A stretch of DNA of 64,000 nt, from NCBI RefSeq assembly GCF_000948985.2, contig NZ_CP059733.1, positions 4,960,001-5,024,000 of the forward strand. Reading direction: 5' to 3'. Both the position numbers and the translations under genes were made by a program. Of the stretch, positions 1 through 64,000 are shown piece after piece (the stretch's first letter is position 1; the number at the start of each line of letters is the position of its first letter). This stretch comes from Thalassomonas viridans (lineage in GTDB: Bacteria; Pseudomonadota; Gammaproteobacteria; Enterobacterales; Alteromonadaceae). The notes under the pieces are model-generated. The model was not told where the DNA came from. It did no database searches and worked only from the letters and a program-made list of their open reading frames with translations.

Positions 1-393
1 CTTTTGTTCACGTTTATCCGCCAACACAGCCAGCTTTTTCAATTGCTGCTCTTTAAGGTGTTCCACCGCTTTTACTTTCTGGCGCTGTGCCAGCCATTGC
101 TTCTTTCTCAGCTCCAGCATAGATTTTGCCTGCTTGATGGCAAGCTGTACCTGTTCGGCGGCATGATCAAGTTTGGCGATAAAACCGTGAAAATGGCTGT
201 AGGTGGCACTGTCTATGCCTGAAAGTGAGCGCTGACTTAAACGTTTCATGTACTCCAGGCGGTAATCCTGCACCCCTTTCAGCCTTTGCTGGTTTTGCTG
301 GTACTCCAGCTCTGCCGCCTGCAGTTTCTGGGCAGCGCTGACTTCTTTGTCCTGCTCGAATTTAAGCAGGGTATCGAGTTGTCTCATTGCCAT
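1..393 (-). CDS. fliJ: Flagellar export chaperone FliJ (partial, 3' end outside window)
   Basis: FliJ is the small coiled-coil stalk protein of the flagellar type III export ATPase; it sits in the FliI hexamer and escorts chaperone-substrate complexes. The frame starts MAMRQLDTLLKFEQDKE and is rich in K, Q, E and L heptads throughout the 131 visible codons, as expected for an antiparallel coiled coil; the C-terminus is cut by the window edge (usual family length about 147). The start at 393 is chosen because GGAAGGAGATAAG lies just upstream. It follows fliI after 21 bases in the fliEFGHIJ operon. Identification rests on position, length and coiled-coil composition, since FliJ is poorly conserved. 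Confidence 0.9.
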   Translation of the reverse strand, partial: MAMRQLDTLLKFEQDKEVSAAQKLQAAELEYQQNQQRLKGVQDYRLEYMKRLSQRSLSGIDSATYSHFHGFIAKLDHAAEQVQLAIKQAKSMLELRKKQWLAQRQKVKAVEHLKEQQLKKLAVLADKREQK

Positions 394-414
394 AGCTTAT
401 CTCCTTCCCCGTGG

Positions 415-1815
415 TTAACCGGCGGCCTGTTGCGCAGCTTGCGCCTGCTGGGCGCCTACAGCCTGCTGATTGCCGGCATTGGCCTGGGCGGCGGCAATAA
501 TTTCCTGCAACTGGGTCAGGCTTTGATCATAGGGGATCACTTCGCGCATTTTTTGCTGCAAAAAGAAATTGATCACAGGTAAAAGCTGAATCGCCTGATC
601 GATACGCGGATCGCTGCCTTTACTGTAGGCCCCAATGGCGATCAAATCTTTATTTTGCTGGTACAGGGAATAAAGCTGTTTTAGATTACGGGCCAGCTGC
701 TGGTGCTCATCACTGGTCACCATAGGCATCACCCGGCTGATGGAGGCTTCAACGTCCACCGCCGGGAAATGCCCGGCATCCGCCAGCGCCCGCGACAATA
801 CGATATGGCCGTCGAGTATCGCCCTTGAAGCATCGGCGATGGGATCCTGCAAATCATCCCCTTCGGTCAGTACGGTATAAAAGGCGGTGATGGAGCCCTG
901 GCCCTCACCGCCGTTGCCGGCCCGCTCCACCAGCTGGGGCAGTTTAGAAAAAACCGAAGGCGGATAGCCTTTGGTTGCCGGCGGCTCCCCCACCGCCAGC
1001 GCGATTTCCCGCTGCGCCTGGGCATACCGGGTCAGGGAATCAAGCAGCAATAACACATTAAGCCCCTGATCCCGGAAGTATTCGCTGATTTGTACCGCGG
1101 TTTCGCAGCCTTTAAGGCGCATCAGGGGAGAATTATCCGCCGGCGCCGCCACCACAACCGAACGCGCCCGTCCTTCTTCCCCCAGGATCTCTTCAATAAA
1201 TTCTTTTACCTCCCGGCCACGCTCCCCCACCAGGCCCACCACAATAACATCGGCGGTGGTGCCCCGGGTCATCATGCCAAGCAGCACACTTTTACCTACC
1301 CCGGAGCCGGCAAACAGCCCCATACGTTGTCCCTGGCCGACGGTAATAAAGCTGTTGATGGAGCGTACCCCGACATCCAGGGGTTGGGAAATCGCCCGCC
1401 GTGACAGGGGATTAATCGACCGGGTATTGTAATGGTAACTGTCGCTGTTTTTGATCGGCCCTTTGCCGTCCAGGGGATTGCCAACGCCGTCGATCACCCG
1501 TCCCAGCAAATCCATAGACAGCGGCAGCTTGGCCTTAGTGGATAAGGGCAGTACCCGAGCCCCCGGCAATACTCCCTGCACGCTTTGTTCCGGCATCAGG
1601 TAAGTTTTGTCCTGGGAAAAGCCGACGATTTCGGCGATCAGATCCCCCTGGGAAGTTTCCACCAGGCACTGGCTGCCTACCGGCGCCTTGACGCCCACGG
1701 CTTCCAAGGTCAGGCCCACGACCCGCACCAGGCGGCCGGCAACCGATTCTTTATAGGGATGGATATATGCCTGGCAGGCTTGCAGCCTTTGTGTAATGCG
1801 GACGGTATCAACCAT
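415..1815 (-). CDS. fliI: Flagellum-specific export ATPase FliI
   Basis: FliI is the hexameric ATPase at the cytoplasmic face of the flagellar export gate, related to the beta subunit of F1-ATPase. The 466-residue product has the Walker A loop [15 protein letters not shown], the Walker B-type stretch [20 protein letters not shown] and the family segment [20 protein letters not shown]. It is slightly longer than the usual 440-457 residues because of a C-terminal Ala/Gln-rich tail (about the last 25 residues). The gap to fliH is 153 bases, unusually long for this operon, and holds a sigma-54-like site, so fliI-fliJ may also be transcribed separately. Confidence 0.97.
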
Positions 1816-1863
1816 GACGACTCTTTGACGAAAATAAACAAGAATACTTATTGCCGAAACTTC

Positions 1864-1879
1864 TGCAAGAAAGGTTCCA
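1864..1879 (-). promoter_or_regulatory. Candidate sigma-54 promoter for fliIJ
   Basis: On the minus strand the site reads TGGAAC-CTTTC-TTGCA, one mismatch from TGGCAC-N5-TTGCA with exact GG/GC spacing. The predicted start site is about 38 bases before the fliI ATG, the same geometry as the fliE, flrB, flgF and flgT sites in this window. It lies in the odd 153-base fliH-fliI gap. Inference from sequence only. Confidence 0.5.
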
Positions 1880-1968
1880 AGATTTCCTCTCGGCTTACGG
1901 CGAAGGCCCGGGTTAGCTGATTAGACCCTAACTGCCCGGAGCCAGTTCACCTATGTTCGTGTCTGTGC

Positions 1969-2769
1969 TCACTGGTGCAGGGCCTCTTCGAGAAAGGCGT
2001 CCAGCACCTGCTTTAACCGGGATTTGATCTGCAGGTCTATATTCGAGGTGGCATTTTCTATCTGACAACTGCCCCGCTCCAGCTGCGGCGCCGGCAACAG
2101 GCGCCAGCCGCTTTCCTGGAGATGCTCACTGCCAAACTGCTGCTCTACCTGGCGGATATCCTCGGGATGCAAATGGATCTGGGTTTGTGCCTCCTGCCCC
2201 GGCAGCGCCTTGATGCCGGTGCTGATGGCCGCCATCAGGATATCCGGATTGGTTTTCGCCTCCTGCAGCACCACAGCTTCGGTTAACTGCACCAGCAGTG
2301 CCAACAGCTGCTCTTCGATATTTTTGTCAAGATTGGCCATCGGCTGGTGCAGCTGATCTATCATCAGCTGCCACTGCCGGCTTAAGCCGTCTATGGTTTC
2401 TTTCCCGGCTTCAAGCCCACTGGCCATGCCTTCTTCATGGCCTGCTACCAGACCTTCCTCGTGCCCCTTAACCTTGCCTTCTTCGTAGCCTTTGGCAAAA
2501 CCTTCTTCTTTGCCCTGGCTGAAACCTTCTTCATAGGCCGCCTGGCGGATCTCTTCAATTTCTTCCGCCGTCAGCGGCTGCGGCTCTTCCACCTCCACTT
2601 CTTCGGGAGGCTCATAACGCCAGCTGCTTTTTTTGCCCATGGCATTGGTTTTTGCCTCTTCTTCCACCGTCAGGGGTTTTTCCACCGTCGGCAAAGGCCA
2701 GACATCCAGGCCTTCCTCCGCCTGCTTTTTGATCACCTGGTGAACCGTGGGACGAATATCATTCTTCAT
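1969..2769 (-). CDS. fliH: Flagellar export ATPase regulator FliH
   Basis: FliH is the peripheral stalk-like regulator that holds FliI and docks it to the C-ring. The 266-residue protein has an acidic, Pro-rich N-terminal half, then a striking run of glycines every fourth residue from about G82 to G122 (ten consecutive GxxxG steps), the known FliH glycine-repeat helix, followed by a coiled region and the C-terminal FliI-binding domain. It lies 60 bases after fliG in the operon. The GxxxG run is long but typical of the family. The start MKNDIRPTVHQVIKK is the only one that fits the fliG end. Confidence 0.95.
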   Translation of the reverse strand: MKNDIRPTVHQVIKKQAEEGLDVWPLPTVEKPLTVEEEAKTNAMGKKSSWRYEPPEEVEVEEPQPLTAEEIEEIRQAAYEEGFSQGKEEGFAKGYEEGKVKGHEEGLVAGHEEGMASGLEAGKETIDGLSRQWQLMIDQLHQPMANLDKNIEEQLLALLVQLTEAVVLQEAKTNPDILMAAISTGIKALPGQEAQTQIHLHPEDIRQVEQQFGSEHLQESGWRLLPAPQLERGSCQIENATSNIDLQIKSRLKQVLDAFLEEALHQ

Positions 2770-2829
2770 ATAAAGGCCTTAAGGGAACGGCCGGCTGGCA
2801 TAAGCCGGCGAATAGAAAAGGAGAGCAGG

Positions 2830-3879
2830 TTAGAGGAACTCATCGCCACCGCCGGCGCCGCCGAGCATGATCTCACCGGCATCGGATAAGCGACGGGCCA
2901 CGGACAGGATTTCTTTCTGCGCCGCTTCCACCTCACTGATACGCACAGGCCCCATGGCTTCCAGGTCATCCGCCAACATTTCTGCCGCACGTTTGGACAT
3001 ATTGTTAAGGATTTTCTCCTTCAGGGCTTCATCGGCGCCTTTAATGGCTTTCATCAGGGCATCCTGCTGCACATCCCGCAAGATGGCCTGGATGCCACGG
3101 TCATCAACATCCGCCAGGTTTTCAAAGACAAACATCAGATCCTGGATTTGCTGGCTCATTTCTTCATCGTGTTCACGGATAGAGTCCATCAGCATGCCTT
3201 CGACATTGGTATCCAGGTAGTTCATGATGTCGGCCGCAGCTTTAAGGCCACCCATTTTCGCTGCCTGGGCACCCGCCTGTCCGGCAAATTGTTTTTCCAT
3301 GATCTCATTTAATTCCTGCAAGGCCGCCGGCTGGACTTCTTCGAGGTTGGCGATGCGCATCATCAGATCCAGGCGCACCTTGTCGGCAAACTGGCTCAGA
3401 ATCTCCGCCGATTGTTCCGGCTCCAGGTAAGACAGTACTATGGTCTGGATCTGCGGGTGTTCGTTGCGGATAATGTTCGCCACCTGCTTGGAATCCATCC
3501 ATTTCAGTGAATCCAGGCCTTTGGCGCCGTTGCCCATAATGATCTGATCGATCAGGTTGCCGGCCTTGTCTTCCCCTAGCGCCGCCGTCAGCGCCTTACG
3601 GACAAATTCTTCACTCTGGAAGCCTATGGTACTGAAGTTCTGGATTTCATTGATAAAGAGTTTATGTACCGCAGTGATTTTTTCCTGGGTAAAATCTTCC
3701 ATACCCGCCATCACCATGCCCACCTGCTGGACCTGTTTCGGCTCCAGGTGCTTTAAGATCTGAGCCGCATCCTCTTCGGACAAACTCAGCAATAAAATAG
3801 CGGCCCGTTCGACACCATCAAGCTTATCAACATCAAACCCCGGCGCCATCGGGGCGATTTCTTGGATTTCATCACTCAT
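2830..3879 (-). CDS. fliG: Flagellar motor switch protein FliG
   Basis: FliG is the rotor protein that contacts MotA and generates torque; it links FliF (N-terminal domain) to FliM (middle domain). The 349-residue product has the usual three domains: the N-terminal DGVERAAILLLSL region, the middle EHPQ motif (IIRNEHPQIQTIVLSYL), and the C-terminal charged torque helix around DDRGIQAILRDV with the following MSKRAAEMLADD. Its start overlaps the end of fliF by 8 bases, implying translational coupling. C-terminal residues after MLGG are Gly-rich, as in many marine relatives. Confidence 0.98.
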   Translation of the reverse strand: MSDEIQEIAPMAPGFDVDKLDGVERAAILLLSLSEEDAAQILKHLEPKQVQQVGMVMAGMEDFTQEKITAVHKLFINEIQNFSTIGFQSEEFVRKALTAALGEDKAGNLIDQIIMGNGAKGLDSLKWMDSKQVANIIRNEHPQIQTIVLSYLEPEQSAEILSQFADKVRLDLMMRIANLEEVQPAALQELNEIMEKQFAGQAGAQAAKMGGLKAAADIMNYLDTNVEGMLMDSIREHDEEMSQQIQDLMFVFENLADVDDRGIQAILRDVQQDALMKAIKGADEALKEKILNNMSKRAAEMLADDLEAMGPVRISEVEAAQKEILSVARRLSDAGEIMLGGAGGGDEFL

Positions 3880-5590
3880 CTTCGCTTAACCAACTTTTCA
3901 CAACCTGGGAGGATAATTCAGGCTCATTTGCCACTAACGCCCTTACCGCTTTAAGCACATCTTCGTCTCTGTGCAGATCCGGTAATTGCAGACTGCCATC
4001 CGGTGCAAAACCTACCGCACCGGCGTCAAAATCTGAGGTTAACATATCCATGGTTTCATCACCGAGATCTATATGGCTGTCCAATGACTTATCGCCATAA
4101 TCCGCCGGCTGATCCGGGTAGATCAGGCGTTTAAGCATAGGCCGGACAACAAAGACGATCAGCACTATGATAACCAGCGCCCCTAAGCCCAGCTTGACCA
4201 TTTTCAGGAACCAGGGCTGCTCATAGATAGGCGGCTCTACCTGTACCCCTAAATCGGCACGGGAGAACGGCAGGGTCACCACTTCAAGCACATCGCCGCG
4301 CTGCAAATCGAAACCTATGCTGCCCTGGAGCAGGCGGCGGATATTGGCCAGCTCCTGCACCGAGCGCGGCACCATAGTCGGCTCACCTTCAGCCGGTGTC
4401 GACGGCAGATAATCCAGCGCCACCGACACACTGATACGGCGGATCACCCCGGCCTGCTGCTTGGTATGGCTGATGGCTTCGTCTAACTCGTAATTCTTGG
4501 TGGACTCGCTGTGTTTGCGGCTTGGCATTGCCTTTTGCTGGTTATTGCCCAGGGCATTTTCGGGAATATCCGACTCCAGTGGCGGCTGGTTGGTCAGGGC
4601 GCCGGGAATGCCCCCCAGGACACCGCCAATAGAGGTGTCTTCTACCTTCATCTCGCTGCGCAGCGCCGGCATATCCGAGTTATAGCGGCGCTGGGTTTCT
4701 TCGGTGTTGGTAAAGTCCATGGTGACGTCCACCTGAGCGGTATAATTCCCCAGCCCCACCACAGGAATAAGGATAGTATCGATTTTATCCATATATTCCT
4801 GTTCGCGTTTTTGTTCGATTTCAAACTCTTTGCGTGAACGGGAAGAAATGGAATCCTGGCTGCCGGAATTGAGCAGGCGGCCGTTCTGGTCGGTCACCGT
4901 CACCCGGTTGGGATCTAGGCCCTGTACCGCGGAGGCAACTATGTCCACCACGGCATCGACTTCTTCTTCCGCCAGTATCCGGCCTCTTTGCATGGTCAAA
5001 ACCACGGTCGCCGAAGGATTTTTTGCCCGGCGGGCAAACACGTTTTCCCTGGGGATCGCCAATAATACCTTGGCGCGGGAAATAGACTGTAATTCTTCTA
5101 TGGTTCTGGCCAGCTGCTGCTCGCGGCCATGTTTAAGACGCTCGCTTTCCAGGCGCTGGCTGACGCCAAAGCCCATATCCTGCATCAGGATTTCCGAACC
5201 TTCTTTAGGCTCATCGGTTAAGCCTTCACGGGCCAGCAATAATTTAACATTCTGATAGTCTTCCGCCGGCACCGAAATGGTGTTGCTTTCCTGACGGTAC
5301 TCCACCTTGTTGGCGTCAAGAAAATCCATGGTTTCAATTAATTGCTCTGTGGGCAGTTTGGTCAGCATACGGTATTCCGGCTGGTTGGCCCACATAATGA
5401 CAAAGACGGCAATCGCCAGGCAAATCGCCAGCGCCATCACTAAGGTGATTTGACGTAAAACGTCGACATTCCCCAGGCTGGCGGCAAAACCGGACTTTTG
5501 CTCTTCGATGTTATCGCCGTTTTCCGAGGCAATTAGATCCGAACCGCCTTCGGCAACCGCTAAACCTGTTGAACCTGCTGTATCTGCCAC
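3872..5590 (-). CDS. fliF: Flagellar MS-ring protein FliF
   Basis: FliF forms the MS ring in the inner membrane, the base on which rod, export gate and C-ring assemble. The 572-residue protein has a first membrane segment near residues 49-70 (ITLVMALAICLAIAVFVIMW), ring-building motifs in the periplasmic part (for example YQNVKLLLAREGL), a second membrane segment (LGLGALVIIVLIVFVV) around residues 455-475, and a C-terminal cytoplasmic tail ending in VVKSWLSEDE, the FliG-binding element. It is 41 bases downstream of fliE and overlaps fliG. Length and order are ordinary for the family. Confidence 0.98.
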   Translation of the reverse strand: MADTAGSTGLAVAEGGSDLIASENGDNIEEQKSGFAASLGNVDVLRQITLVMALAICLAIAVFVIMWANQPEYRMLTKLPTEQLIETMDFLDANKVEYRQESNTISVPAEDYQNVKLLLAREGLTDEPKEGSEILMQDMGFGVSQRLESERLKHGREQQLARTIEELQSISRAKVLLAIPRENVFARRAKNPSATVVLTMQRGRILAEEEVDAVVDIVASAVQGLDPNRVTVTDQNGRLLNSGSQDSISSRSRKEFEIEQKREQEYMDKIDTILIPVVGLGNYTAQVDVTMDFTNTEETQRRYNSDMPALRSEMKVEDTSIGGVLGGIPGALTNQPPLESDIPENALGNNQQKAMPSRKHSESTKNYELDEAISHTKQQAGVIRRISVSVALDYLPSTPAEGEPTMVPRSVQELANIRRLLQGSIGFDLQRGDVLEVVTLPFSRADLGVQVEPPIYEQPWFLKMVKLGLGALVIIVLIVFVVRPMLKRLIYPDQPADYGDKSLDSHIDLGDETMDMLTSDFDAGAVGFAPDGSLQLPDLHRDEDVLKAVRALVANEPELSSQVVKSWLSEDE

Positions 5591-5630
5591 TGTACTTCTC
5601 CGTTACCCGTTTACTTGTTCAGCCATTGGC

Positions 5631-5954
5631 TTAAACAGGCATACTCATAATTTCTTTATATGCTTCGACAAACTTGTTGCGCACCTGAACCGTCGCCTCA
5701 AAGGCAATACCGGCCTTCTGGCTGGCGATCATGGTTTCAGCGAGGGTAACACTTCGGTCACCTAATTCAAATGCTGTTTTCTTCGCGCCCGCATCTTTTT
5801 GCAGTTCGTTCACGGATTTTACCGCATCTTGAAGCATGTTGCCAAAGTCACTTGAAGATTGATTCACTTTAGGCAGCGAAGTGATATTATTACCTGCCGC
5901 CTCCAGAGACATGCCCTGCATTTGTGCGTATAGGGAGTTATTTGTAATATCCAT
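5631..5954 (-). CDS. fliE: Flagellar hook-basal body complex protein FliE
   Basis: FliE is the small adaptor joining the MS ring to the proximal rod. The 107-residue product carries the conserved end TMIASQKAGIAFEATVQVRNKFVEAYKEIMSMPV, split here only for length: TMIASQKAGIAFEA followed by QVRNKFVEAYKEIM. It is the first gene of fliEFGHIJ, preceded by a well-spaced sigma-54 site 52-67 bases before the ATG, which places it with the FlrC-controlled (class III) genes as in Vibrio. No oddities seen. Confidence 0.97.
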   Translation of the reverse strand: MDITNNSLYAQMQGMSLEAAGNNITSLPKVNQSSSDFGNMLQDAVKSVNELQKDAGAKKTAFELGDRSVTLAETMIASQKAGIAFEATVQVRNKFVEAYKEIMSMPV

Positions 5955-6005
5955 GGCTTACTCGCTTCTGTCAATTTCTTGTGCTTACTAAGATAAGCTT
6001 AGTAA

Positions 6006-6021
6006 AGCAAAAGTGATGCCA
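6006..6021 (-). promoter_or_regulatory. Sigma-54 promoter for fliEFGHIJ
   Basis: Minus-strand sequence TGGCAT-CACTT-TTGCT has the GG and GC doublets at exact -24/-12 spacing. The start site would fall near 5995, about 41 bases before the fliE ATG. Expected activator is FlrC, encoded just downstream of this intergenic region on the same strand. Confidence 0.8.
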
Positions 6022-6149
6022 AAAGAAGCGCCGCAAAATAACACTTAAAAATCAAAAAAATAAAGAAATTCTGACTACATCAGACAGTGACGATAATTTA
6101 ACGCCCGCTAAATTATCAAAGAAAATCAGCAAAAATAACTGCTTAATAC

Positions 6150-6194
6150 GGGAAGGAGAAACACAAGCGCTAACCCGGCAGGTTAGCGCTTGTG
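6150..6194 (-). terminator. Intrinsic terminator after flrC
   Basis: A perfect 14-base stem (arms at 6162-6175 and 6181-6194, loop of 5) lies 29 bases beyond the flrC stop. On the minus strand the second arm is followed by TTTCTCCTT, a modest U tract. It separates flrBC from the fliE promoter. Confidence 0.75.
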
Positions 6195-6222
6195 GCAAGG
6201 TTTTAAATGCTCAGCAGCAAAA

Positions 6223-7596
6223 CTATGCCGGGATCTGGATACCGCTGTCGCGCATCCGGGCAATTTTGTACCTTAAGGTGCGCGGGCTTATACCTAAGCG
6301 ATCCGCCACTTCCTTACGGCTGCCACGGCAGGTTTGCAGGGTGTCGAGAATGATCTGGTGCTCCTGCAGTTTCAGCTCGCTACCCAGTTTGTCCTCCCCG
6401 GCCGCGCTTCCCTGTGCCTCAAACACCTGGGTTGGCGCAGGCACAGGGCTCAGGCTGACGGTATCGAAGTTTTCAATCAGTAAATCTGCGGCATCAATGA
6501 CATTATCCGTATGTAATATCAGCGCCCGCTGGATAACATTGTCCAGCTCGCGGACATTACCCGGCCACTGGTAGGCGATCAGCTTGCTGCGGGCGCCGGC
6601 CGAAAATTCGATTTCGGCCGCGGCGTTGCCATTTTTTTGACTGTGGCGTTTCACCAGGTGTTTCGCCAGCGGCAGAATATCATCCCGGCGTTGTCCCAGC
6701 GGCAGCCAGGTCAGCGGAAACACATTCAGGCGGTAATACAAATCTTCCCTGAAAATGCCTTCGGCAACGGCTTCTTTCAGATCGCGGTTACTGGTGGCGA
6801 TCACCCTGACATCCAGGCTGATGGTTTTACGCCCCCCCAGACGCTCAACTTCACGCTCCTGCAATACCCGAAGAATTTTCGCCTGCAGCCCTAAATCCAT
6901 CTCGGTGATCTCATCAAGCAGGATAGTGCCCCCCTGGGCCTGTTCAAACTTGCCCGGACATGCCTGGATAGCGCCGGTAAAAGCGCCTTTTTCATAACCG
7001 AACAGGGTCGCTTCGAGCATGTTCTCCGGAATGGCCGCACAGTTAATGGCAACAAAAGGCTGCTCCGCACGGGGGGAATTATAATGGACATATTGCGCCA
7101 GCACTTCCTTACCCGAGCCGCTGGGCCCCAGGACCATCACGGAAGCATCGGTCGAGGCCACTTTCTGGGCCAGGACCAGCAATTCTTTCGAACGGGCATC
7201 TTCGGCGATGGGGGCTTCATGGGTCACCGCCTGCAAAGGCACGTATTGGGACACCATGTTAAGTAAAACTTCCGGTGCAAAAGGCTTGGCCATATAGTTG
7301 CAAGCGCCGTCTTTCATTGCCTGCACCGCATCGTCTATGGTGCCGTATGCCGTCATCAAGAGCACCGGCATATTGGGGTAGCTGCTTTTAATGCTTTTAA
7401 GCAAAGACAGGCCGGACATGCCGCCCATATTGACGTCGCTGACCACAAGGTCGACATGCTGGTTTTTCAGCTGTAACAGTGCTGCTTCGCCGGATTCGGC
7501 TTCAAGGCACTGATAACCGGCTAACAATAAGGTATCAACTAAGGCTTCGCGTAAGCCGGCGTCGTCTTCAACCACTAACAATTTACTGGTGATCAT
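6223..7596 (-). CDS. flrC: Flagellar sigma-54 response regulator FlrC (FleR)
   Basis: FlrC is the phosphorylation-dependent activator of hook-basal body and some flagellin genes in polar flagellates. The 457-residue protein has a receiver domain with intact phospho-acceptor D54 (LVVSDVNMGG), an AAA+ sigma-54 interaction domain with Walker A GPSGSGKE and the loop GAFTGA, and a C-terminal Fis-type helix-turn-helix (RLGISPRTLRYKIARMR). Its ATG overlaps the flrB stop by 4 bases, so kinase and regulator are co-translated. Predicted targets in this window are the sigma-54 promoters before fliE, flgB, flgF, flgT and flagellins. Confidence 0.95.
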   Translation of the reverse strand: MITSKLLVVEDDAGLREALVDTLLLAGYQCLEAESGEAALLQLKNQHVDLVVSDVNMGGMSGLSLLKSIKSSYPNMPVLLMTAYGTIDDAVQAMKDGACNYMAKPFAPEVLLNMVSQYVPLQAVTHEAPIAEDARSKELLVLAQKVASTDASVMVLGPSGSGKEVLAQYVHYNSPRAEQPFVAINCAAIPENMLEATLFGYEKGAFTGAIQACPGKFEQAQGGTILLDEITEMDLGLQAKILRVLQEREVERLGGRKTISLDVRVIATSNRDLKEAVAEGIFREDLYYRLNVFPLTWLPLGQRRDDILPLAKHLVKRHSQKNGNAAAEIEFSAGARSKLIAYQWPGNVRELDNVIQRALILHTDNVIDAADLLIENFDTVSLSPVPAPTQVFEAQGSAAGEDKLGSELKLQEHQIILDTLQTCRGSRKEVADRLGISPRTLRYKIARMRDSGIQIPA

Positions 7597-8759
7597 AAGG
7601 CTGCCTCCTGAGGTCGCTCTATAGTCTTTTCATGCGTGACCGGCACCTGCCCCTGGGGCTGGGCTGCCAGTAACGGAATTTTTAAACAAAAGTTTGCCCC
7701 CTCACCCGGGGCGCTGATCAAGTGCACGCTGCCGTGATGGGCATTGGCGACGGATTTCACCACCGCCAGTCCTAAGCCGGTGCCGTGCACTTTAGAGGTA
7801 TAAAAGGGTTCGAATATCTTTTCTGCCTGCTCTTTGGTGATCCCCGGGCCGTTGTCCCGGACGCTGATCAGGGCATGCGTTGCGGTGCAGCGGCTGGCAA
7901 TAAGGATTTCCCCCTGCTGCTCTATCACCTGCAAACTGTTGTGGATCAGGTTTTGGATGGCGCCGGTTAACGCGGTTTTATTGCCTAAGATCTGGCAGTC
8001 GCCTTCGCAGGGCAGCACCTTGATTTGCGCTTTTTCTTTTACCGCCAGCACATCTATGCCGGCAACAGATTCCTCAATGATATCGTTAACCGAGAGGGCA
8101 TTAACCACCTGCTGGCTGCCGCTTTTGGCAAACAGCAGCATATCGTTCACCTGCTGCTCCAGATCCTGCAAGCGCGACATCAGCTTGCCCTGAAAATGCT
8201 CCCGGGCCTGGCCGTTTAATTTGCCGTTACTCAGATTGGCACCGTATAACATGGCCGCCGACAAGGGAGTACGGATCTGGTGGGCCAGGGATGACACCAT
8301 GCGCCCGAGGGAAGACAAGCGCTGCATTTGCGCCATTTTATCCTGCAATAGCCGGGTTTCGGTAAGGTCTGTGATCATGATCAGCTGACCCGGCTGATCT
8401 CCCAGGGTAGTAATTTCCAGCTTCACCCGGCGGCCGTCTTTTAGCGACACTTCATGCCAGTCATCGGCACGGGGCTTAAACGAACGGCGGATAACATCAA
8501 ACCAGGGTTGCCCTAATATAGGTTCATCCAGCAGCAGTCTGGCAACCTTGTTGATCTTAACAACCACGCCGTCACCGTCGAGCATCACCATGCCCGTGGG
8601 CATAACATCAATGATTTGTCCGTACTGACCGCTTTGCCGGCGTAGCTGGGCCAACTCACCAGGATAAGCTTCCTGCTGCAAAGCGTTTCTTTGATAATGA
8701 AACGACACATCACCCTGGTTGAAAAAGTTCTCGGTCGTTTTATGTAATGCAACTGCCAT
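7593..8759 (-). CDS. flrB: Flagellar sensor histidine kinase FlrB (FleS)
   Basis: FlrB is the cytoplasmic kinase that phosphorylates FlrC. The 388-residue product has no membrane segment, a PAS-like sensor part (about residues 45-135), the HisKA box with H160 (SSLAHQIRTPLSAAMLYG), and the ATP-binding boxes IQNLIHNSLQ, VRDNGPGI and KVHGTGLGLAVVKS. It is preceded by a sigma-54 site of near-consensus sequence 26 bases upstream of the predicted start site and overlaps flrC by 4 bases. This is the ordinary FlrB arrangement; FlrA is the expected activator. Confidence 0.94.
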   Translation of the reverse strand: MAVALHKTTENFFNQGDVSFHYQRNALQQEAYPGELAQLRRQSGQYGQIIDVMPTGMVMLDGDGVVVKINKVARLLLDEPILGQPWFDVIRRSFKPRADDWHEVSLKDGRRVKLEITTLGDQPGQLIMITDLTETRLLQDKMAQMQRLSSLGRMVSSLAHQIRTPLSAAMLYGANLSNGKLNGQAREHFQGKLMSRLQDLEQQVNDMLLFAKSGSQQVVNALSVNDIIEESVAGIDVLAVKEKAQIKVLPCEGDCQILGNKTALTGAIQNLIHNSLQVIEQQGEILIASRCTATHALISVRDNGPGITKEQAEKIFEPFYTSKVHGTGLGLAVVKSVANAHHGSVHLISAPGEGANFCLKIPLLAAQPQGQVPVTHEKTIERPQEAAL

Positions 8760-8795
8760 AAGACTTCACTCGATTAATAATCACGAGTTCAACAA

Positions 8796-8811
8796 TGCAG
8801 CTTCTGTGCCA
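8796..8811 (-). promoter_or_regulatory. Sigma-54 promoter for flrBC
   Basis: Minus-strand TGGCAC-AGAAG-CTGCA matches the -24 element perfectly and the -12 element with one change. The start site falls near 8785, about 26 bases before the flrB ATG. By analogy with Vibrio this is the FlrA-activated class II promoter. Confidence 0.85.
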
Positions 8812-8921
8812 AAAAAATTTTATTTTATTTACAACAAGCTAGAAGAAAAACTTTAAAGATTAAGCTTGTCAATAAATTGGCTGGGAGGGAAATCAGGGCG
8901 GGGGAAACAATTTTCAGGGCG

Positions 8922-8939
8922 GCCTGCCTCACGGCAGGC
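8922..8939 (-). terminator. Hairpin after flrA, weak terminator candidate
   Basis: A perfect 7-base stem GCCTGCC/GGCAGGC with loop TCAC lies 18 bases past the flrA stop. On the minus strand it is followed by CGCCCTGAAAATTG rather than a U tract, so termination may be weak or the hairpin may only stabilise the mRNA end. Confidence 0.35.
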
Positions 8940-8957
8940 ACTTTAATTAGCTTTCCC

Positions 8958-10490
8958 TTAGTCGCTTTCTTTTTGCAGCTGGTATTTACGCATTTTTTCC
9001 ACTAAGGTGGTACGCCTCATACCCAAAAGCTCGGCAGCCCGGGCAACGACCCAGTCATGGCGCTCCAGTGCCTGGGTCACCAGAGAAACTTCCAGCTCCG
9101 CCAAATGCTCTTTCAGGTTCAGGCCCTCCGCCGGCAATAAGCCGTCTGTTGAAGCTTCCTGCGGAAATGTATCAAAGCTGTCAAACGGCCCGGTTCCCGG
9201 CGTCGCGGTTTCGTCCTCTTCTTCATCATCAAAACCGGAGAACAGCTCGTTGATGGCTTCTCTTTCCTGCAGCTCTTCGGGGTATTCCGGCTGATATTCT
9301 TCCACTTCTATATGCCGGTATTTGGCCGGCAGCTCGCTGACATTAACCACCTGATCGCCGTACATAATGATCATACGTTCGATCAAATTCGACAATTCCC
9401 TGACATTGCCCGACCAGGGATGCTGCTGCAGCGACTCTATCGCCTGATCGGTAAAACGTACGCTATGTCCCTGCTCCTGTTCAAAGCGCTTCACCAATTC
9501 CTGCAGCAATAAAGGCACGTCTTCCTGCCGTTCACGCAATGCCGGCGTTTCGATAGGAAAGACATTTAAACGGTAAAACAAGTCTTCACGGAAGTCTCCG
9601 GTTTTGATCATTCCCTCAAGCTGCTGATGGGTCGCGGCAATAATGCGGACATCCGCCTTAATGCTTTTAGTGCCGCCTACCCGCTCAAAGGTGCGTTCCT
9701 GTAACACCCTTAACAGCTTAACCTGCATCGGTTGCGGCATATCCCCGATTTCATCCAGGAACAGGGTGCCGCCTTCCGCCAGTTCAAAACGCCCCTTACG
9801 GGCAGAAATCGCGCCGGTAAAGGCGCCTTTTTCATGGCCGAACAATTCACTTTCCAGCAAATCCCCCGGGATGGCGCCGCAGTTCACCGGCACAAAAGGC
9901 GCCCCTGAGCGCTCGGAAAGGTCGTGGATATTGCGCGCCACCACTTCTTTACCTGTCCCGGACTCCCCCAAAACCAGCACAGTTGCGTTAGTGTCGGCAA
10001 CCTGCTCAATTAAAAAGCGCACCTGGTTCATGGCTTCACTCACCCCCACCAGAGAGCGGAATAAGGCATTGGCAGATTTATTCTTGCCCTGCCTGGACGG
10101 CAATTTGTTATGGTACTGGTGGCAATGATGGATAAGCTCGGTCAGCTGGGCATAATTAAGGGGTTTTTTCAGTTCGCCGATAATATTGACGCAGGCAGAC
10201 AGCGGCTGTTGATCTAGCACATCATGGATCACAAAAGGAATGGCCGGGTATTGCTGTACTGTCTCCACCAGGGCCGGAGAAAGCCGGCCGCATAAAATCA
10301 CGGTCAGCACCGGGTGGTTATCTTTGGCTTTAGCAGCGGCGCCTGTGGTGACCTTATCCAGCAAATAAGCAGCTAACCGGGTTTCATCCAGGGCATGGTA
10401 TTGTTCGCCAACAAAAGACAAAACCGTTTCAACATGCTGGCGCCTGGCATCGTCGCTATCAACCACTATTATATGTTTTTGCTCTTGCAT
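8958..10490 (-). CDS. flrA: Master flagellar sigma-54 activator FlrA (FleQ)
   Basis: FlrA/FleQ sits at the top of the polar flagellar hierarchy and switches on flrBC and early flagellar genes. The product (about 510 residues from the ATG at 10490) has an N-terminal FleQ-type receiver whose phospho-acceptor position lacks Asp ([12 protein letters not shown]), an AAA+ domain with Walker A GESGTGKE (about 175-182) and GAFTGA (about 222-227), and a C-terminal Fis helix-turn-helix ([19 protein letters not shown]). An in-frame GTG at 10508 would add six residues; the ATG is preferred because CAGGGT precedes it. It is divergent from fliS. Confidence 0.95.
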
Positions 10491-10803
10491 AATACCCTGA
10501 TAAACCACTAATTTATATCACGTATGCTCTGATTTTAGCGAGTACAACAAAATTAGCAACAAATTTATGACGCTTTTCCCGGTCAATGCCATTTTTTTGA
10601 CTTTTATCACCTTAACAGTAAAGCTTCCCCGCCGCACAGTCGGTTAGGGTTAGTGCAGACGGTTAAAAATAAAGATAATTTCTATGGCCCCAGCTTATTT
10701 TCTTAAAATAAGCTGGAGAAAATAAATCTCCAGCCGCTATATTAAGGTACAACACAAGCATAATGCCAATATTTTCAGCCCAAACCAACTGAAGACTTAA
10801 ACT

Positions 10804-10819
10804 AGGCACAATAAATGCT
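10804..10819 (+). promoter_or_regulatory. Candidate sigma-54 promoter for fliS-fliT
   Basis: Plus-strand AGGCAC-AATAA-ATGCT keeps the GG and GC doublets at exact spacing, with changes only at flanking positions. The start would be near 10831, leaving a leader of about 124 bases before fliS. The 10491-10954 intergenic region otherwise shows AT-rich DNA with no further gene. Confidence 0.5.
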
Positions 10820-10954
10820 TAGCTATTACAAATAGCAGAAAAAATTCAGGCATTAGTCAGACAAACGTCGGATTAATCAAATATCAAATGACAAGTTAAC
10901 CGGTATTTCTTACACTGTTAGCATGAAGTAACGGATACTTGGTGGAGTACACTT

Positions 10955-11362
10955 ATGGCACATATATCAGTCAAAAAATACCAGCAGACTACGGTTAGCG
11001 CGGCAAAAGAGGCAAACCCATACCAGCTTGTTGCCATGCTGTTTCAAAAGTTACTGGGCAATATCGCTTCCGCCAAGGGGGCTATCCAACAAAAAGATCA
11101 CGCCAAAAAGGGGGATCTGCTGTCAAAAGCCATTACCATTATCGGAGTATTGCAGGGATCGTTGGATTTTGAACAAGGCGGTGAAATCTCCCGTAACTTG
11201 TCTGATCTCTATATTTTCTGTTCAGACAAACTGGTAGAAGCCAACACCAACAATGATGAAGCCCTGCTGGATGAAATCATTCAAATCTTGCTGCCGATTA
11301 AAGCCGGCTGGGATGGCATTCCTAAAGAAGATCAGGATAAAGTCAGCTTTGAAGCCGTTTAA
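10955..11362 (+). CDS. fliS: Flagellin export chaperone FliS
   Basis: FliS binds the C-terminal helices of flagellin in the cytoplasm, preventing early polymerisation and delivering it to the export gate. The 135-residue all-helical product shows the family start VKKYQQTTVSAAKEANPYQL and the pattern LVAMLFQKLLGNIASAKGAI, then GSLDFEQGGEISRNLSDLYIF. The start follows GGTGGAG. It forms a two-gene plus-strand unit with the fliT-like gene 30 bases downstream, opposite to fliD and the flagellins, which differs from the usual co-directional flagellin-flaG-fliD-fliS order. Confidence 0.95.
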   Translation: MAHISVKKYQQTTVSAAKEANPYQLVAMLFQKLLGNIASAKGAIQQKDHAKKGDLLSKAITIIGVLQGSLDFEQGGEISRNLSDLYIFCSDKLVEANTNNDEALLDEIIQILLPIKAGWDGIPKEDQDKVSFEAV

Positions 11363-11392
11363 TAGCGGTTTTATAGTGCCTAAGAGCTAACC

Positions 11393-11731
11393 ATGACTAC
11401 AGAACCCATGCAAATGTCAGCGCCGGACCTTAAACAGGAGCTTCTGGCGCTGATTGCTTTATCTGAGGAAATGCTGGCCATTGCCCAGGAAGAAGAAATT
11501 GATGTGAACTTACTTGCAGAGAAAGAGCAGCAAAGGTCTGCCGGTGTACAGCACTTCTTTCAGGCCTATGATAAAAGCGCCTACCAGACAGAAAAACAGT
11601 TATTAAGCACCCTACAACAACTCGACAGGCAAATATTGACCCGCTGTAATGAATATAAGCAAACAGTAGCAGATCAACTGATAGGCTTTAAGAAGAACCA
11701 AAAAGCGGTTAATGCCTATAAAGGCAAATAA
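11393..11731 (+). CDS. fliT: FliT-like flagellar chaperone
   Basis: The 112-residue helical protein directly follows fliS, the place where Vibrio and relatives carry the FliD chaperone FliT (FlaI). It has the expected size and an N-terminal helical hairpin (LKQELLALIALSEEMLAIAQ), but little recognisable sequence conservation, so the assignment rests on position, size and predicted helicity. FliT would hold the cap protein FliD until export. No promoter of its own is visible; a 30-base gap suggests co-transcription with fliS. Confidence 0.7.
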   Translation: MTTEPMQMSAPDLKQELLALIALSEEMLAIAQEEEIDVNLLAEKEQQRSAGVQHFFQAYDKSAYQTEKQLLSTLQQLDRQILTRCNEYKQTVADQLIGFKKNQKAVNAYKGK

Positions 11732-12171
11732 TCCCCATACACCCGGTTAAACTTATTATTCAGGCTCCCCCTAACCCGGACCTGATTTGCTCCCGTAACG
11801 ATTTATTTTCTTGCCCTTGCCAAACCTAATCAAATAAAGAATTCGCCTTCTGAAAAGACAGGCCTGGTCTTAGACTATCAGAGGGAACCTAATATCTGTC
11901 ATCCTATCATGCCAACGGGCTACTTTTGGCATCGATATTTTCTCATATCGACCTGGACCGCCTTTCATATAACTTTGAAAAACTCATCTCGGGAGCCTAC
12001 ACAGGGGAATATTGCAGGCAGACTTGAAAAGTACTCACCATCTGTTGGAGCAGGAGCTTTAGGACGAAGCACAAAAAGTTCACGGCTTCAGAAGCCTGAT
12101 AGTCGTAAACGGCTCTATGAAGAAAGCAGAACGGGTTATAGCTGTGAACATAGTAGCTAAAAATTCAGGAC
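11732..12171 (+). other. 440-base non-coding region between convergent fliT and fliD
   Basis: No convincing gene is seen. An 83-codon frame at 11909-12160 lacks a ribosome-binding site and has no recognisable family. The stretch 12040-12150 is locally richer in GGA/AGC than its surroundings and could hold a transcript, but I see no defined RNA family. Confidence 0.4.
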
Positions 12172-12213
12172 AAAAATAAAGCCAGCCTCTATCAAAGAAA
12201 CTGGCTTTATTTT
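12172..12213 (-). terminator. Intrinsic terminator after fliD (possibly two-way)
   Basis: Arms AAAATAAAGCCAG (12173-12185) and CTGGCTTTATTTT (12201-12213) form a 13-base perfect stem with a 15-base loop, 30 bases beyond the fliD stop. The A/T-rich ends supply U tracts on both strands, so it could also stop transcripts coming from fliS-fliT. Confidence 0.8.
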
Positions 12214-12242
12214 AGCTATCGCTCTAAAAAACCGGAAAAATA

Positions 12243-13676
12243 CTAAGAGTCTTTCACGACCCCGGGCATATTATCTAATTGCTGGCTGATATAACTGCCG
12301 GTTGAATTTAACTGAGCCACTAAGGTGTCCATGGAGTTGTACTGGGCATATAAACGAGCTTCAAGAGCATCCATCTTCACATTAAAAGCTTCAACATCTT
12401 TTTCTAACTTGGATATCTGGTTATTGTTACCCTCGATACGCCGGTCAATCAAGCCGTCAGACTGGGTATAAAATTCAAGCAGCTCATCCATACTTTCAAC
12501 AAAGCCGGTGCTGGTATCGGTACCGACAAAGAAGTTTTGCACCCTATCGGGATCACTTTCAATCACATCATTTAACGTATCCGAGTCCAGGCTTAAATGT
12601 CCGCTACGCTCAGTGCGTACCCCAAATTCCGCCAACATAGAATGCGTCGTTTTCCCCGAGCTGCTAACTCCGGTTTCAAAATCGGTTGTAAATTGCGAAC
12701 GGATTTTTGACATCACATTACGCAGCATAGAGTCACCGGCCAAAGCCCCAACAGCGCCGTCTTCAGATTTGCCTAATTGATTACTTAAGTCGACCAGTGC
12801 ATTAAAACTTTCAATAAAAGCATTAATACCGGTGGCAATATTACTGTTATCTTCGGAGATGGTGGCTTTACTCAAATCATCACCACCGGCAATATCATGG
12901 ACTTTTCTGGCGCTAATAGTCACACCATCAATAACATCTTTGAATTCATTGGTGCTGCTGCTAACCGTCACATTGCCATCTATGGTAATTTGCGCATCAA
13001 GGGCCTGATCAACCTCTGTCATATTCAGCACCGGGGTGGCGGCCAGGGCGTCATAAGCCAACTGAGATAAACCTGTGCCATCGGTATCATTACCATCAAT
13101 ATCATCAACAGTAATTTTTATTTCACTGCTAACACCGGTATTCTTGCTGTTTAATACCAAATGCTGATCGCTGCCGTCGGTAATAATAGTCGCGACCACC
13201 GAATCATTGGCCGCATTGTCATTAATAAGGTCACGCAATTCACTTAAGGTGGTCGTCGCTGTGGCGGCAACATCAAAACTATCACCATCCACTTCTATGG
13301 TCATAGTACCTTCCCCAACTGGGGTAGAGCTGTCAATAGCGCCGGACATTAACTTATGGGAACTGGCAAGCGCGTCAACCTGAATAGAATAATTGCCTAC
13401 GACAGCATCCTTAGTGGTATCAATGCCAATAAAATCATCACGGCCGCTGGCGGTGCGCTGCTGGTAATTATCGGCATCCCCTAAGGCTTCCAAAGAGGTG
13501 TTCACTTCTTGCAAAGCTGATTTCAGAGAGCCGACGGCGGAGATATCAGTCGTAAATTCAGCTTGTTTCTGAGTCACCCGGTTTTGATAAGGGACTTTCT
13601 CCGCATTTACTATTGCGGTCACAATTTCACTTACTTGTAATCCGGAACCTACCCCGGGAAACGATATACCAGCCAT
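12243..13676 (-). CDS. fliD: Flagellar filament cap protein FliD
   Basis: FliD forms the cap at the filament tip that folds incoming flagellin. The 477-residue product has the FliD N-terminal signature SFPGVGSGLQVSEIVTAIVNAEK-type sequence in its first 30 residues (SFPGVGSGLQVSEIV visible), a variable middle, and a helical C-terminus with QYNSMDTLVAQLNSTGSYI. Length is close to the usual 450-480. It lies 100 bases after flaG; a small hairpin without U tract (13751-13769) sits between them. No clear promoter was found just upstream, so transcription from flaG is likely. Confidence 0.96.
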   Translation of the reverse strand: MAGISFPGVGSGLQVSEIVTAIVNAEKVPYQNRVTQKQAEFTTDISAVGSLKSALQEVNTSLEALGDADNYQQRTASGRDDFIGIDTTKDAVVGNYSIQVDALASSHKLMSGAIDSSTPVGEGTMTIEVDGDSFDVAATATTTLSELRDLINDNAANDSVVATIITDGSDQHLVLNSKNTGVSSEIKITVDDIDGNDTDGTGLSQLAYDALAATPVLNMTEVDQALDAQITIDGNVTVSSSTNEFKDVIDGVTISARKVHDIAGGDDLSKATISEDNSNIATGINAFIESFNALVDLSNQLGKSEDGAVGALAGDSMLRNVMSKIRSQFTTDFETGVSSSGKTTHSMLAEFGVRTERSGHLSLDSDTLNDVIESDPDRVQNFFVGTDTSTGFVESMDELLEFYTQSDGLIDRRIEGNNNQISKLEKDVEAFNVKMDALEARLYAQYNSMDTLVAQLNSTGSYISQQLDNMPGVVKDS

Positions 13677-13776
13677 AACAGCACCATTTAACCTAGCTTA
13701 ATTTTGCTTAATAGAACAAGGAATAACCCACTCATAGCAACCTAATACCCGATTCTGTCTACCAGAATCACAGCGA

Positions 13777-14241
13777 TTAAATTTTTGAGTCAATAAAGTT
13801 ACCCGTGGCCTCTGATAAGTGCGCGACTAACTCCAGCACTTCTTCAGAGGGAAACTGCTTCACTAAATCGCCGGTATTTTTATCAATGACCTTGATCACA
13901 TCACGACCCGAGTCTTCATCCACTAAAAATTCCAGACCACGATTCATTTCACTAACAAAATCCTGCAACTTTTGCGCCACAACCTCTAGTTGTTCACTAT
14001 TCATTTGAGGTTTTGTTTCTTTATCACCGTCCGCTAATAAGCCCTGTTCGGTCTTGGCAACAATATTTTGGCGTTCCGCTTTCAATGCTTCTTTTTCTGT
14101 GGATTGCAGCCCAGCTTTAGCGGTTTCAGCGTTAGCCTGAGTATTAACCTGAGCATTATCCGCCTGAGCGGCAGCAGCAGACTTACCTAAATCGAAATTT
14201 AGGCTTCCAAGCGCTTGCTGTCCGTTTAGTACATTACTCAT
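13777..14241 (-). CDS. flaG: FlaG family flagellar protein
   Basis: FlaG is a small accessory protein found between flagellin and fliD in polar flagellates and linked to filament length. The 154-residue product has the FlaG C-terminal domain with the hallmark LEFLVDEDSGRDVIKVIDKN followed by TGDLVKQFPSEEVLELV. The N-terminal half is Ala/Gln-rich and low in complexity. ACTCC on the plus strand just before the ATG gives a good GGAG site. It is isolated from flagellin 1 by a terminator hairpin at 14381-14420. Confidence 0.93.
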   Translation of the reverse strand: MSNVLNGQQALGSLNFDLGKSAAAAQADNAQVNTQANAETAKAGLQSTEKEALKAERQNIVAKTEQGLLADGDKETKPQMNSEQLEVVAQKLQDFVSEMNRGLEFLVDEDSGRDVIKVIDKNTGDLVKQFPSEEVLELVAHLSEATGNFIDSKI

Positions 14242-14380
14242 TTTTTACTCCTTTATTACCATTTTACGCTTTACCTTAACGATTAGCCACTGAATACAGG
14301 TTGTTTTTCGAACACTTTATCTTGTAAGAAATTGCCAAATCCAGAGCTAAAAATCAAGGTTGAAGTAAAACTACTTAAAG

Positions 14381-14420
14381 CATAAAAGGAAGGCCAGTAA
14401 AGCGCCTTCCTTTTCTTATG
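14381..14420 (-). terminator. Intrinsic terminator after flagellin 1
   Basis: Arms AAAAGGAAGGC (14384-14394) and GCCTTCCTTTT (14404-14414) form an 11-base stem with a 9-base loop just beyond the flagellin stop; A/T-rich outer bases give short U tracts in both directions. Confidence 0.75.
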
Positions 14421-14436
14421 CTTAACTTGTAATAAA

Positions 14437-15882
14437 TTACCCGATTAAACTAAGTGCCGCTTGCGGTAACTGGTTCGATTGCGCCAGAATCGAGGTACCG
14501 GCTTGCTGCAAGATCTGGTTTTTAGTCATTTGTGCAGTTTCTGAAGCAAAGTCAGTATCCTGAATCCGACTACGAGACGCAGATACATTTTCAGATACAT
14601 TTGCCAGGTTACTGATTGTATGGCTGAAACGGTTTTGTACCGCACCTAAGGTAGCCCGTTGACTGTCAATTTGCGCCAGGGCAGCATCAATGGTATCAAT
14701 AGCAGCTTGTGCACCGGTAGAATCAGTTCCTGAAATATCTATGCTTTCAACCGTAGTTAAAGTACCGTTACCACCGGCAGCCGCCAAACTGGTAATCTCA
14801 TCAACCGTGGTACCGGATATACCAATTTGGTTAGGTGAAGATAATTCAAGTGTTGAAGCAATACTCACGTTAGCATTGGTAGCACCACCAACTAATGCCG
14901 CTGTAGCAACCTTGTTGTTATCTATGGATACGGTACCTGCTGTAGAACCGGCGATTTCCATGCCATCAACATCTTCAGCTTTTAGTCTCAAAGAACCGTT
15001 ATCAACGACAGCATCATAACCATCGGCTTGCAGATCTTCCGCTAAACGGTCGATGTCACCACCATAAGTCGATAAATCATAGCTATCAACAGCGGTAGCA
15101 CCGGCGCCACCTTTGATCATATTCAAGGTACCGTCATCAGCCGCACTTAAAGCACTGATAGTAACATCAAGTGATGCCGTTGCGGTAACACCTGTTGCCG
15201 CAGCATTGATTGTATCGGCAATTTCAGCCGCACCGGTATCGGCAGCGATAGCGACGCCGGTACCATTAAGGTTAAAGTTGGCATCTGCAGTAACATCCCC
15301 TACCTGGGTAGCTAACACGGTTGCTTCTGCTGCTACGCCCAGGACAGAACCCGCACCTGTAACTTCATAAGCACCGATTTGATCGGCAGAAATATCACTT
15401 AAGGTAACATTAATGGTTTCATTGGCATTGGCACCTACCTGGAATTGTTTAGTACCAAAGTCGCCATTAAGTAACTGAGTACCACCGAATTGGGTAGTTT
15501 CAGCGATTCGGGTTAATTCTTGTTGCAGATCGGCCACTTCTTTTTGCAGGGCATCGCGCTCGTCAGCACCATTAGAACCGTTAGCTGATTGCAGCGCCAG
15601 GTCACGCATACGTTGTAAAATATTTGATGATTCCTGCATTGCACCTTCAGCGGTTTGCGCCATGGAAATACCGTCGTTGGCATTACGTTGCGCTACGCCC
15701 AAGCCGTTGATTTGAGAGGTCAAACGGTTAGCAATTTGCAGGCCAGCAGCATCATCCTTTGCGCTGTTGATACGCATACCGGAAGATAAACGTTGCATTG
15801 AGGTGGCTAGGCCTTCACTTGATCTAGACAAGTTACGCTGTGCGTTAAGTGACGCTGTATTGGTAATTACTGATAAAGCCAT
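14437..15882 (-). CDS. Flagellin (paralog 1)
   Basis: Filament subunit. The 481-residue product has the conserved D0/D1 N-terminus ([18 protein letters not shown], then [20 protein letters not shown]) and C-terminus ([18 protein letters not shown], ending PQAALSLIG), with a variable Ala/Thr/Asp-rich middle exposed on the filament. It is one of three tandem paralogs. Unlike the other two, a clean sigma-28 site lies about 83 bases upstream of the ATG, so it is expected to be a late FliA-dependent, FlgM-controlled gene. GGAGTT precedes the start. Confidence 0.96.
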
Positions 15883-15971
15883 TTTAATAACTCCTGATTA
15901 CATGTCGTAATAAACTCATTATGTTTGTATCAGGTGCTGAGATAATGATTACTAGCCCCTGCTATTAAGTG

Positions 15972-15998
15972 TTAACGGCAAGGAAAAAAATACCTTTA
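15972..15998 (-). promoter_or_regulatory. Sigma-28 (FliA) promoter for flagellin 1
   Basis: Minus-strand TAAAGGTA-N11-GCCGTTAA is very near the consensus TAAAGTTT-N11-GCCGATAA with exact spacing. The predicted start is near 15965, leaving an 83-base leader. Confidence 0.8.
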
Positions 15999-16117
15999 AT
16001 CTTTTTTTCAAATAAATTGACAAAGGAAAGATCGCAAGAGGGGAAAGTCGTCTGAAGCTCTTATAAATAAAGGGAATTATATCAGGAAGAAATTTTATAA
16101 AAACTTTTAAAAAAGCC

Positions 16118-16156
16118 AAAAAATGGCTGCACTACCAGGAGTCTCTCGTGCAGCCA
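16118..16156 (-). terminator. Intrinsic terminator after flagellin 2
   Basis: Perfect 9-base stem TGGCTGCAC/GTGCAGCCA (16124-16132 and 16148-16156) with a 15-base loop, followed on the minus strand by six T, 34 bases after the stop. Confidence 0.9.
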
Positions 16157-16189
16157 AAGGGAATATGGCTTTAGTTTACCGGGCCTGAC

Positions 16190-17656
16190 CTAGCCCCCTA
16201 ATAGGCTTACCGCTGCCTGCGGGATCTGGTTCGCCTGGGACAGGATCGAGGTTCCCGCCTGCTGCAGAATCTGATTCTTGGTCATAATCGCGGTTTCCTT
16301 GGCAAAGTCGGTATCCTGGATCCGGCTACGCGAGGAAGAAACATTTTCCTCAACATTGGCCAGGTTGCTAATAGTGTGACTTAAGCGGTTTTGCACCGCA
16401 CCTAGACCTGCTCGGTTTTCATCGATTTGCGCCAAGGCAGCATCGATAACTTCAATGGCCGATTGTGCTCCGGAGGAATCTGTTCCGGAAATATCTATCG
16501 ACTCCACGGAATTAAGCGCACTGGATCCGCCCGCTGCCGCGATATTCGCACCACCGAAGCCGGTCCCCAATATTTCATTGACGGTAGTCCCGGAAATACC
16601 AATCTTATCTGATGAAGATAAATGCAACTCCGCAGAATGGGACACCCCGGCAGCGCCGTTTAATTCACTGCCCGCCGGTCCCATCTCTATGGTCGCCCCG
16701 GCAGAAGCGGTCACTTCAAAACCGTCGATTCCCGTTGCAGTAACATCAATACCGCCTGCTCCGCCATTCAGGTCGGCATCAAAAACCGCGTCATAACCCG
16801 CCGCCTGCAAATCTTCGGTTAAACGTTCCATATCACCGCCATAAGAAGAAAGCAGGAAAGTGTCTTCCACGGCGCCATTTTTATAAACATTAAATGTACC
16901 GGCATCTGCGGCAGTCAACCCCTGGATCCGGGTAGTTAACACGGCCTTGGCGTCGACACCTGTAGAGGCATCATTAATAGCATCGGCAATACTTGATGCA
17001 CCGTCACCGGCATTAAAGGAAACCTGCGTACCATTAAGACTCCAGGTATCTGCCGTGGTGCCCATATTAGCGGCTAAGGTGGCGTTTTCAACGTCTCCCA
17101 GGCTATTGCCTGCGGCGGCAGAGCCGGGCCCCTTGATCTGGTTAGCACCGATAACATCCGCTGCCATATTTTCTAATGTAACATTAATGGTTTCATTAGC
17201 ATTAGCCCCCACCTGGAACTGTTTAGTACCAAAAGTGCCGTCTAATAAGCTGGTGCCACCGAATTTGGTTGTTTCAGCAATACGGGTCAGTTCTTGCTGC
17301 AAATCCGCAACTTCTTTTTGCAGGGCATCCCGATCTTCAGAAGAGTTAGAGCCATTTGCTGACTGCAGCGCCAAATCACGCATACGCTGCAAGATATTTG
17401 ACGACTCCTGCATCGCACCTTCAGCGGTTTGCGCCATGGAAATACCATCGTTGGCATTACGTTGGGCAACTGCTAATCCATTGATTTGCGATGTCAAACG
17501 GTTAGCTATTTGCATACCGGCGGCATCATCTTTGGCGCTGTTGATACGCATGCCCGACGATAACCTTTGCATTGAAGTAGCTAAGCCGTCACTCGATTTA
17601 CCCAAATTACGCTGAGCGTTTAGCGATGCGGTATTAGTGATTACTGATAAAGCCAT
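16190..17656 (-). CDS. Flagellin (paralog 2)
   Basis: Filament subunit of 488 residues. N-terminus [20 protein letters not shown] and C-terminus with [18 protein letters not shown] and [10 protein letters not shown] are nearly those of the neighbours, while residues about 180-390 differ (Gly/Ala-rich, with two flagellin-IN-like segments). The final diglycine and FAKETAIM are specific to this copy. A sigma-54-like site lies 168 bases before the ATG; no sigma-28 site was seen. A terminator isolates it from flagellin 1. Confidence 0.96.
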
Positions 17657-17834
17657 AATTAAACTCCTAATATTCTACTTTAGAAGCCCACATATAACTA
17701 AGCCTCTGTATTTATCTGACTAGCCCGCGCCTGGCAAAATGCCGGCAAAAATTCCATTCGCTACTCAGAAGTTATTACAACCAAAGATCACGCCATGCCG
17801 CGTTGACCTTTGACAATCCTGGTACCAGAGATAA

Positions 17835-17850
17835 AGCAACAAGCAAGCCA
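17835..17850 (-). promoter_or_regulatory. Candidate sigma-54 promoter for flagellin 2
   Basis: Minus-strand TGGCTT-GCTTG-TTGCT has exact GG/GC spacing and two changes in the -24 box. The predicted leader is about 168 bases. Confidence 0.6.
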
Positions 17851-18303
17851 ACTTTAAAAAACCATTAAATAACAAAAAGATAAAAAAGAAGGGAGAAGTT
17901 TTGACATTAACGACAAACTGTTTAAAAAGGCAGCGAAAAGATCGTCAAAAAAGTGACCTTTGGATCTTTGCAACTATCCTCTGTTGTATAAACCACGGTG
18001 AGTGCTAAATAACCAATATGGACAGCCATCCGAAAAAGCAGGAGACTACTGGCATGACAATATCAGCAGAGTTAAAGCCCGAGATAATTTGAAGGACTAA
18101 GACCGGAGAAAATAAACTCGATCCTCACGCAAAAGAGGTTGATCAGACTTATTAAATACAAAACCTGTTTGCCGTCACGATGCAAAATATGGAAGAGATT
18201 GCAATGGCCCCCAGGAGTCGTCACCAATCCCTCAAAGCACTGCTAAGGCTTAAATGCCATGGGAAACCGGATAAAAAATCGCACTCACAGCCTAGCTCGG
18301 CCC
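17851..18303 (-). other. Intergenic stretch between flagellins 2 and 3
   Basis: The gap between flagellins 2 and 3 is 757 bases, more than twice the gap on either side of the array. Between the sigma-54 site and the terminator no gene is seen. The plus-strand frame from ATG at 18018 to the TGA at about 18342 is interrupted only by a TGA and a TAA, which could be chance or a decayed small gene; it reads through the terminator, arguing for chance. Confidence 0.4.
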
Positions 18304-18336
18304 GAAAAAGAAAACCCCGCTTAAAAAAGCGAGGTT
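18304..18336 (-). terminator. Intrinsic terminator after flagellin 3
   Basis: Arms 18313-18322 and 18327-18336 form a 10-base stem with one G-U pair and a 4-base loop; on the minus strand it is followed by TTCTTTTT. It lies about 80 bases past the flagellin 3 stop. Confidence 0.85.
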
Positions 18337-18413
18337 TGTCATGAACCGGGAAGGAAAACCACTGCTTCCTTTTTTATTGCTGGCTTTTAGCCAGACTGAC
18401 CAGCCCTTACGAA

Positions 18414-19829
18414 TTAACCCAATAAGCTTACAGCTGCCTGCGGGATCTGGTTTGCTTGGGACAAGATAGAAGTTCCGGCCTGTTGCAGAATCTGGTTCTT
18501 CGTCATCTGCGCCGTTTCCGAAGCAAAGTCTGTGTCCTGGATACGGCTACGGGATGCAGAAACGTTTTCCTGAACATTCGACAGGTTACTTATAGTATGG
18601 CTAAAACGGTTTTGTACAGCACCCAGACCAGCCCGTGATTTATCTATTTGTGCCAGTGCGGCATCAATGACACTGATAGCATCCTGCGCTCCTGTAGCAT
18701 CTGTACCAGAGATATCAAGGGACTCAACCGTAGTTAAAGCACCGGTTCCACCGGTAGCGCCCATAGTACCACCTAAGATTTCATCAACAGTGGTACCTGA
18801 AATACCAATTTTTTCTGGAGAAGATAAATGCAGCTCAGATGAGACCGAGTGGGCAGCACCTGCAGTACCACCACCTAGTGACGCCGTACCGGCACTAACA
18901 CCACCGGCAATTTCGATCCCGTTAACGCCAGTGGCTTTAATGGATAAGGCGCCGGTAGCTGCATCGGTTACCACCACATCATAACCGTCTGCCACCATAT
19001 CTTCGGCTAAACGCTCGGAATCACCGCCATATGTGGATAGATCATAGCTGTCAGGTCCGATATTCAAGCTACCATCGGAAGCCGCATCCAAGCCAACTAA
19101 AGTCGTCTCAAGTACTGCCTCAGCGTCCACCCCACTGGAAGTTGCATTGATCGTACTGGCAATATCCGCCGCACCGTCGCCTGCGTTAATAGTGATTGAG
19201 GTACCATTTAAGCTCCAGGTATCAGCCGTAGTGCCGGTGTTAGTAGCCAGCGCCACATCTTCGGCATCCCCTAAGCTGTTAGCTGCAGCTGCGGTACCCG
19301 GTCCGGTAACTTCATAAGCACCGATAGAGTCCGCCGCCATATCTTTCAGGGTTACGTTAATGGTTTCGTTAGCATTGGCGCCAACCTGGAACTGCTTGGT
19401 ACCAAAGGTACCGTCAAGCAGGCTGGTACCACCAAATTTAGTGGTTTCAGCAATACGGGTCAATTCCTGCTGTAAGTCGGCGACTTCTTTTTGCAGTGCG
19501 TCCCTGTCTTCAGAAGAGTTAGATCCGTTAGCGGACTGCAATGCAAGATCACGCATACGCTGCAAGATATTCGCCGACTCCTGCATCGCCCCTTCCGCGG
19601 TTTGCGCCATGGAAATACCGTCATTGGCATTACGCTGGGCCACCCCGAGACCATTTACCTGGGATGTCAAACGGTTGGCGATCTGCATCCCCGCGGCATC
19701 ATCCCGGGCACTGTTGATGCGCATACCGGACGATAAACGCTGCATGGAAGTGGCTAAGCCTTCACTGGATTTGGCCAAATTACGCTGGGCGTTAATTGAC
19801 GAAGTATTGGTAACTACTGATAAAGCCAT
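18414..19829 (-). CDS. Flagellin (paralog 3)
   Basis: Filament subunit of 471 residues with the same conserved ends as its neighbours ([20 protein letters not shown] at the start; [18 protein letters not shown] and PQAAVSLLG at the end) and the shortest variable centre. It is the first flagellin after flgL and the only one with a full-consensus sigma-54 promoter, though 288 bases upstream. By analogy with Vibrio FlaA, which is sigma-54/FlrC dependent, this may be the first or core filament subunit made; that is an inference. Confidence 0.96.
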
Positions 19830-20116
19830 AGTAAACTCCTAATGATTTCAATTATCTCTACGTTATTAGAAGCCTGCAAAGTGAAGCCTCTTCTGCTATC
19901 TACAAACTGCTGTGTCGATAAACGTTGTTGTTAAAATATGTTGTTTAAGAATCAACTTTTGCCGTGAGTGCCTGCGCCTTGCCACCGTTCGAATCATGGC
20001 CTTTGCCTCCGGCAAAGCTTTGCCACCATAAGCGGTAAACAAGTGTCAAAACACCGGCATAAACTGAGCAAAAACAAGCATTAAACCTTATGCCGCCGTC
20101 ATTTTGTTAACTCTCT
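19830..20116 (-). promoter_or_regulatory. Long 5' leader of flagellin 3 with alternative hairpins
   Basis: If the consensus sigma-54 site is used, the flagellin 3 mRNA has a leader of about 288 bases. It contains the 14-base palindrome GGCAAAGCTTTGCC (20011-20024) next to a third complementary arm TTTGCC (20002-20007), so GGCAAA can pair with either neighbour. No known riboswitch is recognised. Confidence 0.35.
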
Positions 20117-20127
20117 GAACTTAATTA

Positions 20128-20143
20128 TGCAAACCTGGTGCCA
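20128..20143 (-). promoter_or_regulatory. Sigma-54 promoter upstream of flagellin 3
   Basis: Minus-strand TGGCAC-CAGGT-TTGCA is a perfect match to TGGCAC-N5-TTGCA. It points toward flagellin 3 and lies 23-38 bases beyond the flgL stop. Confidence 0.85.
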
Positions 20144-20165
20144 CTTAAGTAAAAAAAGAGAAAAA

Positions 20166-21425
20166 TCAGATAAAATTGAACAGGCTCAGGCCCTGAACCT
20201 GGGAAAAGGTCTGCTGCGCCGCCTGCAGCGACAACTTCTGCTGCTCAAACAACGAGATGGCTTCGGCAAAGTCCAAATCTTCAATCTTGCCGCGGGAGCT
20301 GTTTACCAACACTTCGGTATCCAGGGCAATATTTCTTTGTGTATCAATGGTTTTTAGTGTCGTGCCCACTTCCGCGCGTTTATTGGTGATGTGACTGAAG
20401 GCTTCATCAAGCTGGGTAATAATATGGTTGTAATCCACCTGATGCTGCTTGGGATCGCTCAGGTTGGTACCGGCGGCATCCACCCAGTCAATAGCATCTT
20501 TGACCGTATCAAAAATGCTGACCTTATCCTGCTCGTTTATCGTAAACTGATCCCCCGGCAAAGGGTTGCCGTCGATATTCACTTCCACGCCGTTAAAGGC
20601 AATGGTTTGCCCCGCGGTATAATCCAGCGGCCCGTAGAGCACAGTAGCTGTGGCATCGGTTACCGTAGCCTCAACCACACCGTCACCGTTGGCATCGGTA
20701 AAATCGAAGGTAAAACCCGGGGTCATGCCGGCACCGTTATAGGTTTCCCGGTCGACGATCACCGCCCGCTCAACATAAATGTCCGGCTCATCGGGATCTA
20801 TGTCGTCGGCGGGAATGGTCAGGTTGTCCGTGTAGGTCGACATAAAATCACCGACGACATTATCCGCCAGCATAAAGACCTCATCCCCTGCCAGGTTGAT
20901 GGGCACAAAAATATTCTGGGCGATTTGTAATTCCGACTGGCCGTTATCCCCGCCGTAACTCACGCTGTTATCCGGTGCGATGGAAAAGGGCCTTTGCTCA
21001 CTCTGGTAGCCGGCAAAAATATATTCCCCCGACTCGCTCTTGGTATTGCCGACATCCATCAGCTGATCCAGGCTGGACTTCAGCTGCTGCGACAAGGAGG
21101 TAAATTCTTCTTCGCTATAGGAGCCGTTATTCGCCTGGATCACTATGTCTTTGACCTGCAGCAGGATATCCTGGGCATTGGACAAAGCCACTTCCTGGCG
21201 GTTGTTGCGGCTTTCCGCCTGGGTAATATTGGCATTAAAGCGCTCAATCGACATCAGCTCTTCTTTAAAACCCAGCAGCGACAAATTTCCGACGGGGGCA
21301 TCTTTTGCCGTCAAGACCTGTTTGCCGGTGGAAAGATATTCCGTCTGCTTGGTGACGTCAGCCTGCAACCGGCTCATGTTGTTGCTGCTAAACTGATAAA
21401 ATTGTGACGTGGAAACTCTCATCAT
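20166..21425 (-). CDS. flgL: Flagellar hook-filament junction protein FlgL (HAP3)
   Basis: FlgL is the second junction protein between hook and filament. The 419-residue product has flagellin-like ends (RVSTSQFYQFSSNNMSRLQ at the start; SRGKIEDLDFAEAISLFEQQ near the end) and an enlarged centre compared with the E. coli protein of about 317 residues. Two ATG codons are adjacent at the start, after AAGGAGCTAA. Only 8 bases separate it from flgK, so they are one transcript. Confidence 0.96.
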   Translation of the reverse strand: MMRVSTSQFYQFSSNNMSRLQADVTKQTEYLSTGKQVLTAKDAPVGNLSLLGFKEELMSIERFNANITQAESRNNRQEVALSNAQDILLQVKDIVIQANNGSYSEEEFTSLSQQLKSSLDQLMDVGNTKSESGEYIFAGYQSEQRPFSIAPDNSVSYGGDNGQSELQIAQNIFVPINLAGDEVFMLADNVVGDFMSTYTDNLTIPADDIDPDEPDIYVERAVIVDRETYNGAGMTPGFTFDFTDANGDGVVEATVTDATATVLYGPLDYTAGQTIAFNGVEVNIDGNPLPGDQFTINEQDKVSIFDTVKDAIDWVDAAGTNLSDPKQHQVDYNHIITQLDEAFSHITNKRAEVGTTLKTIDTQRNIALDTEVLVNSSRGKIEDLDFAEAISLFEQQKLSLQAAQQTFSQVQGLSLFNFI

Positions 21426-21433
21426 TTAGCTCC

Positions 21434-23413
21434 TTAGCGCACTGACGATAAAATGGTGTCGAAAATAGTGTTGGCGACGGTAATGATTTGCGCCGACGCC
21501 TGGTAGGCCTGTTGGTACTTGAGCATATTGGCGGCTTCTTCATCCAGGTTAACCCCGGAAACCGCCTGATGGCGGCTTTGCGCCTGTTCGAACATGGCAT
21601 CTGCCGTCAGCGCCTGGTTCTCCACCAGCGAGGCTTCCGAACCCACGGTAGAAACGCTGCTGGCCACCACCTGGGCGAAAGTTTGTGTGCCGCCATTGGC
21701 AACTGCCTGATTCTGCGTGTCTGCCATTGCCAACATATTGTTACCGTTGCCGGCGCCAAAGGCATCGCCGATCACAAACTGCTCGCGGGCATTGGGACCG
21801 AGACCTGCCAGGTCGCCGGTGATTTCAATTTCAAAATCCCCCAGGTTCACCGTGGCCGAGCCGCCGGCGCCGTAAGAGCCGTTGGCCAGCAACGGAGGGA
21901 AGTTATCGCCGTCATATACCCGGTAGTCGAATACCCCGGGGGCGCTTTCATACACATCCACGGTTAACGGGGCATTGGTAACGCTGGCATAGGTTTGCGC
22001 CGCCACGGGATTATTGATACTGGTAATGGTCACGCTGCCGGCACTGACATTGTTCTCATCGGCGGTCACCTGCAGTGGAGAGCTGGCGGCAATCGCCTCG
22101 GGATCCGTTAGACTGACCTTAAAGTTTTCACCGCCGTTTTGTGTCGGCCGGATCAGGAACTTGTCGCCGGTATTGGCGCCCAGGGTGGCTTCTGAAATTT
22201 CTATGCCCAATGCCGGAACAGCAAAGGGGCCCGCCCCGGCAGCCCCCAGCACCGTAGTGGTCCCCGTGGTCAAATTAGTCAGCTGGTAATTGGCGCCATC
22301 ATATTCAACCTCATATTCATCCGTGGTGACCATAGACATATCGGTAATGGTCACCGCCAGGCTGGCGGTCCCGGTATTATCACTGTGTCCGAGTGAGCGG
22401 CCCAAAGTGGCCGAAGTGATGTTGAGATCGGCAAAGATATCGGCCCCCTGCAGGCCGTTGAGATCCAGGCCGTTTGACTGCGCCTGGTTCATGGTATCTG
22501 TTATACTCATGGCCAGCAGGTCGATATCCGCCGATGCCTGTTTTAACGTGTTGTCACGAAAGTCGAATACCGCAGCAACGGAGCCGCCTAAGGTATCTCC
22601 CTGCAGGGTATAACTGCTGTTGATGCTGTTCATTTGCAGCTGTGTCTGCTGAGGATCGGGATCGCCGGCAACCACAGACATAGATAAGGCGGTGGTGCCG
22701 GCCACCAGGGTTTGCCCCTCCCCTATCATCACCGTCATCACCCCGTTGGGATCTTCGATAGTGGTCACCTTGACGTAATCATTAAGCTCATTAAGCAGGC
22801 GGTTGCGCTGGTCCAGCAGGTCGTTAGGCTCCCCGCTCAGGTTGCCCGCCTGCATGCCGGAAATATCGACATTTAACCTGCCGATTTCCGCGGAAATGGC
22901 GGAGATGCGGTCAGCCACCTGCTCCAGCTCGTTATTGGCGGTTTTGGTGAGGTTGGTCATATTCGACTGCAGATCCTGTACCTGCACCGTGATGGATTCT
23001 GCCTGGGTCAGCGCCATACTGCGCAAGGTCACGTCATCGGGCTGTTCGGCAATGCTGTGCAACGAGCTGTAGAAACTGTCCAATGAGTTGGAAATCTGGG
23101 TGCCGTAGGTACTCATAGTGGCATCGAGCTGGTCCAGCTGGTCGCTTAATTTATTGCTGTAACTGGCATTGTTCTGGGTAATCAGCTGTTCCCGGTAGGT
23201 AAAAGAATTAAAGACCCGGGAGATATCCTGCACATAGGTGCCGGAGCCTATCAGGTTGTTGCCGTGGTAGTTGCCCAGCGCCTGGTTTTGCTCCACCGAC
23301 TGACGACTGTAACCGTCGGTATTAACATTGGCAATATTATGGCCAACAGTGGCTAACTGTTGCTGGGATGCTAATAATCCGCTGGTACCAGTATTTAATA
23401 AATCGATCGCCAT
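21434..23413 (-). CDS. flgK: Flagellar hook-associated protein FlgK (HAP1)
   Basis: FlgK is the first hook-filament junction protein. The N-terminus MAIDLLNTGTSGLLASQQQ and VGHNIANVNTDGYSRQSVEQ, and the C-terminal GVNLDEEAANMLKYQQAYQA, are diagnostic. At 659 residues it is over 100 longer than the enteric protein, the excess lying in the middle Ala/Thr/Gly-rich part, a pattern seen in marine relatives. A start at 23446 is possible but ATG 23413 is chosen because GCAGGAG lies just before it and it gives the conserved N-terminus. It follows flgJ after 87 bases. Confidence 0.96.
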   Translation of the reverse strand: MAIDLLNTGTSGLLASQQQLATVGHNIANVNTDGYSRQSVEQNQALGNYHGNNLIGSGTYVQDISRVFNSFTYREQLITQNNASYSNKLSDQLDQLDATMSTYGTQISNSLDSFYSSLHSIAEQPDDVTLRSMALTQAESITVQVQDLQSNMTNLTKTANNELEQVADRISAISAEIGRLNVDISGMQAGNLSGEPNDLLDQRNRLLNELNDYVKVTTIEDPNGVMTVMIGEGQTLVAGTTALSMSVVAGDPDPQQTQLQMNSINSSYTLQGDTLGGSVAAVFDFRDNTLKQASADIDLLAMSITDTMNQAQSNGLDLNGLQGADIFADLNITSATLGRSLGHSDNTGTASLAVTITDMSMVTTDEYEVEYDGANYQLTNLTTGTTTVLGAAGAGPFAVPALGIEISEATLGANTGDKFLIRPTQNGGENFKVSLTDPEAIAASSPLQVTADENNVSAGSVTITSINNPVAAQTYASVTNAPLTVDVYESAPGVFDYRVYDGDNFPPLLANGSYGAGGSATVNLGDFEIEITGDLAGLGPNAREQFVIGDAFGAGNGNNMLAMADTQNQAVANGGTQTFAQVVASSVSTVGSEASLVENQALTADAMFEQAQSRHQAVSGVNLDEEAANMLKYQQAYQASAQIITVANTIFDTILSSVR

Positions 23414-23500
23414 GACCCGGGCTCCTGCACCTGCAAGCCTTAACAACAGGCTTTGTTTTTATGGCTGCCTGCATTAAGAAATTGCTTTAAGTGATTGCTG

Positions 23501-24463
23501 TTAGTTATTAAGTAAGCTGGTCACTTTGCGCATGGTGCCTAAAATCTTGTTGGCGTAATTAGGATCCGTCGCATAACCGGCTTTTTGTAAGCCATGCAGG
23601 AACTGTTCCACATTACCAGATTTTTCTAAGCTTTCCTGGTATCTGCTGTTATTTGATAAGAAATCAATGTAATCCTGGGCGCTTTCCGTCAGCGACTGAT
23701 ACACACGGAACGGCGCCGATTTTTTCACCATGGCCCCCTGCTCATACTCCAGGGTATCCTTAGTGGCGCTCTCTCCCTGCCAGCGGCTGTCGGCCTTGAT
23801 ATTAAAGAGGTTGTTGGAGCTGTGTCCCTGCTCGGTGCGAATAATTTTTTGTCCCCAGCCGGTTTCCAACGCCGCCTGGGCGATCACGGCTTCAAACGGC
23901 ACCCCGAGTTTTTTCTCCACCATTTTTGCCGGCCCGGTCAATGCGCTAACAAAGTCCCGTGGCTGTTCGAATGTTTGTGGCTGGGGATTGGTGGCCGCAG
24001 CCAAAGGACTCTCCACCTGACGATTTTTTGACACCTGCCCGGCCGCCAAAAACTGCTCAGTTTTAGCCGCCACATTATTTGCCATATGACGCGAGTCTAA
24101 CTGGCCGTCGGCGCGTATCACACTGCTGGGGGTATAATTATCGCTGCCGCCAAGCTGTCGGACTATCAGGTCCGACAAGCCCAGGGAGCCGTTGGCGGAT
24201 AATTCCAGCGCCAGCTGCTGGTCATGCATATCCCGGTAAAACTTAGTGCTCTGGGAGTTCATCGGGCTGTCCGACTCCAGTACGTCCTGGGCACTGCGCA
24301 TGCTTTTCAGCAGCATCTGGGTAAAGATACCTTCAAACTGCTTGGCGGCTTCTTTTAATGCCGCCTGTTTGGCATCTTCATCATCGGCGCGAGACTGCTG
24401 ACGGATGGAGTTTAAGCCGTTAATTTCCAGAAAGTTACGCGCATTGGCCAGTTCGGTTGTCAT
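23501..24463 (-). CDS. flgJ: Flagellar rod-capping protein and peptidoglycan hydrolase FlgJ
   Basis: FlgJ caps the growing rod and opens the peptidoglycan for it. The 320-residue product is the two-domain form: an N-terminal rod-binding domain (AAKQFEGIFTQMLLKSMRSA, then FYRDMHDQQLALELS) and a C-terminal glucosaminidase domain (FEAVIAQAALETGWGQKIIR, NNLFNIKAD) with the catalytic Glu in ALETGWG. It lies 19 bases after flgI in the flgFGHIJKL run. The domain order is normal for gammaproteobacteria. Confidence 0.96.
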   Translation of the reverse strand: MTTELANARNFLEINGLNSIRQQSRADDEDAKQAALKEAAKQFEGIFTQMLLKSMRSAQDVLESDSPMNSQSTKFYRDMHDQQLALELSANGSLGLSDLIVRQLGGSDNYTPSSVIRADGQLDSRHMANNVAAKTEQFLAAGQVSKNRQVESPLAAATNPQPQTFEQPRDFVSALTGPAKMVEKKLGVPFEAVIAQAALETGWGQKIIRTEQGHSSNNLFNIKADSRWQGESATKDTLEYEQGAMVKKSAPFRVYQSLTESAQDYIDFLSNNSRYQESLEKSGNVEQFLHGLQKAGYATDPNYANKILGTMRKVTSLLNN

Positions 24464-24482
24464 AAGAGGATCCTCTGCCGCC

Positions 24483-25613
24483 TTAGATGATGATCAGCTC
24501 GCCGCGCAAGGCGCCGGCCTGATCCAGGGCTTCAAGAATCGCCATCACATCCCCCGGCGCCGCCCCGACTTCATTGATGGCCCGGACCAGGGTATCCAGG
24601 GTCACCCCGGGATTGAAAACAAACATGCGCGAGTCGTCCTGGCGTACGTCAATAATCGATGAAGTGGTCGTCACCGTATCTCCTTCGGCAAAGGCATCCG
24701 GCTGGGAAACTTCCTGTTGCTCGTTGATGGTCACGGTAATGCCGCCATGGGTAATGGCCGCCGCCAGCAAACGCACATCGGCGCCGATAACAATAGTGCC
24801 GGTGCGGGAATTGACGATCACTTTGGCCGCCGGAGAGTCGGGTTCAAATTCCAGGTTTTCCAGTACCGACAGGAAACCGACACGGTCGGCGGCATCCCTG
24901 GGGGCATTAACCCTCACCGAAGTGGCATCTATCGCCCGGGCAGAGCCGGCGATTAACTCATTGATGGTATCCGCCAGGCGCTGGGCGGTGGTAAAGTCGG
25001 AATTACGTAAATTAAAGGTGATATGATCCCCAGTGCTAAAGGGAGATTTGACTTCCCGCTCAACGGTGGCGCCGTTTGCGATACGCCCTACCGTCGGCGT
25101 ATTGACGACGATTCTGGAGCCGTCCAGTCCTTCTGCACCCAAGCCGCCAACCACCAGGCTGCCCTGGGCAACCGCATAGGCATTGCCGTCAATGCCCATT
25201 AAAATGGTCTGGATCAGGGTACCGCCGCGCAGGCTCTGGGCGCTGCCCATGGAAGAGACAGTCACGTCAATTTTTTGTCCCGGTTTGGCAAAGGCCGGCA
25301 ACTCGGCATGGACCGCCACCGCGGCAACATTTTTGATTTTCGGCTTTAAATTACTCGGCATAGTAATGCCGAAGTTGCTCAGCATGGTTTTAAAGCTTTG
25401 TTCGGTAAAGGGGCTTTGTTCGCCTGTGCCCGGCAGGCCCACCACCAGGCCATAACCCACCAGCTGGTTGGAGCGTACGCCGGCAACATCCGCCAAATCT
25501 TTGATACGCTGTGCCTGCGCCAGGGTAGGCGTCAGGGAATATATCATCAAAACGCATACCACCAGGTAAGCCATCATGGCCCTAACAGCAGGAAATTGAA
25601 AAATCGTTTTCAT
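24483..25613 (-). CDS. flgI: Flagellar P-ring protein FlgI
   Basis: FlgI builds the P ring around the rod in the peptidoglycan layer. The 376-residue product has an N-terminal signal peptide ([26 protein letters not shown]) and the family blocks [40 protein letters not shown] and [20 protein letters not shown]. It sits 22 bases after flgH and 19 before flgJ. Nothing unusual is seen. Confidence 0.97.
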
Positions 25614-25635
25614 TACAGCACCTGAACCTTAGACC

Positions 25636-26322
25636 TTACAAAGGCCACCATGAACTATTAAAGAATTTAGTAAGCAAGCCTTGTTCCTGAACTTCGGCAA
25701 AAGCACCGGTTCCTGCATATTGGATACGGGCATTGGCGACTTTGCTCGACAACACAGTGTTTTCCGAGCTGATATCCTTGGCGCGGATAATGCCGGTTAA
25801 CCGTATATATTCGTCACCGTTATTCAGCGTCATCCATTTCTCGCCGCGAATCATCAGGTTGCCGTTAGGCAGCACCCTGAGTACATGTACGGAAATATTA
25901 CCCGACAAGCTGTTGCCCTGATCTGATTTGGAATCCCCAGAAAAGTCCGATTCCTGGTTAAGGCCGAACTGGATGGCATCCCCTTTAAAATTCACGGAGG
26001 CCCCGCCAAAGCCGGTGATAGGATCCAGGGTGGCGGAATTTTCTTTGGTAATTTCGGTTTTAGCACTTTTTCGCGCCTGGGTGCTCTCGCTTAGAATCAC
26101 CGAAATAATATCCCCCACTTTATGGGCTTTGGAGTCGGAATAGATGTTATTGACATAATTGGCTTTAAACAGCGATCCCGTCGGGACAATCGCCGCTTCC
26201 TCTTCTTCCGGCAGAATCGGGGCAAAGTCAGGATCATTGGGCAACACCCTGGCCTGCTCGGTGCTGGCGCAACCGGTCACAAACAAGGCCAGTAATAAGC
26301 TGGTAATAACTGAACGTTTCAT
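25636..26322 (-). CDS. flgH: Flagellar L-ring lipoprotein FlgH
   Basis: FlgH forms the outer-membrane L ring. The 228-residue product begins with a lipoprotein signal (LLLALFVTGCAS, lipidated Cys at residue 18) and has the family motifs GSLFKANYVNNIYSDSKAHK, VGDIISVILSESTQA and the end GLLTKFFNSSWWPL. It is 17 bases after flgG in the operon. Confidence 0.97.
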   Translation of the reverse strand: MKRSVITSLLLALFVTGCASTEQARVLPNDPDFAPILPEEEEAAIVPTGSLFKANYVNNIYSDSKAHKVGDIISVILSESTQARKSAKTEITKENSATLDPITGFGGASVNFKGDAIQFGLNQESDFSGDSKSDQGNSLSGNISVHVLRVLPNGNLMIRGEKWMTLNNGDEYIRLTGIIRAKDISSENTVLSSKVANARIQYAGTGAFAEVQEQGLLTKFFNSSWWPL

Positions 26323-26339
26323 CGCCGCCTCCTCACTGC

Positions 26340-27128
26340 TTAAAGTTGTTGATTGATATAGCTAAGCATTTCATCTACCGCGGAAATGACCTTAGAGTTC
26401 ATTTCATAAACCCGCTGGCTCTCGATCAGGTTAACCAGCTCTTCCGTGGTATTGACATTGGAGGTTTCCAGCGCTCCCTGGACTATCATGCCGAACCCGT
26501 CCAGGCCGGGAACCCCTTCCTGGGGCGCACCGCTGACCGCGGTTTCCACATAAAGGTTCTGCCCTACCGGCTCCAGTCCCGTGGGATTGACAAAGTTAAT
26601 GGTATTAAGCTGGCCCACCACGGCATTTTCCGCCTGGCCCTGCAGCCGTACCGAAACTTCACCGTCCTGGGAGACAATGATTTCCTGGGCATCTTCCGGA
26701 ATCGTGATCTGCGGCTGCAGCAGGTAACCCGCCCCCGGCGTCACCATATTGCCTTCTTCGTCCAGGGTAAACTGGCCGTTACGGGAGTAAGCTGAAGTAC
26801 CGTCCGGCAGGGCGATTTCAAAGAAGCCTTCCCCCTGGATCATCAGGTCCAATGAATTGTCCGTGGTCAGCATATCCCCCTGAGTATGCATTTTCTGGGT
26901 CGCCACCACTTTAGTACCGGCGCCGAGCATCAAACCCGACGGCATTTCGGTGTCTTGCGCCGAACGCCCCCCCGGCTGGTTAATTGTCTGATAAAGTAAG
27001 TCTTCAAACACCGCACGGCTTTTCTTAAAACCTACGGTGCTGGCATTGGCCAGGTTATTGGAAATCACCGCGATATCTTTGGTCTGAGCGTCTAAGCCAG
27101 TTTTACTGATCCATAATGCAGGATTCAT
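26340..27128 (-). CDS. flgG: Flagellar distal rod protein FlgG
   Basis: FlgG makes the distal rod. The 262-residue product has the rod/hook N-terminal motif (KTGLDAQTKDIAVISNNLAN, ASTVGFKKSRAVFEDL), the FlgG-type YQTINQPGG segment and the C-terminal LVNLIESQRVYEMNSKVISA. Length matches the family (about 260). It lies 22 bases after flgF and 17 before flgH. Confidence 0.97.
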   Translation of the reverse strand: MNPALWISKTGLDAQTKDIAVISNNLANASTVGFKKSRAVFEDLLYQTINQPGGRSAQDTEMPSGLMLGAGTKVVATQKMHTQGDMLTTDNSLDLMIQGEGFFEIALPDGTSAYSRNGQFTLDEEGNMVTPGAGYLLQPQITIPEDAQEIIVSQDGEVSVRLQGQAENAVVGQLNTINFVNPTGLEPVGQNLYVETAVSGAPQEGVPGLDGFGMIVQGALETSNVNTTEELVNLIESQRVYEMNSKVISAVDEMLSYINQQL

Positions 27129-27150
27129 AAATCACCTCGTAAAGTTTAAG

Positions 27151-27894
27151 TTAGAAAGCGCGCAGCAAAGAGGATGCACTGGCATCGATTTCTTCAGCGG
27201 TCTTCATCATTTTCAGTTGCATTTCAAATTGCCGTTGCAGGGCGATCATTTCCGTCATCTCCCCCACCGGGCTGACATTACTGCCTTCAAGGGTGCCACT
27301 AAGCACACTGACATTAATATCAGCTTCGGCCACTTCGCCGTCTTTGCGGCGAAATAAGCCGTCATTGCCCTTTTCCATCAAACGGACATCGGGATTAACC
27401 AGTTTTAAGCGGCCCACTTCTTCCTGAACCGCATTCGGCGCCCCTTCCGGCTGGATCATTATGATGCCGTCACGGGTAATTTGAATATTATTGACCGGCA
27501 GGGGAATAACGAGCGGCCCCTGGTCGCCGTAAACCAGCTCTCCGTTATTGGTTTCCAGCGCGCCTTCTGCCGTTAACCTTAACTGCCCCGAGCGGGTATA
27601 AGCTTCACCGCCGTCCTCGGCCTGTACCGACAACCAGCCGTCACCTTCAATAGCGACATCCAACGGACGTCCGGTAGTAAGCAAAGCCCCACTGTCAAAG
27701 TTTTGGCTGGCACGCTCGGTACTGCTAAACACCCGGGTCGGCAAGCCTTCACCAAAGGCCTGCATCGAACGCGCCTGCGCCAGATCGGCCTTAAAACCCG
27801 TAGTTTTGGCGTTTGCCAGGTTATTGGCATTCACTGATAAGGCCTGCATATTCTGCTTGGCGCCACTCATGGCAATGTAGAGCATCTTATCCAT
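27151..27894 (-). CDS. flgF: Flagellar proximal rod protein FlgF
   Basis: FlgF is a proximal rod subunit. The 247-residue product has the rod signature (MLYIAMSGAKQNMQALSVNA, NNLANAKTTGFKADL) and C-terminal EMTEMIALQRQFEMQLKMMK. It is the first gene after the flgE terminator and is preceded by a consensus sigma-54 promoter, so flgFGHIJKL is a separate transcription unit from flgBCDE, as in Vibrio. Confidence 0.96.
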   Translation of the reverse strand: MDKMLYIAMSGAKQNMQALSVNANNLANAKTTGFKADLAQARSMQAFGEGLPTRVFSSTERASQNFDSGALLTTGRPLDVAIEGDGWLSVQAEDGGEAYTRSGQLRLTAEGALETNNGELVYGDQGPLVIPLPVNNIQITRDGIIMIQPEGAPNAVQEEVGRLKLVNPDVRLMEKGNDGLFRRKDGEVAEADINVSVLSGTLEGSNVSPVGEMTEMIALQRQFEMQLKMMKTAEEIDASASSLLRAF

Positions 27895-27931
27895 CTTGAA
27901 TTCCGGTCAATTAAAACTATATGGTGAATGA

Positions 27932-27947
27932 TGCAACAAGAATGCCA
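27932..27947 (-). promoter_or_regulatory. Sigma-54 promoter for flgFGHIJKL
   Basis: Minus-strand TGGCAT-TCTTG-TTGCA has one change from consensus and exact spacing. The start falls near 27921, about 27 bases before the flgF ATG. Confidence 0.88.
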
Positions 27948-28083
27948 ACAAAGAAGAAAAAGAGTAGAATGAAGTATTTATGGAGAGGAAATCCCTGCAA
28001 CTTGCAAGTACAGCAGGTTATTACACAGCAAGTCGCCATGTTTGGGCTTCCATGCTCCCGGGGAGTTCCCTTCCCCAGGACAT

Positions 28084-28113
28084 AAAAAACCCGGAAGCCT
28101 GAAACTTCCGGGT
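28084..28113 (-). terminator. Intrinsic terminator after flgE
   Basis: Stem ACCCGGAAG/CTTCCGGGT (28089-28097 and 28105-28113) with a 7-base loop, followed on the minus strand by six T; it ends flgBCDE 21 bases after the stop. Confidence 0.93.
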
Positions 28114-28133
28114 CAACCACGAAGAGAATAGTT

Positions 28134-29525
28134 TTACCTGATCTGCAATATGGTCTGGTTCAGCTGGTTATCCACTTCCAGTGCCCGCGAGTTCGCCTGG
28201 AAATTACGCTGGGCGGAGATTAAATCAATCAGCTCTGTGGTCAGGTTAACATTGGACTGTTCCAGGGCCTGCGAGTTAATGGTACCAAAGGTCCCGGTAC
28301 CCGCTTCACCCGCCAGCCCTTCGCCCGAGGCAACACTTTCCTTCCACGAGGTACCGCCTATCTGGGTCAGCCCCTGCTCATTGGCAAAGTTGACCAGGGC
28401 AATACGCTGCAATGGCGTCGAAGTACCGTTACTGTATTTGGCCAGTACCAGGCCGTCGCTGTCGATCTCTATGCCGGTTAGCCGGCCCACAGCCAAACCA
28501 TCCTGCTCTAACGCCGTCACTTCAAAGTTGGAGGCAAACTGGGTCGGTTCATTGGCATTAGGTCCTGTGGTATCGATATTAAAATCGATCTCTATGGTTT
28601 GTGTCGGATCTGAGCCATTGGCAAGCAAGAGGTTGCCCGAAGAGTCAGTGCCCAGGGCTTCAGTCACTATACCCCCTTCCGCCAGTGACGGCTGCTGTGA
28701 AATAAAGTCGCCGGAAGCATCAAAGTTCAGCCGGGCGCCGTTAACCGTAGGCACAGTCGCCGGGGTACCGCCACCGACACGGCCTTCGGCTACCGCACCG
28801 GCACCGGTACCGTCATCTATATCCACCAGCTGGCCATCAACCGCGGCAAACATCATCCAGGGGTTAGTGGTACCCACCGGCGCTTCCTTGACAAAATAAT
28901 AGGTCATGACATGGCTGTCACCGAGAGAGTCATAAATAGTCACTGAGGTAGAGTGGTTATAGGTCAGCGGATCTGTATGATCAAATTCGGCAATCGGGCC
29001 GACAATGGAATCCCCCGCCGGCAAATTCATTTTAATATCCACTTCGCTGGTTTGGGTCGGTGCACCGGAAGACGTCGGGATTTGTATCGGCGTTGCCGTA
29101 CTTAAACTGACCGAAGCAGAAGAGCCGTCGGCATTCACCGGGAAACCCAATAAAAACTCGCCGGCAGAGTTAACAATAAAGTTGCTGTCGTTAAGTTTGA
29201 ACTCACCCGCCCGGGTATAGGACTTATCCACACTATCCAGGGTGGGTATGGTGGAGAAAAAGCCGTTGCCTGTAATCGCTAAATCCAGCGCATTGGTGGT
29301 AAACTGCACACTGCCCTGGGAAAACTGCTGCGCCACTTCCGAGGTTAATACACCGTCACCGACTTTGGTTTTACCCGAGGCTAATAATGAAGAAGCATAG
29401 ACATCGACAAACTCGGCACGTGATTCTTTAAAACCCGTGGTGTTCACGTTGGCTATATTGTTAGACGTTACATCAAGATCTTTCTGAGCAGCGTTCAACC
29501 CGCTCAAGGCTACATTAAAAGACAT
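28134..29525 (-). CDS. flgE: Flagellar hook protein FlgE
   Basis: FlgE polymerises into the flexible hook. The 463-residue product has the hook/rod N-terminus (SFNVALSGLNAAQKDLDVTS, NNIANVNTTGFKESRAEF), the FlgE-specific middle, and the C-terminus SNVNLTTELIDLISAQRNFQ. Longer than the E. coli protein (about 400) and typical of marine relatives. It is the last gene of flgBCDE and ends in a strong terminator. Confidence 0.97.
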   Translation of the reverse strand: MSFNVALSGLNAAQKDLDVTSNNIANVNTTGFKESRAEFVDVYASSLLASGKTKVGDGVLTSEVAQQFSQGSVQFTTNALDLAITGNGFFSTIPTLDSVDKSYTRAGEFKLNDSNFIVNSAGEFLLGFPVNADGSSASVSLSTATPIQIPTSSGAPTQTSEVDIKMNLPAGDSIVGPIAEFDHTDPLTYNHSTSVTIYDSLGDSHVMTYYFVKEAPVGTTNPWMMFAAVDGQLVDIDDGTGAGAVAEGRVGGGTPATVPTVNGARLNFDASGDFISQQPSLAEGGIVTEALGTDSSGNLLLANGSDPTQTIEIDFNIDTTGPNANEPTQFASNFEVTALEQDGLAVGRLTGIEIDSDGLVLAKYSNGTSTPLQRIALVNFANEQGLTQIGGTSWKESVASGEGLAGEAGTGTFGTINSQALEQSNVNLTTELIDLISAQRNFQANSRALEVDNQLNQTILQIR

Positions 29526-29553
29526 ACATACACTCCAGAAAAACTACTTTGGA

Positions 29554-30243
29554 TTAACCTTCGGATACTTCAACAACGTCAGACAACGCCATTGAGCTAC
29601 CACCATTTAAATTCAATAAAATACTACCGCCGGCACCCGCCAGGGTGACACTGTCAACTTTACGGTAAGTCATGGCCGATAATTCTGTCGATTTGCCATC
29701 GACAATACCGGCAATGCGGAAACGATATTCACCGGCTGGGGCTGCGTACCCGCTGGACTCTTTGCCATCCCAGGTAAAGGCCGACTCTCCGGCGGCGACA
29801 CTGCCCACCGGTACTGTCTGTACCCGTTCACCGGCAGCATTTTCCACATAAATCACCACATTACTGGCCGGCTCGTCGGTCACTAATTTTCCTTTGACCT
29901 CCTCATCGCCAACCAGGGTAAAGCTGTTATCTTCCACCATCACGCTGCGCCCCACCAGGGACGAAGCCTGCAATGCCTGCCCCGAGGACATGGAAGAAGC
30001 AAAGTTAGTGAACTGCTCGTTTAACTGGGTTACTCCGTCGGTCGTTGAAAAAGCAGTCATCTGGGAAATCATTTCATTGTTTTCCACCGGCTTGGTCGGA
30101 TCCTGGTAGGAAAGCTCTTTGGTTAATAAAGCAAAGAAATCTTCCTGTGTCAGCATTCCGTCATCTTTGTCGGCAACTTTGTACGATTCCTGCTGCCAAC
30201 GCAGACTGTCCAGGGCACCGCCGCCACTTACTGTATCCACCAT
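29554..30243 (-). CDS. flgD: Flagellar hook capping/scaffold protein FlgD
   Basis: FlgD caps the growing hook and is needed for its assembly. The 229-residue product has the conserved N-terminus (LTQEDFFALLTKELSYQDPT, KPVENNEMISQMTAFST) and a C-terminal FlgD Ig-like/Tudor region (GEYRFRIAGIVDGKS). It sits between flgC and flgE with gaps of 17 and 28 bases. Confidence 0.97.
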   Translation of the reverse strand: MVDTVSGGGALDSLRWQQESYKVADKDDGMLTQEDFFALLTKELSYQDPTKPVENNEMISQMTAFSTTDGVTQLNEQFTNFASSMSSGQALQASSLVGRSVMVEDNSFTLVGDEEVKGKLVTDEPASNVVIYVENAAGERVQTVPVGSVAAGESAFTWDGKESSGYAAPAGEYRFRIAGIVDGKSTELSAMTYRKVDSVTLAGAGGSILLNLNGGSSMALSDVVEVSEG

Positions 30244-30260
30244 ATTGCGCTCCTAATCAG

Positions 30261-30680
30261 TTACCTTTGGCCCAGGGTCAGGGTTTTTGTCACCATACTT
30301 TTTGCCGACTCCGCCACCTGGACATTGGTCTGGTAGGAACGCGAAGCTGAAATCATATTGGTCATTTCTTCAATGACATTAACATTGGGCTTATAAATAT
30401 AACCATCACTGTCTGCCATGGGATGTTCGGGGGAATACTCAACATTGAGAGGCTTGTCACTCTCTACTATGCCAAGGACATTCACTCCGACGGAAGCATT
30501 TTGCCCCCCGGCAGCTTTTTGCATCTCTGCGGCAAAAACCGGATGCCGGGCCCGGTAAGTTTGGTCGATACTACTGCTGACGCTATCGGCATTGGCGATA
30601 TTACTTGCAGTGGTATTCAAACGTACCGATTGTGCGCTCATGCCAGTGCCGGTAATGTCAAAAACGTTAAACAGGCTCAT
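30261..30680 (-). CDS. flgC: Flagellar proximal rod protein FlgC
   Basis: FlgC is a proximal rod subunit. The 139-residue product shows the rod motif (LNTTASNIANADSVSSSIDQ) and the C-terminal NVIEEMTNMISASRSYQTNV expected of FlgC. It lies 2 bases after flgB, implying translational coupling. Confidence 0.97.
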   Translation of the reverse strand: MSLFNVFDITGTGMSAQSVRLNTTASNIANADSVSSSIDQTYRARHPVFAAEMQKAAGGQNASVGVNVLGIVESDKPLNVEYSPEHPMADSDGYIYKPNVNVIEEMTNMISASRSYQTNVQVAESAKSMVTKTLTLGQR

Positions 30681-30682
30681 AA

Positions 30683-31081
30683 TTATTGCCCTCCGGTGAT
30701 CGCTTTTTTCAACCCTTTGATACTGCCGTTCAGGAATTGAAAGCTAGTTTGATATTCTAATGAGTTTTCTAGATACAAGTTTCGTTCCACTTGTACATCT
30801 ACGGTATTACCATCACCGGTATCCGGCTGGTTAGGCACCCGATACTCCACACCGTTATTGAGTTCCATGCGGACATCAAAATGTTTTTCGTTGGTGCGGG
30901 TCATACCCATGGATTGTTTCTGGGAGGCTTGAGCCAGGGCTTTTTGAAAGTCCATACCTTTTGCTTTATACCCTGGGGTATCTGCATTTGCGATATTACT
31001 GGCAATGACTTCCGCGCGCTTCGAGCGTAATACCAGCCCGTTCGCGTAAAGTCCAAATGCCTTGTCAAAACTAATAGCCAT
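30683..31081 (-). CDS. flgB: Flagellar proximal rod protein FlgB
   Basis: FlgB is the innermost rod subunit. The 132-residue product starts MAISFDKAFGLYANGLVLRS, has the rod motif (VIASNIANADTPGYKAKGMD) and ends with a FlgB-like SLEYQTSFQFLNGSIKGLKK. An upstream in-frame ATG at 31117 would add 12 residues; ATG 31081 is preferred for its GGAGGTGG ribosome site and the conserved N-terminus, and because the predicted sigma-54 start site (about 31101) lies between the two. Confidence 0.96.
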   Translation of the reverse strand: MAISFDKAFGLYANGLVLRSKRAEVIASNIANADTPGYKAKGMDFQKALAQASQKQSMGMTRTNEKHFDVRMELNNGVEYRVPNQPDTGDGNTVDVQVERNLYLENSLEYQTSFQFLNGSIKGLKKAITGGQ

Positions 31082-31112
31082 ACTGCCACCTCCAATTAGA
31101 TGACAGTACTCA

Positions 31113-31128
31113 TTCAATAATTATGCCA
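31113..31128 (-). promoter_or_regulatory. Candidate sigma-54 promoter for flgBCDE
   Basis: Minus-strand TGGCAT-AATTA-TTGAA keeps the -24 box and spacing but has TTGA rather than TTGC at -12. The start would be near 31101, 20 bases before the flgB ATG. Confidence 0.55.
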
Positions 31129-31144
31129 AGGCTAAACGTCAAAT

Positions 31145-31987
31145 TTACGTTTTTTTCTGGTAAACGATACCTGGATTGCAACGCAGCATGTCAAAATCCT
31201 GGTTGAGTCCGGAGAGAGATTCTGAGGCCCCGAGGAATAAATAGCCCTTATTATTCAAAGAGCCGTGAATTTGCCCTAAGATCTTTGCTTTGATTTCCGG
31301 GGAAAAATAAATAAGCACATTACGGCAGAAAACAATATCAAAACGCCCGATCAGGCTGTAGCTGCCGAGCAGGTTAAGCTGGCGGAAACTGACCATTTTC
31401 TTGACCTGGTCTTTGACTTTATACATGCCGTTGTCACCGGGTTCAAAAAACTGGCGCTTTCGTTCCGCCGACAAGCCGCGTACTATCGCCAGGCTGTCAT
31501 AATGCCCGTATTTACAGTGCTCCAGCATAGTATTGGAGATATCGGTACCGGTAATTTGCACACCGCCGGGAAAAGCCCCCGGCTGGCTTTGCTGCATTTC
31601 CAGCACCGACATGGCGATTGAGTAGGGCTCCTGTCCGGAAGAGCTGGCCGCCGACCATATCTTTACCGGCGTCCTGCGCCCGGTAAATTCCGGCAACAGG
31701 CGTTTTTTTAATAACTCAAAAGGATAATCATCGCGAAACCATAAGGTTTCATTGGTGGTCATGGCATCGATAACAGCGGCACGTAATTGCCGCTCTACCG
31801 GAGACAGGGTCCTGCTGACCAGGGCACTTAAGGTGGCAACCTCAAATTTTGCCATCAAAGGGGCTAAACGACTTTTTACCAGATATTGCTTGTTTTCCCC
31901 GAGCACTATGCCGCATTGCTGCTCAAGAAAAGTTCTAAACTGATGATAACTTTTATCATCAAGCTCCTTAGATAACACTATACGCAC
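31145..31987 (-). CDS. cheR: Chemotaxis protein methyltransferase CheR
   Basis: CheR transfers methyl groups from S-adenosylmethionine to glutamates of chemoreceptors. The 280-residue product has the CheR N-terminal helical domain (DDKSYHQFRTFLEQQCGIVL), the motif AMTTNETLWFRDDYPFELL, the SAM-binding region IWSAASSSGQEPYSIAMSV, and FDIVFCRNVLIYFSPEIKAK. No pentapeptide receptor-tethering extension is needed here as this is the enzyme. It is 32 bases after cheV, before flgB, the usual polar-flagellar order. Confidence 0.97.
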   Translation of the reverse strand: MRIVLSKELDDKSYHQFRTFLEQQCGIVLGENKQYLVKSRLAPLMAKFEVATLSALVSRTLSPVERQLRAAVIDAMTTNETLWFRDDYPFELLKKRLLPEFTGRRTPVKIWSAASSSGQEPYSIAMSVLEMQQSQPGAFPGGVQITGTDISNTMLEHCKYGHYDSLAIVRGLSAERKRQFFEPGDNGMYKVKDQVKKMVSFRQLNLLGSYSLIGRFDIVFCRNVLIYFSPEIKAKILGQIHGSLNNKGYLFLGASESLSGLNQDFDMLRCNPGIVYQKKT

Positions 31988-32019
31988 CTGCTTGTTTCAT
32001 TACTGCCAACACTATCGCC

Positions 32020-32946
32020 CTAGTCAAGTTTCAACCACTTTTTCACGGCAGTGGCCAGCTCATCCGGGTGGAACTTAGGAATAAAATCCTGGGCCCCGAC
32101 TTTCTCCACCATAGCATTGTTAAAAACACCGCTAAGGGAGGTATGCAGGATCACCGGCATATCGCGCAGCCTTTCATTGCTTTTGATTTCCGCGGTTAAA
32201 GTGTAGCCATCCATTTCCGGCATTTCGATATCTGAGATCAGCAAGGCCACTTTCTCCCCTATGGCATGCTCGCATTCGGCGTCTATGGCTTTGAGCTGAT
32301 CCAGGGCGTCCTGGCCATTTTTTGCCAGCACCATGTTCAGGCCCAAAGGTTCAAGCGCCCTGCGCACCTGGTTGCGGGCAACGGTAGAGTCATCGGCAAT
32401 CATGATAACTTTATCGCCGATACTTTCACCGATGGACTCATCAACAATTTCTTCGCTGAGCTCGGTAGATACCGGGCTGATCTCATTCAAGATCTTCTCT
32501 ACATCTAAAATTGACACCATTTCTTCGTCAATTTCGGTTACCGCGGTCAAATAGCTGGATTTACCCGTGCCTTCAGGCGGCGGCATAATATCCTGCCAAC
32601 GGATATTGATGATGCGTTCAACCCCGGACACCAAAAAGCCCTGAACGCTGCGGTTATATTCGGCAATAATAATAAAACTGTCGTCGGTTTGCTTTATTTC
32701 CGGCCCGCCGGTGGCCTTGCTTAAGTCGATAACCGAAATCGTCTGCCCCCGGATATGGGCAACCCCCTTGATATATTTGTCCTGCTTGGGCAAAGAGGTT
32801 AAATGAGGGCATTGCAAGACTTCCCGCACTTTAAAAACATTGATACCAAACCGCTGCCTGCCCACCAATTTAAACATCAATAATTCGAGTCTGTTTTGTC
32901 CAACCAACTGCGTTCGTTGGTTCACTGAATCTAAAATGCCTGCCAT
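32020..32946 (-). CDS. cheV: Chemotaxis coupling protein CheV (CheW-receiver fusion)
   Basis: CheV couples receptors to CheA through an N-terminal CheW domain and adapts through a C-terminal receiver domain. The 308-residue product shows the CheW part (QRFGINVFKVREVLQCPHLT, HIRGQTISVIDLSKA) and the receiver with the acidic pair and phospho-Asp (VIMIADDSTVARNQVRRALE, ALLISDIEMPEMDGYTL). The start at 32946 (MAGILDSVNQRTQL) is preferred over 32967 because AACGAGGT precedes it and it matches the family N-terminus. Confidence 0.96.
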   Translation of the reverse strand: MAGILDSVNQRTQLVGQNRLELLMFKLVGRQRFGINVFKVREVLQCPHLTSLPKQDKYIKGVAHIRGQTISVIDLSKATGGPEIKQTDDSFIIIAEYNRSVQGFLVSGVERIINIRWQDIMPPPEGTGKSSYLTAVTEIDEEMVSILDVEKILNEISPVSTELSEEIVDESIGESIGDKVIMIADDSTVARNQVRRALEPLGLNMVLAKNGQDALDQLKAIDAECEHAIGEKVALLISDIEMPEMDGYTLTAEIKSNERLRDMPVILHTSLSGVFNNAMVEKVGAQDFIPKFHPDELATAVKKWLKLD

Positions 32947-32993
32947 AAAAACCTCGTTTCGAACCATGCCCCTAACTTATAAAATAAAGAGAT

Positions 32994-33040
32994 AAGGCAC
33001 ATTTCTTGATAGTAAATGTAAATTCGAAGATATGTGCCTT
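32994..33040. repeat. Inverted repeat between cheV and flgA
   Basis: Arms AAGGCACAT (32994-33002) and ATGTGCCTT (33032-33040) face each other; allowing one mismatch each arm extends to AAGGCACATWTCTT. It lies in the 180-base divergent cheV/flgA region. Each arm resembles a sigma-54 -24 box, so it may be paired promoters or a regulator site. Confidence 0.5.
32995..33010 (+). promoter_or_regulatory. Possible sigma-54 promoter for flgA
   Basis: Plus-strand AGGCAC-ATTTC-TTGAT keeps the GG doublet and spacing but has TTGA at -12, like the flgB site. The leader to flgA would be about 106 bases. Confidence 0.35.
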
Positions 33041-33126
33041 TTATTTGACACAAATTGCAATTACATTAGCTTAAATTAAGCATAGTCCAGTATTTGTATT
33101 TCCCTAGCATATAGAACATAAAATTT

Positions 33127-33819
33127 ATGAGCAAAATAAAGATTTTTATACCATTTTTATCATTAGTCTCTTTGATTTCAATATCAGTTCAATCAATGAC
33201 TTTTGACAGATCCTATATCGAAAATTTTGCCAAACAATATGTAGAAAAACACGTTACCGCACCACCCAACGGAAAAATGGAAGTGATAGTATCCGCGATA
33301 GACCCCAGGATACAGATCAAACCATGCGAATCACCACTACAGGCAAATATACCTGAAAATCACAACAGCCGAAACGTAAATATTAAAATAAGTTGTGTTG
33401 ATTCAAGACCCTGGTACATTTACCTGCCGGTAAAGATTATCAACACGATTCAGGTTGTGGTTGCCAAAGAGAACATCAGCAAAGGCAGTTTGCTCGATGA
33501 CACTAATCTGGAATTAGTCTACCACGAGCAGAAAAAAATACGCGGTGAATGGCAGGATGATACCGGCGATCTGATTGGCGGCCGTGCCAAAAGATCCATT
33601 TCAAAAGGCACGCTCATCACTAAAAGGAATATCTGTATCGTCTGCAAAGGCGACAGTGTCACCATTATCGCCCGTTCGGATGATTTTTCTATCAAGACCT
33701 CGGGCATCGCCCTTAAAGACGGCAATATAGGTGAACAAATCCGGGTAAAAAATAAACGTTCAGGCAAAATCATCAGCGCCAGAATTAGTGCTATTAACCA
33801 GGTTATAATTGATTTATAA
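33127..33819 (+). CDS. flgA: Flagellar P-ring assembly chaperone FlgA
   Basis: FlgA is the periplasmic chaperone for P-ring (FlgI) assembly. The 230-residue product has a signal peptide (IFIPFLSLVSLISISVQS) and the C-terminal SAF domain (VVVAKENISKGSLLDDTNLE, GGRAKRSISKGTLITKRNIC, CKGDSVTIIARSDDFSIKTS, IGEQIRVKNKRSGKIISARI). Its codons are more A/T-rich than those of the flanking genes and no strong ribosome site precedes ATG 33127. It starts the flgA-flgM-flgN plus-strand group. Confidence 0.93.
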   Translation: MSKIKIFIPFLSLVSLISISVQSMTFDRSYIENFAKQYVEKHVTAPPNGKMEVIVSAIDPRIQIKPCESPLQANIPENHNSRNVNIKISCVDSRPWYIYLPVKIINTIQVVVAKENISKGSLLDDTNLELVYHEQKKIRGEWQDDTGDLIGGRAKRSISKGTLITKRNICIVCKGDSVTIIARSDDFSIKTSGIALKDGNIGEQIRVKNKRSGKIISARISAINQVIIDL

Positions 33820-33825
33820 TTTTTC

Positions 33826-33852
33826 TAAAGTTATCTCAAGTTTTGCCGATAA
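33826..33852 (+). promoter_or_regulatory. Sigma-28 (FliA) promoter for flgM-flgN
   Basis: TAAAGTTA-N11-GCCGATAA matches the FliA consensus almost exactly with perfect spacing. The start is near 33859, about 33 bases before the flgM ATG. It gives the classic loop in which FliA transcribes its own anti-sigma factor. Confidence 0.92.
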
Positions 33853-33891
33853 CAAGATAGTAGAAAATGACGAGTTGCATGGGAACTTATT

Positions 33892-34203
33892 ATGGCCATT
33901 AATATCAACAACTTGAATGCAAACAATCAAGTTAAGCAAAATCTTGATCAGCAATCAAAAGTAAAGAGTGACAGCGCACAAGCCGCCGGCGCCGAGCAGG
34001 CTAAGCTTGCCCGCCAGGATTCTGTGTCTATTACCCCGCAGGCAAAACAGCTGACCGAATTGCAGAAAAAAGCCGCGGATGCTCCCGTGATGGATCAGAA
34101 GAAGATCGAGAAATTAAAAATGGCCATTTCTTCCGGCGAATATAAAGTCAACCCGGAAAAACTGGCGGCCAGTATTTCCAACTTTGAATTTAATTTGCTG
34201 TAA
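33892..34203 (+). CDS. flgM: Anti-sigma-28 factor FlgM
   Basis: FlgM binds and silences FliA (sigma-28) until it is exported through the completed hook. The 103-residue product is low in complexity at its N-terminus (Asn/Gln-rich) and has the C-terminal FliA-binding helices (ITPQAKQLTELQKKA, KIEKLKMAISSGEYKVNPEK, LAASISNFEF). It follows flgA after 72 bases, which hold the sigma-28 promoter, and precedes flgN by 25 bases. Confidence 0.93.
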   Translation: MAININNLNANNQVKQNLDQQSKVKSDSAQAAGAEQAKLARQDSVSITPQAKQLTELQKKAADAPVMDQKKIEKLKMAISSGEYKVNPEKLAASISNFEFNLL

Positions 34204-34228
34204 CTTTCTAACCTAAGGCAACGGCATT

Positions 34229-34660
34229 ATGTCTGCAGACCATACCCCAGAACAACTCCTCGCCCGGCAATTATCCCAGTTACAGGCACTGGAGAAGTTA
34301 TTGCTGAGTGAAAAAGACATTATCATCAAGCACTCTCCCGATGCCCTTAATGAAATTACCGCCAAAAAGAATGACCTGTTAACGGCCATCCAAACCCTGG
34401 ATAACCAGATTGGCCAGAACAGGCAGTTTATTCAGGATAAAAGAGACGGCAAGTTTAGCCGGGAATTGGAAGAGATCGCCACCGTTCTGGAGTCTTGCCA
34501 GCAACAGAATCAGCTAAATGGCCAGATTATCCAGCAATCCCAGCTGACCGTAGAACGTATGAAAACGACGTTACTGGAAAGCCACAGCAAAACCTCCCTT
34601 ACCTATGACAGTAAAGGCAAAAAAAGCGGCGGATTAAGCAGTTTAGGATTAAAGGCCTGA
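34229..34660 (+). CDS. flgN: Flagellar export chaperone FlgN
   Basis: FlgN is the export chaperone for the junction proteins FlgK and FlgL. The 143-residue product is almost all helical (QLLARQLSQLQALEKLLLSE, DKRDGKFSRELEEIATVLES) and ends in a basic Gly/Ser tail, as in FlgN of Vibrio. Sequence conservation in the family is low; the flgA-flgM-flgN order makes the call firm. No U-rich terminator was seen after it. Confidence 0.88.
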   Translation: MSADHTPEQLLARQLSQLQALEKLLLSEKDIIIKHSPDALNEITAKKNDLLTAIQTLDNQIGQNRQFIQDKRDGKFSRELEEIATVLESCQQQNQLNGQIIQQSQLTVERMKTTLLESHSKTSLTYDSKGKKSGGLSSLGLKA

Positions 34661-34734
34661 TATTTCAGGCGATTCTCTAAGAAAAAAGCCCCCAGACAAA
34701 GATACCACTGCCGCTCAATAGCGGCCCGTAGCAA

Positions 34735-35202
34735 TTAGTAGTAATTGACGCTTTTGATTTTTTTATCACGCTTGAAAGTCAGGTAAATATCATAGACTTC
34801 TTTAAAATCTAAGGTCATTTCCGTGGTATAGGTATCACCGACGGCATAACTTTTCACCACTTTAGCCCCGCGGATCACCCCCTGCACCGATGCCGACAAC
34901 TGGTTGTTCTCCACCAATAAATCAGCCATAGAGAGCTTGCTGCTCACTTGCTGGCCGTACACCTGCTCCGCCAGTTCCGCATAAGCGGCAAGCTTGGAGG
35001 CTTTTATCGCCATCAGCATACGCTGGGTTTCATGCTCGGATTTCTGCAAACTGATAGGCGCATAACCTACCGCATGGATCACAGGAAAACTTTCCGGCTC
35101 AACCGACTGCCATGACACGTGCTTATCATAAACCGATGAACAGCCGGCCATTAACCCCAAAGACAAGGTCAGCAATATCACTTTACCGTTAAATTTTTTC
35201 AT
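34735..35202 (-). CDS. flgP: Outer-membrane flagellar lipoprotein FlgP
   Basis: FlgP is an LPP20-family lipoprotein that forms outer-membrane disks around polar flagella in Vibrio and Campylobacter. The 155-residue product has a lipoprotein signal (LLTLSLGLMAGCSS), then YAPISLQKSEHETQRMLMAI and KASKLAAYAELAEQVYGQQV, characteristic of the family. The start at 35202 (MKKFNGKV) is chosen over upstream starts up to 35268 because it gives a normal signal peptide and AGAG lies just before it. It is convergent to flgN and divergent from flgT; no FlgO gene is seen beside it. Confidence 0.85.
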   Translation of the reverse strand: MKKFNGKVILLTLSLGLMAGCSSVYDKHVSWQSVEPESFPVIHAVGYAPISLQKSEHETQRMLMAIKASKLAAYAELAEQVYGQQVSSKLSMADLLVENNQLSASVQGVIRGAKVVKSYAVGDTYTTEMTLDFKEVYDIYLTFKRDKKIKSVNYY

Positions 35203-35379
35203 AATCTCTACCATATCTTTTACTACCACCACCGGCATTAACATCGAGTCAGGGGGGCGACAACGCAAAGATCCCGCCCCGGATAAATCACCGCTTTAAC
35301 TTGACGGTATTTATGTCAATTATCTGACATCACCGGCATTTATATTTCAGAGGAACAACAGGCCCGCCTTTACCATAAG

Positions 35380-35424
35380 CCTGCAGGTAACTTTACGGCC
35401 TGCAGGTAACTTTACGGCCTGCAG
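35380..35424. repeat. Tandem 19-base repeat, 2.4 copies
   Basis: CCTGCAGGTAACTTTACGG occurs at 35380-35398 and 35399-35417 with a partial third copy CCTGCAG at 35418-35424. It lies in the 396-base flgP/flgT divergent region and codes for nothing. Confidence 0.9.
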
Positions 35425-35500
35425 CACAAAGCTTGCAAACTTATAAAAAAGCTATATAAGAGTACAAGGTGATTAACCGGCTCCTCACACGGCTATAAGC

Positions 35501-35516
35501 AGGCACATTCCATGCC
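35501..35516 (+). promoter_or_regulatory. Second sigma-54-like site upstream of flgT
   Basis: AGGCAC-ATTCC-ATGCC has exact doublet spacing but a weak -12 box. It lies 45 bases upstream of the better site at 35546. Confidence 0.3.
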
Positions 35517-35545
35517 AATAGCTCTAAAATAAAAAATAACCAAGC

Positions 35546-35561
35546 AGGCACAGAATCTGCA
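35546..35561 (+). promoter_or_regulatory. Sigma-54 promoter for flgT
   Basis: AGGCAC-AGAAT-CTGCA differs from consensus only at two outer positions. The start is near 35573, about 26 bases before the flgT ATG, matching the geometry of the fliE, flrB and flgF promoters. Confidence 0.75.
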
Positions 35562-35598
35562 TATTCCAAAACACGAACAGACTCCTCGAAGAAGTGAA

Positions 35599-36768
35599 AT
35601 GAAAATGCGTCAATGGCTAGTTATAGTTGTTTTAGCTGTATTAAGTTTTTCTGCAAGCAGCCAATGGTATGAAACGCAGGGACAGGCTTTTATTCTCAAT
35701 AATGATAAAGCCGCCGCACGGACACAGGCGATGGAAAATGCCCTGAAAAAAGCCCTCCTGGTGGCTGGAGCTTCAGTATCAAGTGTCCAGCAGGTAGTCA
35801 ATGGCCTGTTATTGCAGGATGAGCTGAGCATCAGGGCCAGCGGCAGTGTAAACTCCATAGAAATCGTCGATGAGACCCATAGCGGCGATCAGGTAAATAT
35901 CACTATCCGGGCCGATATTTTCCCGCAGGAAAAGCAATGTTTCTCTGCTGATTTCAAAAAATCCCTGTTACTGACCAAAAGTAATTTATTGCACCGGGAG
36001 CAGGCCAATATCGGGGAAATTTACGGTCTTGACGCTATGCTTATGAAGCTACTGTCAAAAAAGTTAAAAGCCGATAGCCAGTATATAAGCACTAAGTTAG
36101 CCCTTAAAAACAAAACCAATTTTTCCCGCCTCAACCGCAGCCTGGCATATGAGGAAATTAAGGCCCTGAGCATGTCGCTGGCCGATCTTACCGACAGCCA
36201 GTATATACTGTTTACGGAAATCGCCGACCTGTCTTTTGCCAATGAAAATAACAATCAGTGGCAATTCTGGCAGGAAAACATCTATGACCGTCACTTAGGT
36301 TTATCTTTCTACTTATATAATGGTATCAACGGTGAGATGATCCTTGAAAAGCAATACCAGAGAAAAGCCCCCTGGACCTTTGGCCGCCGTCAGAGCGTAG
36401 ATTTAACCGGCGGCGACTTCTGGCAAAGCAGCTATGGCCGCATGACAGAGCAGACCCTGAACGAGTTTATCCGCCTGCTCGATGAAAATATGATGTGCGA
36501 ACCCACGCGGGGCAAAATAGTCAAGGTCAGCGGTAACGAGCTCATTTTCAATTTAGGCAGCCAACACGGCGTTAAAATCGGTGATGAATTTTCCCTGCTG
36601 CACCTGAACAACTTTGAAGCAAACAACGGCAAGCAATATGCGGGCTTTAATGTCAGCTCCTATAAAGTGAAAGTCACCCAGGTTAACCGGCAAAGTGCCC
36701 ATGCGAGCACGACCGATGAACATTTACTGGGAAATATTCAGGTAGACGACCTGGTGGTACGTTATTAA
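35599..36768 (+). CDS. flgT: Flagellar H-ring/assembly protein FlgT
   Basis: FlgT forms the H ring that surrounds the LP ring of sodium-type polar flagella in Vibrio and helps hold the stators. The 389-residue product has a signal peptide (WLVIVVLAVLSFSASS), the N-terminal domain (WYETQGQAFILNNDKAAART, AMENALKKALLVAGASVSSV) and a C-terminal domain with NLGSQHGVKIGDEFSLLH. It is preceded by a sigma-54 site. Presence of FlgP and FlgT suggests a reinforced polar motor; MotX/MotY are not in the window. Confidence 0.93.
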   Translation: MKMRQWLVIVVLAVLSFSASSQWYETQGQAFILNNDKAAARTQAMENALKKALLVAGASVSSVQQVVNGLLLQDELSIRASGSVNSIEIVDETHSGDQVNITIRADIFPQEKQCFSADFKKSLLLTKSNLLHREQANIGEIYGLDAMLMKLLSKKLKADSQYISTKLALKNKTNFSRLNRSLAYEEIKALSMSLADLTDSQYILFTEIADLSFANENNNQWQFWQENIYDRHLGLSFYLYNGINGEMILEKQYQRKAPWTFGRRQSVDLTGGDFWQSSYGRMTEQTLNEFIRLLDENMMCEPTRGKIVKVSGNELIFNLGSQHGVKIGDEFSLLHLNNFEANNGKQYAGFNVSSYKVKVTQVNRQSAHASTTDEHLLGNIQVDDLVVRY

Positions 36769-36942
36769 CATCCTGACCGGGAAAATAAAAACAGGCAGGG
36801 CAAGAGTTTAAACAACTCTAGAAGGGCAAAAAACACACATAATTTGTTCAAAAGATATAAAGATAAGGCTGTAAAGTGAAAAAAATGCAATTTAGCTCTT
36901 TACTGCCGACAAATATTTGATAATCTTTGCCTTCCTAAGCAT

Positions 36943-37019
36943 GACTTCGTAGCTCAGCTGGATAGAGCAGCCCCCTCCTAAGGGGCAGGTCGTGGGTTCG
37001 AATCCCCCCGAGGTCGCCA
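36943..37019 (+). tRNA. tRNA-Arg (anticodon CCT)
   Basis: A 77-base cloverleaf: acceptor GACTTCG/CGAGGTC with one G-U pair, D arm GCTC/GAGC, anticodon stem GCCCC/GGGGC with loop CTCCTAA (anticodon CCT at 36977-36979, reading AGG), T arm with TTCGAAT and one U-C mismatch, and encoded CCA. A -10-like GATAAT lies about 20 bases upstream. It has its own terminator and marks the boundary between the flagellar genes and the accessory cluster. Confidence 0.95.
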
Positions 37020-37030
37020 TACATTCCAAT

Positions 37031-37056
37031 AAAAACGGGCCTTATGGCCCGTTTTT
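37031..37056 (+). terminator. Intrinsic terminator after tRNA-Arg
   Basis: An 11-base perfect stem AAAAACGGGCC/GGCCCGTTTTT with loop TTAT and a five-T end lies 12 bases after the tRNA. Confidence 0.93.
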
Positions 37057-37684
37057 AGTTTCAACAACCTGAGTGCCGCAAATCTAAAAGTGTCACAAAA
37101 CGGTATAAGGAAATAAGTTTAAAGCACAATTTACTACTTTGAAGAAGTTGGATTAAAAGAGTCTAGTCATGGATTCGACTCCCCAGATTTTTATACCGTT
37201 AAGGTGGTACACGGACATCGGCTTCGAATGGCAAAGCACTAGTGAGTCCGTCAAAAAAACTTGCTATAAACTCTCTCCTTATTTTAATACCTCACAGGGC
37301 TTCATCAATAAACTTAGCAACTTTTTAAGCATCCCTCCTGCCTAAAGTAAACCTTTAGATAACAATATCTTATTAAAAAATACTTTATCCCCCTTATCTA
37401 CGGAATACTAAAATAAATCGCTGTTTTTATAACCACGATTCTTTACTTCAATTTAAAGCTATCTATACTAAATTTATCGGGTGGTCAATATATAAACAAA
37501 CTCTCTCAAATGCCTCCCTTTACTCAAGTTTTTTGCATGGCATGAGTATTTATATGCCAAAAAACTTAAATAACTAATTATTGTTTTCCAGGGAAATAAA
37601 AATCTTCGTATAGCTGGCAGTGCTTTTATCTGGTATCAGATAGCGGCGCGTGTCGTGGCCTAATTATATCTATGAGGATTAATC
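37057..37684 (+). other. 628-base non-coding stretch after tRNA-Arg
   Basis: No gene is seen; the DNA is more A/T-rich than its flanks. At 37171-37184 the sequence GGATTCGACTCCCC matches 12 of 14 bases of the tRNA T arm (36994-37007), possibly a tRNA fragment or old attachment-site remnant. The promoter of the downstream cluster must lie here but no clear -35/-10 or sigma-54 site was found. Confidence 0.5.
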
Positions 37685-38992
37685 ATGAGGTTGTTAATCG
37701 CCTGCTCGGTACTTTCCTTCATTATATTCCTGATAAGTCAAAAAGTTATTGCCGTGCCACTCGATGCCGAAATAACCGATCATGCAACTGCACCAGGCAG
37801 CAACACCAACCAAAGCGAAATAACAAGCGCCAACCGGGGCGGTATACCTAAACTGAACGATGAAATTGACAAATACCAGAATGCTATTGAAGAAATCGAA
37901 TCTGTAGGAGGCATGTACAGCGAGCAAATCGCCCAGAAGCTGATCAACCTGGGCAATATCTACCAACATTACGATAAACATGACGATGCGGTTCAGGTTT
38001 TTAAACGGGCGCTGCACCTGAGCCGAATTAACGAAGGCCTGTATTCCTTAACCCAGATCCCCATTCTGGAGAAAATGATCAAGAGTTATAAAAAAAGAAA
38101 ACAGTGGACGCAAGTCAATGACAAGTATTATTACATGTACTGGCTATACGCCAGGAATTTCGACGACCAGGACATAAAGCGCCTCGATATGGAACTGCAA
38201 ATCGCCAACTGGCACCTGGAAGCATACGCCATGCAACTGCTGCCGGATCCTACCCAGGACTTAATCTATTCCTACTCTTTATTTGACCGGGCAGCCAACC
38301 TTATCTCCAGCACCTACGGAGATACAGACTTACGTTTGATCACACCATTAAACGGCCTGATGTTGACCAATTACTTTATTGCCTCCCATGTCACGAGAAA
38401 TTCGGTTGAAAAAGTATATGCCATGAATGAACAGCTTCAGGTGCAAATGAAAAAATCAGATATCGTTATCGCTGAAATGAAACGTAAGAGTTTTGCTACC
38501 GGCAAGAGAATCATCGAACGAAAGTTAACGGTTTTACATGGACAAAAACCGCTTAACCATCAGGCAATAGCCAAGGCCAGACTTAAACTGGCCGACTGGT
38601 TTCTGATGCACAACAAAAGACAAACCGCTTTGCGCCATTACCAGCAGGCCTATGACTACGCCGTCACTACAGATAAAAACAGGGAATTTCTGGATCAGCT
38701 ATTCAGCCAGCCGGTGGCCCTGCCCCACTACCCCAACCTGCAGCAAAGAACCCGGACCATTAAAAGCGATGCCGAACTTGCCGCGGATGTCAGTTATGTC
38801 CATGCCACCTTGGACGTCACTAAATATGGCAAAGCCAAAAACATTAAGATTGTCAGCTCCAATCCTCCGGATAATAGCCCTATTCGTACTAAAGCGCTGA
38901 AATCATTGAGATCAACCAAATTTCGACCGCAAATTTCCGATGGTGTAACTATTTTTACCGAGCAACTGCAGCTGCATGTCTTTCCTGAGTAA
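37685..38992 (+). CDS. Exported TPR protein with TonB-like C-terminal domain
   Basis: First gene of the accessory cluster; not a named gene. The 435-residue product has an N-terminal signal peptide or anchor (LLIACSVLSFIIFLISQKVI), a TPR region (IAQKLINLGNIYQHYDKHDD, AVQVFKRALHLSRINEG) and a second TPR unit near residue 300 (ALRHYQQAYDYAV). The last 80 residues look like a TonB C-terminal domain (ATLDVTKYGKAKNIKIVSSN, then KALKSLRSTKFRPQ). The start follows GAGG by 8 bases. Predicted periplasmic. The TonB-like end beside an ExbB-like gene (45412) suggests an energy-transducing partner, but unlike TonB no proline-rich spacer is present. Function is unknown. Confidence 0.75.
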   Translation: MRLLIACSVLSFIIFLISQKVIAVPLDAEITDHATAPGSNTNQSEITSANRGGIPKLNDEIDKYQNAIEEIESVGGMYSEQIAQKLINLGNIYQHYDKHDDAVQVFKRALHLSRINEGLYSLTQIPILEKMIKSYKKRKQWTQVNDKYYYMYWLYARNFDDQDIKRLDMELQIANWHLEAYAMQLLPDPTQDLIYSYSLFDRAANLISSTYGDTDLRLITPLNGLMLTNYFIASHVTRNSVEKVYAMNEQLQVQMKKSDIVIAEMKRKSFATGKRIIERKLTVLHGQKPLNHQAIAKARLKLADWFLMHNKRQTALRHYQQAYDYAVTTDKNREFLDQLFSQPVALPHYPNLQQRTRTIKSDAELAADVSYVHATLDVTKYGKAKNIKIVSSNPPDNSPIRTKALKSLRSTKFRPQISDGVTIFTEQLQLHVFPE

Positions 38993-39008
38993 TAACGAGG
39001 CCTGAACC

Positions 39009-40160
39009 ATGAAGAAATCACAGATTACGATAATAATAACCTCAATACTCTTATGTTTGTCCGGCTGCCAGTCAACACAGCAGAAGCAGCAAAGCCAACC
39101 GCCGACTTCATCCCCCGGCAGTTCATCTTCCAGCGCTTCATCAAGCTCCAGCTCAAGTGCTTCAAGCAGTCCCAGCTCATCAAGTTCAAAGTCGTCTGGC
39201 TCCAGTTCTTCAAACTCAAGGGCTTCGTCCAGTCCAGGTTCGGCTCAGTCCCAGCCGCAAGCTTCATTACCTACAACCAGCACCGGCAGCACTTCGGCTA
39301 ACAAGGGAGAGCAGGCAGCAACTTCCCAACAAGCGGGAACCAGCAGTGAGGAGCAGAGTTCAGCACAACAAGACGGCGATAGCGGCGAGCAGTCAGAAAG
39401 CAATGAAGACATGGCCGGCACCAGCTCAGAAAAATCCAGTGACGACATTGATTTTTCTGAAGAAGAGGTCACTGCCTCCAGTTCATCCAGTCAGTCTCAA
39501 TCAAGTGAAAGCAGTGCATCTGCCCAGTCTTCTGCCAGTGCCAGTGCCAGTGCCAGTGCCAGTGCCAGTCAGGCAAGCCAATCAGCATCCAGTGCTCATG
39601 CAAGCAATAATGCCCCTTCCCAACAGTCTTCCGGAACTGCCGAGGGAGCCAGTTCAAACCAACAGCCATGGGAGGGTACAGCCACTCCCGGCGGCATGAG
39701 CAATACCCAAACCCGGGGAGAACAAGTAGCGGAGCTGGATGAACGCCTTAACCGCTCAATGAGTGACTACGACGGCATGATCTTAAGCGAACGGGAATAT
39801 ATCCAAAACAAAGGCGCCGAACAGGGCAGCGAACAGGCGGTCGCCAGTGCAGGTCCTTTATATGATGATGTTTTAAACGGTGAGGAAGCAAGCACAACAG
39901 CCCAGACATCAGGTGCTACACAACCGTCCTTTCCCTCAAGCTCTGGCGGTATGCCTGAATTGCCTTCTTCCCAAAGAGAGGGAGACTATTCGCACAATCA
40001 AACCGTATATACCCCACCTGCCGATATTCCCAGCGGTAACGACGATGACGTTGTCGCCCGGCAAATCAGGGAAGCAGCACTAAAAGAGGCCGATCCCAAA
40101 TTACGGGAAAAGCTCTGGGATGAATACCGCAAATACAAAAGCCAGACCAAAGGGTATTAG
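39009..40160 (+). CDS. Serine-rich low-complexity lipoprotein
   Basis: Not recognised as any named gene. The 383-residue product has a lipoprotein signal (ITSILLCLSGC-type; Cys20), then about 160 residues made mostly of Ser, Ala and Gln, a Gly/Thr/Gln region, and a charged C-terminal helix (EADPKLREKLWDEYRKYKSQ). The low-complexity part is probably a long flexible tether between the outer membrane and the charged C-terminal module. Six perfect copies of GCCAGT (39534-39569) encode an Ala-Ser run and could vary in number without shifting frame. It is 16 bases after the TPR/TonB-like gene and 2 before the next lipoprotein gene. Confidence 0.75.
   Translation: MKKSQITIIITSILLCLSGCQSTQQKQQSQPPTSSPGSSSSSASSSSSSSASSSPSSSSSKSSGSSSSNSRASSSPGSAQSQPQASLPTTSTGSTSANKGEQAATSQQAGTSSEEQSSAQQDGDSGEQSESNEDMAGTSSEKSSDDIDFSEEEVTASSSSSQSQSSESSASAQSSASASASASASASQASQSASSAHASNNAPSQQSSGTAEGASSNQQPWEGTATPGGMSNTQTRGEQVAELDERLNRSMSDYDGMILSEREYIQNKGAEQGSEQAVASAGPLYDDVLNGEEASTTAQTSGATQPSFPSSSGGMPELPSSQREGDYSHNQTVYTPPADIPSGNDDDVVARQIREAALKEADPKLREKLWDEYRKYKSQTKGY
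39534..39569 (+). repeat. Hexanucleotide repeat (GCCAGT)6 inside a coding region
   Basis: Six perfect tandem GCCAGT units in the serine-rich lipoprotein gene, in frame with codons for Ala-Ser. Gain or loss of units keeps the reading frame and would only change tether length. Confidence 0.95.
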
Positions 40161-40162
40161 CC

Positions 40163-41347
40163 ATGAACCGATTCATGTCCAACACAGGTGTTTTCTTGCT
40201 ACTGCTGCCAATCTTGTCACTTGCCGGGTGTAAAACCACGGAAATCAAAACCACGGAACAAATCCCCGTGGTTCATGAAACCGCCGACATTCCGGAAGAT
40301 GAATTACTCGATATAGGGATCCGGATTTTTGATCCCGGCCTGGAGAACCTGGAACAGCTGGATGAAGATACCCTGGTTTTTCCCGAAATCCGCATTGCCG
40401 AGGCAAGCTTTTTCCCTTACCTGTTGATGGAAACCCTGCAATCAAGCGGCGCCTGGGGGGCCGTCCGGGTTGTTCCCGTGGGACACGACTCGGTGGATGT
40501 CCTGGTCAAAGGAGATATTATCCAGTCTGACGGCGAGCAACTTATCGTCATGGTTGATGTTATAGACTCCCGGGGACAACGCTGGTTTAACAAGGAATAT
40601 GCCCAAAAAGCCAGCCGTTACTCTTACGACAAGAAAACCCAGTTAAGGTACGAACCCTTCCAAAATATTTATAACCGTATCAGTAATGACCTGAACGAAT
40701 ACCGCAAATCCCTGACTTCACAACAACTGGTGGAATTAAGGCTGGTCTCGGAATTAAAGTTTGCCAAAGACTTCTCGCCGCAAACTTTTTCCGAGCATTT
40801 ATCACAAGACGAATCCGGCTATTACCTGATTAACCGCCTGCCCGCCGAAAACGATCCTATGCTGGCGCGCATCAAACAGATCCGCGAGCGGGATTACCTG
40901 TTTGTCGATACCTTGCAGGAATACTACAGCAGCTATGCCAAAGAAATGAAGGCCCCCTACAAGCAATGGCGCAGTGAAAGCTACAACGAAGTCATCGCCA
41001 TGCGCAAAATGAAAGAAAAAGCCCTGAACCAGAAAATGATAGGTGCCGCAGCCATTATCGCCGGCATCTATGGCGCAGGCAGTTCCACAGGTTCAGCCAG
41101 GGCGGCAAGCAGCGTTGCCGTAGCCGGGGGCGCCTATGTACTTAAAGACGGCTTTGAGCGCGATGCCGATGCGCAGATTCATATCGAGGCATTGCAGGAG
41201 CTGGGAGATTCATTACAGGCAAGCATAGAATCTCAGGTGATAGAACTTGAAGACAGAACCGTGACCTTATCCGGTACCGTCGACAACCAATACCAGCAAT
41301 GGAAAAAAATATTACAAGAGATTTATCAATCTGAAACCGGAAATTAA
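40163..41347 (+). CDS. Lipoprotein of unknown function
   Basis: The 394-residue product has a lipoprotein signal (FLLLLPILSLAGCKTT, Cys23). Residues about 60-150 have a pattern of alternating strands (DVLVKGDIIQSDGEQLIVMV, DVIDSRGQRWFNKEY) reminiscent of outer-membrane accessory lipoproteins of transporters, but this is only a resemblance. A mixed helical part follows, with a Gly/Ala-rich hydrophobic stretch (GAAAIIAGIYGAGS) near residue 300 that could insert in a membrane. It closes the first three-gene block; a 118-base gap follows, within which TTGGAC-N16-TACTAA (about 41392-41419) could be a weak promoter for the next genes. Confidence 0.72.
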   Translation: MNRFMSNTGVFLLLLPILSLAGCKTTEIKTTEQIPVVHETADIPEDELLDIGIRIFDPGLENLEQLDEDTLVFPEIRIAEASFFPYLLMETLQSSGAWGAVRVVPVGHDSVDVLVKGDIIQSDGEQLIVMVDVIDSRGQRWFNKEYAQKASRYSYDKKTQLRYEPFQNIYNRISNDLNEYRKSLTSQQLVELRLVSELKFAKDFSPQTFSEHLSQDESGYYLINRLPAENDPMLARIKQIRERDYLFVDTLQEYYSSYAKEMKAPYKQWRSESYNEVIAMRKMKEKALNQKMIGAAAIIAGIYGAGSSTGSARAASSVAVAGGAYVLKDGFERDADAQIHIEALQELGDSLQASIESQVIELEDRTVTLSGTVDNQYQQWKKILQEIYQSETGN

Positions 41348-41465
41348 CCTCGCCTAAAAGTAAAAATAGCCGTGGGCAGGGGCGATTTTTGGACTATAAA
41401 TAAAAATAGATACTAATAATATTCAAGCATAACGTACTGAGGGTGCACACTTTAATGGGGTAACC

Positions 41466-42989
41466 ATGACATCAGCAGAGCAAGAAAAAAAGAACGATAA
41501 GCAAGCAAAACAAACCGTTTCTTTAAACTTTAACCGCACAGGTCTATTGTCTAAGAAAAATACCTACAACTGGTTTGCAAGCCACTATGTTATTATTTTA
41601 TTACTGCTGACCCTGTTGGCGGTATTGTATTTCGTCGTAGTACAACTGCCCGGCTCAGTCTCTGAGCCTGAAGTAGAGCTGGATGCCAAAAGCCTGATGG
41701 CGGCAGAGGCACAAAAACCCATAGATGAATCCCCCTGGCAGGAGGCCCAGCTGGCCAAGCACAGACGCCAGGCCCAGGAAATCCTCTCCGACGTACTGGC
41801 CAGGCAAAAAAACCTCGAAGAAAAAAAAGTCACCTTATGGGCTGAAAATGCTTTCTCCCAAGCCATTAAAAACGCCGAAGACGGCGATCTTTTCTACCGC
41901 AGCCAGGAATTTGAGCAGGCCATGGAAAGCTATCGGCAAACCTTGGAGCAATTGCAAAGCATAGAAGCCAGTATTCCCGAATCCTTTTCAAGCTACCTTG
42001 CCAGCGGTCAGCAGGCATTAACGGCAAATAATGCCGCCCAGGCCAAACAGCAGTTACAGATAGCCCTGCATCTTATGCCCGACAACAAAAGCGCACAGCA
42101 GGCCTTTGACCGCGCCCTGGTACTGGACCAGGTACTGAGCCTGGTTAAACAAAGCAAAGTCCTGATGGATGAACAGCAGCTGGAATCATCCAGGGATGTA
42201 CTGAATCAGGCCGCCGCACTCGACAGCCAGTCTCCTATGGTGGCGGCAGAATTAACCCGGGTCGAAACGGCCATTAAGGAAAGAGATTACTCGCTGGCCA
42301 TGTCAAGCGGGTATCAAAACCTCAAAAACAAAAACTATCCCTCTGCCATCAATGATTTTACCGCCGCCGGCAAAATTTTACCTTCTGCCACCGATCCGCA
42401 AAAAGCCATACAGCAGGCGAAAAGCCAGGCCTTAAAAGCCGCTATCACAGAAAAAATACGGCAGGCCCAACGCCTGGAACAGGAAGAGAACTGGCAACTT
42501 GCCCAACAAAGCTATCAGCAGGCCTTAACTCTGGACCAAACCCTGATCTCGGCCAAGGTGGGCCAGTTACGCAGCCAGGCCCGGGCAGAGCTGGACTCAG
42601 ATCTTAAGCTGATTCTGGACAAACCTACCCGGTTGGCCAACCACAAGGTTTTTGCCCAGGCCGAAAAGGTTTATAGCGATGCCTTAAAAATCCAGGCACC
42701 GGGAAAAAAGCTGCAACAACAAATTATTGACGTTAAAAAGCTGCTGGCACAAGTCAAACAGCCGGTGCCATTAAGAATCCAGTCTGACAACCACACTAAA
42801 ATCACCCTGTACCGGGTCGGTGAGTTAGGCAATTTTCTCGCTAAAGATCTCTCTTTAACCCCCGGGGAATATACCATCACGGGCTCCCGTGACGGTTACC
42901 GGGATGTCCGCCAGGAATTTACCTTAATGCCGGGACGCCCGTTAAAAACCATCACCATAGCCTGCAGTGAAAAAGTGAGCAACGGATGA
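41466..42989 (+). CDS. Membrane-anchored TPR protein with PEGA-like C-terminus
   Basis: The 507-residue product has a cytoplasmic N-terminus of about 38 residues, one membrane segment (about 39-60, YVIILLLLTLLAVLYFVVVQ), and a large periplasmic part of tetratricopeptide-like helices (for example YRSQEFEQAMESYRQTLEQL, QLAQQSYQQALTLDQTLIS). The last 70 residues (RIQSDNHTKITLYRVGEL, LSLTPGEYTITGSRDGYRDV) look like a PEGA domain. Its stop overlaps the next ATG by 4 bases, so it is made with the PEGA-FGE protein. It is likely a periplasmic scaffold of the proposed machine. No enzyme function is suggested. Confidence 0.8.
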   Translation: MTSAEQEKKNDKQAKQTVSLNFNRTGLLSKKNTYNWFASHYVIILLLLTLLAVLYFVVVQLPGSVSEPEVELDAKSLMAAEAQKPIDESPWQEAQLAKHRRQAQEILSDVLARQKNLEEKKVTLWAENAFSQAIKNAEDGDLFYRSQEFEQAMESYRQTLEQLQSIEASIPESFSSYLASGQQALTANNAAQAKQQLQIALHLMPDNKSAQQAFDRALVLDQVLSLVKQSKVLMDEQQLESSRDVLNQAAALDSQSPMVAAELTRVETAIKERDYSLAMSSGYQNLKNKNYPSAINDFTAAGKILPSATDPQKAIQQAKSQALKAAITEKIRQAQRLEQEENWQLAQQSYQQALTLDQTLISAKVGQLRSQARAELDSDLKLILDKPTRLANHKVFAQAEKVYSDALKIQAPGKKLQQQIIDVKKLLAQVKQPVPLRIQSDNHTKITLYRVGELGNFLAKDLSLTPGEYTITGSRDGYRDVRQEFTLMPGRPLKTITIACSEKVSNG

Positions 42990-45079
42990 ACAAATTACTT
43001 CAAAGCAGCATAAAGGACAGTAATAATGCCGATCAGCCCGGCATTATTATCCCCGCCCCTTTTACCCCTACGGCGCACAGTAAAGTTAAAGCGGCAAAAA
43101 AACAGTACCGGCCTTATGTTTATGTGACCGCAAGCCTGCTTTTATTTGCCTGCCTGATTTTAGCCTATCTCTTTACCGCCAAGTCTGTGGTCCTGGTCAC
43201 TTTCCCCCAGGCAAATAAGCTGGAAATTTCCGGCGGACTGCATTTCGAGCTGGCGGATCACTTTCTTATGTTGCCGGGGGAATACCAGCTAAGTGCAAAC
43301 TTAGAAGGTCATTTTCCCCTGAAGCAAGCCTTTACCGTCAGTGAGCTGCAAAACCAGCAACTGAACTTTGAATTTACCCGCCTGCCGGGCAAACTGACCC
43401 TGGAGCTGGAGCCGCAAACGCCGGTATCTGTGCTTATCGATAACAAGACTGTCGAGCACACGGGAAATACCATCAACAACATCCCCGCCGGTAAACGCCT
43501 GCTCACCCTGACCAGTGAACGTTTTTTACCTTTTACCAAAGAAATACAGATTGAAGGCAAAGAAATAACACAGACATTGCCGGTAAAGCTCACCCCCGCC
43601 TGGGCCAATATCAGCTTTAATTCACTGCCTGAAGGCGCCGAAGTTTATCAACAGGACATCTTACTGGGAACAACCCCTTTCTCAGCCGAAGTGCTCCGGG
43701 GCGAACACCAGCTCCGTTATCAAAAAGCCGGTTACAAACCCAGCCAAAGGGAGCTTGAAGTCCGGGCCGGTATCGACATGAGGCTAGATCCCGTTACCCT
43801 GTTTAAGCTCACGGGTAAATTAGCCGTCACGTCAACACCTGCCGGGGTCAGCGTCACTTACGGCGATCAATACCTGGGCACCACTCCTTTAACGGCGGCA
43901 GTCAAGCCAGATACAAACCAGTCATTGCTGCTGTTTAAAGACGGCTACCAGGAGTACTCCACCTCGTTAACCGTCCCTTCCGGGGAAACGGTCAATAAGA
44001 GCTTCAAACTGCAGCCCGTCGTCGGTGAAATCAGTTTCCGGGTCACTCCCGCCGATGCCCTGCTTTATATAGACGAACGCCTGATGGGACGGGCAAACCA
44101 GAAGATGACCCTGCCGGCAAAACAGCAAAGCATCCGGATAGTCAAAGAAGGTTTTGTCGATTATAAAACCCAAATATTACCCAACCCATCCATGGAACAG
44201 GTGTTTTCGGTACAGCTAAAAACCTTTCGTCAGGACAAGTTTGACCGCCTGGAGCCCATGATTTCAAGCACCACAGGCAGCAAACTCAAGCTGTTTAAGC
44301 CCAATGATATTTTTGTTATGGGCGCCTCCCGCCGTGAACAGGGCAGAAGGGCCAATGAGGTCAGGAGAGAAATTAACCTCACCCGGGCTTTTTATCTTGG
44401 TTTGACGGAAGTTACCAATAAAGAATTCCGGCTATTTAAAAAAGATCATTCCTCCGGCCATGTCAAAGGCAACTCCCTTAACGGCAGTAAACAGCCTGTG
44501 GTCAGGATCACCTGGCTGGAGGCGGTCACTTTTTGCAACTGGTTATCAGAAAAAGAGCAGCTGCAGCAGGTTTATCAAATCGAAGATAACAAGCTCACCG
44601 GCATCAACTTAGAGGCCAACGGCTACCGCCTGCCAACAGAAGCCGAATGGGTTTGGGCCGCCCGCTATCAGGACGGTAAAATGCTGAAATATGCCTGGGG
44701 GGAGTCCTTGCCGCCTCAGGAAGGTTCGGCAAATATTGCCGATATCGCCGGAGCCTCCATCCTGGGGGAAATCCAGCCTACCTATAATGATAATTTTATC
44801 ACCACCGCCCCCGTCGCCTCTTTCACCGCCAATAAAAAAGGCCTGTATGATCTGCCGGGCAATGTTGCCGAATGGATCCATGATTATTACCAGATCCAGA
44901 CCGGCCTGTCCCTGAAAACAGAAAAAAACCCCTCAGGCCCGGAGTCCGGCGATTACCACGTTATACGCGGCGCCAGCTGGGCCCACGGCACCCGGACCGA
45001 GCTGCGCTTATCTTTCCGCGATTACGGCAATGATAAACGCGACGATCTCGGATTTCGAATTGCGCGCAATGCCCTGTAA
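42986..45079 (+). CDS. Membrane protein with PEGA repeats and FGE/SUMF1-like domain
   Basis: The 697-residue product has a short cytoplasmic start, a membrane segment (about 44-64, YVYVTASLLLFACLILAYLF), about five PEGA-type repeats (about 70-410; for example LPGEYQLSANLEGHFP, LLGTTPFSAEVLRGEHQLRY, YLGTTPLTAAVKPD), and a formylglycine-generating-enzyme fold (441-697) with hallmarks GYRLPTEAEW (546-555), DLPGNVAEW and RGASWAHGTR. The cysteines that bind copper in true FGE, near the RGGSW motif, are absent, so sulfatase activation is unlikely; the domain probably acts as a binding or structural module, or has another activity as in EgtB-like relatives. It is translationally coupled to the preceding TPR gene. 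Confidence 0.85.
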   Translation: MNKLLQSSIKDSNNADQPGIIIPAPFTPTAHSKVKAAKKQYRPYVYVTASLLLFACLILAYLFTAKSVVLVTFPQANKLEISGGLHFELADHFLMLPGEYQLSANLEGHFPLKQAFTVSELQNQQLNFEFTRLPGKLTLELEPQTPVSVLIDNKTVEHTGNTINNIPAGKRLLTLTSERFLPFTKEIQIEGKEITQTLPVKLTPAWANISFNSLPEGAEVYQQDILLGTTPFSAEVLRGEHQLRYQKAGYKPSQRELEVRAGIDMRLDPVTLFKLTGKLAVTSTPAGVSVTYGDQYLGTTPLTAAVKPDTNQSLLLFKDGYQEYSTSLTVPSGETVNKSFKLQPVVGEISFRVTPADALLYIDERLMGRANQKMTLPAKQQSIRIVKEGFVDYKTQILPNPSMEQVFSVQLKTFRQDKFDRLEPMISSTTGSKLKLFKPNDIFVMGASRREQGRRANEVRREINLTRAFYLGLTEVTNKEFRLFKKDHSSGHVKGNSLNGSKQPVVRITWLEAVTFCNWLSEKEQLQQVYQIEDNKLTGINLEANGYRLPTEAEWVWAARYQDGKMLKYAWGESLPPQEGSANIADIAGASILGEIQPTYNDNFITTAPVASFTANKKGLYDLPGNVAEWIHDYYQIQTGLSLKTEKNPSGPESGDYHVIRGASWAHGTRTELRLSFRDYGNDKRDDLGFRIARNAL

Positions 45080-45096
45080 GGAAAGCGGAGATATTT

Positions 45097-45390
45097 ATGG
45101 CTAAGTATCACTACCTGACCCCAATATTAATCTTGACGGTTTCGGTACCGGCACAAGCATTAACTAATCCCCCTGCCAGCCATTTCGCCGAGCAGGCCCC
45201 GGCCAAAACTCCCCGGGAGCCTCCCCTTAGCGGCGAAGCCGCCGATAAAGCAAAGGCTAAACAAGAAGACATGAAAAAAGACAAGCAAGAACAGCAAACG
45301 GTTAAAACAGCAGAAAAACAACAAGATACTTTTACCCCGACGGAAGAGATTTCTGAGGACTTGGCAGTCTCTTTCCCGGTTGATATTTAA
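45097..45390 (+). CDS. Small exported lysine/glutamate-rich protein
   Basis: The 97-residue product has a signal peptide (LTPILILTVSVPAQALT), then a Pro-rich bit and a highly charged Lys/Glu/Gln helix (KAKAKQEDMKKDKQEQQTVK). It follows the PEGA-FGE gene by 17 bases with GGAAAGCGGAG ahead of its start, and precedes the ExbB-like gene by 21 bases. No family is recognised; in this setting it may be a short periplasmic linker or inhibitor. Confidence 0.7.
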   Translation: MAKYHYLTPILILTVSVPAQALTNPPASHFAEQAPAKTPREPPLSGEAADKAKAKQEDMKKDKQEQQTVKTAEKQQDTFTPTEEISEDLAVSFPVDI

Positions 45391-45411
45391 TAACCTCCAG
45401 GATGAAAGCAG

Positions 45412-46224
45412 ATGAAACGTAATCTAGGCTCAGAATTCATATACCAGCTTTTTGCCTTGCTGCTCTCGGTGATTATCGTACACGCCGTCTATGTCACCCT
45501 GGTCCGCCCGGAAGCAGAAGCCATAATTAAACAGCAGGAAGCCCAGCAGCAGGCGGGCGCGGCCGTCACCAACCAGAGATCCCTATATGTAGTCTTAAAA
45601 GACTATGAACAGGAAACCTGTCTGATCTTAATGTTATGGGCCATGATGATCATGGGTTATAAGGCCAGGCTGGCCCTGCAGGAAAAACACATGCTGGCGC
45701 AGGCGATACTGGACGTGCAGGAAGGAGCCAGCATCTTACCCGAAGACGCCCGGGCATTATGCCGGCCGCTGCAGGGACTGCCGCCGGAAAAACAGGGCAT
45801 GCTGGCCCCGCGCACCTTGCTGGTCGCCCTGAAACGCTTTTCCGCCACCGCCAATGTCGCCGCCGTAGCCACGGCCATCAAAGATATTTGCGAGGCAGAA
45901 GCCGACCGGCTCGACAGCGAGTTAGCCATGGTGCGCTATATTTCCTGGGCCATCCCTTCTATAGGGTTTATCGGTACGGTAAGGGGCATAGGTGAAGCCC
46001 TGGGTCAGGCCCACCAGGCGGTGGAAGGCAATATTATCGGGGTTACCAACAGCTTGGGGGTGGCATTTAATTCAACCTTTATCGCCCTGGTGATCAGCAT
46101 CTTTATCATGTTCTTTACCCACCAATTGCAGCTGATGCAGGAGCGTTTGGTACAAAACACTCAGGATTACTGTGACGGTAACCTGCTCAACCACCTGAAA
46201 ACCGATGTCAATAAGGTGGATTAA
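45412..46224 (+). CDS. MotA/TolQ/ExbB-family proton channel protein
   Basis: Members form a pentameric inner-membrane channel around two copies of a one-pass partner and convert ion flow into rotation or pulling. The 270-residue product has four predicted membrane segments (about 9-31, 69-87, 176-196, 215-237) and the family signature of the last two: IPSIGFIGTVRGIGEALGQA and TNSLGVAFNSTFIALVISIF. Between segments 2 and 3 is a cytoplasmic loop of about 90 residues. It lacks the four-helix MotA insert pattern and is nearest in look to ExbB/TolQ with an extra N-terminal helix. Its stop codon abuts the next ATG. Likely partners are the two ExbD-like VWA proteins encoded 1.3 kb downstream. Confidence 0.85.
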   Translation: MKRNLGSEFIYQLFALLLSVIIVHAVYVTLVRPEAEAIIKQQEAQQQAGAAVTNQRSLYVVLKDYEQETCLILMLWAMMIMGYKARLALQEKHMLAQAILDVQEGASILPEDARALCRPLQGLPPEKQGMLAPRTLLVALKRFSATANVAAVATAIKDICEAEADRLDSELAMVRYISWAIPSIGFIGTVRGIGEALGQAHQAVEGNIIGVTNSLGVAFNSTFIALVISIFIMFFTHQLQLMQERLVQNTQDYCDGNLLNHLKTDVNKVD

Positions 46225-47526
46225 ATGGCCTTGACCCTGATAGAAATTAATGACCACCAGCTGACCATCCGCCAGGGCGAAAAATCATGGAGCCAAAGCG
46301 GTTATGCCCTGATAGATAAAGAGCGGCTGCTTTTCGGCCAGGATGCCTTTAACCGCGGCAAACTCGATCCCGGTAACTTTTACTGCCGTTACTGGCAACA
46401 GTTGGGTTATGAAGAAATCACCACGGACAATCCCCAAATCAGGCATTTTGCCGATCTGGCTTATTTACAGCTCAAAGCCCTGTTAGCGCAATGCGACCAT
46501 ACCGGCGATACCATTTTTATGGTGCCGGCCAACTACAGCCAGCAGCAATTATCTCTGCTGTTGGGCATAGCGGGCTCATGCCGGTTAAAGGTTATTGCCG
46601 TCATCAACGAAGCGGTTATCAAACTCGCCCATCATCAGCAGGCGGGTAAGCTGGCATTATTGGATATAGGTTTGCATCACTGCAGCCTGAGTGAATTACA
46701 CGCAGCTCAGGATCTGTCCCTGATAACACCCCACGCGATCCCCCATAAGGGGCTTCACGATCTCTATAAACACCTGGCCGCCTGGCTCAACGAAAAGTTT
46801 ATCCTGGAGTGCCGCTATGATATTTTTGCCACCGCCCAGGCCGAGCAGGCAATCTATAATTACCTGCCAGAAATCATTCCCTGCCTGCGACCCAGCTATC
46901 AGCTGAAAGTCAGCGATAAAACCCTTAAAGTTTTTGCCGGGGAAATCAAAGAGCAAATTAAGACTTTTTTTGCCCCTGTCCTGGCCTCGGCCGGTGAATA
47001 TGCCAACATCTATATCACGCCGAGATTAAAAGCCGTACTGGCAACAGAGCCGGCTCTGGAGGCAATGGCCCTGGCGGATGAAAGCACCCTTCATCAAAAT
47101 ATCCACCGCCACCTTAATGAGCTGACCGGCAATAAGCAAATAAGCCTGATCACCCGCCTGCCCCTCAACCTTAAGGCCAGGCCGTATAATGCAGATATCT
47201 CTTTGCAAAAGCAAAGCGAGGCCACTCACCTGGCGTATAAGGGACACGCCTATCCGTTGACGGAGAAAACGCTTTTTCTTTATGGCGGCAGTGACAACCC
47301 CCTGTCGCTCAATTCCGGGGAAAATTACGCGGCTAAATTAACCCGGACAGACAGGAGCTGGCAACTTGACCTCGCTTGCGGACAGCCCCGGGAAAACCCG
47401 CAACCTGTCTTGATTAACAACCACCCCGCCCGGCACCAACAAAGGCTTTACCCCGGAGACAAAATCAAGATCGGCCGGGAAGAGGCAAGTTTCCTATTGC
47501 TTAAAGTCGAAAAGGAACTGCATTAG
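46225..47526 (+). CDS. Hsp70/actin-like protein with C-terminal FHA-like domain
   Basis: No named gene. The 433-residue product has no signal or membrane segment, so it is cytoplasmic. Residues about 97-160 resemble the Hsp70 nucleotide-binding domain: FMVPANYSQQQLSLLLGIAG, VIAVINEAVIKL, then ALLDIGLHHCSLSEL, in the position of DLGGGTFDVSIL. The glycine-rich phosphate loop and the N-terminal DLGTT motif are missing or degenerate, so ATP binding is uncertain. The last 80 residues look FHA-like (LFLYGGSDNPLSLNSGE, VLINNHPARHQQRLYPGDKI, KIGREEASFLLL). Its ATG directly follows the channel gene stop, suggesting a cytoplasmic partner or assembly platform for that channel. Confidence 0.65.
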   Translation: MALTLIEINDHQLTIRQGEKSWSQSGYALIDKERLLFGQDAFNRGKLDPGNFYCRYWQQLGYEEITTDNPQIRHFADLAYLQLKALLAQCDHTGDTIFMVPANYSQQQLSLLLGIAGSCRLKVIAVINEAVIKLAHHQQAGKLALLDIGLHHCSLSELHAAQDLSLITPHAIPHKGLHDLYKHLAAWLNEKFILECRYDIFATAQAEQAIYNYLPEIIPCLRPSYQLKVSDKTLKVFAGEIKEQIKTFFAPVLASAGEYANIYITPRLKAVLATEPALEAMALADESTLHQNIHRHLNELTGNKQISLITRLPLNLKARPYNADISLQKQSEATHLAYKGHAYPLTEKTLFLYGGSDNPLSLNSGENYAAKLTRTDRSWQLDLACGQPRENPQPVLINNHPARHQQRLYPGDKIKIGREEASFLLLKVEKELH

Positions 47527-47528
47527 TT

Positions 47529-48605
47529 ATGGCCGGCAAAAGAAAGTTTTCCACCTTCAGCCTGTCCTTCCTCGACATCATGTCTTGCGGCTTCGGCGCC
47601 GTGGTGCTGGTGTTTTTGATCATCAAGCACGATGTCAACACCCAGGTGGAAGAGCAAAACCTCGAACTGCAGGCGGAAGTCAACCTTTTGGATGAAGAAG
47701 TCACCGAGGGACAGGCCCAGCTGGTGAAGATTAAAAATACCCTGTCCCTACTGGATCAGGAGCTGGTGGAAGCCAGCGGCCTTGCCCGGCGCATCAACGA
47801 CGAAATCGATGCCATCGCCAATAAAATCGCCTTGCTGGACCAAGAAAGTGACGACCAGCAAATCATCAAGATGAAAGAGCAGCTCAGAACCCTGATGCTG
47901 GAAAAGAAAAAACTCGAAGACGAACAGGCCCAGGGCAATGACGCCAGGCGCTTTATCGGCCAGGGAGAGCGGCAATATCTTACCGGCTTGAAACTTGGAG
48001 GCGCCAGGACCCTGATCTTGCTCGATGCTTCCGCCAGCATGCTCGACAGTCAGATAGTCAACATCATCCGGCGCAAAAACATGTCTGACGACAGCAAAAA
48101 ACAATCGAAAAAGTGGCAAAGGGCGATACGGGCGGTTGAATGGCTGGTGGCAAAATTTCCCCTGAGCAGCCAATTCCAGCTTTATGTTTTTAATACCCAG
48201 ACCCGCGCCTTGTTGGCAGACACGGCACATGAATGGCTGGCTATCGCCGATGAAGAAACGTTAAACAGCAGCATCAACGCCCTGCATGAACTGGTGCCGA
48301 CCGGAGGCACCAGCCTTGAAAACGCCTTTCGCGCCATCAGCTTCCTCGATCCCCTGCCCGACAATATCGTATTGATTACCGACGGCTTACCCACCCAGGG
48401 ACTCAAGGCCCCCAAAGGGCACACCATCTCGGGTCAGGAACGGGAAGAGCTGTTTAACCAGGCGGTAGAAACCTTACCCGAAGGCATCCCGGTCAATGTA
48501 CTGTTATGGCCGATGGAGGGAGATCCCATGGCGGCATCCGCTTTCTGGAAGCTGGCGCAACATTCACTCGGCTCGTTTATGAGTCCGTCAAAAGACTGGC
48601 CCTAG
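47529..48605 (+). CDS. ExbD-like membrane-anchored VWA protein 1
   Basis: The 358-residue product starts with a short basic tail, then one membrane helix (about 14-33) with the motif SFLDIMSCGFGAVVLVFLII, where Asp16 is placed as the essential Asp in ExbD/TolR/MotB helices (compare the pattern FIDVMLVLLIIFM). A periplasmic coiled coil (about 36-135) follows, then a VWA domain with an intact metal-ion site (DASAS at 166-170, Thr in PTGGTSL, Asp in LITDGLPT). A VWA domain here replaces the peptidoglycan-binding or TonB-binding domain of known partners. It is 2 bases after the FHA gene and 8 before its paralog. Confidence 0.82.
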   Translation: MAGKRKFSTFSLSFLDIMSCGFGAVVLVFLIIKHDVNTQVEEQNLELQAEVNLLDEEVTEGQAQLVKIKNTLSLLDQELVEASGLARRINDEIDAIANKIALLDQESDDQQIIKMKEQLRTLMLEKKKLEDEQAQGNDARRFIGQGERQYLTGLKLGGARTLILLDASASMLDSQIVNIIRRKNMSDDSKKQSKKWQRAIRAVEWLVAKFPLSSQFQLYVFNTQTRALLADTAHEWLAIADEETLNSSINALHELVPTGGTSLENAFRAISFLDPLPDNIVLITDGLPTQGLKAPKGHTISGQEREELFNQAVETLPEGIPVNVLLWPMEGDPMAASAFWKLAQHSLGSFMSPSKDWP

Positions 48606-48613
48606 GAGTTGAT

Positions 48614-49615
48614 ATGAGCAGAAAACGCCGCGGCTCAGAAGAATTTTCCATCGCCTTCCTGGACGTGATTTGCTGCGGTTTCGGCGCCATTATTTTACTG
48701 TTGATGATCACCAAAACCATGGCGCCTATCGTGTTGGAAGAGTCCAGCGTCAATCTCGACGCCCAGTTAAAAGAGCTGCAGGAAACCCTGTTTACCATAC
48801 GCGGGGAAACCACCATCTACAACCGCGACCTGACCGCCAAACACGAACAGATCGACGCCGAGAAAAAACGCCTGGCGATTCTCCGTACCCGGCTGGCCAC
48901 CATAGAAGCCCAGCATGCCCAGGTTTCCCGGGCCGCCTCCTTCAGCAGCCAGGAAAAAGGCAAGCTGGCGCTGGCGCTGCAAAGCCTTTCCGAAGAAATG
49001 GAGCGCCTGCTCGGACAAAACTACAAAAGTAAAAATGATTTAATTGGCGGGATCCCCGTCGATAGCGAATACTTAATTTTTATCATAGACACCTCGGGCA
49101 GCATGTATAACTACGCCTGGGAAAGGATGCAGGAAGAGATCATCGCCACTTTAAATATTTATCCCGAAGTCAAAGGCATACAGATTATGAACGATATGGG
49201 CAACTATATGTTTAACAATTATCGCCGCAAATGGATCCCGGACACCAAAGCCAGGCGCAGGGCCATTATCAAACGGTTAAGAAGCTGGAATCCTTTCAGC
49301 AACAGTAGCCCGGTAGAGGGGATACAAAAAGCCATCCGCACCTTTTTTGCCCAGGATAAAAAAATCAGCCTCTATGTCATGGGGGACGAATTTTCAGGAC
49401 GCTCGATTGAAAACGTTTTAACAACGATAGAGCGTATCAACAAAGTTAACGCCAATAACGAACGCCTGGTGCGTATCCATGCCGTAGGCTTTCCGGTGCA
49501 GTTTATGCGCCCGAAATACCTGCAAAAAACCGGTATACGCTTCGCTACGCTGATGAGAGAGCTCAGCTACAGAAACGGCGGCACCTTTGTTGGCCTTAAT
49601 GACTTCAGGCCTTAG
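48614..49615 (+). CDS. ExbD-like membrane-anchored VWA protein 2
   Basis: Paralog of the preceding gene with the same layout: basic N-terminus, membrane helix with AFLDVICCGFGAIILLLMIT (Asp17), coiled coil (about 45-135), VWA domain with DTSGS at 159-163 and a MIDAS-like GDEF further on. ATG 48614 is used because AGGAGTTGAT precedes it; an upstream ATG at 48506 would overlap the previous gene by 100 bases. The 333-residue product ends soon after the VWA fold. Having two different one-pass partners recalls the two-copy core of ExbBD and MotAB, here possibly a heterodimer. Confidence 0.82.
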   Translation: MSRKRRGSEEFSIAFLDVICCGFGAIILLLMITKTMAPIVLEESSVNLDAQLKELQETLFTIRGETTIYNRDLTAKHEQIDAEKKRLAILRTRLATIEAQHAQVSRAASFSSQEKGKLALALQSLSEEMERLLGQNYKSKNDLIGGIPVDSEYLIFIIDTSGSMYNYAWERMQEEIIATLNIYPEVKGIQIMNDMGNYMFNNYRRKWIPDTKARRRAIIKRLRSWNPFSNSSPVEGIQKAIRTFFAQDKKISLYVMGDEFSGRSIENVLTTIERINKVNANNERLVRIHAVGFPVQFMRPKYLQKTGIRFATLMRELSYRNGGTFVGLNDFRP

Positions 49616-49630
49616 TGGACGGATAAACTT

Positions 49631-50257
49631 ATGGTTATTAAACAGCACATCAAGCACATATTAAAACTGCCCCTGGCAATTTTATTACTCGCCAGCACCA
49701 GCTGTACCAGCACCCTGCAAGTTGAGGGGGAGTTTCCCCGCCCGGTGATCCACCAGCTGCCGCTGCAGGTTGCCGTCCATTACCAGGATGATTTTCGCCG
49801 CTACCGTTATGTGGAAAAAAGTGAAAAACGCAGCAAATGGGAAATCGAAATAGGCAGCGCCCAGGTAGCCTTATTCGATACCGTATTGCCGGCCATGTTT
49901 GAAAATGTGGTCCAGGTATCGGGCATCAGCCCGCAGGAGAATACCGATATCGACTTGTTCTTTGAACCCTATGTGGAAGAGTTCCAATACAATATGCCCA
50001 GGGAAACCAAAGTGAACATGTTTGAGGTATGGATCAAATACAACATGAAAGTTTACGACGGCCAGGGGGCTTTAATCGCCGACTGGATATTAACCGCCTA
50101 CGGCAAAACTCCCACCGCCTTTATGAAATCCGAAGAAAACGCCCTGAACGAGGCGATGATCATTGCCCTGAGGGATGTCGGCGCCGGTTTGTCGCTTAAA
50201 TTCAGCCATATTCCGGAAATCAACAGCTGGCTCAACAAGCAGGGCCAGCTGCAATAA
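49631..50257 (+). CDS. Putative lipoprotein of unknown function
   Basis: The 208-residue product has an N-terminal hydrophobic signal (LPLAILLLASTSCTS) with a Cys in an imperfect lipobox (STSC rather than LAGC), so lipidation is likely but not sure. The rest is a soluble alpha/beta protein with DLFFEPYVEEFQYN and MFEVWIKYNMKVYDGQG. No family is recognised; it lies 15 bases after the second VWA gene, so it belongs to the same transcript. Probably anchored in the outer membrane facing the periplasm. Confidence 0.7.
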   Translation: MVIKQHIKHILKLPLAILLLASTSCTSTLQVEGEFPRPVIHQLPLQVAVHYQDDFRRYRYVEKSEKRSKWEIEIGSAQVALFDTVLPAMFENVVQVSGISPQENTDIDLFFEPYVEEFQYNMPRETKVNMFEVWIKYNMKVYDGQGALIADWILTAYGKTPTAFMKSEENALNEAMIIALRDVGAGLSLKFSHIPEINSWLNKQGQLQ

Positions 50258-50313
50258 TAATAAGTAATTTTATTCATCTGGGGGTCTAACTTAGGTAACA
50301 AAGGTGAAGTGAA

Positions 50314-50994
50314 ATGAAAAACGAACATCAACTAACAAAAGGTTTATTTCTGCTGTTAACCCTGGCGTTAAGCGCCTGTACCTCGGTCACCATAGATCAG
50401 GTAAAACATGTGCCGAGCGAGCTGAAAGCCGGTGAGTCCATAGTGGTCATCGGCAGACGCAGCGGCACCGATTATGAAACCGAGCCTGAACTGATTTCCT
50501 GCATAGGCAAAACCCTGCTCAAGGGCGACAATCCCATGAATGTCATCCCGGAGCAGGAATTTGTCAACCGCCTTTACCCCTGGTTTGAAGCCCGCACTGC
50601 GCCGGTTCATGTCTGGGATTTACAAAGATTGCTGTCCTTTGATGAAATCGCGAAAATCATAGACGAATACAATGTCCACTATATTGTCTGGGTCGACGGC
50701 GTTACCGAAAAAACCCGGGGCGGCGGCAGCATCAGCTGCGGTCTTTCACCCGCGGGAGTCAGCTGCTTCGGCTTTGGTACCTGGGACGAAAAAGCCGAAT
50801 ACGAGGCCTCCGTCTGGGATTACCGCACCAAGAAGCTGGTGGGCAAGGTCAGCAGCATTGCCGACGGCACCTCTTATATGCCGGCCATCGTCATTCCGAT
50901 CCCTTTACTGGCACAGGTACAAAGCCAGGCCTGCAGCGCCATGGCCAGCCAGTTGCAGAATTTTTTCAGCGGCTCACCAGACCAGGCGAACTAA
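50314..50994 (+). CDS. Lipoprotein of unknown function
   Basis: The 226-residue product has a lipoprotein signal (FLLLTLALSACTSV, Cys22). It contains four Cys beyond the signal (ELISCIGKTL, SCGLSPAGVSCFGFG, QSQACSAMA), unusual for this set and possibly disulphide-linked in the periplasm. Residues about 105-130 (IDEYNVHYIVWVDGVTEKT) form a likely strand-turn-strand. No family is recognised. It lies 56 bases after the previous gene and 66 before the protease gene. Confidence 0.7.
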   Translation: MKNEHQLTKGLFLLLTLALSACTSVTIDQVKHVPSELKAGESIVVIGRRSGTDYETEPELISCIGKTLLKGDNPMNVIPEQEFVNRLYPWFEARTAPVHVWDLQRLLSFDEIAKIIDEYNVHYIVWVDGVTEKTRGGGSISCGLSPAGVSCFGFGTWDEKAEYEASVWDYRTKKLVGKVSSIADGTSYMPAIVIPIPLLAQVQSQACSAMASQLQNFFSGSPDQAN

Positions 50995-51060
50995 CAGTAA
51001 AATGACCCTAATGCACCTTAACATGCTCATAACCCCAGCTAATAAGAACAGGAGTTTACT

Positions 51061-52515
51061 ATGAACACCCGAATCTTATCCATTCCACTGCTGCTACTGG
51101 CCCTGGCCTCCTGTTCCATTAATCCGGCCACAGGTACGCCGGACCTGGTATTGATGTCTGAAGAAGCTGAAATCGCCATGGGCAAGGAAATGCATGAAAA
51201 ACTGCTCAAATCCGTGCCCGTCTACCAGGACGAAGAGCTGGCTGCCTATGTTGACCGCATCGGCCAGAAGGTGGCAAAAAACAGCCACCGGCCGGATATC
51301 AAATATCACTTTACCGTCATAGACGCCCCCGACATCAATGCCTTTGCCCTGCCCGGCGGCTATATCTATATCAACCGCGGCCTGCTTGCCTACCTGGACT
51401 CGGAAGCCCAGCTGGCGGCGGTACTGGCCCATGAAGTCGGCCATGTCACCGCCAGGCATGTGGTACGCCAGGACACCGCCCGTAAAGGCGCCGGCATTTT
51501 GTCTATTTTTTCGGTATTTACCACGGGCAGCACAGTGATCGGCGATGTCACCAACCTCTGGAGTACCGCGGCCGTTAAAGGCTACGGCCGGGAGATGGAG
51601 CTGGAAGCGGACGGGTTTGGCGCCGAATACCTGTTTAACAGCGGCTACGATCCCCTGGCCATGGTGGAAACTATCGGGGTATTAAAAGACCAGGAAAAAT
51701 TCTCCCGCTACCGGGCCAAAGAAGAAGGAAAAAAAACCAGGAGCTATCATGGCGTGTTCTCCACCCATCCCCGCAACGATATCCGCCTGAAAGAAGTGAT
51801 CGCCAAAGCCGGGGAATTCCCCGCCAACCAAAGCAGCACAGCCAATAAAAGCGAATACCGCAAACATACCGAAGGCCTGGTTTACGGCGTCAATTATGAC
51901 GCCAAACTCCAGGCAGAGCCGAAAGAGCCCGGCCGCTATACCCATGCCAAACTGGGGTTTTCGCTGGTGTTCCCGGAAAAATGGCAGATAGAAAATACCC
52001 GCAAAGCCATTGTCAGCCAGCCGGACGATAAATCCGCAGAAATAAAACTGACGGTTGCCCTGACCAATAAAAGCATCCCTCCCGCCGACTATCTGCGCGG
52101 CATGACCAAAACCCAAATGCTGCAACGTTCGGAAGATTTTGCCCAAAACGGCCTCATCGGTCACACCGGCATCATTGTCGACGAGCAGGGTGATTATAAA
52201 CAGCGTGTCGCCGTCCTCTATCAGGGCCGCCGCGCCTATATGCTGACCGGCACAGTAATAAACCCGCAGGCCGATGTTGATTATGATGAAATGTTTTTAA
52301 AGAGCATCCACAGCTTTAAACCGCAAAAAAGCAGCGCCCGCAAACAAAAATCGAAAACCCTGCATTATGTCAAAGCCAACGAGAACACCAATATAGAGCA
52401 GCTGGCCAAGCAACTGAAAATAGGCGCCTATGCGCCACAGCAGCTCAGGCTGATCAACGGCCTCTACCCCAGGGGAGAGCCTGAGCCCGGCAACTGGATC
52501 AAGATCATCCAGTAA
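51061..52515 (+). CDS. M48-family zinc metalloprotease lipoprotein
   Basis: The 484-residue product has a lipoprotein signal (LLLLALASCSI, Cys18), an M48 peptidase domain with HEVGH (about 124-128, AVLAHEVGHVTARHVVRQ) and the third zinc ligand in MELEADGFGAEYL (Glu near 182), and a C-terminal extension with a LysM-like sequence (RLINGLYPRGEPEPGNWIKI). It resembles BepA/LoiP-type outer-membrane quality-control proteases but has extra middle and C-terminal parts. AGGAG precedes the start. It closes the accessory run; its stop is 21 bases from the convergent kinase gene, with no terminator seen between. Confidence 0.85.
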   Translation: MNTRILSIPLLLLALASCSINPATGTPDLVLMSEEAEIAMGKEMHEKLLKSVPVYQDEELAAYVDRIGQKVAKNSHRPDIKYHFTVIDAPDINAFALPGGYIYINRGLLAYLDSEAQLAAVLAHEVGHVTARHVVRQDTARKGAGILSIFSVFTTGSTVIGDVTNLWSTAAVKGYGREMELEADGFGAEYLFNSGYDPLAMVETIGVLKDQEKFSRYRAKEEGKKTRSYHGVFSTHPRNDIRLKEVIAKAGEFPANQSSTANKSEYRKHTEGLVYGVNYDAKLQAEPKEPGRYTHAKLGFSLVFPEKWQIENTRKAIVSQPDDKSAEIKLTVALTNKSIPPADYLRGMTKTQMLQRSEDFAQNGLIGHTGIIVDEQGDYKQRVAVLYQGRRAYMLTGTVINPQADVDYDEMFLKSIHSFKPQKSSARKQKSKTLHYVKANENTNIEQLAKQLKIGAYAPQQLRLINGLYPRGEPEPGNWIKIIQ

Positions 52516-52536
52516 GCTTGGCCAAAGTTCCGGCAG

Positions 52537-53937
52537 CTATATTCCCTGGGGCAAAGCCACAGATACCGCCAGCCCGCCTCCCGGCGGGCTGCTTAAGCTG
52601 ATTTGCCCCTGGTGGGCCTCGGTGATCTCCCGGCAAATACTCAAGCCTATGCCGCTGCCGTCCGCTTTAGTGGAATAATAAGGCAAAAAGGCCTGCTGCA
52701 TGACCTGGGGCTTCATACCCGGGCCGAAGTCCCGGATCACCAGGCAAATCCCCTGCCCCTGTAAGCTCAGTTCCACCTGGCTCGGGATCTCCCCTGCGGC
52801 TTCGCGGGCATTTTTCAGCAGATTTATCACCAGCTGTTCCAGCTGGCTGATATCGCCGTTAATAAACAACTGCTTATGCCGGCATTTTAAGGTAAAAGGA
52901 TACAGGGATTGTAACTGCTCCAGCATAGCAACAAGATCAAACTCCTGTTTTTGCGGCGAAGACAAACGCGCCAGCTGGCTATAATTTTGGATAAATTCCG
53001 ACAGCTTGTTTATCCGCCCTGAAATAGTCGTAAACACCTGGTTTAACCTGGGTTCATGTATCCTCTCAGCCAACACCTTGCCGCTGTGGCACATGGAACT
53101 GATAGGGGCGATGGAATTATTCAGCTCGTGGTTGATCACCCGGATCACTTTTTTCCAGGTTTTCACTTCCTGGCGGTTTAACACCCGGGTCATAGGTTTA
53201 AGTAAAAAAAGCTGATGGCGGCTGCCGTGCAGTTTCAGCTGATGCCGGGATAAGTGCCAGCTTTGCTCCATACCTGAACTTTCCGGGGCATTTTCATCCT
53301 CTTTTAGCTGGATTATGGCGCTACTCTGCCCGGCCTGTGCCTGGTAGGCCTTGTCTGCTAAAACTTCTCCTTGAACACCTATATCCTGCCCGTCAGGGTT
53401 ACCAACTGTACTTTCTCCGACATAAGCCAGCAATTCCGGCTTATGCTCTTTCATCAGCACTGTCCATTCCTGTCCCAGCAGAGAAGTCCGGTTAACACCA
53501 CAGGTTTCCAGAAACAACCGGGCAGCATGATTGGCAAAAATAATCTTGTTCCTGTGGTTCACCAGCACAGTCACCACATCGGAGGCATTGACCACTTTAT
53601 CCAGCAGCAACTCCCGCTGATACAAGGCTTGTTTTTCCGCCCGTAGTTTATCCGACACCTGATTAAAAAGCCGGATCACTCCCAGATGCTGTTGCTGTTT
53701 TTCGAAAGGTTTCTCCGCCAGCGAAATAGCAAAATCCCCGTCCTGCAAATTGCGCAACCCATCCGCCAGGCTCTGCAACACCTGGGCATGTCTTTGTTGG
53801 CTTTGCCGCAGCAACACCAGAGCCAGGCCCACCAATAAAAGGCAGATCAGGGCAAACAAACCGGGAGCGCCGGGTAAAATAAGAATAAAGGCTAAAATAA
53901 ACAGTGCATTGAGCAGGGCTAGTTTGAACGTTAACAT
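52537..53937 (-). CDS. NtrB/NtrY-type sensor histidine kinase
   Basis: The 466-residue product has two N-terminal membrane segments (about 5-21 and 26-43), a HAMP/PAS-like region, the HisKA box with H270 (VIRVINHELNNSIAPISSMC) and ATPase boxes LVINLLKNAREAAGE, IRDFGPGMKP and DGSGIGLSICREI. The periplasmic part is only a few residues, so it probably senses the membrane or a transporter state. It is the last gene of the exporter operon, 20 bases after its regulator, and should phosphorylate it. Confidence 0.93.
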   Translation of the reverse strand: MLTFKLALLNALFILAFILILPGAPGLFALICLLLVGLALVLLRQSQQRHAQVLQSLADGLRNLQDGDFAISLAEKPFEKQQQHLGVIRLFNQVSDKLRAEKQALYQRELLLDKVVNASDVVTVLVNHRNKIIFANHAARLFLETCGVNRTSLLGQEWTVLMKEHKPELLAYVGESTVGNPDGQDIGVQGEVLADKAYQAQAGQSSAIIQLKEDENAPESSGMEQSWHLSRHQLKLHGSRHQLFLLKPMTRVLNRQEVKTWKKVIRVINHELNNSIAPISSMCHSGKVLAERIHEPRLNQVFTTISGRINKLSEFIQNYSQLARLSSPQKQEFDLVAMLEQLQSLYPFTLKCRHKQLFINGDISQLEQLVINLLKNAREAAGEIPSQVELSLQGQGICLVIRDFGPGMKPQVMQQAFLPYYSTKADGSGIGLSICREITEAHQGQISLSSPPGGGLAVSVALPQGI

Positions 53938-53957
53938 AACGGCTTGAAACTCCCTGT

Positions 53958-55271
53958 TTAACCGAGGGAACCGGGATCTATCTGGTATTTATCCAGGCGC
54001 CGGTATAACGCCTGACGGCTCAATCCCAATTCCATGGCCGCATGTTTAATGACACCGCCATGTTTCATCAATACCTGTTCGATTTGCTGCTTTTCACTTT
54101 TATCGCCGGTTCCGCCAGTGGCGCCTTTAAAGTCTGCGGCCTCAATACGGCCCTGCCGGGCAAAGACCATGGCACGCTTGCAGGCATTTTCCAGTTCACG
54201 GACATTGCCGGGCCAGGAGTTGGATAACAGATATTGCTTGGCATCGTCACTGAGAGCATATTCGCTGCCGATAAAATACTGGGCCAGGGGCAGGATATCC
54301 GCCTTGCGCTCTTTCAGCTCAGGCAGGTGCAGCTCAATCACATTCAGGCGGTAAAACAGATCTTCCCTGAACTCCCCTTGCTTTATCGCCTGCTGCAAAT
54401 TAGCGTTGGTAGCGCTTAATACCCGTACATCCACTTTGATAGTATCATTGGAGCCGAGCCGTTCAAACTCGCCGGTTTGCAGAACCCGCAGCAACTTCAT
54501 CTGCCCGCTTAACGATAAATTGCCGATTTCATCCAGGAATAAGGTGCCGCCGTCGGCGGCTTCAAAACGGCCTTTTCTTGCCTGATTGGCGCCAGTATAG
54601 GCGCCCTTTTCGGCGCCGAACAGTTCCGCTTCCATCAGCTCCTGGGGGATGGCCCCCATATTCACTTTGATCAGCGGCGCACCGCTGCGCAGCGAATGCT
54701 GATGCAAATAATCGGCGAGTTTTTCCTTACCTGAGCCGTTAGCACCGGTAATCAATACATTCACCGGCGCCTGGGCCACTTTTTCGGCATCCGCCATCAA
54801 CGCCAGCATCTCCCGGCTTTGATAGATAAACTGCGACTGTGCCTTGTTGTCTTCCGCCGGGCTTGTCCGCTGGTTTACCGTACTATCTTTATTCTGACTT
54901 TCTCCCGAATAACGCGCCACCAGTTCCAGCAAGCGGGTATCATCCCAGGGCTTTTGCAGGTAATCTGCAGCCCCGGCTTTAACCAGTTCAACCGCAGTTT
55001 CAAGCTGGGTCCAGGCAGTGATCAGGATCACCGGAAGCTCAGGTTTTAATGTCCTGAGCTCATGGAACAGGCCTTTGCCTTCATCGCCCGAGGTCATTCC
55101 CTGGGCAAAGTTCATATCCTGGATCACCAAATCAACATGCTGGTGGGCAACCGCCATCAACGCCTGTTTCTTGGTAGCGGCAGTTAATACCTGATAACCG
55201 TGTAACCCCAGCAACAAATCGAGTGCCGCGATAATATCCGGATTATCATCTGCCACTAAAACCTTAATCAT
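53958..55271 (-). CDS. NtrC-family sigma-54 response regulator
   Basis: The 437-residue product has a receiver domain with phospho-Asp D52 (VDLVIQDMNFAQG), an AAA+ domain with Walker A GANGSGKE (176-183), and a Fis helix-turn-helix (AMELGLSRQALYRRLDKYQ). The sigma-54 contact loop reads GAYTGA (223-228) instead of GAFTGA; Tyr for Phe is a known tolerated variant. It lies between the ABC permease and kinase genes. The inverted-repeat cluster and sigma-54 promoter ahead of the operon are its likely targets. Confidence 0.94.
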   Translation of the reverse strand: MIKVLVADDNPDIIAALDLLLGLHGYQVLTAATKKQALMAVAHQHVDLVIQDMNFAQGMTSGDEGKGLFHELRTLKPELPVILITAWTQLETAVELVKAGAADYLQKPWDDTRLLELVARYSGESQNKDSTVNQRTSPAEDNKAQSQFIYQSREMLALMADAEKVAQAPVNVLITGANGSGKEKLADYLHQHSLRSGAPLIKVNMGAIPQELMEAELFGAEKGAYTGANQARKGRFEAADGGTLFLDEIGNLSLSGQMKLLRVLQTGEFERLGSNDTIKVDVRVLSATNANLQQAIKQGEFREDLFYRLNVIELHLPELKERKADILPLAQYFIGSEYALSDDAKQYLLSNSWPGNVRELENACKRAMVFARQGRIEAADFKGATGGTGDKSEKQQIEQVLMKHGGVIKHAAMELGLSRQALYRRLDKYQIDPGSLG

Positions 55272-55299
55272 CTTTATTCTTTTCTCTTTAATCTAGGGA

Positions 55300-56514
55300 T
55301 CACACAGTTCTGGTGGCGACAACCGGGGCTATTTTGCTGGTCTTCACCGCCGGTAACCAGGTTGCCACCAGGCCGGCAATAAAAATAATCCCACTGGCCA
55401 ATAAAAACTGCAGCAAACCGGGTTTACTCAAGCTAATGTACTGGCTCAACAAAATATTAAAACCGACAACAACCGCTGCCCCCAGCAAGCAGCCCAAACC
55501 GCAAACCAGGGCATTTTCCGTCAGTACATAAAGCAGAACATCTTTTTTACGTGCTCCCAGTGCCCGGCGGATACCAATATACTTTTTTTGCCGGGAAACA
55601 TGAAATTGCGCATAAGCATAACTGCTAATCGCCGTCACCAACAGCATTAAGCCGCATAATAATAAAAATAAATCCGCCAGTCCCTTATCATCCCGGTAGT
55701 AACGCTCCAGGTGCTCCGCCATGGTAAAAACCCTGAAAATATCCCGCTCCGGCTGTACCGCTAAAATAGTCTCCGACACCTTATTACGTACGCTGGCCAT
55801 CTGCCCCGGTTCAACCGATAAAATGTAGTAGCGGCCAATAAAGATATATTCCATCAGGGTATTATCGAATACCGCATATTGTTTATCTGCCGGCAGCGTA
55901 GGGTTAAAGGTAATGTCGCGGATCACCCCGACGATACGCCCGCGGTTAGTTTCCTGACCTATTGCCGAGGCTTCCCCGTACAGGCTTTTTTTCAGGGACT
56001 CGCTGATCACTATATTGGGGCTTTCGTCACTGCCAAAGTCCCGTTGGTCGCTCTGGTTGAGATAACGTCCTTCCACCACAGACAAGCCCATGGCATCCGC
56101 CAGGTTTTCATCACCGAAAAAAACCTTAACGTCCTGCAAATAGGTATCGATTCTTTCCTGCTCAGGATTATCCAGATCATAAATATTTCTCAACGCCCCC
56201 CGGGTTCTAAGCGGCAGCTGGTTCGCCGCCGAGACAGACTTAACCCCCGGCAAGCGGGCAAGCTGCTCAAAGTCTTCACGGACAATCGAGCGGTAGTAAT
56301 CCAGATCCCGGTAATCACCTGAAGTCGGATGCAGGGACACAATCAAAATATTGTCGTTGTCCATGCCGGTATCCCGGGACAAGTTCTCCCGGGTATCCAG
56401 CGACAAAATTACGCTATTCACCACTAACCCCAGGGTAATGGCCAGCTGTAAAATCAACAGTCCGGTGGTAAACTTGCGCAGCAATAAGGACTTAACTAAA
56501 GCTTTTAAATTCAT
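55300..56514 (-). CDS. ABC transporter permease, MacB/FtsX type (2)
   Basis: The 404-residue product has an N-terminal membrane segment, a periplasmic MacB-type core domain (about 45-270) and three C-terminal membrane segments with the FtsX pattern (RQKKYIGIRRALGARKKDVL near the first). It pairs with the permease gene upstream, 16 bases away. With the ATPase and the HlyD-like protein it forms a MacAB-like exporter that would work with an outer-membrane channel encoded elsewhere. The substrate cannot be told. Confidence 0.92.
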   Translation of the reverse strand: MNLKALVKSLLLRKFTTGLLILQLAITLGLVVNSVILSLDTRENLSRDTGMDNDNILIVSLHPTSGDYRDLDYYRSIVREDFEQLARLPGVKSVSAANQLPLRTRGALRNIYDLDNPEQERIDTYLQDVKVFFGDENLADAMGLSVVEGRYLNQSDQRDFGSDESPNIVISESLKKSLYGEASAIGQETNRGRIVGVIRDITFNPTLPADKQYAVFDNTLMEYIFIGRYYILSVEPGQMASVRNKVSETILAVQPERDIFRVFTMAEHLERYYRDDKGLADLFLLLCGLMLLVTAISSYAYAQFHVSRQKKYIGIRRALGARKKDVLLYVLTENALVCGLGCLLGAAVVVGFNILLSQYISLSKPGLLQFLLASGIIFIAGLVATWLPAVKTSKIAPVVATRTV

Positions 56515-56530
56515 GGATTTTCCTTATTTA

Positions 56531-57814
56531 TTATTTAAGTTCGGCACTGATGGTGTAGCGGCTTGCCCGGTATAGGGGATACAGGGCGCTGGCAATAGCC
56601 GTCACTAACGCCAGCAGCACGCCCAAAGCCAGGATTTCCGGCTCCAGCACGGCCAGTTTGGACAGGTCGGGCAAGAATTCACCTGAGAGCTTTAAAAACA
56701 CCCAGCTTAAGATCAGGGCAAGCACACCGGCAATCAACCCCACCAGCACACTTTCCGTCAGGCCCTGCATCAGCATATCTTTATTGCTGGCGCCGACGGC
56801 CCGGCGCAGGCCCACTTCAAACTTCCCGGCATGAAAACGGGATAACAGCAAACTGCTGGCATTAAACACGCAGACACATAAAAACAGGACAGACGCCAGG
56901 GTAAACGCCAACACTTTCTGGTCTACCACTTTTTGCTTTAACAGCCAGTTGTTGACATCGTCTAACTCATTACGAATCGCCAAAGGGTGCTCGCCGGCAT
57001 CTTTCAAGGTCTGGCTGTAATGGTCCAGATAATCCTGAAACACCTGTAACTGGCCCGGCTCTGCCAATTCAATCCAGGCCTGCAGGAAATACAGATCTAT
57101 ATCCCGGCTACGCTTAACACTGGCATTTTCTTCCGTGGTGGAACTGCGGGCATGAATAGACCAGCCCAAATCGATCGCCGTTTCCAGCGGCACATAAATA
57201 TCGTCGGTAGCGTTAAAGGCCCGGCCTTCGGTGGCATGATAAAACAGCGGCCGCAACATCCAGGGCTTTAATACCCCGACAATAGTTAACAGCTCACCGT
57301 CAAGCTCCAGGGTTTTACCTACACTGTTGGCGCCGGCAAAGATTTTCTGGTTTAGCTCGTCGCCAATCACCACTTCCATACCCGAACTTTGCTTAAAGGC
57401 GCTGCCATAGGCAAACGGCGCCTGGGTCAAAGGAAAGAACCCCGGGGTTGTCGCCCTGACTGCTGAGTCATGCCGGGTTAAACTTGCCGACTCGGCGTCC
57501 CTGGCATAAACCCCGGTAGCATAAAAAACCGCGCTGTGTTCGGGTAGGTCTGACTCAGTAATTTTCAAGGCATCGCGGTAACGTAATATATGCATGGGCT
57601 CAACACTGGGCTGGTCATTGGGCCAGGTATTCATACTGACATGAAAAACCCGCTCGCTTTTTCCCGGTATGGGATCACTGGCCATGGTATTGACCAGGGC
57701 CAGGTTGGCGGATAACAGGCCAACCCCTATGGCTAAGGTCAGGATCACCAGGAAATATAAAGACGGCGCCCGTTTAAAGCTGATCAGGGCCAATTTCAGG
57801 TAATAACTAAGCAT
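56531..57814 (-). CDS. ABC transporter permease, MacB/FtsX type (1)
   Basis: The 427-residue product has one N-terminal membrane segment (SLYFLVILTLAIGVGLLSAN), a periplasmic MacB-type core domain, and three C-terminal membrane segments (LAFTLASVLFLCVCVFNASS; then KFEVGLRRAVGASNKDMLMQ preceding the next). It overlaps the end of the ATPase gene by 8 bases. Its similarity in layout to the next gene suggests the two permeases form a heterodimer. Confidence 0.92.
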   Translation of the reverse strand: MLSYYLKLALISFKRAPSLYFLVILTLAIGVGLLSANLALVNTMASDPIPGKSERVFHVSMNTWPNDQPSVEPMHILRYRDALKITESDLPEHSAVFYATGVYARDAESASLTRHDSAVRATTPGFFPLTQAPFAYGSAFKQSSGMEVVIGDELNQKIFAGANSVGKTLELDGELLTIVGVLKPWMLRPLFYHATEGRAFNATDDIYVPLETAIDLGWSIHARSSTTEENASVKRSRDIDLYFLQAWIELAEPGQLQVFQDYLDHYSQTLKDAGEHPLAIRNELDDVNNWLLKQKVVDQKVLAFTLASVLFLCVCVFNASSLLLSRFHAGKFEVGLRRAVGASNKDMLMQGLTESVLVGLIAGVLALILSWVFLKLSGEFLPDLSKLAVLEPEILALGVLLALVTAIASALYPLYRASRYTISAELK

Positions 57815-58538
57815 GGCTCAACTCCTGGTTTTCACTGGTTTCCGCTTGTTGTTGCAGCGGCGCATAAATGCTGAAGTCAGAAATCTGGCCGTCGATCACC
57901 TGGACATTACGTTTCACTTCCCGCGCCTGATCCGGGTCATGGGTCACCATAATGATAGTCGTGCCTTCCTCATTGAGTTTATGCAGCAATTCCATCACCT
58001 GGCGCGCCATCAGGGAATCCAGGTTACCGGTCGGCTCATCCGCCAGTAAAATTTTCGGCTCCCCCGCCAGCGCCCTGGCAATGGCCACCCGCTGCTGCTG
58101 ACCGCCGGATAACTGGCTGGGTAAATAATCCAGCCGTGAAGCCAGGCCGACTCTTTCCAGCGCCTGTTCCACCCGGCGTTTACGCTCGGCGCGGTTAAAG
58201 CCCCGGTAACGCAGCGGCATATCGACATTATCAAATATGCTGTAGTCGGGGATCAGGTTATAATTTTGAAAAATAAAGCCGATTTTTTCATTTCTTAGCC
58301 GGGACAATTCATCGTCCTTTAGCCCCCTGACGTTAACGCCGTCAAGCTGGTACTCCCCCTGATCAAAGTTATCCAGCAAACCGGCAACATTTAAAAAGGT
58401 CGACTTGCCGGAGCCGGAAGGGCCGGTAACGGCAACAAACTCCCCCTGGGTTACCGTTAAAGAAAAGTCCCGCAAGGCATGGGTCTGAATGGTATCCGTG
58501 CGGTAAATACGTGAAATATTGTTCATGTTAAGCATCAC
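57807..58538 (-). CDS. ABC transporter ATP-binding protein, MacB/LolD type
   Basis: The 243-residue product has Walker A GPSGSGKST, the Q loop FIFQNYNLIPDYS, signature LSGGQQQRVAIARAL, Walker B ILLADEPTGNLDS and the switch His in IIMVTHDPDQAREV. This is the stand-alone ATPase that, with the two FtsX-like permeases, powers the exporter. It follows the HlyD-like gene after 91 bases; an alternate start three codons in is possible. Confidence 0.95.
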   Translation of the reverse strand: MMLNMNNISRIYRTDTIQTHALRDFSLTVTQGEFVAVTGPSGSGKSTFLNVAGLLDNFDQGEYQLDGVNVRGLKDDELSRLRNEKIGFIFQNYNLIPDYSIFDNVDMPLRYRGFNRAERKRRVEQALERVGLASRLDYLPSQLSGGQQQRVAIARALAGEPKILLADEPTGNLDSLMARQVMELLHKLNEEGTTIIMVTHDPDQAREVKRNVQVIDGQISDFSIYAPLQQQAETSENQELSHA

Positions 58539-58629
58539 TATGCCCTCTAATATATTAATTATTTTTTATTCTATTGTTGTGCTGATCGCCTGTTAGGAGC
58601 CTTCAGCCAGTTAAAAAGCCTTCAGCCGG

Positions 58630-59901
58630 TCAATAGCTGATGTTGATTTGTTCCGATGTACTAAACTCCTGATAATCAGAAATAATAAGCTGCTCTCCTG
58701 CCGCCACTCCCGAGGTCAGCTCGATATAATCCAGACTGCTGATCCCGGTGCTGATGGCTATTTTCCTGGCCTGGTTATCTTCACCCAGCTTATAGGCAAA
58801 CCTGCCCCCCAAAGCACCGATAAAAGCGCCCCGTTTCACCATCAGCACATCCGCTTTCTTTTCAAATTCAATGCGGGCACTAATACGCTGGTTTTGCCTT
58901 AACGCCACCGCCTTTGTGTCATTGATGCTTGCCCTGACTTTCACCTGGTTGTTTTTAACCTCAGGCGAAATGGCGATAATCTCACCGCTGATATCAACCC
59001 CGGCAACCGTCATCATCACGGTCAACCCCAACCCGAGATCATCGGCGTAAAATTCCGGCACGCTCAATTCGGCTTCATATTCCGACAGATCCACTATGGT
59101 CATGATTTCGGTGTTGGCGGCAACGGTATTTTTTTGCGCCACCAGCCAGTTGCCTACCACCCCGGTAACAGGAGCGGTAATGGCTAATGCCTGCTGCCGG
59201 CGCAGCAGTTCGTCCAAGATCAGTTGCTGTTTTTGCACCAAGAATTCCCGGTGACGGGTTTCAAAGGTTAGCCGCTCCCGGGCCAGTTCGACCCGCTTTT
59301 TCGCATGCTGATAAAAACGCTCGGCATCGGTTAAGGTATCCTGGCTTTTCATCCAGTCTACCTCGCTGATAATCTGTTTGCCGAAGGAAATCTCCGCCCG
59401 CTGCTTTTCGCGCCTGGCGACATTTAAACTCGACAGGGCGGCATTCATCTGGCTTTCCAGCTCAAGTTGCGCTTCTTTATCTTCCAGCAGGCCACGGCTG
59501 GCGCTGATATTAAGCTGCTCCAGGGTGGATTGCTGCTGTTTGATTTCCGCCTCCAGCTCGGGGCTGCTCAAACGCGCCACCAGTTGTCCTTCTTCCACCG
59601 CTTCCCCCGGTTTGGCCAACAAGGTAATTTTTCCCGCTTCGGTGCTGAATAACCCGGGAGCATTGGCGGCCACCGCTTTGCCCGACACCGAAGTTTCACG
59701 GACGAGCTCACCGCGGATCACGGGAGCGATCACTAAATCTGCACCATCAACATCCGGAATAGCGGCGTACCACTGGCTTAAGGTCGGCATTGCCAGATAG
59801 ACGAATATTATCGCCAGCGCCGATAATAACAGGGACTTAAGCGGCCATGTCTTTTTAGTATTTTCAATAACTTCATCCTGGCTTTGGGTATCCGCGATCA
59901 T
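58630..59901 (-). CDS. HlyD/MacA-like membrane fusion protein
   Basis: The 423-residue product has one N-terminal membrane segment (about 24-44), a biotinyl-lipoyl-like hairpin (KAVAANAPGLFSTEAGKI, AKPGEAVEEGQLVARLSS), a long coiled-coil hairpin (about 110-235) and a beta-barrel part (VVGNWLVAQKNTVAANTEIM). It is the periplasmic adaptor of a tripartite ABC exporter. It is the first gene of a six-gene operon (adaptor, ATPase, two permeases, regulator, kinase) and lies 46 bases after a sigma-54 promoter. AAGAG precedes the ATG. Confidence 0.94.
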   Translation of the reverse strand: MIADTQSQDEVIENTKKTWPLKSLLLSALAIIFVYLAMPTLSQWYAAIPDVDGADLVIAPVIRGELVRETSVSGKAVAANAPGLFSTEAGKITLLAKPGEAVEEGQLVARLSSPELEAEIKQQQSTLEQLNISASRGLLEDKEAQLELESQMNAALSSLNVARREKQRAEISFGKQIISEVDWMKSQDTLTDAERFYQHAKKRVELARERLTFETRHREFLVQKQQLILDELLRRQQALAITAPVTGVVGNWLVAQKNTVAANTEIMTIVDLSEYEAELSVPEFYADDLGLGLTVMMTVAGVDISGEIIAISPEVKNNQVKVRASINDTKAVALRQNQRISARIEFEKKADVLMVKRGAFIGALGGRFAYKLGEDNQARKIAISTGISSLDYIELTSGVAAGEQLIISDYQEFSTSEQINISY

Positions 59902-59946
59902 AATTAAACTCTTAAATCCTGATAAATAACGATTGCTGTGTAAGCT

Positions 59947-59962
59947 TGCAGCCGAGATGCCA
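59947..59962 (-). promoter_or_regulatory. Sigma-54 promoter for exporter-regulator operon
   Basis: Minus-strand TGGCAT-CTCGG-CTGCA has exact doublet spacing and two changes from consensus. The start site is near 59936, about 35 bases before the HlyD-like ATG. The activator is presumably the NtrC-type regulator encoded at 53958-55271 in the same operon. Confidence 0.78.
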
Positions 59963-60024
59963 AGTTTTAAATAAAAATAAACAATTGTTTTTAAAGAGTT
60001 TTATTTTCACAGATAAAAAAGCAG

Positions 60025-60084
60025 TGTCCGATCGGACACTAAAGACTGTCCGCTTGTGTCCACGGACACTCGGGCGGACACTTA
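60025..60084. promoter_or_regulatory. Cluster of TGTCC/GGACA inverted repeats (putative activator sites)
   Basis: 60025-60042 is a perfect 18-base palindrome AGTGTCCGATCGGACACT. Nearby are GTGTCC-AC-GGACAC (60058-60071) and an outer pair TGTCCG (60049-60054) and CGGACA (60077-60082). They lie about 90-145 bases upstream of the sigma-54 start site, the usual range for NtrC-family enhancers. Confidence 0.8.
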
Positions 60085-60239
60085 TGAAAAAAGGGTTGGA
60101 ATAGTGTGAATATAAAAGCGGTGGCAGGCTAATCACCACACAGCTAAGCTGCTATTATCATTAGCCCGCCTCCTGCTTTGTTTAAACCTGAACTTAAACC
60201 TAAGTTAACCAGCCTGGTTCACATCAAACCCAGTTCACA

Positions 60240-60515
60240 TCAAGCCTGTTGGTTAAGGGCTTTCCAGCACTCGCGCAGCTCGTCTATCTTATCCCGGTAG
60301 TCTATAACCTGACATTTAAGCCGAAAGCTGACATGGCCGATACCTTCACTGGTAGGCGGGGTGATACATTCGGGTTCACGACCGATTGCCGCAAACGCAT
60401 CGCAGAGGAAAGCACACTCTTCACTGAATTTGTTAAAGTCGTCGCTAAGCTCGCGAAACTCACGCGACAACTGTTCTCTTTTCTCTGCATCATTCGGAAA
60501 GTGTGAATCAGACAT
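60240..60515 (-). CDS. Small conserved-looking protein of unknown function
   Basis: The product from ATG 60515 is 91 residues, helical and acidic (REQLSREFRELSDDFNKFSE) with Cys at four places (SEECAFLCDAF, EPECITPP, RLKCQVI, ELRECWKAL). The start is chosen over 60554 because GGGGAGG lies just before it and because it overlaps the stop of the upstream 59-codon gene by 8 bases, indicating coupled translation. No family is recognised. Orientation is the same as the exporter operon but a 278-base region with that operon's promoter separates them. Confidence 0.7.
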   Translation of the reverse strand: MSDSHFPNDAEKREQLSREFRELSDDFNKFSEECAFLCDAFAAIGREPECITPPTSEGIGHVSFRLKCQVIDYRDKIDELRECWKALNQQA

Positions 60516-60687
60516 GATAGTGCCCTCCCCTGACGGCCATAACATTAACGGCATAAGCAGCCGGTGAATGGCCGGGCTTATATTTAGATACTAGTTTGGG
60601 TGCTGGTTCGAGTTCGGGGACAGGTATATTTTCTGTTAAAGAAACTTTAACCAAGTGAAACTCTGGCATATCATTAGATTTAGCCAT
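60508..60687 (-). CDS. 59-residue protein of unknown function, coupled to the next gene
   Basis: The frame runs ATG 60687 to TGA 60508 and reads MAKSNDMPEFHLVKVSLTEN at its start and PAAYAVNVMAVRGGHYHV at its end. GAGAGGT lies just upstream of the ATG, a good ribosome site, and the stop overlaps the start of the 91-residue gene. Pro-rich centre (IPVPELEPAPK), no membrane segment. It falls under a 60-residue cutoff and so is easily missed. No family is recognised. Confidence 0.65.
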   Translation of the reverse strand: MAKSNDMPEFHLVKVSLTENIPVPELEPAPKLVSKYKPGHSPAAYAVNVMAVRGGHYHV

Positions 60688-60892
60688 GATAGATACCTCT
60701 CTATTGGTTGTATCTTTTGTGGTTAGCTGTCTCTGAGTGTTCTGCGCACTTAGAGGCAGCGCCTGTTTTATTCACGGGTTCTCTGTTAGCTTTTAAACAC
60801 CTCCTCTGGTGGCTTATTACTCCCTTAGTCTTAGTACAAAATTCCGGAAAAATCAGGCTGGCTTGGCATTTAATCTTTTCGAAAATCACCGT

Positions 60893-60923
60893 AACTGTAT
60901 ACCAGGCTGTACAGTTTAATTAA
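60893..60923 (-). promoter_or_regulatory. Candidate regulated promoter for the two small genes
   Basis: Minus-strand TTAATT (60918-60923), 16 bases, then TGG-TATACA (-10 at 60896-60901). An inverted repeat AACTGTA/TACAGTT (60893-60899 and 60910-60916) covers the -10 and spacer, the usual place for a repressor. The pattern CTGT-N12-ACAG is not a proper LexA box. The leader to the 59-codon gene would be about 200 bases. Confidence 0.45.
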
Positions 60924-60993
60924 CCATATGAAAAGCAATGAATAAAAAGGAAGATTTCAGCTTGCGCGGCAAACACGGAAAGACATCCGCATA

Positions 60994-61019
60994 TGAAAAA
61001 GCCCCGAAAACGGGGCTTT
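60994..61019 (-). terminator. Intrinsic terminator after the 44-residue peptide gene
   Basis: Stem AAAGCCCCG/CGGGGCTTT with loop AAAA (60998-61019), followed on the minus strand by a five-T run. It lies 27 bases past the stop of the small peptide gene at 61046. Confidence 0.9.
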
Positions 61020-61045
61020 GAAGTTATCTTGATAACAAATAAGTA

Positions 61046-61180
61046 CTATTTTAATGTTTCTATTTTGCTATTGATGTCATCAGCAATCGAGGTATTACTC
61101 AATACCGCCGACAAGGCTAATATTAAAACCGCAAATATTACTGTTGTCAGCTTAAATCCCCGAGAGGAAGGCTTATTCAT
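61046..61180 (-). CDS. 44-residue exported or membrane peptide
   Basis: The frame starts at ATG 61180 after CAGGA with 7-base spacing and ends TAG at 61046, directly before a strong terminator. The peptide begins MNKPSSRGFKL and has a 20-residue hydrophobic core (TTVIFAVLILALSAVLSNTS), then IADDINSKIETLK. This could be a signal peptide cut after SIA, releasing an 11-residue product, or a single membrane anchor. A -35/-10 pair TTGAAA-N17-TAAGTT lies about 80 bases upstream. No family is recognised, but start site, hydrophobic core and terminator together support a real gene. Confidence 0.7.
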   Translation of the reverse strand: MNKPSSRGFKLTTVIFAVLILALSAVLSNTSIADDINSKIETLK

Positions 61181-61328
61181 TTTTAGTTCCTGTAAGGTCA
61201 GGTTATTCTATTTTTTGCATTAGCTACAACGGGTTAAAACTTAACCTATTCGGCTGTCGATTTCAATGCCTGTTTTACCCTTTTCTTACAATTTTATGTC
61301 AAAGGGCCTGTTCAGCGCATAAAAGCCA

Positions 61329-62255
61329 CTAATAACCCTTAGTTGCATCTACCAGGTTGTCCGGCAACAGCCCTTGTTGGAACTTTTTGTAGTTACCGGC
61401 AATTTGGGCAATGATCTCCTGCTGGTCGGTAATGGCTGAAATATGCGGGGTCAGAAACACTCCTTCATGTTGCCAGAAAGCATGATCTTCCGGCAAAGGC
61501 TCGGCATTAAAAACATCCAGTACCGCACCGGCAATGATTTGGTTATCCAGGGCGTCGAGCAGATCATCGTCATTCACCGCTTGTCCCCGGCCGACATTAA
61601 TCAAATAACAACCGGGTTTTAACCTGGCTAAAAATGTTTTATCGATAACCCCCTTCGTCGCCGGGGTATTCGGCAGAATACTCACCACATAATCGGCATC
61701 GCCAACCGCCTGTTCCAGCTGGTCATTGCCAAAATATACATTAAAGTCCGGATGCCTTTTTTCTGACCGGCGCCAGCCGCATACTTCAAAGCCATTCGCC
61801 ATTAAACGTTTGGCAACCACCTCCCCTATGCTGCCGACTCCCAAGATGGTGACTTTTTGCCGCCGGTTTTCTTTGGGCAGCATTTGCCAGCTGCTTTGCA
61901 TTTGTTGCCTGAAATAGGCCGTAAAACGGCACTTAAGCATTAAGACCGCCCCCAGCACATATTCTGCCATCTGCTCGGACAGCCCGGGATCCACTATGCG
62001 GGTGATCAGCACGTTTTCGGGTAAAGCGGGATCCGAGAGCAAGCCATCGCAACCGGCTCCGAGCGAGCTTACCACCTTAAGCGCAGGCAGCCTGGCCCAG
62101 CAGTTTTTGGGCTGCTGCCAGGCGACGGCAAATTCCACCTCATGCGGGTGCTCAATGTCCGGCCAACATTGAATTTTTACTCCCGGCAGGGCCTGCCTGA
62201 GCCCCTCGGACAACACAGTTAAATCCCTGTCCGTAACCAGCAAAGCAATCGACAT
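61329..62255 (-). CDS. ghrA: GhrA-like D-2-hydroxyacid dehydrogenase
   Basis: Enzymes of this family reduce glyoxylate or hydroxypyruvate with NAD(P)H. The 308-residue product has the nucleotide-binding GVGSIGEVVAKRL, the catalytic Arg in NVGRGQAVN, Glu in DVFNAEPLPEDHAFW and His in LTPHISAIT. It is close in length to E. coli GhrA (312). The start at 62255 (MSIALLVTD) is chosen over 62300 because GGAG precedes it and the N-terminus then matches the family. Which 2-oxoacid is used cannot be read from the sequence, so the symbol is tentative. Confidence 0.85.
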   Translation of the reverse strand: MSIALLVTDRDLTVLSEGLRQALPGVKIQCWPDIEHPHEVEFAVAWQQPKNCWARLPALKVVSSLGAGCDGLLSDPALPENVLITRIVDPGLSEQMAEYVLGAVLMLKCRFTAYFRQQMQSSWQMLPKENRRQKVTILGVGSIGEVVAKRLMANGFEVCGWRRSEKRHPDFNVYFGNDQLEQAVGDADYVVSILPNTPATKGVIDKTFLARLKPGCYLINVGRGQAVNDDDLLDALDNQIIAGAVLDVFNAEPLPEDHAFWQHEGVFLTPHISAITDQQEIIAQIAGNYKKFQQGLLPDNLVDATKGY

Positions 62256-62531
62256 ATGAGGCTTACTCCATAAAATTTCGGTGAATAAGTTAAAAAGCAC
62301 AGATATCTGTCACGGCAATAATACAGTTAAAACCCCGATTATTCATCAATAACCGCAGATAAATGCTTGTCTATACAAGCAAAAACCTCAAATAAACTCC
62401 TTTATTGGCAATAAGTTAGAAAAACGCGGTAAAAAATATAATAAATAACGCAATAACATTTGCGCTAAGGCGGACACTAAGCGAAAATACGGGCAATTTT
62501 TTTATATTAACATTTCAGATTTGGAGTCCCT

Positions 62532-64000
62532 ATGTCGTCGCGTCAAGAGTTGGCCAATGCAATCAGAGCCCTTAGCATGGATGCCGTGCAAAAAGCTAAA
62601 TCAGGTCACCCTGGAGCCCCTATGGGTATGGCGGATATCGCCGAAGTTTTATGGCGTGACTTTTTAAAGCATAACCCGGCAGATCCTAACTGGGCCGACC
62701 GCGACCGTTTTATCCTGTCCAACGGTCACGGTTCTATGCTGATCTATTCCCTGCTGCATTTATCCGGTTATGACCTGCCGATTGAAGAACTGCAAAACTT
62801 CCGTCAGCTGCATTCTAAAACTCCAGGCCACCCCGAATACGGCTACACCCCGGGTGTAGAAACCACTACCGGCCCGTTAGGCGCAGGTATCTCCAATGCC
62901 GTAGGTATGGCCATTGCCGAAAAAACCCTGGCGGCGCAGTTTAACCGTGAAGGCCACGACATCGTTAACCACTTCACTTACTGTTTCTTAGGCGACGGTT
63001 GTTTAATGGAAGGTATTTCCCACGAAGCCTGTTCATTGGCCGGTACCTTAGGTCTGGGCAAACTGATTGCTTTTTGGGATGACAACGGCATCTCTATCGA
63101 CGGCCATGTTGAAGGCTGGTTCAGCGATGATACCCCGGGCCGTTTCGCCGCTTACGGCTGGCACGTGATCAGCGATGTTGACGGTCATGACCCACAAGCG
63201 GTTGCCAAGGCAATTGAAGAAGCCAAGTCGGTTACCGACAAGCCGAGCATGATCTGCTGCAAAACCATTATCGGTTTCGGCTCACCCAATAAATCCGGCA
63301 GCCACGACTGTCACGGCGCACCTTTAGGCGAGGAAGAAATTGCCGCCGCCCGTGAATTCCTGAACTGGCCACATGCCCCGTTTGAGATCCCTGCCGACGT
63401 ATACGCCCAGTGGAACCAGAAAGAAAAAGGCCAGGCCAGCCAACAAAGCTGGAACGACAAATTTGCCGCCTACCAGGCTGCCCATCCTGAACTTGCCGCC
63501 GAGTACCAGCGCCGCGTGATTGACGGTGAGCTGCCGGCGGACTTCGAAGAAAAAGCCAATGCCTTTATCAAAGAGTGCCAGGAAAAAGGCGAAAACATCG
63601 CCTCGCGTAAAGCCTCACAAAATGCCATCGAAGCCTTCGGTAAAGTATTGCCTGAACTGTTAGGCGGCTCAGCGGACCTGGCCGGCTCTAACCTGACCTT
63701 ATGGTCCGGTTCCAAAGGCATAGAAACCGATCCTGCCGGTAACTACATCTATTACGGTGTACGTGAGTTCGGTATGAGCGGTATCATGAACGGTGTTTCC
63801 CTGCACGGCGGTTTCATCAACTACGGCGCCACTTTCATGATGTTTATGGAATATGCCCGTAATGCCGTACGTATGTCGGCCCTGATGGGTATCCAGAATA
63901 TCTTCGTTTATACCCATGACAGCATAGGTCAGGGTGAAGACGGCCCTACTCACCAGCCGATCGAGCAGCTAACCAACTTAAGAACCACACCAAACATGGT
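62532..64000 (+). CDS. tkt: Transketolase (partial, 3' end outside window)
   Basis: Transketolase moves two-carbon units between sugar phosphates in the pentose phosphate pathway, using thiamine diphosphate. The 489 visible codons start [20 protein letters not shown] after TTGGAG and show the family features [36 protein letters not shown], the ThDP/Mg motif [19 protein letters not shown] with DDNGISIDG, and [19 protein letters not shown] at the right edge. It is divergent from the ghrA-like gene across 276 bases in which no clear promoter was assigned. Confidence 0.96.

Follow-up and report, generated by a model that had tools for sequence, protein, structure and literature searches.

Few ion-driven motors of the bacterial envelope are known, namely the flagellar stator, Ton, Tol-Pal, the T9SS/gliding machinery and Zorya. 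A further family, TPH-vWA/TolQ, appeared in print in 2025 (Mol Biol Evol; PMC12204202). As its accessible text describes it, a TolQ-like gene is accompanied by two heterologous vWA genes, without tolR or exbD. The vWA membrane helix carries an aspartate, threonines line the channel, and channel and vWA proteins were modelled together as a motor complex with AF3; the function is given as unknown. In the T9SS, according to the accessible part of PMC12421860, PorK has the FGE fold without the FGE cysteines and serves as the hub of a ring. Here we describe a gene cluster from Thalassomonas viridans, located in a stretch of 64,000 nucleotides (the window), and compare it with these systems.

The gene block and its motor core

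The initial annotation had read 13 co-directional genes with a 4-base overlap and gaps of 0, 2, 8 and 15 bases. This layout is confirmed at positions 37685-52515 of the window, and the block holds up as an observation; all 13 genes lie on the + strand. Gene g7 (45412..46224) encodes an ExbB/TolQ-like channel protein (PF01618, 3.8e-13). All 16 channels of alignment A1 keep GTVRGIG and the Thr of FN(S/A)T; the threonines T189 and T222, likewise invariant in these sequences, would line the pore by comparison with ExbB/TolQ. A search of solved structures by sequence returned no ExbB/TolQ structure for g7 at 0.001, and matches for VWA2 only over a coiled-coil stretch.

The two vWA proteins, VWA1 (g9; 47529..48605) and VWA2 (g10; 48614..49615), have intact MIDAS sites and an aspartate in the membrane helix (Asp16 and Asp17, respectively). 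The FLD motif is found in 75 of 76 VWA1 and 72 of 72 VWA2 sequences, and the MIDAS motif DxSxS is kept at 95% or more in both families. The aspartate is of the ExbD/TolR/MotB type, which bears out an earlier reading of these proteins as ExbD-like; PF02472 (ExbD/TolR) matches neither of them at E 0.1. The genome has five ExbD genes, none of which lies near the channel gene in either copy of the cluster. Because channel, vWA pair, membrane aspartate and absence of tolR/exbD all agree, the TPH-vWA/TolQ family is, by its sequence features and by the accessible text of PMC12204202, the motor core of the T. viridans cluster.

The initial annotation called the system undescribed, which is right only for the parts around this core: channel and vWA pair are in the accessible text of PMC12204202, whereas no account was found for the rest. 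The main text of that paper contains no PEGA, FGE or sulfatase, and neighbours may be drawn in its figures or supplement; section 8, which treats the TPH-vWA/TolQ family, mentions neither a tail peptide nor an Hsp70/FHA protein nor a set of lipoproteins. No account of the g3, g5, g6 and g8 parts was found in the open part of PubMed Central, though this says little about the literature as a whole. Most parts of the cluster other than the motor core seem undescribed.

Conservation and two forms of the cluster

Co-conservation of the gene set across genomes had been named beforehand as the test of the proposal. Each of the 53 related loci longer than 20 kb contains the same 11 of the 13 families, and 51 also contain g8, where a count means a profile match anywhere in the locus, the profiles were partly built from the same loci and related species are non-independent. 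No flanking family recurs in more than 10 of the 53 loci, and the gene block is a conserved, sharply bounded unit. A link with the upstream flagellar genes was rejected because the flanks are not conserved in other loci. The M48 protease, earlier counted as part of the set, is present here as g13 (51061..52515), a BepA-like lipoprotein (PF01435, 1.3e-35; BepA model 2.5e-38, far under the model cut-off), but is an optional neighbour, its family occurring in 38 of the 53 loci.

A short form of the cluster comprises eight genes (g2-g7, g9 and g10). The T. viridans genome itself carries this form at another locus, and it is also found in Mariprofundaceae, in some Gammaproteobacteria and in one further class that is probably Alphaproteobacteria. 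All eight genes are present in the seven strong loci of the further class (7/7) and in each of the six Mariprofundaceae loci looked at, out of 13 found. For each of seven core families the best match lies within the same form, short with short for 16/16 proteins and long with long for 62/62. By sequence similarity, every core protein tracks its own form, with channel and vWA proteins co-segregating. Two close channels (L043 and L136) have no second cluster gene within the sequence around them.

Presence across genomes is patchy. In Gammaproteobacteria the system was detected in 16 of 229 genomes (E up to 1e-45), and in the further class in 7 of 337; the class of G250 gave 0 of 48, a figure that is uninformative when taken alone. 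A genome set with one member per species contains at least 595 matching stretches, many of them uninspected. From these the 80 most similar to g7 were taken as the named loci; they belong to Gammaproteobacteria or subgroups thereof, apart from one labelled only 'Proteobacteria'. Relatives of VWA2 at 1e-20 number at least 6036 among the matches listed (8000 scored). Within Pseudomonadota, the fixed gene set is thus shared by two classes at least and probably by a third.

Envelope proteins, the cytoplasmic protein and the g6 tail

Three proteins with envelope signals precede the inner-membrane components. Gene g1 (37685..38992), confined to the long form, encodes an exported TPR protein (TPR_12, 8.1e-10) with a TonB_C-like end; TonB_C was found in 9 of 15 members, and alignment A4 holds 14 of 56 eligible g1 sequences and that of the window. 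The g2 product (39009..40160) is a lipoprotein, its lipobox read by eye, with a low-complexity leash and a C-terminal tail of about 35 residues kept across 48 aligned sequences. The g3 lipoprotein (40163..41347) combines a long helix with a domain whose fold is common to FlgT, PelC, TolB and CsgG (alignment A2: 45 of 68 eligible sequences and the window). Its VIA matches span one domain, model residues 295-331 fall under pLDDT 50, and Foldseek found nothing at 0.001 (best 4.8e-3). Downstream of the motor genes, two lipoproteins specific to the long form, g11 (49631..50257) and g12 (50314..50994; alignment A5, 14 of 66 eligible and the window), have no family match in Pfam and NCBIfam scans. 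Alignments A6 and A7 comprise 17 other sequences each besides the window, and A8 has 16 rows.

The g4 product (41466..42989) is a TPR protein (TPR_2, 1e-6) anchored in the inner membrane by a segment read by eye. Gene g5 (42986..45079) encodes an inner-membrane-anchored protein with PEGA repeats and an FGE-fold domain; read by eye, its hydrophobic segment is internal and its N terminus lacks a lipobox. At the positions aligned to the copper-binding cysteine pair of human FGE, g5 has Ala and a gap, and no Cys is conserved at these positions across 76 sequences of the family. Since the FGE cysteines are absent, a role of g5 as an active FGE in sulfatase maturation was rejected. A ring built by g5 is an analogy, because its match to PorK (7e-15) is no better than that to an ordinary FGE (5e-15); the GldK model matches at 3.3e-30, far under its cut-off.

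The g8 protein (46225..47526), again confined to the long form, has an Hsp70-type nucleotide-binding domain. The Hsp70 substrate-binding domain is absent, and the C-terminal part aligns instead with FHA proteins (alignment A3: the window, 44 of 72 eligible g8 sequences and 11 of 97 relatives from the database, with L098 omitted for length). The FHA domain proposed earlier for this cytoplasmic protein stands as an FHA-like domain in g8, but the window's own copy is degenerate.

Gene g6 (45097..45390) encodes an exported microprotein with a C-terminal PxDI tail, FPVDI in the window (codons and stop at 45373..45390). Of 115 distinct channel loci, channels sharing their last 150 residues being entered once, 113 have the tail, and the two misses are orphan channels. 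Synonymous codons vary among the 79 distinct tails and all three stops are used, so that a cause at the nucleotide level (ribosome-binding site or overlap) was rejected. After maturation the short-form peptide is predicted to have about 15-19 residues, by a loose signal-peptidase pattern that matches at several places in most peptides. The T. viridans genome has six tail-pattern sites. Two belong to the g6 genes of the two cluster copies and a third closes an ORF of 29 codons, whereas the remaining three are not at the end of any ORF of at least 25 codons. In seven of eight other carrier genomes the motor locus has a tail site, and one of the seven has an extra site that reads TGG where the stop would be; the eighth has no pattern match, its tail being FPTDI. 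From these sites a general sorting tag was rejected. In the open part of PubMed Central, FPVDI occurs in four papers of unrelated title. The nearly invariant tail may be the most distinctive part of the cluster.

A proposed trans-envelope machine and its alternatives

We think it rather probable that the cluster encodes a single trans-envelope machine, in which a motor like ExbB/TolQ/MotA, driven by ions, does mechanical work on the outer membrane. On the evidence of sequence, and in line with the arrangement modelled in the accessible text of PMC12204202, the motor would consist of five g7 proteins around two membrane helices, one from VWA1 and one from VWA2. The membrane aspartates would carry the ion, and the vWA heads would for this reason turn in the periplasm. 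The metal sites of the heads may then hold on to a partner; the candidate ligands are the C-terminal tail of g6, whose docking in the MIDAS is our guess, and that of g2. Anchored in the inner membrane, g4 and g5 may build a periplasmic scaffold or ring, with the FGE domain serving as a building block and not as an enzyme, by analogy with the PorK ring. The work would be received by g3 lipoproteins, probably as an outer-membrane ring, and by g2 on its flexible leash. The long form would add the Hsp70-like/FHA protein as a likely regulator, the TPR/TonB_C protein and two lipoproteins. Candidate outputs are envelope integrity, export and surface movement. Only tentatively do we extend this to a widespread class of ion-powered machines, as yet without a name, that would rank with the Tol-Pal and T9SS motors and in which an obligate vWA heterodimer is the rotor and an essential exported g6 peptide, its free C-terminal PxDI docked in the vWA metal sites, hands rotation to the PEGA/FGE ring and a ring of TolB/CsgG-like outer-membrane lipoproteins.

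The same parts could serve a narrower function, that of a Tol-Pal-like housekeeping tether whose motor moves outer-membrane lipoproteins for a sound envelope, without cargo or movement. This is unlikely, though with a real chance of being right, given that presence across genomes is patchy, T. viridans carries two systems and Pfam matched none of the cluster proteins to TolA, TolR or Pal. An FGE domain without cysteines next to a motor, the use of this fold by PorK as a hub (accessible part of PMC12421860) and even the sub-threshold GldK match point instead to an analogue of the T9SS/gliding motor that serves secretion or surface movement, with the FGE-fold protein as ring or track. That reading is doubtful: relatives of GldL, GldM, GldN and Sov were not found in the cluster, g5 is not a lipoprotein, and a multi-protein cargo tag is missing, since the g6 tail is an ORF end only at motor loci.

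Anti-phage defence of the Zorya type, in which such a motor acts as a sensor, is suggested by a weak match of g7 to ZorA2 (8.8e-4). Among the 10 proteins scanned (g1, g3-g5 and g7-g12), the only other PADLOC hit was LmuB (0.0012, g9, over its coiled-coil part). The operon is long and fixed, with a conserved set of envelope proteins, no nuclease or other cytoplasmic effector was recognised in it, and we rejected defence as very improbable. Finally, the five ExbD genes of the genome would allow the channel to pair with an ExbD-type rod encoded elsewhere, leaving the vWA proteins as passengers, but the vWA pair with its membrane aspartate is present in all 53 full loci, co-segregates with the channel by form and has no ExbD beside it at either copy, which makes this the most far-fetched of the readings.

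If a single ion-driven machine is indeed encoded here, its motor would have two rods that differ from each other, and metal-dependent vWA heads would do the gripping in place of wall anchors. The machine would use the FGE fold as structure outside the T9SS and a microprotein as a motor part, and the g6 tail would offer a specific and cheap handle on it. With Zorya (ZorAB) the cluster shares a MotA/ExbB-family channel and, by PADLOC in 10 of 13 proteins, no other part. With Tol-Pal it shares a TolQ-family channel, the TolB-like fold of g3 and, in the long form, a TonB_C/TPR protein, whereas TolR, TolA and Pal were not found and vWA heads replace the periplasmic domain of TolR. Relatives of GldL, GldM and GldN were not found among the 13 proteins with NCBIfam, which presumably includes models for all three. 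An ion-driven motor, an FGE-fold protein without FGE cysteines and lipoproteins are common to the cluster and to the GldKLMN and PorKN ring of T9SS/gliding, as far as the accessible parts of PMC12421860 and PMC12635249 describe it. GldK is an outer-membrane lipoprotein, whereas g5 carries PEGA repeats and a helix in the inner membrane, and the rods of the present cluster are vWA proteins.

Gene content and conservation of the cluster

The thirteen genes proposed in the initial annotation were all confirmed on the + strand at 37685-52515, with matching spacing, in a genome of 7.95 Mb in two contigs whose nearest named relatives at the protein level are Thalassomonas. Pfam assigns MotA_ExbB to the channel gene g7, a VWA domain to both g9 (VWA1) and g10 (VWA2), TPRs to g1 and g4, M48 to the protease g13, and an FGE-sulfatase domain with four PEGA stretches to g5, whose predicted protein is missing the FGE cysteines. 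No Pfam match above the cut-off was obtained for the lipoproteins g2, g3, g11 and g12, the microprotein g6 or the Hsp70-NBD/FHA protein g8.

Relatives of g7 at 0.001 occur in 45 of 229 gammaproteobacterial genomes, and strong relatives (1e-45 or better, a threshold of our own choosing) in 16, the window genome included. The cluster core was present in nine of ten neighbourhoods of 16-20 kb around strong matches (L039-L048), the channel standing alone at L043. A scan with the g7 alignment, using one genome per species, returned at least 595 stretches, of which the best 80 loci were retained. Among the 53 of these best 80 that exceed 20 kb, g1-g7 and g9-g12 are present in all, g8 in 51 (it is missing from L057 and L104) and g13 in 38, and the gene set is co-conserved as a neighbourhood across genomes, as the check proposed in the initial annotation required. 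Gene order is almost invariant: g1 lies after the cluster on the opposite strand at L091 and L099, and g11/g12 are divergent and ahead of it at L103 and L112. Since the most frequent neighbour family outside the cluster reaches only 10 of the 53 loci, the conserved unit is g1-g12, with g13 optional.

Upstream, a FlgT gene occupies 35599-36768, and FlgT is also the top VIA match for g3; because the flanks are unconserved at other loci, this adjacency looks incidental. Directly downstream (52537-56514) lie convergent genes for a histidine kinase, a sigma-54 response regulator and a MacB/FtsX-type permease, which are outside the conserved unit.

The microprotein and its C-terminal tail

In 111 of 115 distinct strong channels, an ORF ending in xPxDI-stop is found at the channel start or immediately ahead of it, and tails found by hand at L111 and L045 bring the total to 113; at L045 the channel has been relocated and g6 remains behind g5. 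The other two, L043 (in genome G213) and L136 (an IMG/VR contig), have neither a g6 tail nor any other cluster gene in the available sequence, and their channels are close to the g7 family. Only one of 23 weaker channels has the tail, namely L153, a truncated Mariprofundaceae copy, and within a genome the tail is found as an ORF end almost exclusively at motor loci. The exact form FPVDI accounts for 85 of the 111 tails. Codons vary freely at P, V, D, I and the stop (79 distinct tails), so that the constraint, as read from the codons, acts on the peptide. In 16 short-form loci the ORF spans 38 to 93 codons, and gene finders may therefore miss it; judged by a loose signal-peptidase pattern, rather than a trained predictor, the mature peptide of each of the 16 copies could be 15 to 19 residues long. 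No Pfam or NCBIfam family was found for the members scanned.

Short forms and a more distant type

Among 398 Pseudomonadota genomes there were 16 matches, 13 of them from one family, the Mariprofundaceae, which belong to the Zetaproteobacteria. Six Mariprofundaceae loci examined, L047 and L048 (Gammaproteobacteria) and L039 share the order g2-g3-g4-g5-g6-g7-g9-g10, and g1, g8 and g11-g13 were not detected in them. L039 is a second copy in the window genome itself (G000:C1:566640-574920; L039:4144-12416), with proteins nearest to other short forms rather than to those of the window. In another class, covered by 337 genomes around G231 and probably Alphaproteobacteria because Sneathiella and Rhodospirillales are named among the protein relatives, 14 genomes match at 1e-15; the seven strong loci (below 1e-80) all carry the same eight-gene core, and the other seven are of a distant channel and vWA type. 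In each of seven core families the best match stays within its form (short 16/16, long 62/62), even though the window genome holds both; by this sequence comparison, the cluster parts travel together.

A distant type with an ExbB-like channel near a vWA protein was seen at L050, L051, L052, L182 and L183, where the PxDI tail is absent at the channels. The vWA protein of L050 and L051 has the membrane motif SALDLFASA; both loci encode PP2C phosphatase and trypsin-FHA proteins (Pfam), L050 also a kinase-PEGA protein, and PP2C and FHA proteins were identified by eye at L052. This third type is perhaps a phosphorylation-controlled relative.

The motor core and its known relatives

In an alignment of 16 channels, GTVRGIG, the Thr of FN(S/A)T, T189 and T222 are all invariant. 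The membrane motif FLD is present in 75 of 76 VWA1 proteins (the exception is L106, where the ORF is broken) and in 72 of 72 VWA2 proteins, and the metal-site motif DxSxS is at 95% or more in both families. In Mariprofundaceae VWA1, FLD is retained with CTG as the translation start; at the five loci checked (L155, L156, L157, L158 and L162) the protein seems to begin at CTG, and an ATG, GTG or TTG start would leave the membrane motif cut off or lost. Of the five ExbD genes in the window genome, none lies at either copy of the cluster. The FLD aspartate of both vWA proteins presumably resembles the one that carries the ion in ExbD, TolR and MotB. Such a similarity is also argued in PMC12204202, a 2025 paper on a TolQ-like channel and vWA motor core.

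In the mechanism that we propose, ions would flow through a motor of 5:2 build whose two rods differ from each other, while rings would form, the tail would dock and work would be exerted at the outer membrane; the function may be either envelope integrity, or export or movement. A new principle would follow only if the peptide and heterodimer ideas hold, and otherwise none.

The initial annotation regarded the system as undescribed. This does not apply to the channel and vWA motor core, which is already known: PMC12204202 reports vWA proteins with an Asp-type membrane helix, mostly as heterologous pairs, beside tolQ-like genes without tolR, and models them inside the channel, terming their function unknown. 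In its main text, PEGA, FGE and sulfatase do not occur. The machine that we describe around this recently noticed motor is real, widespread and for the most part undescribed.
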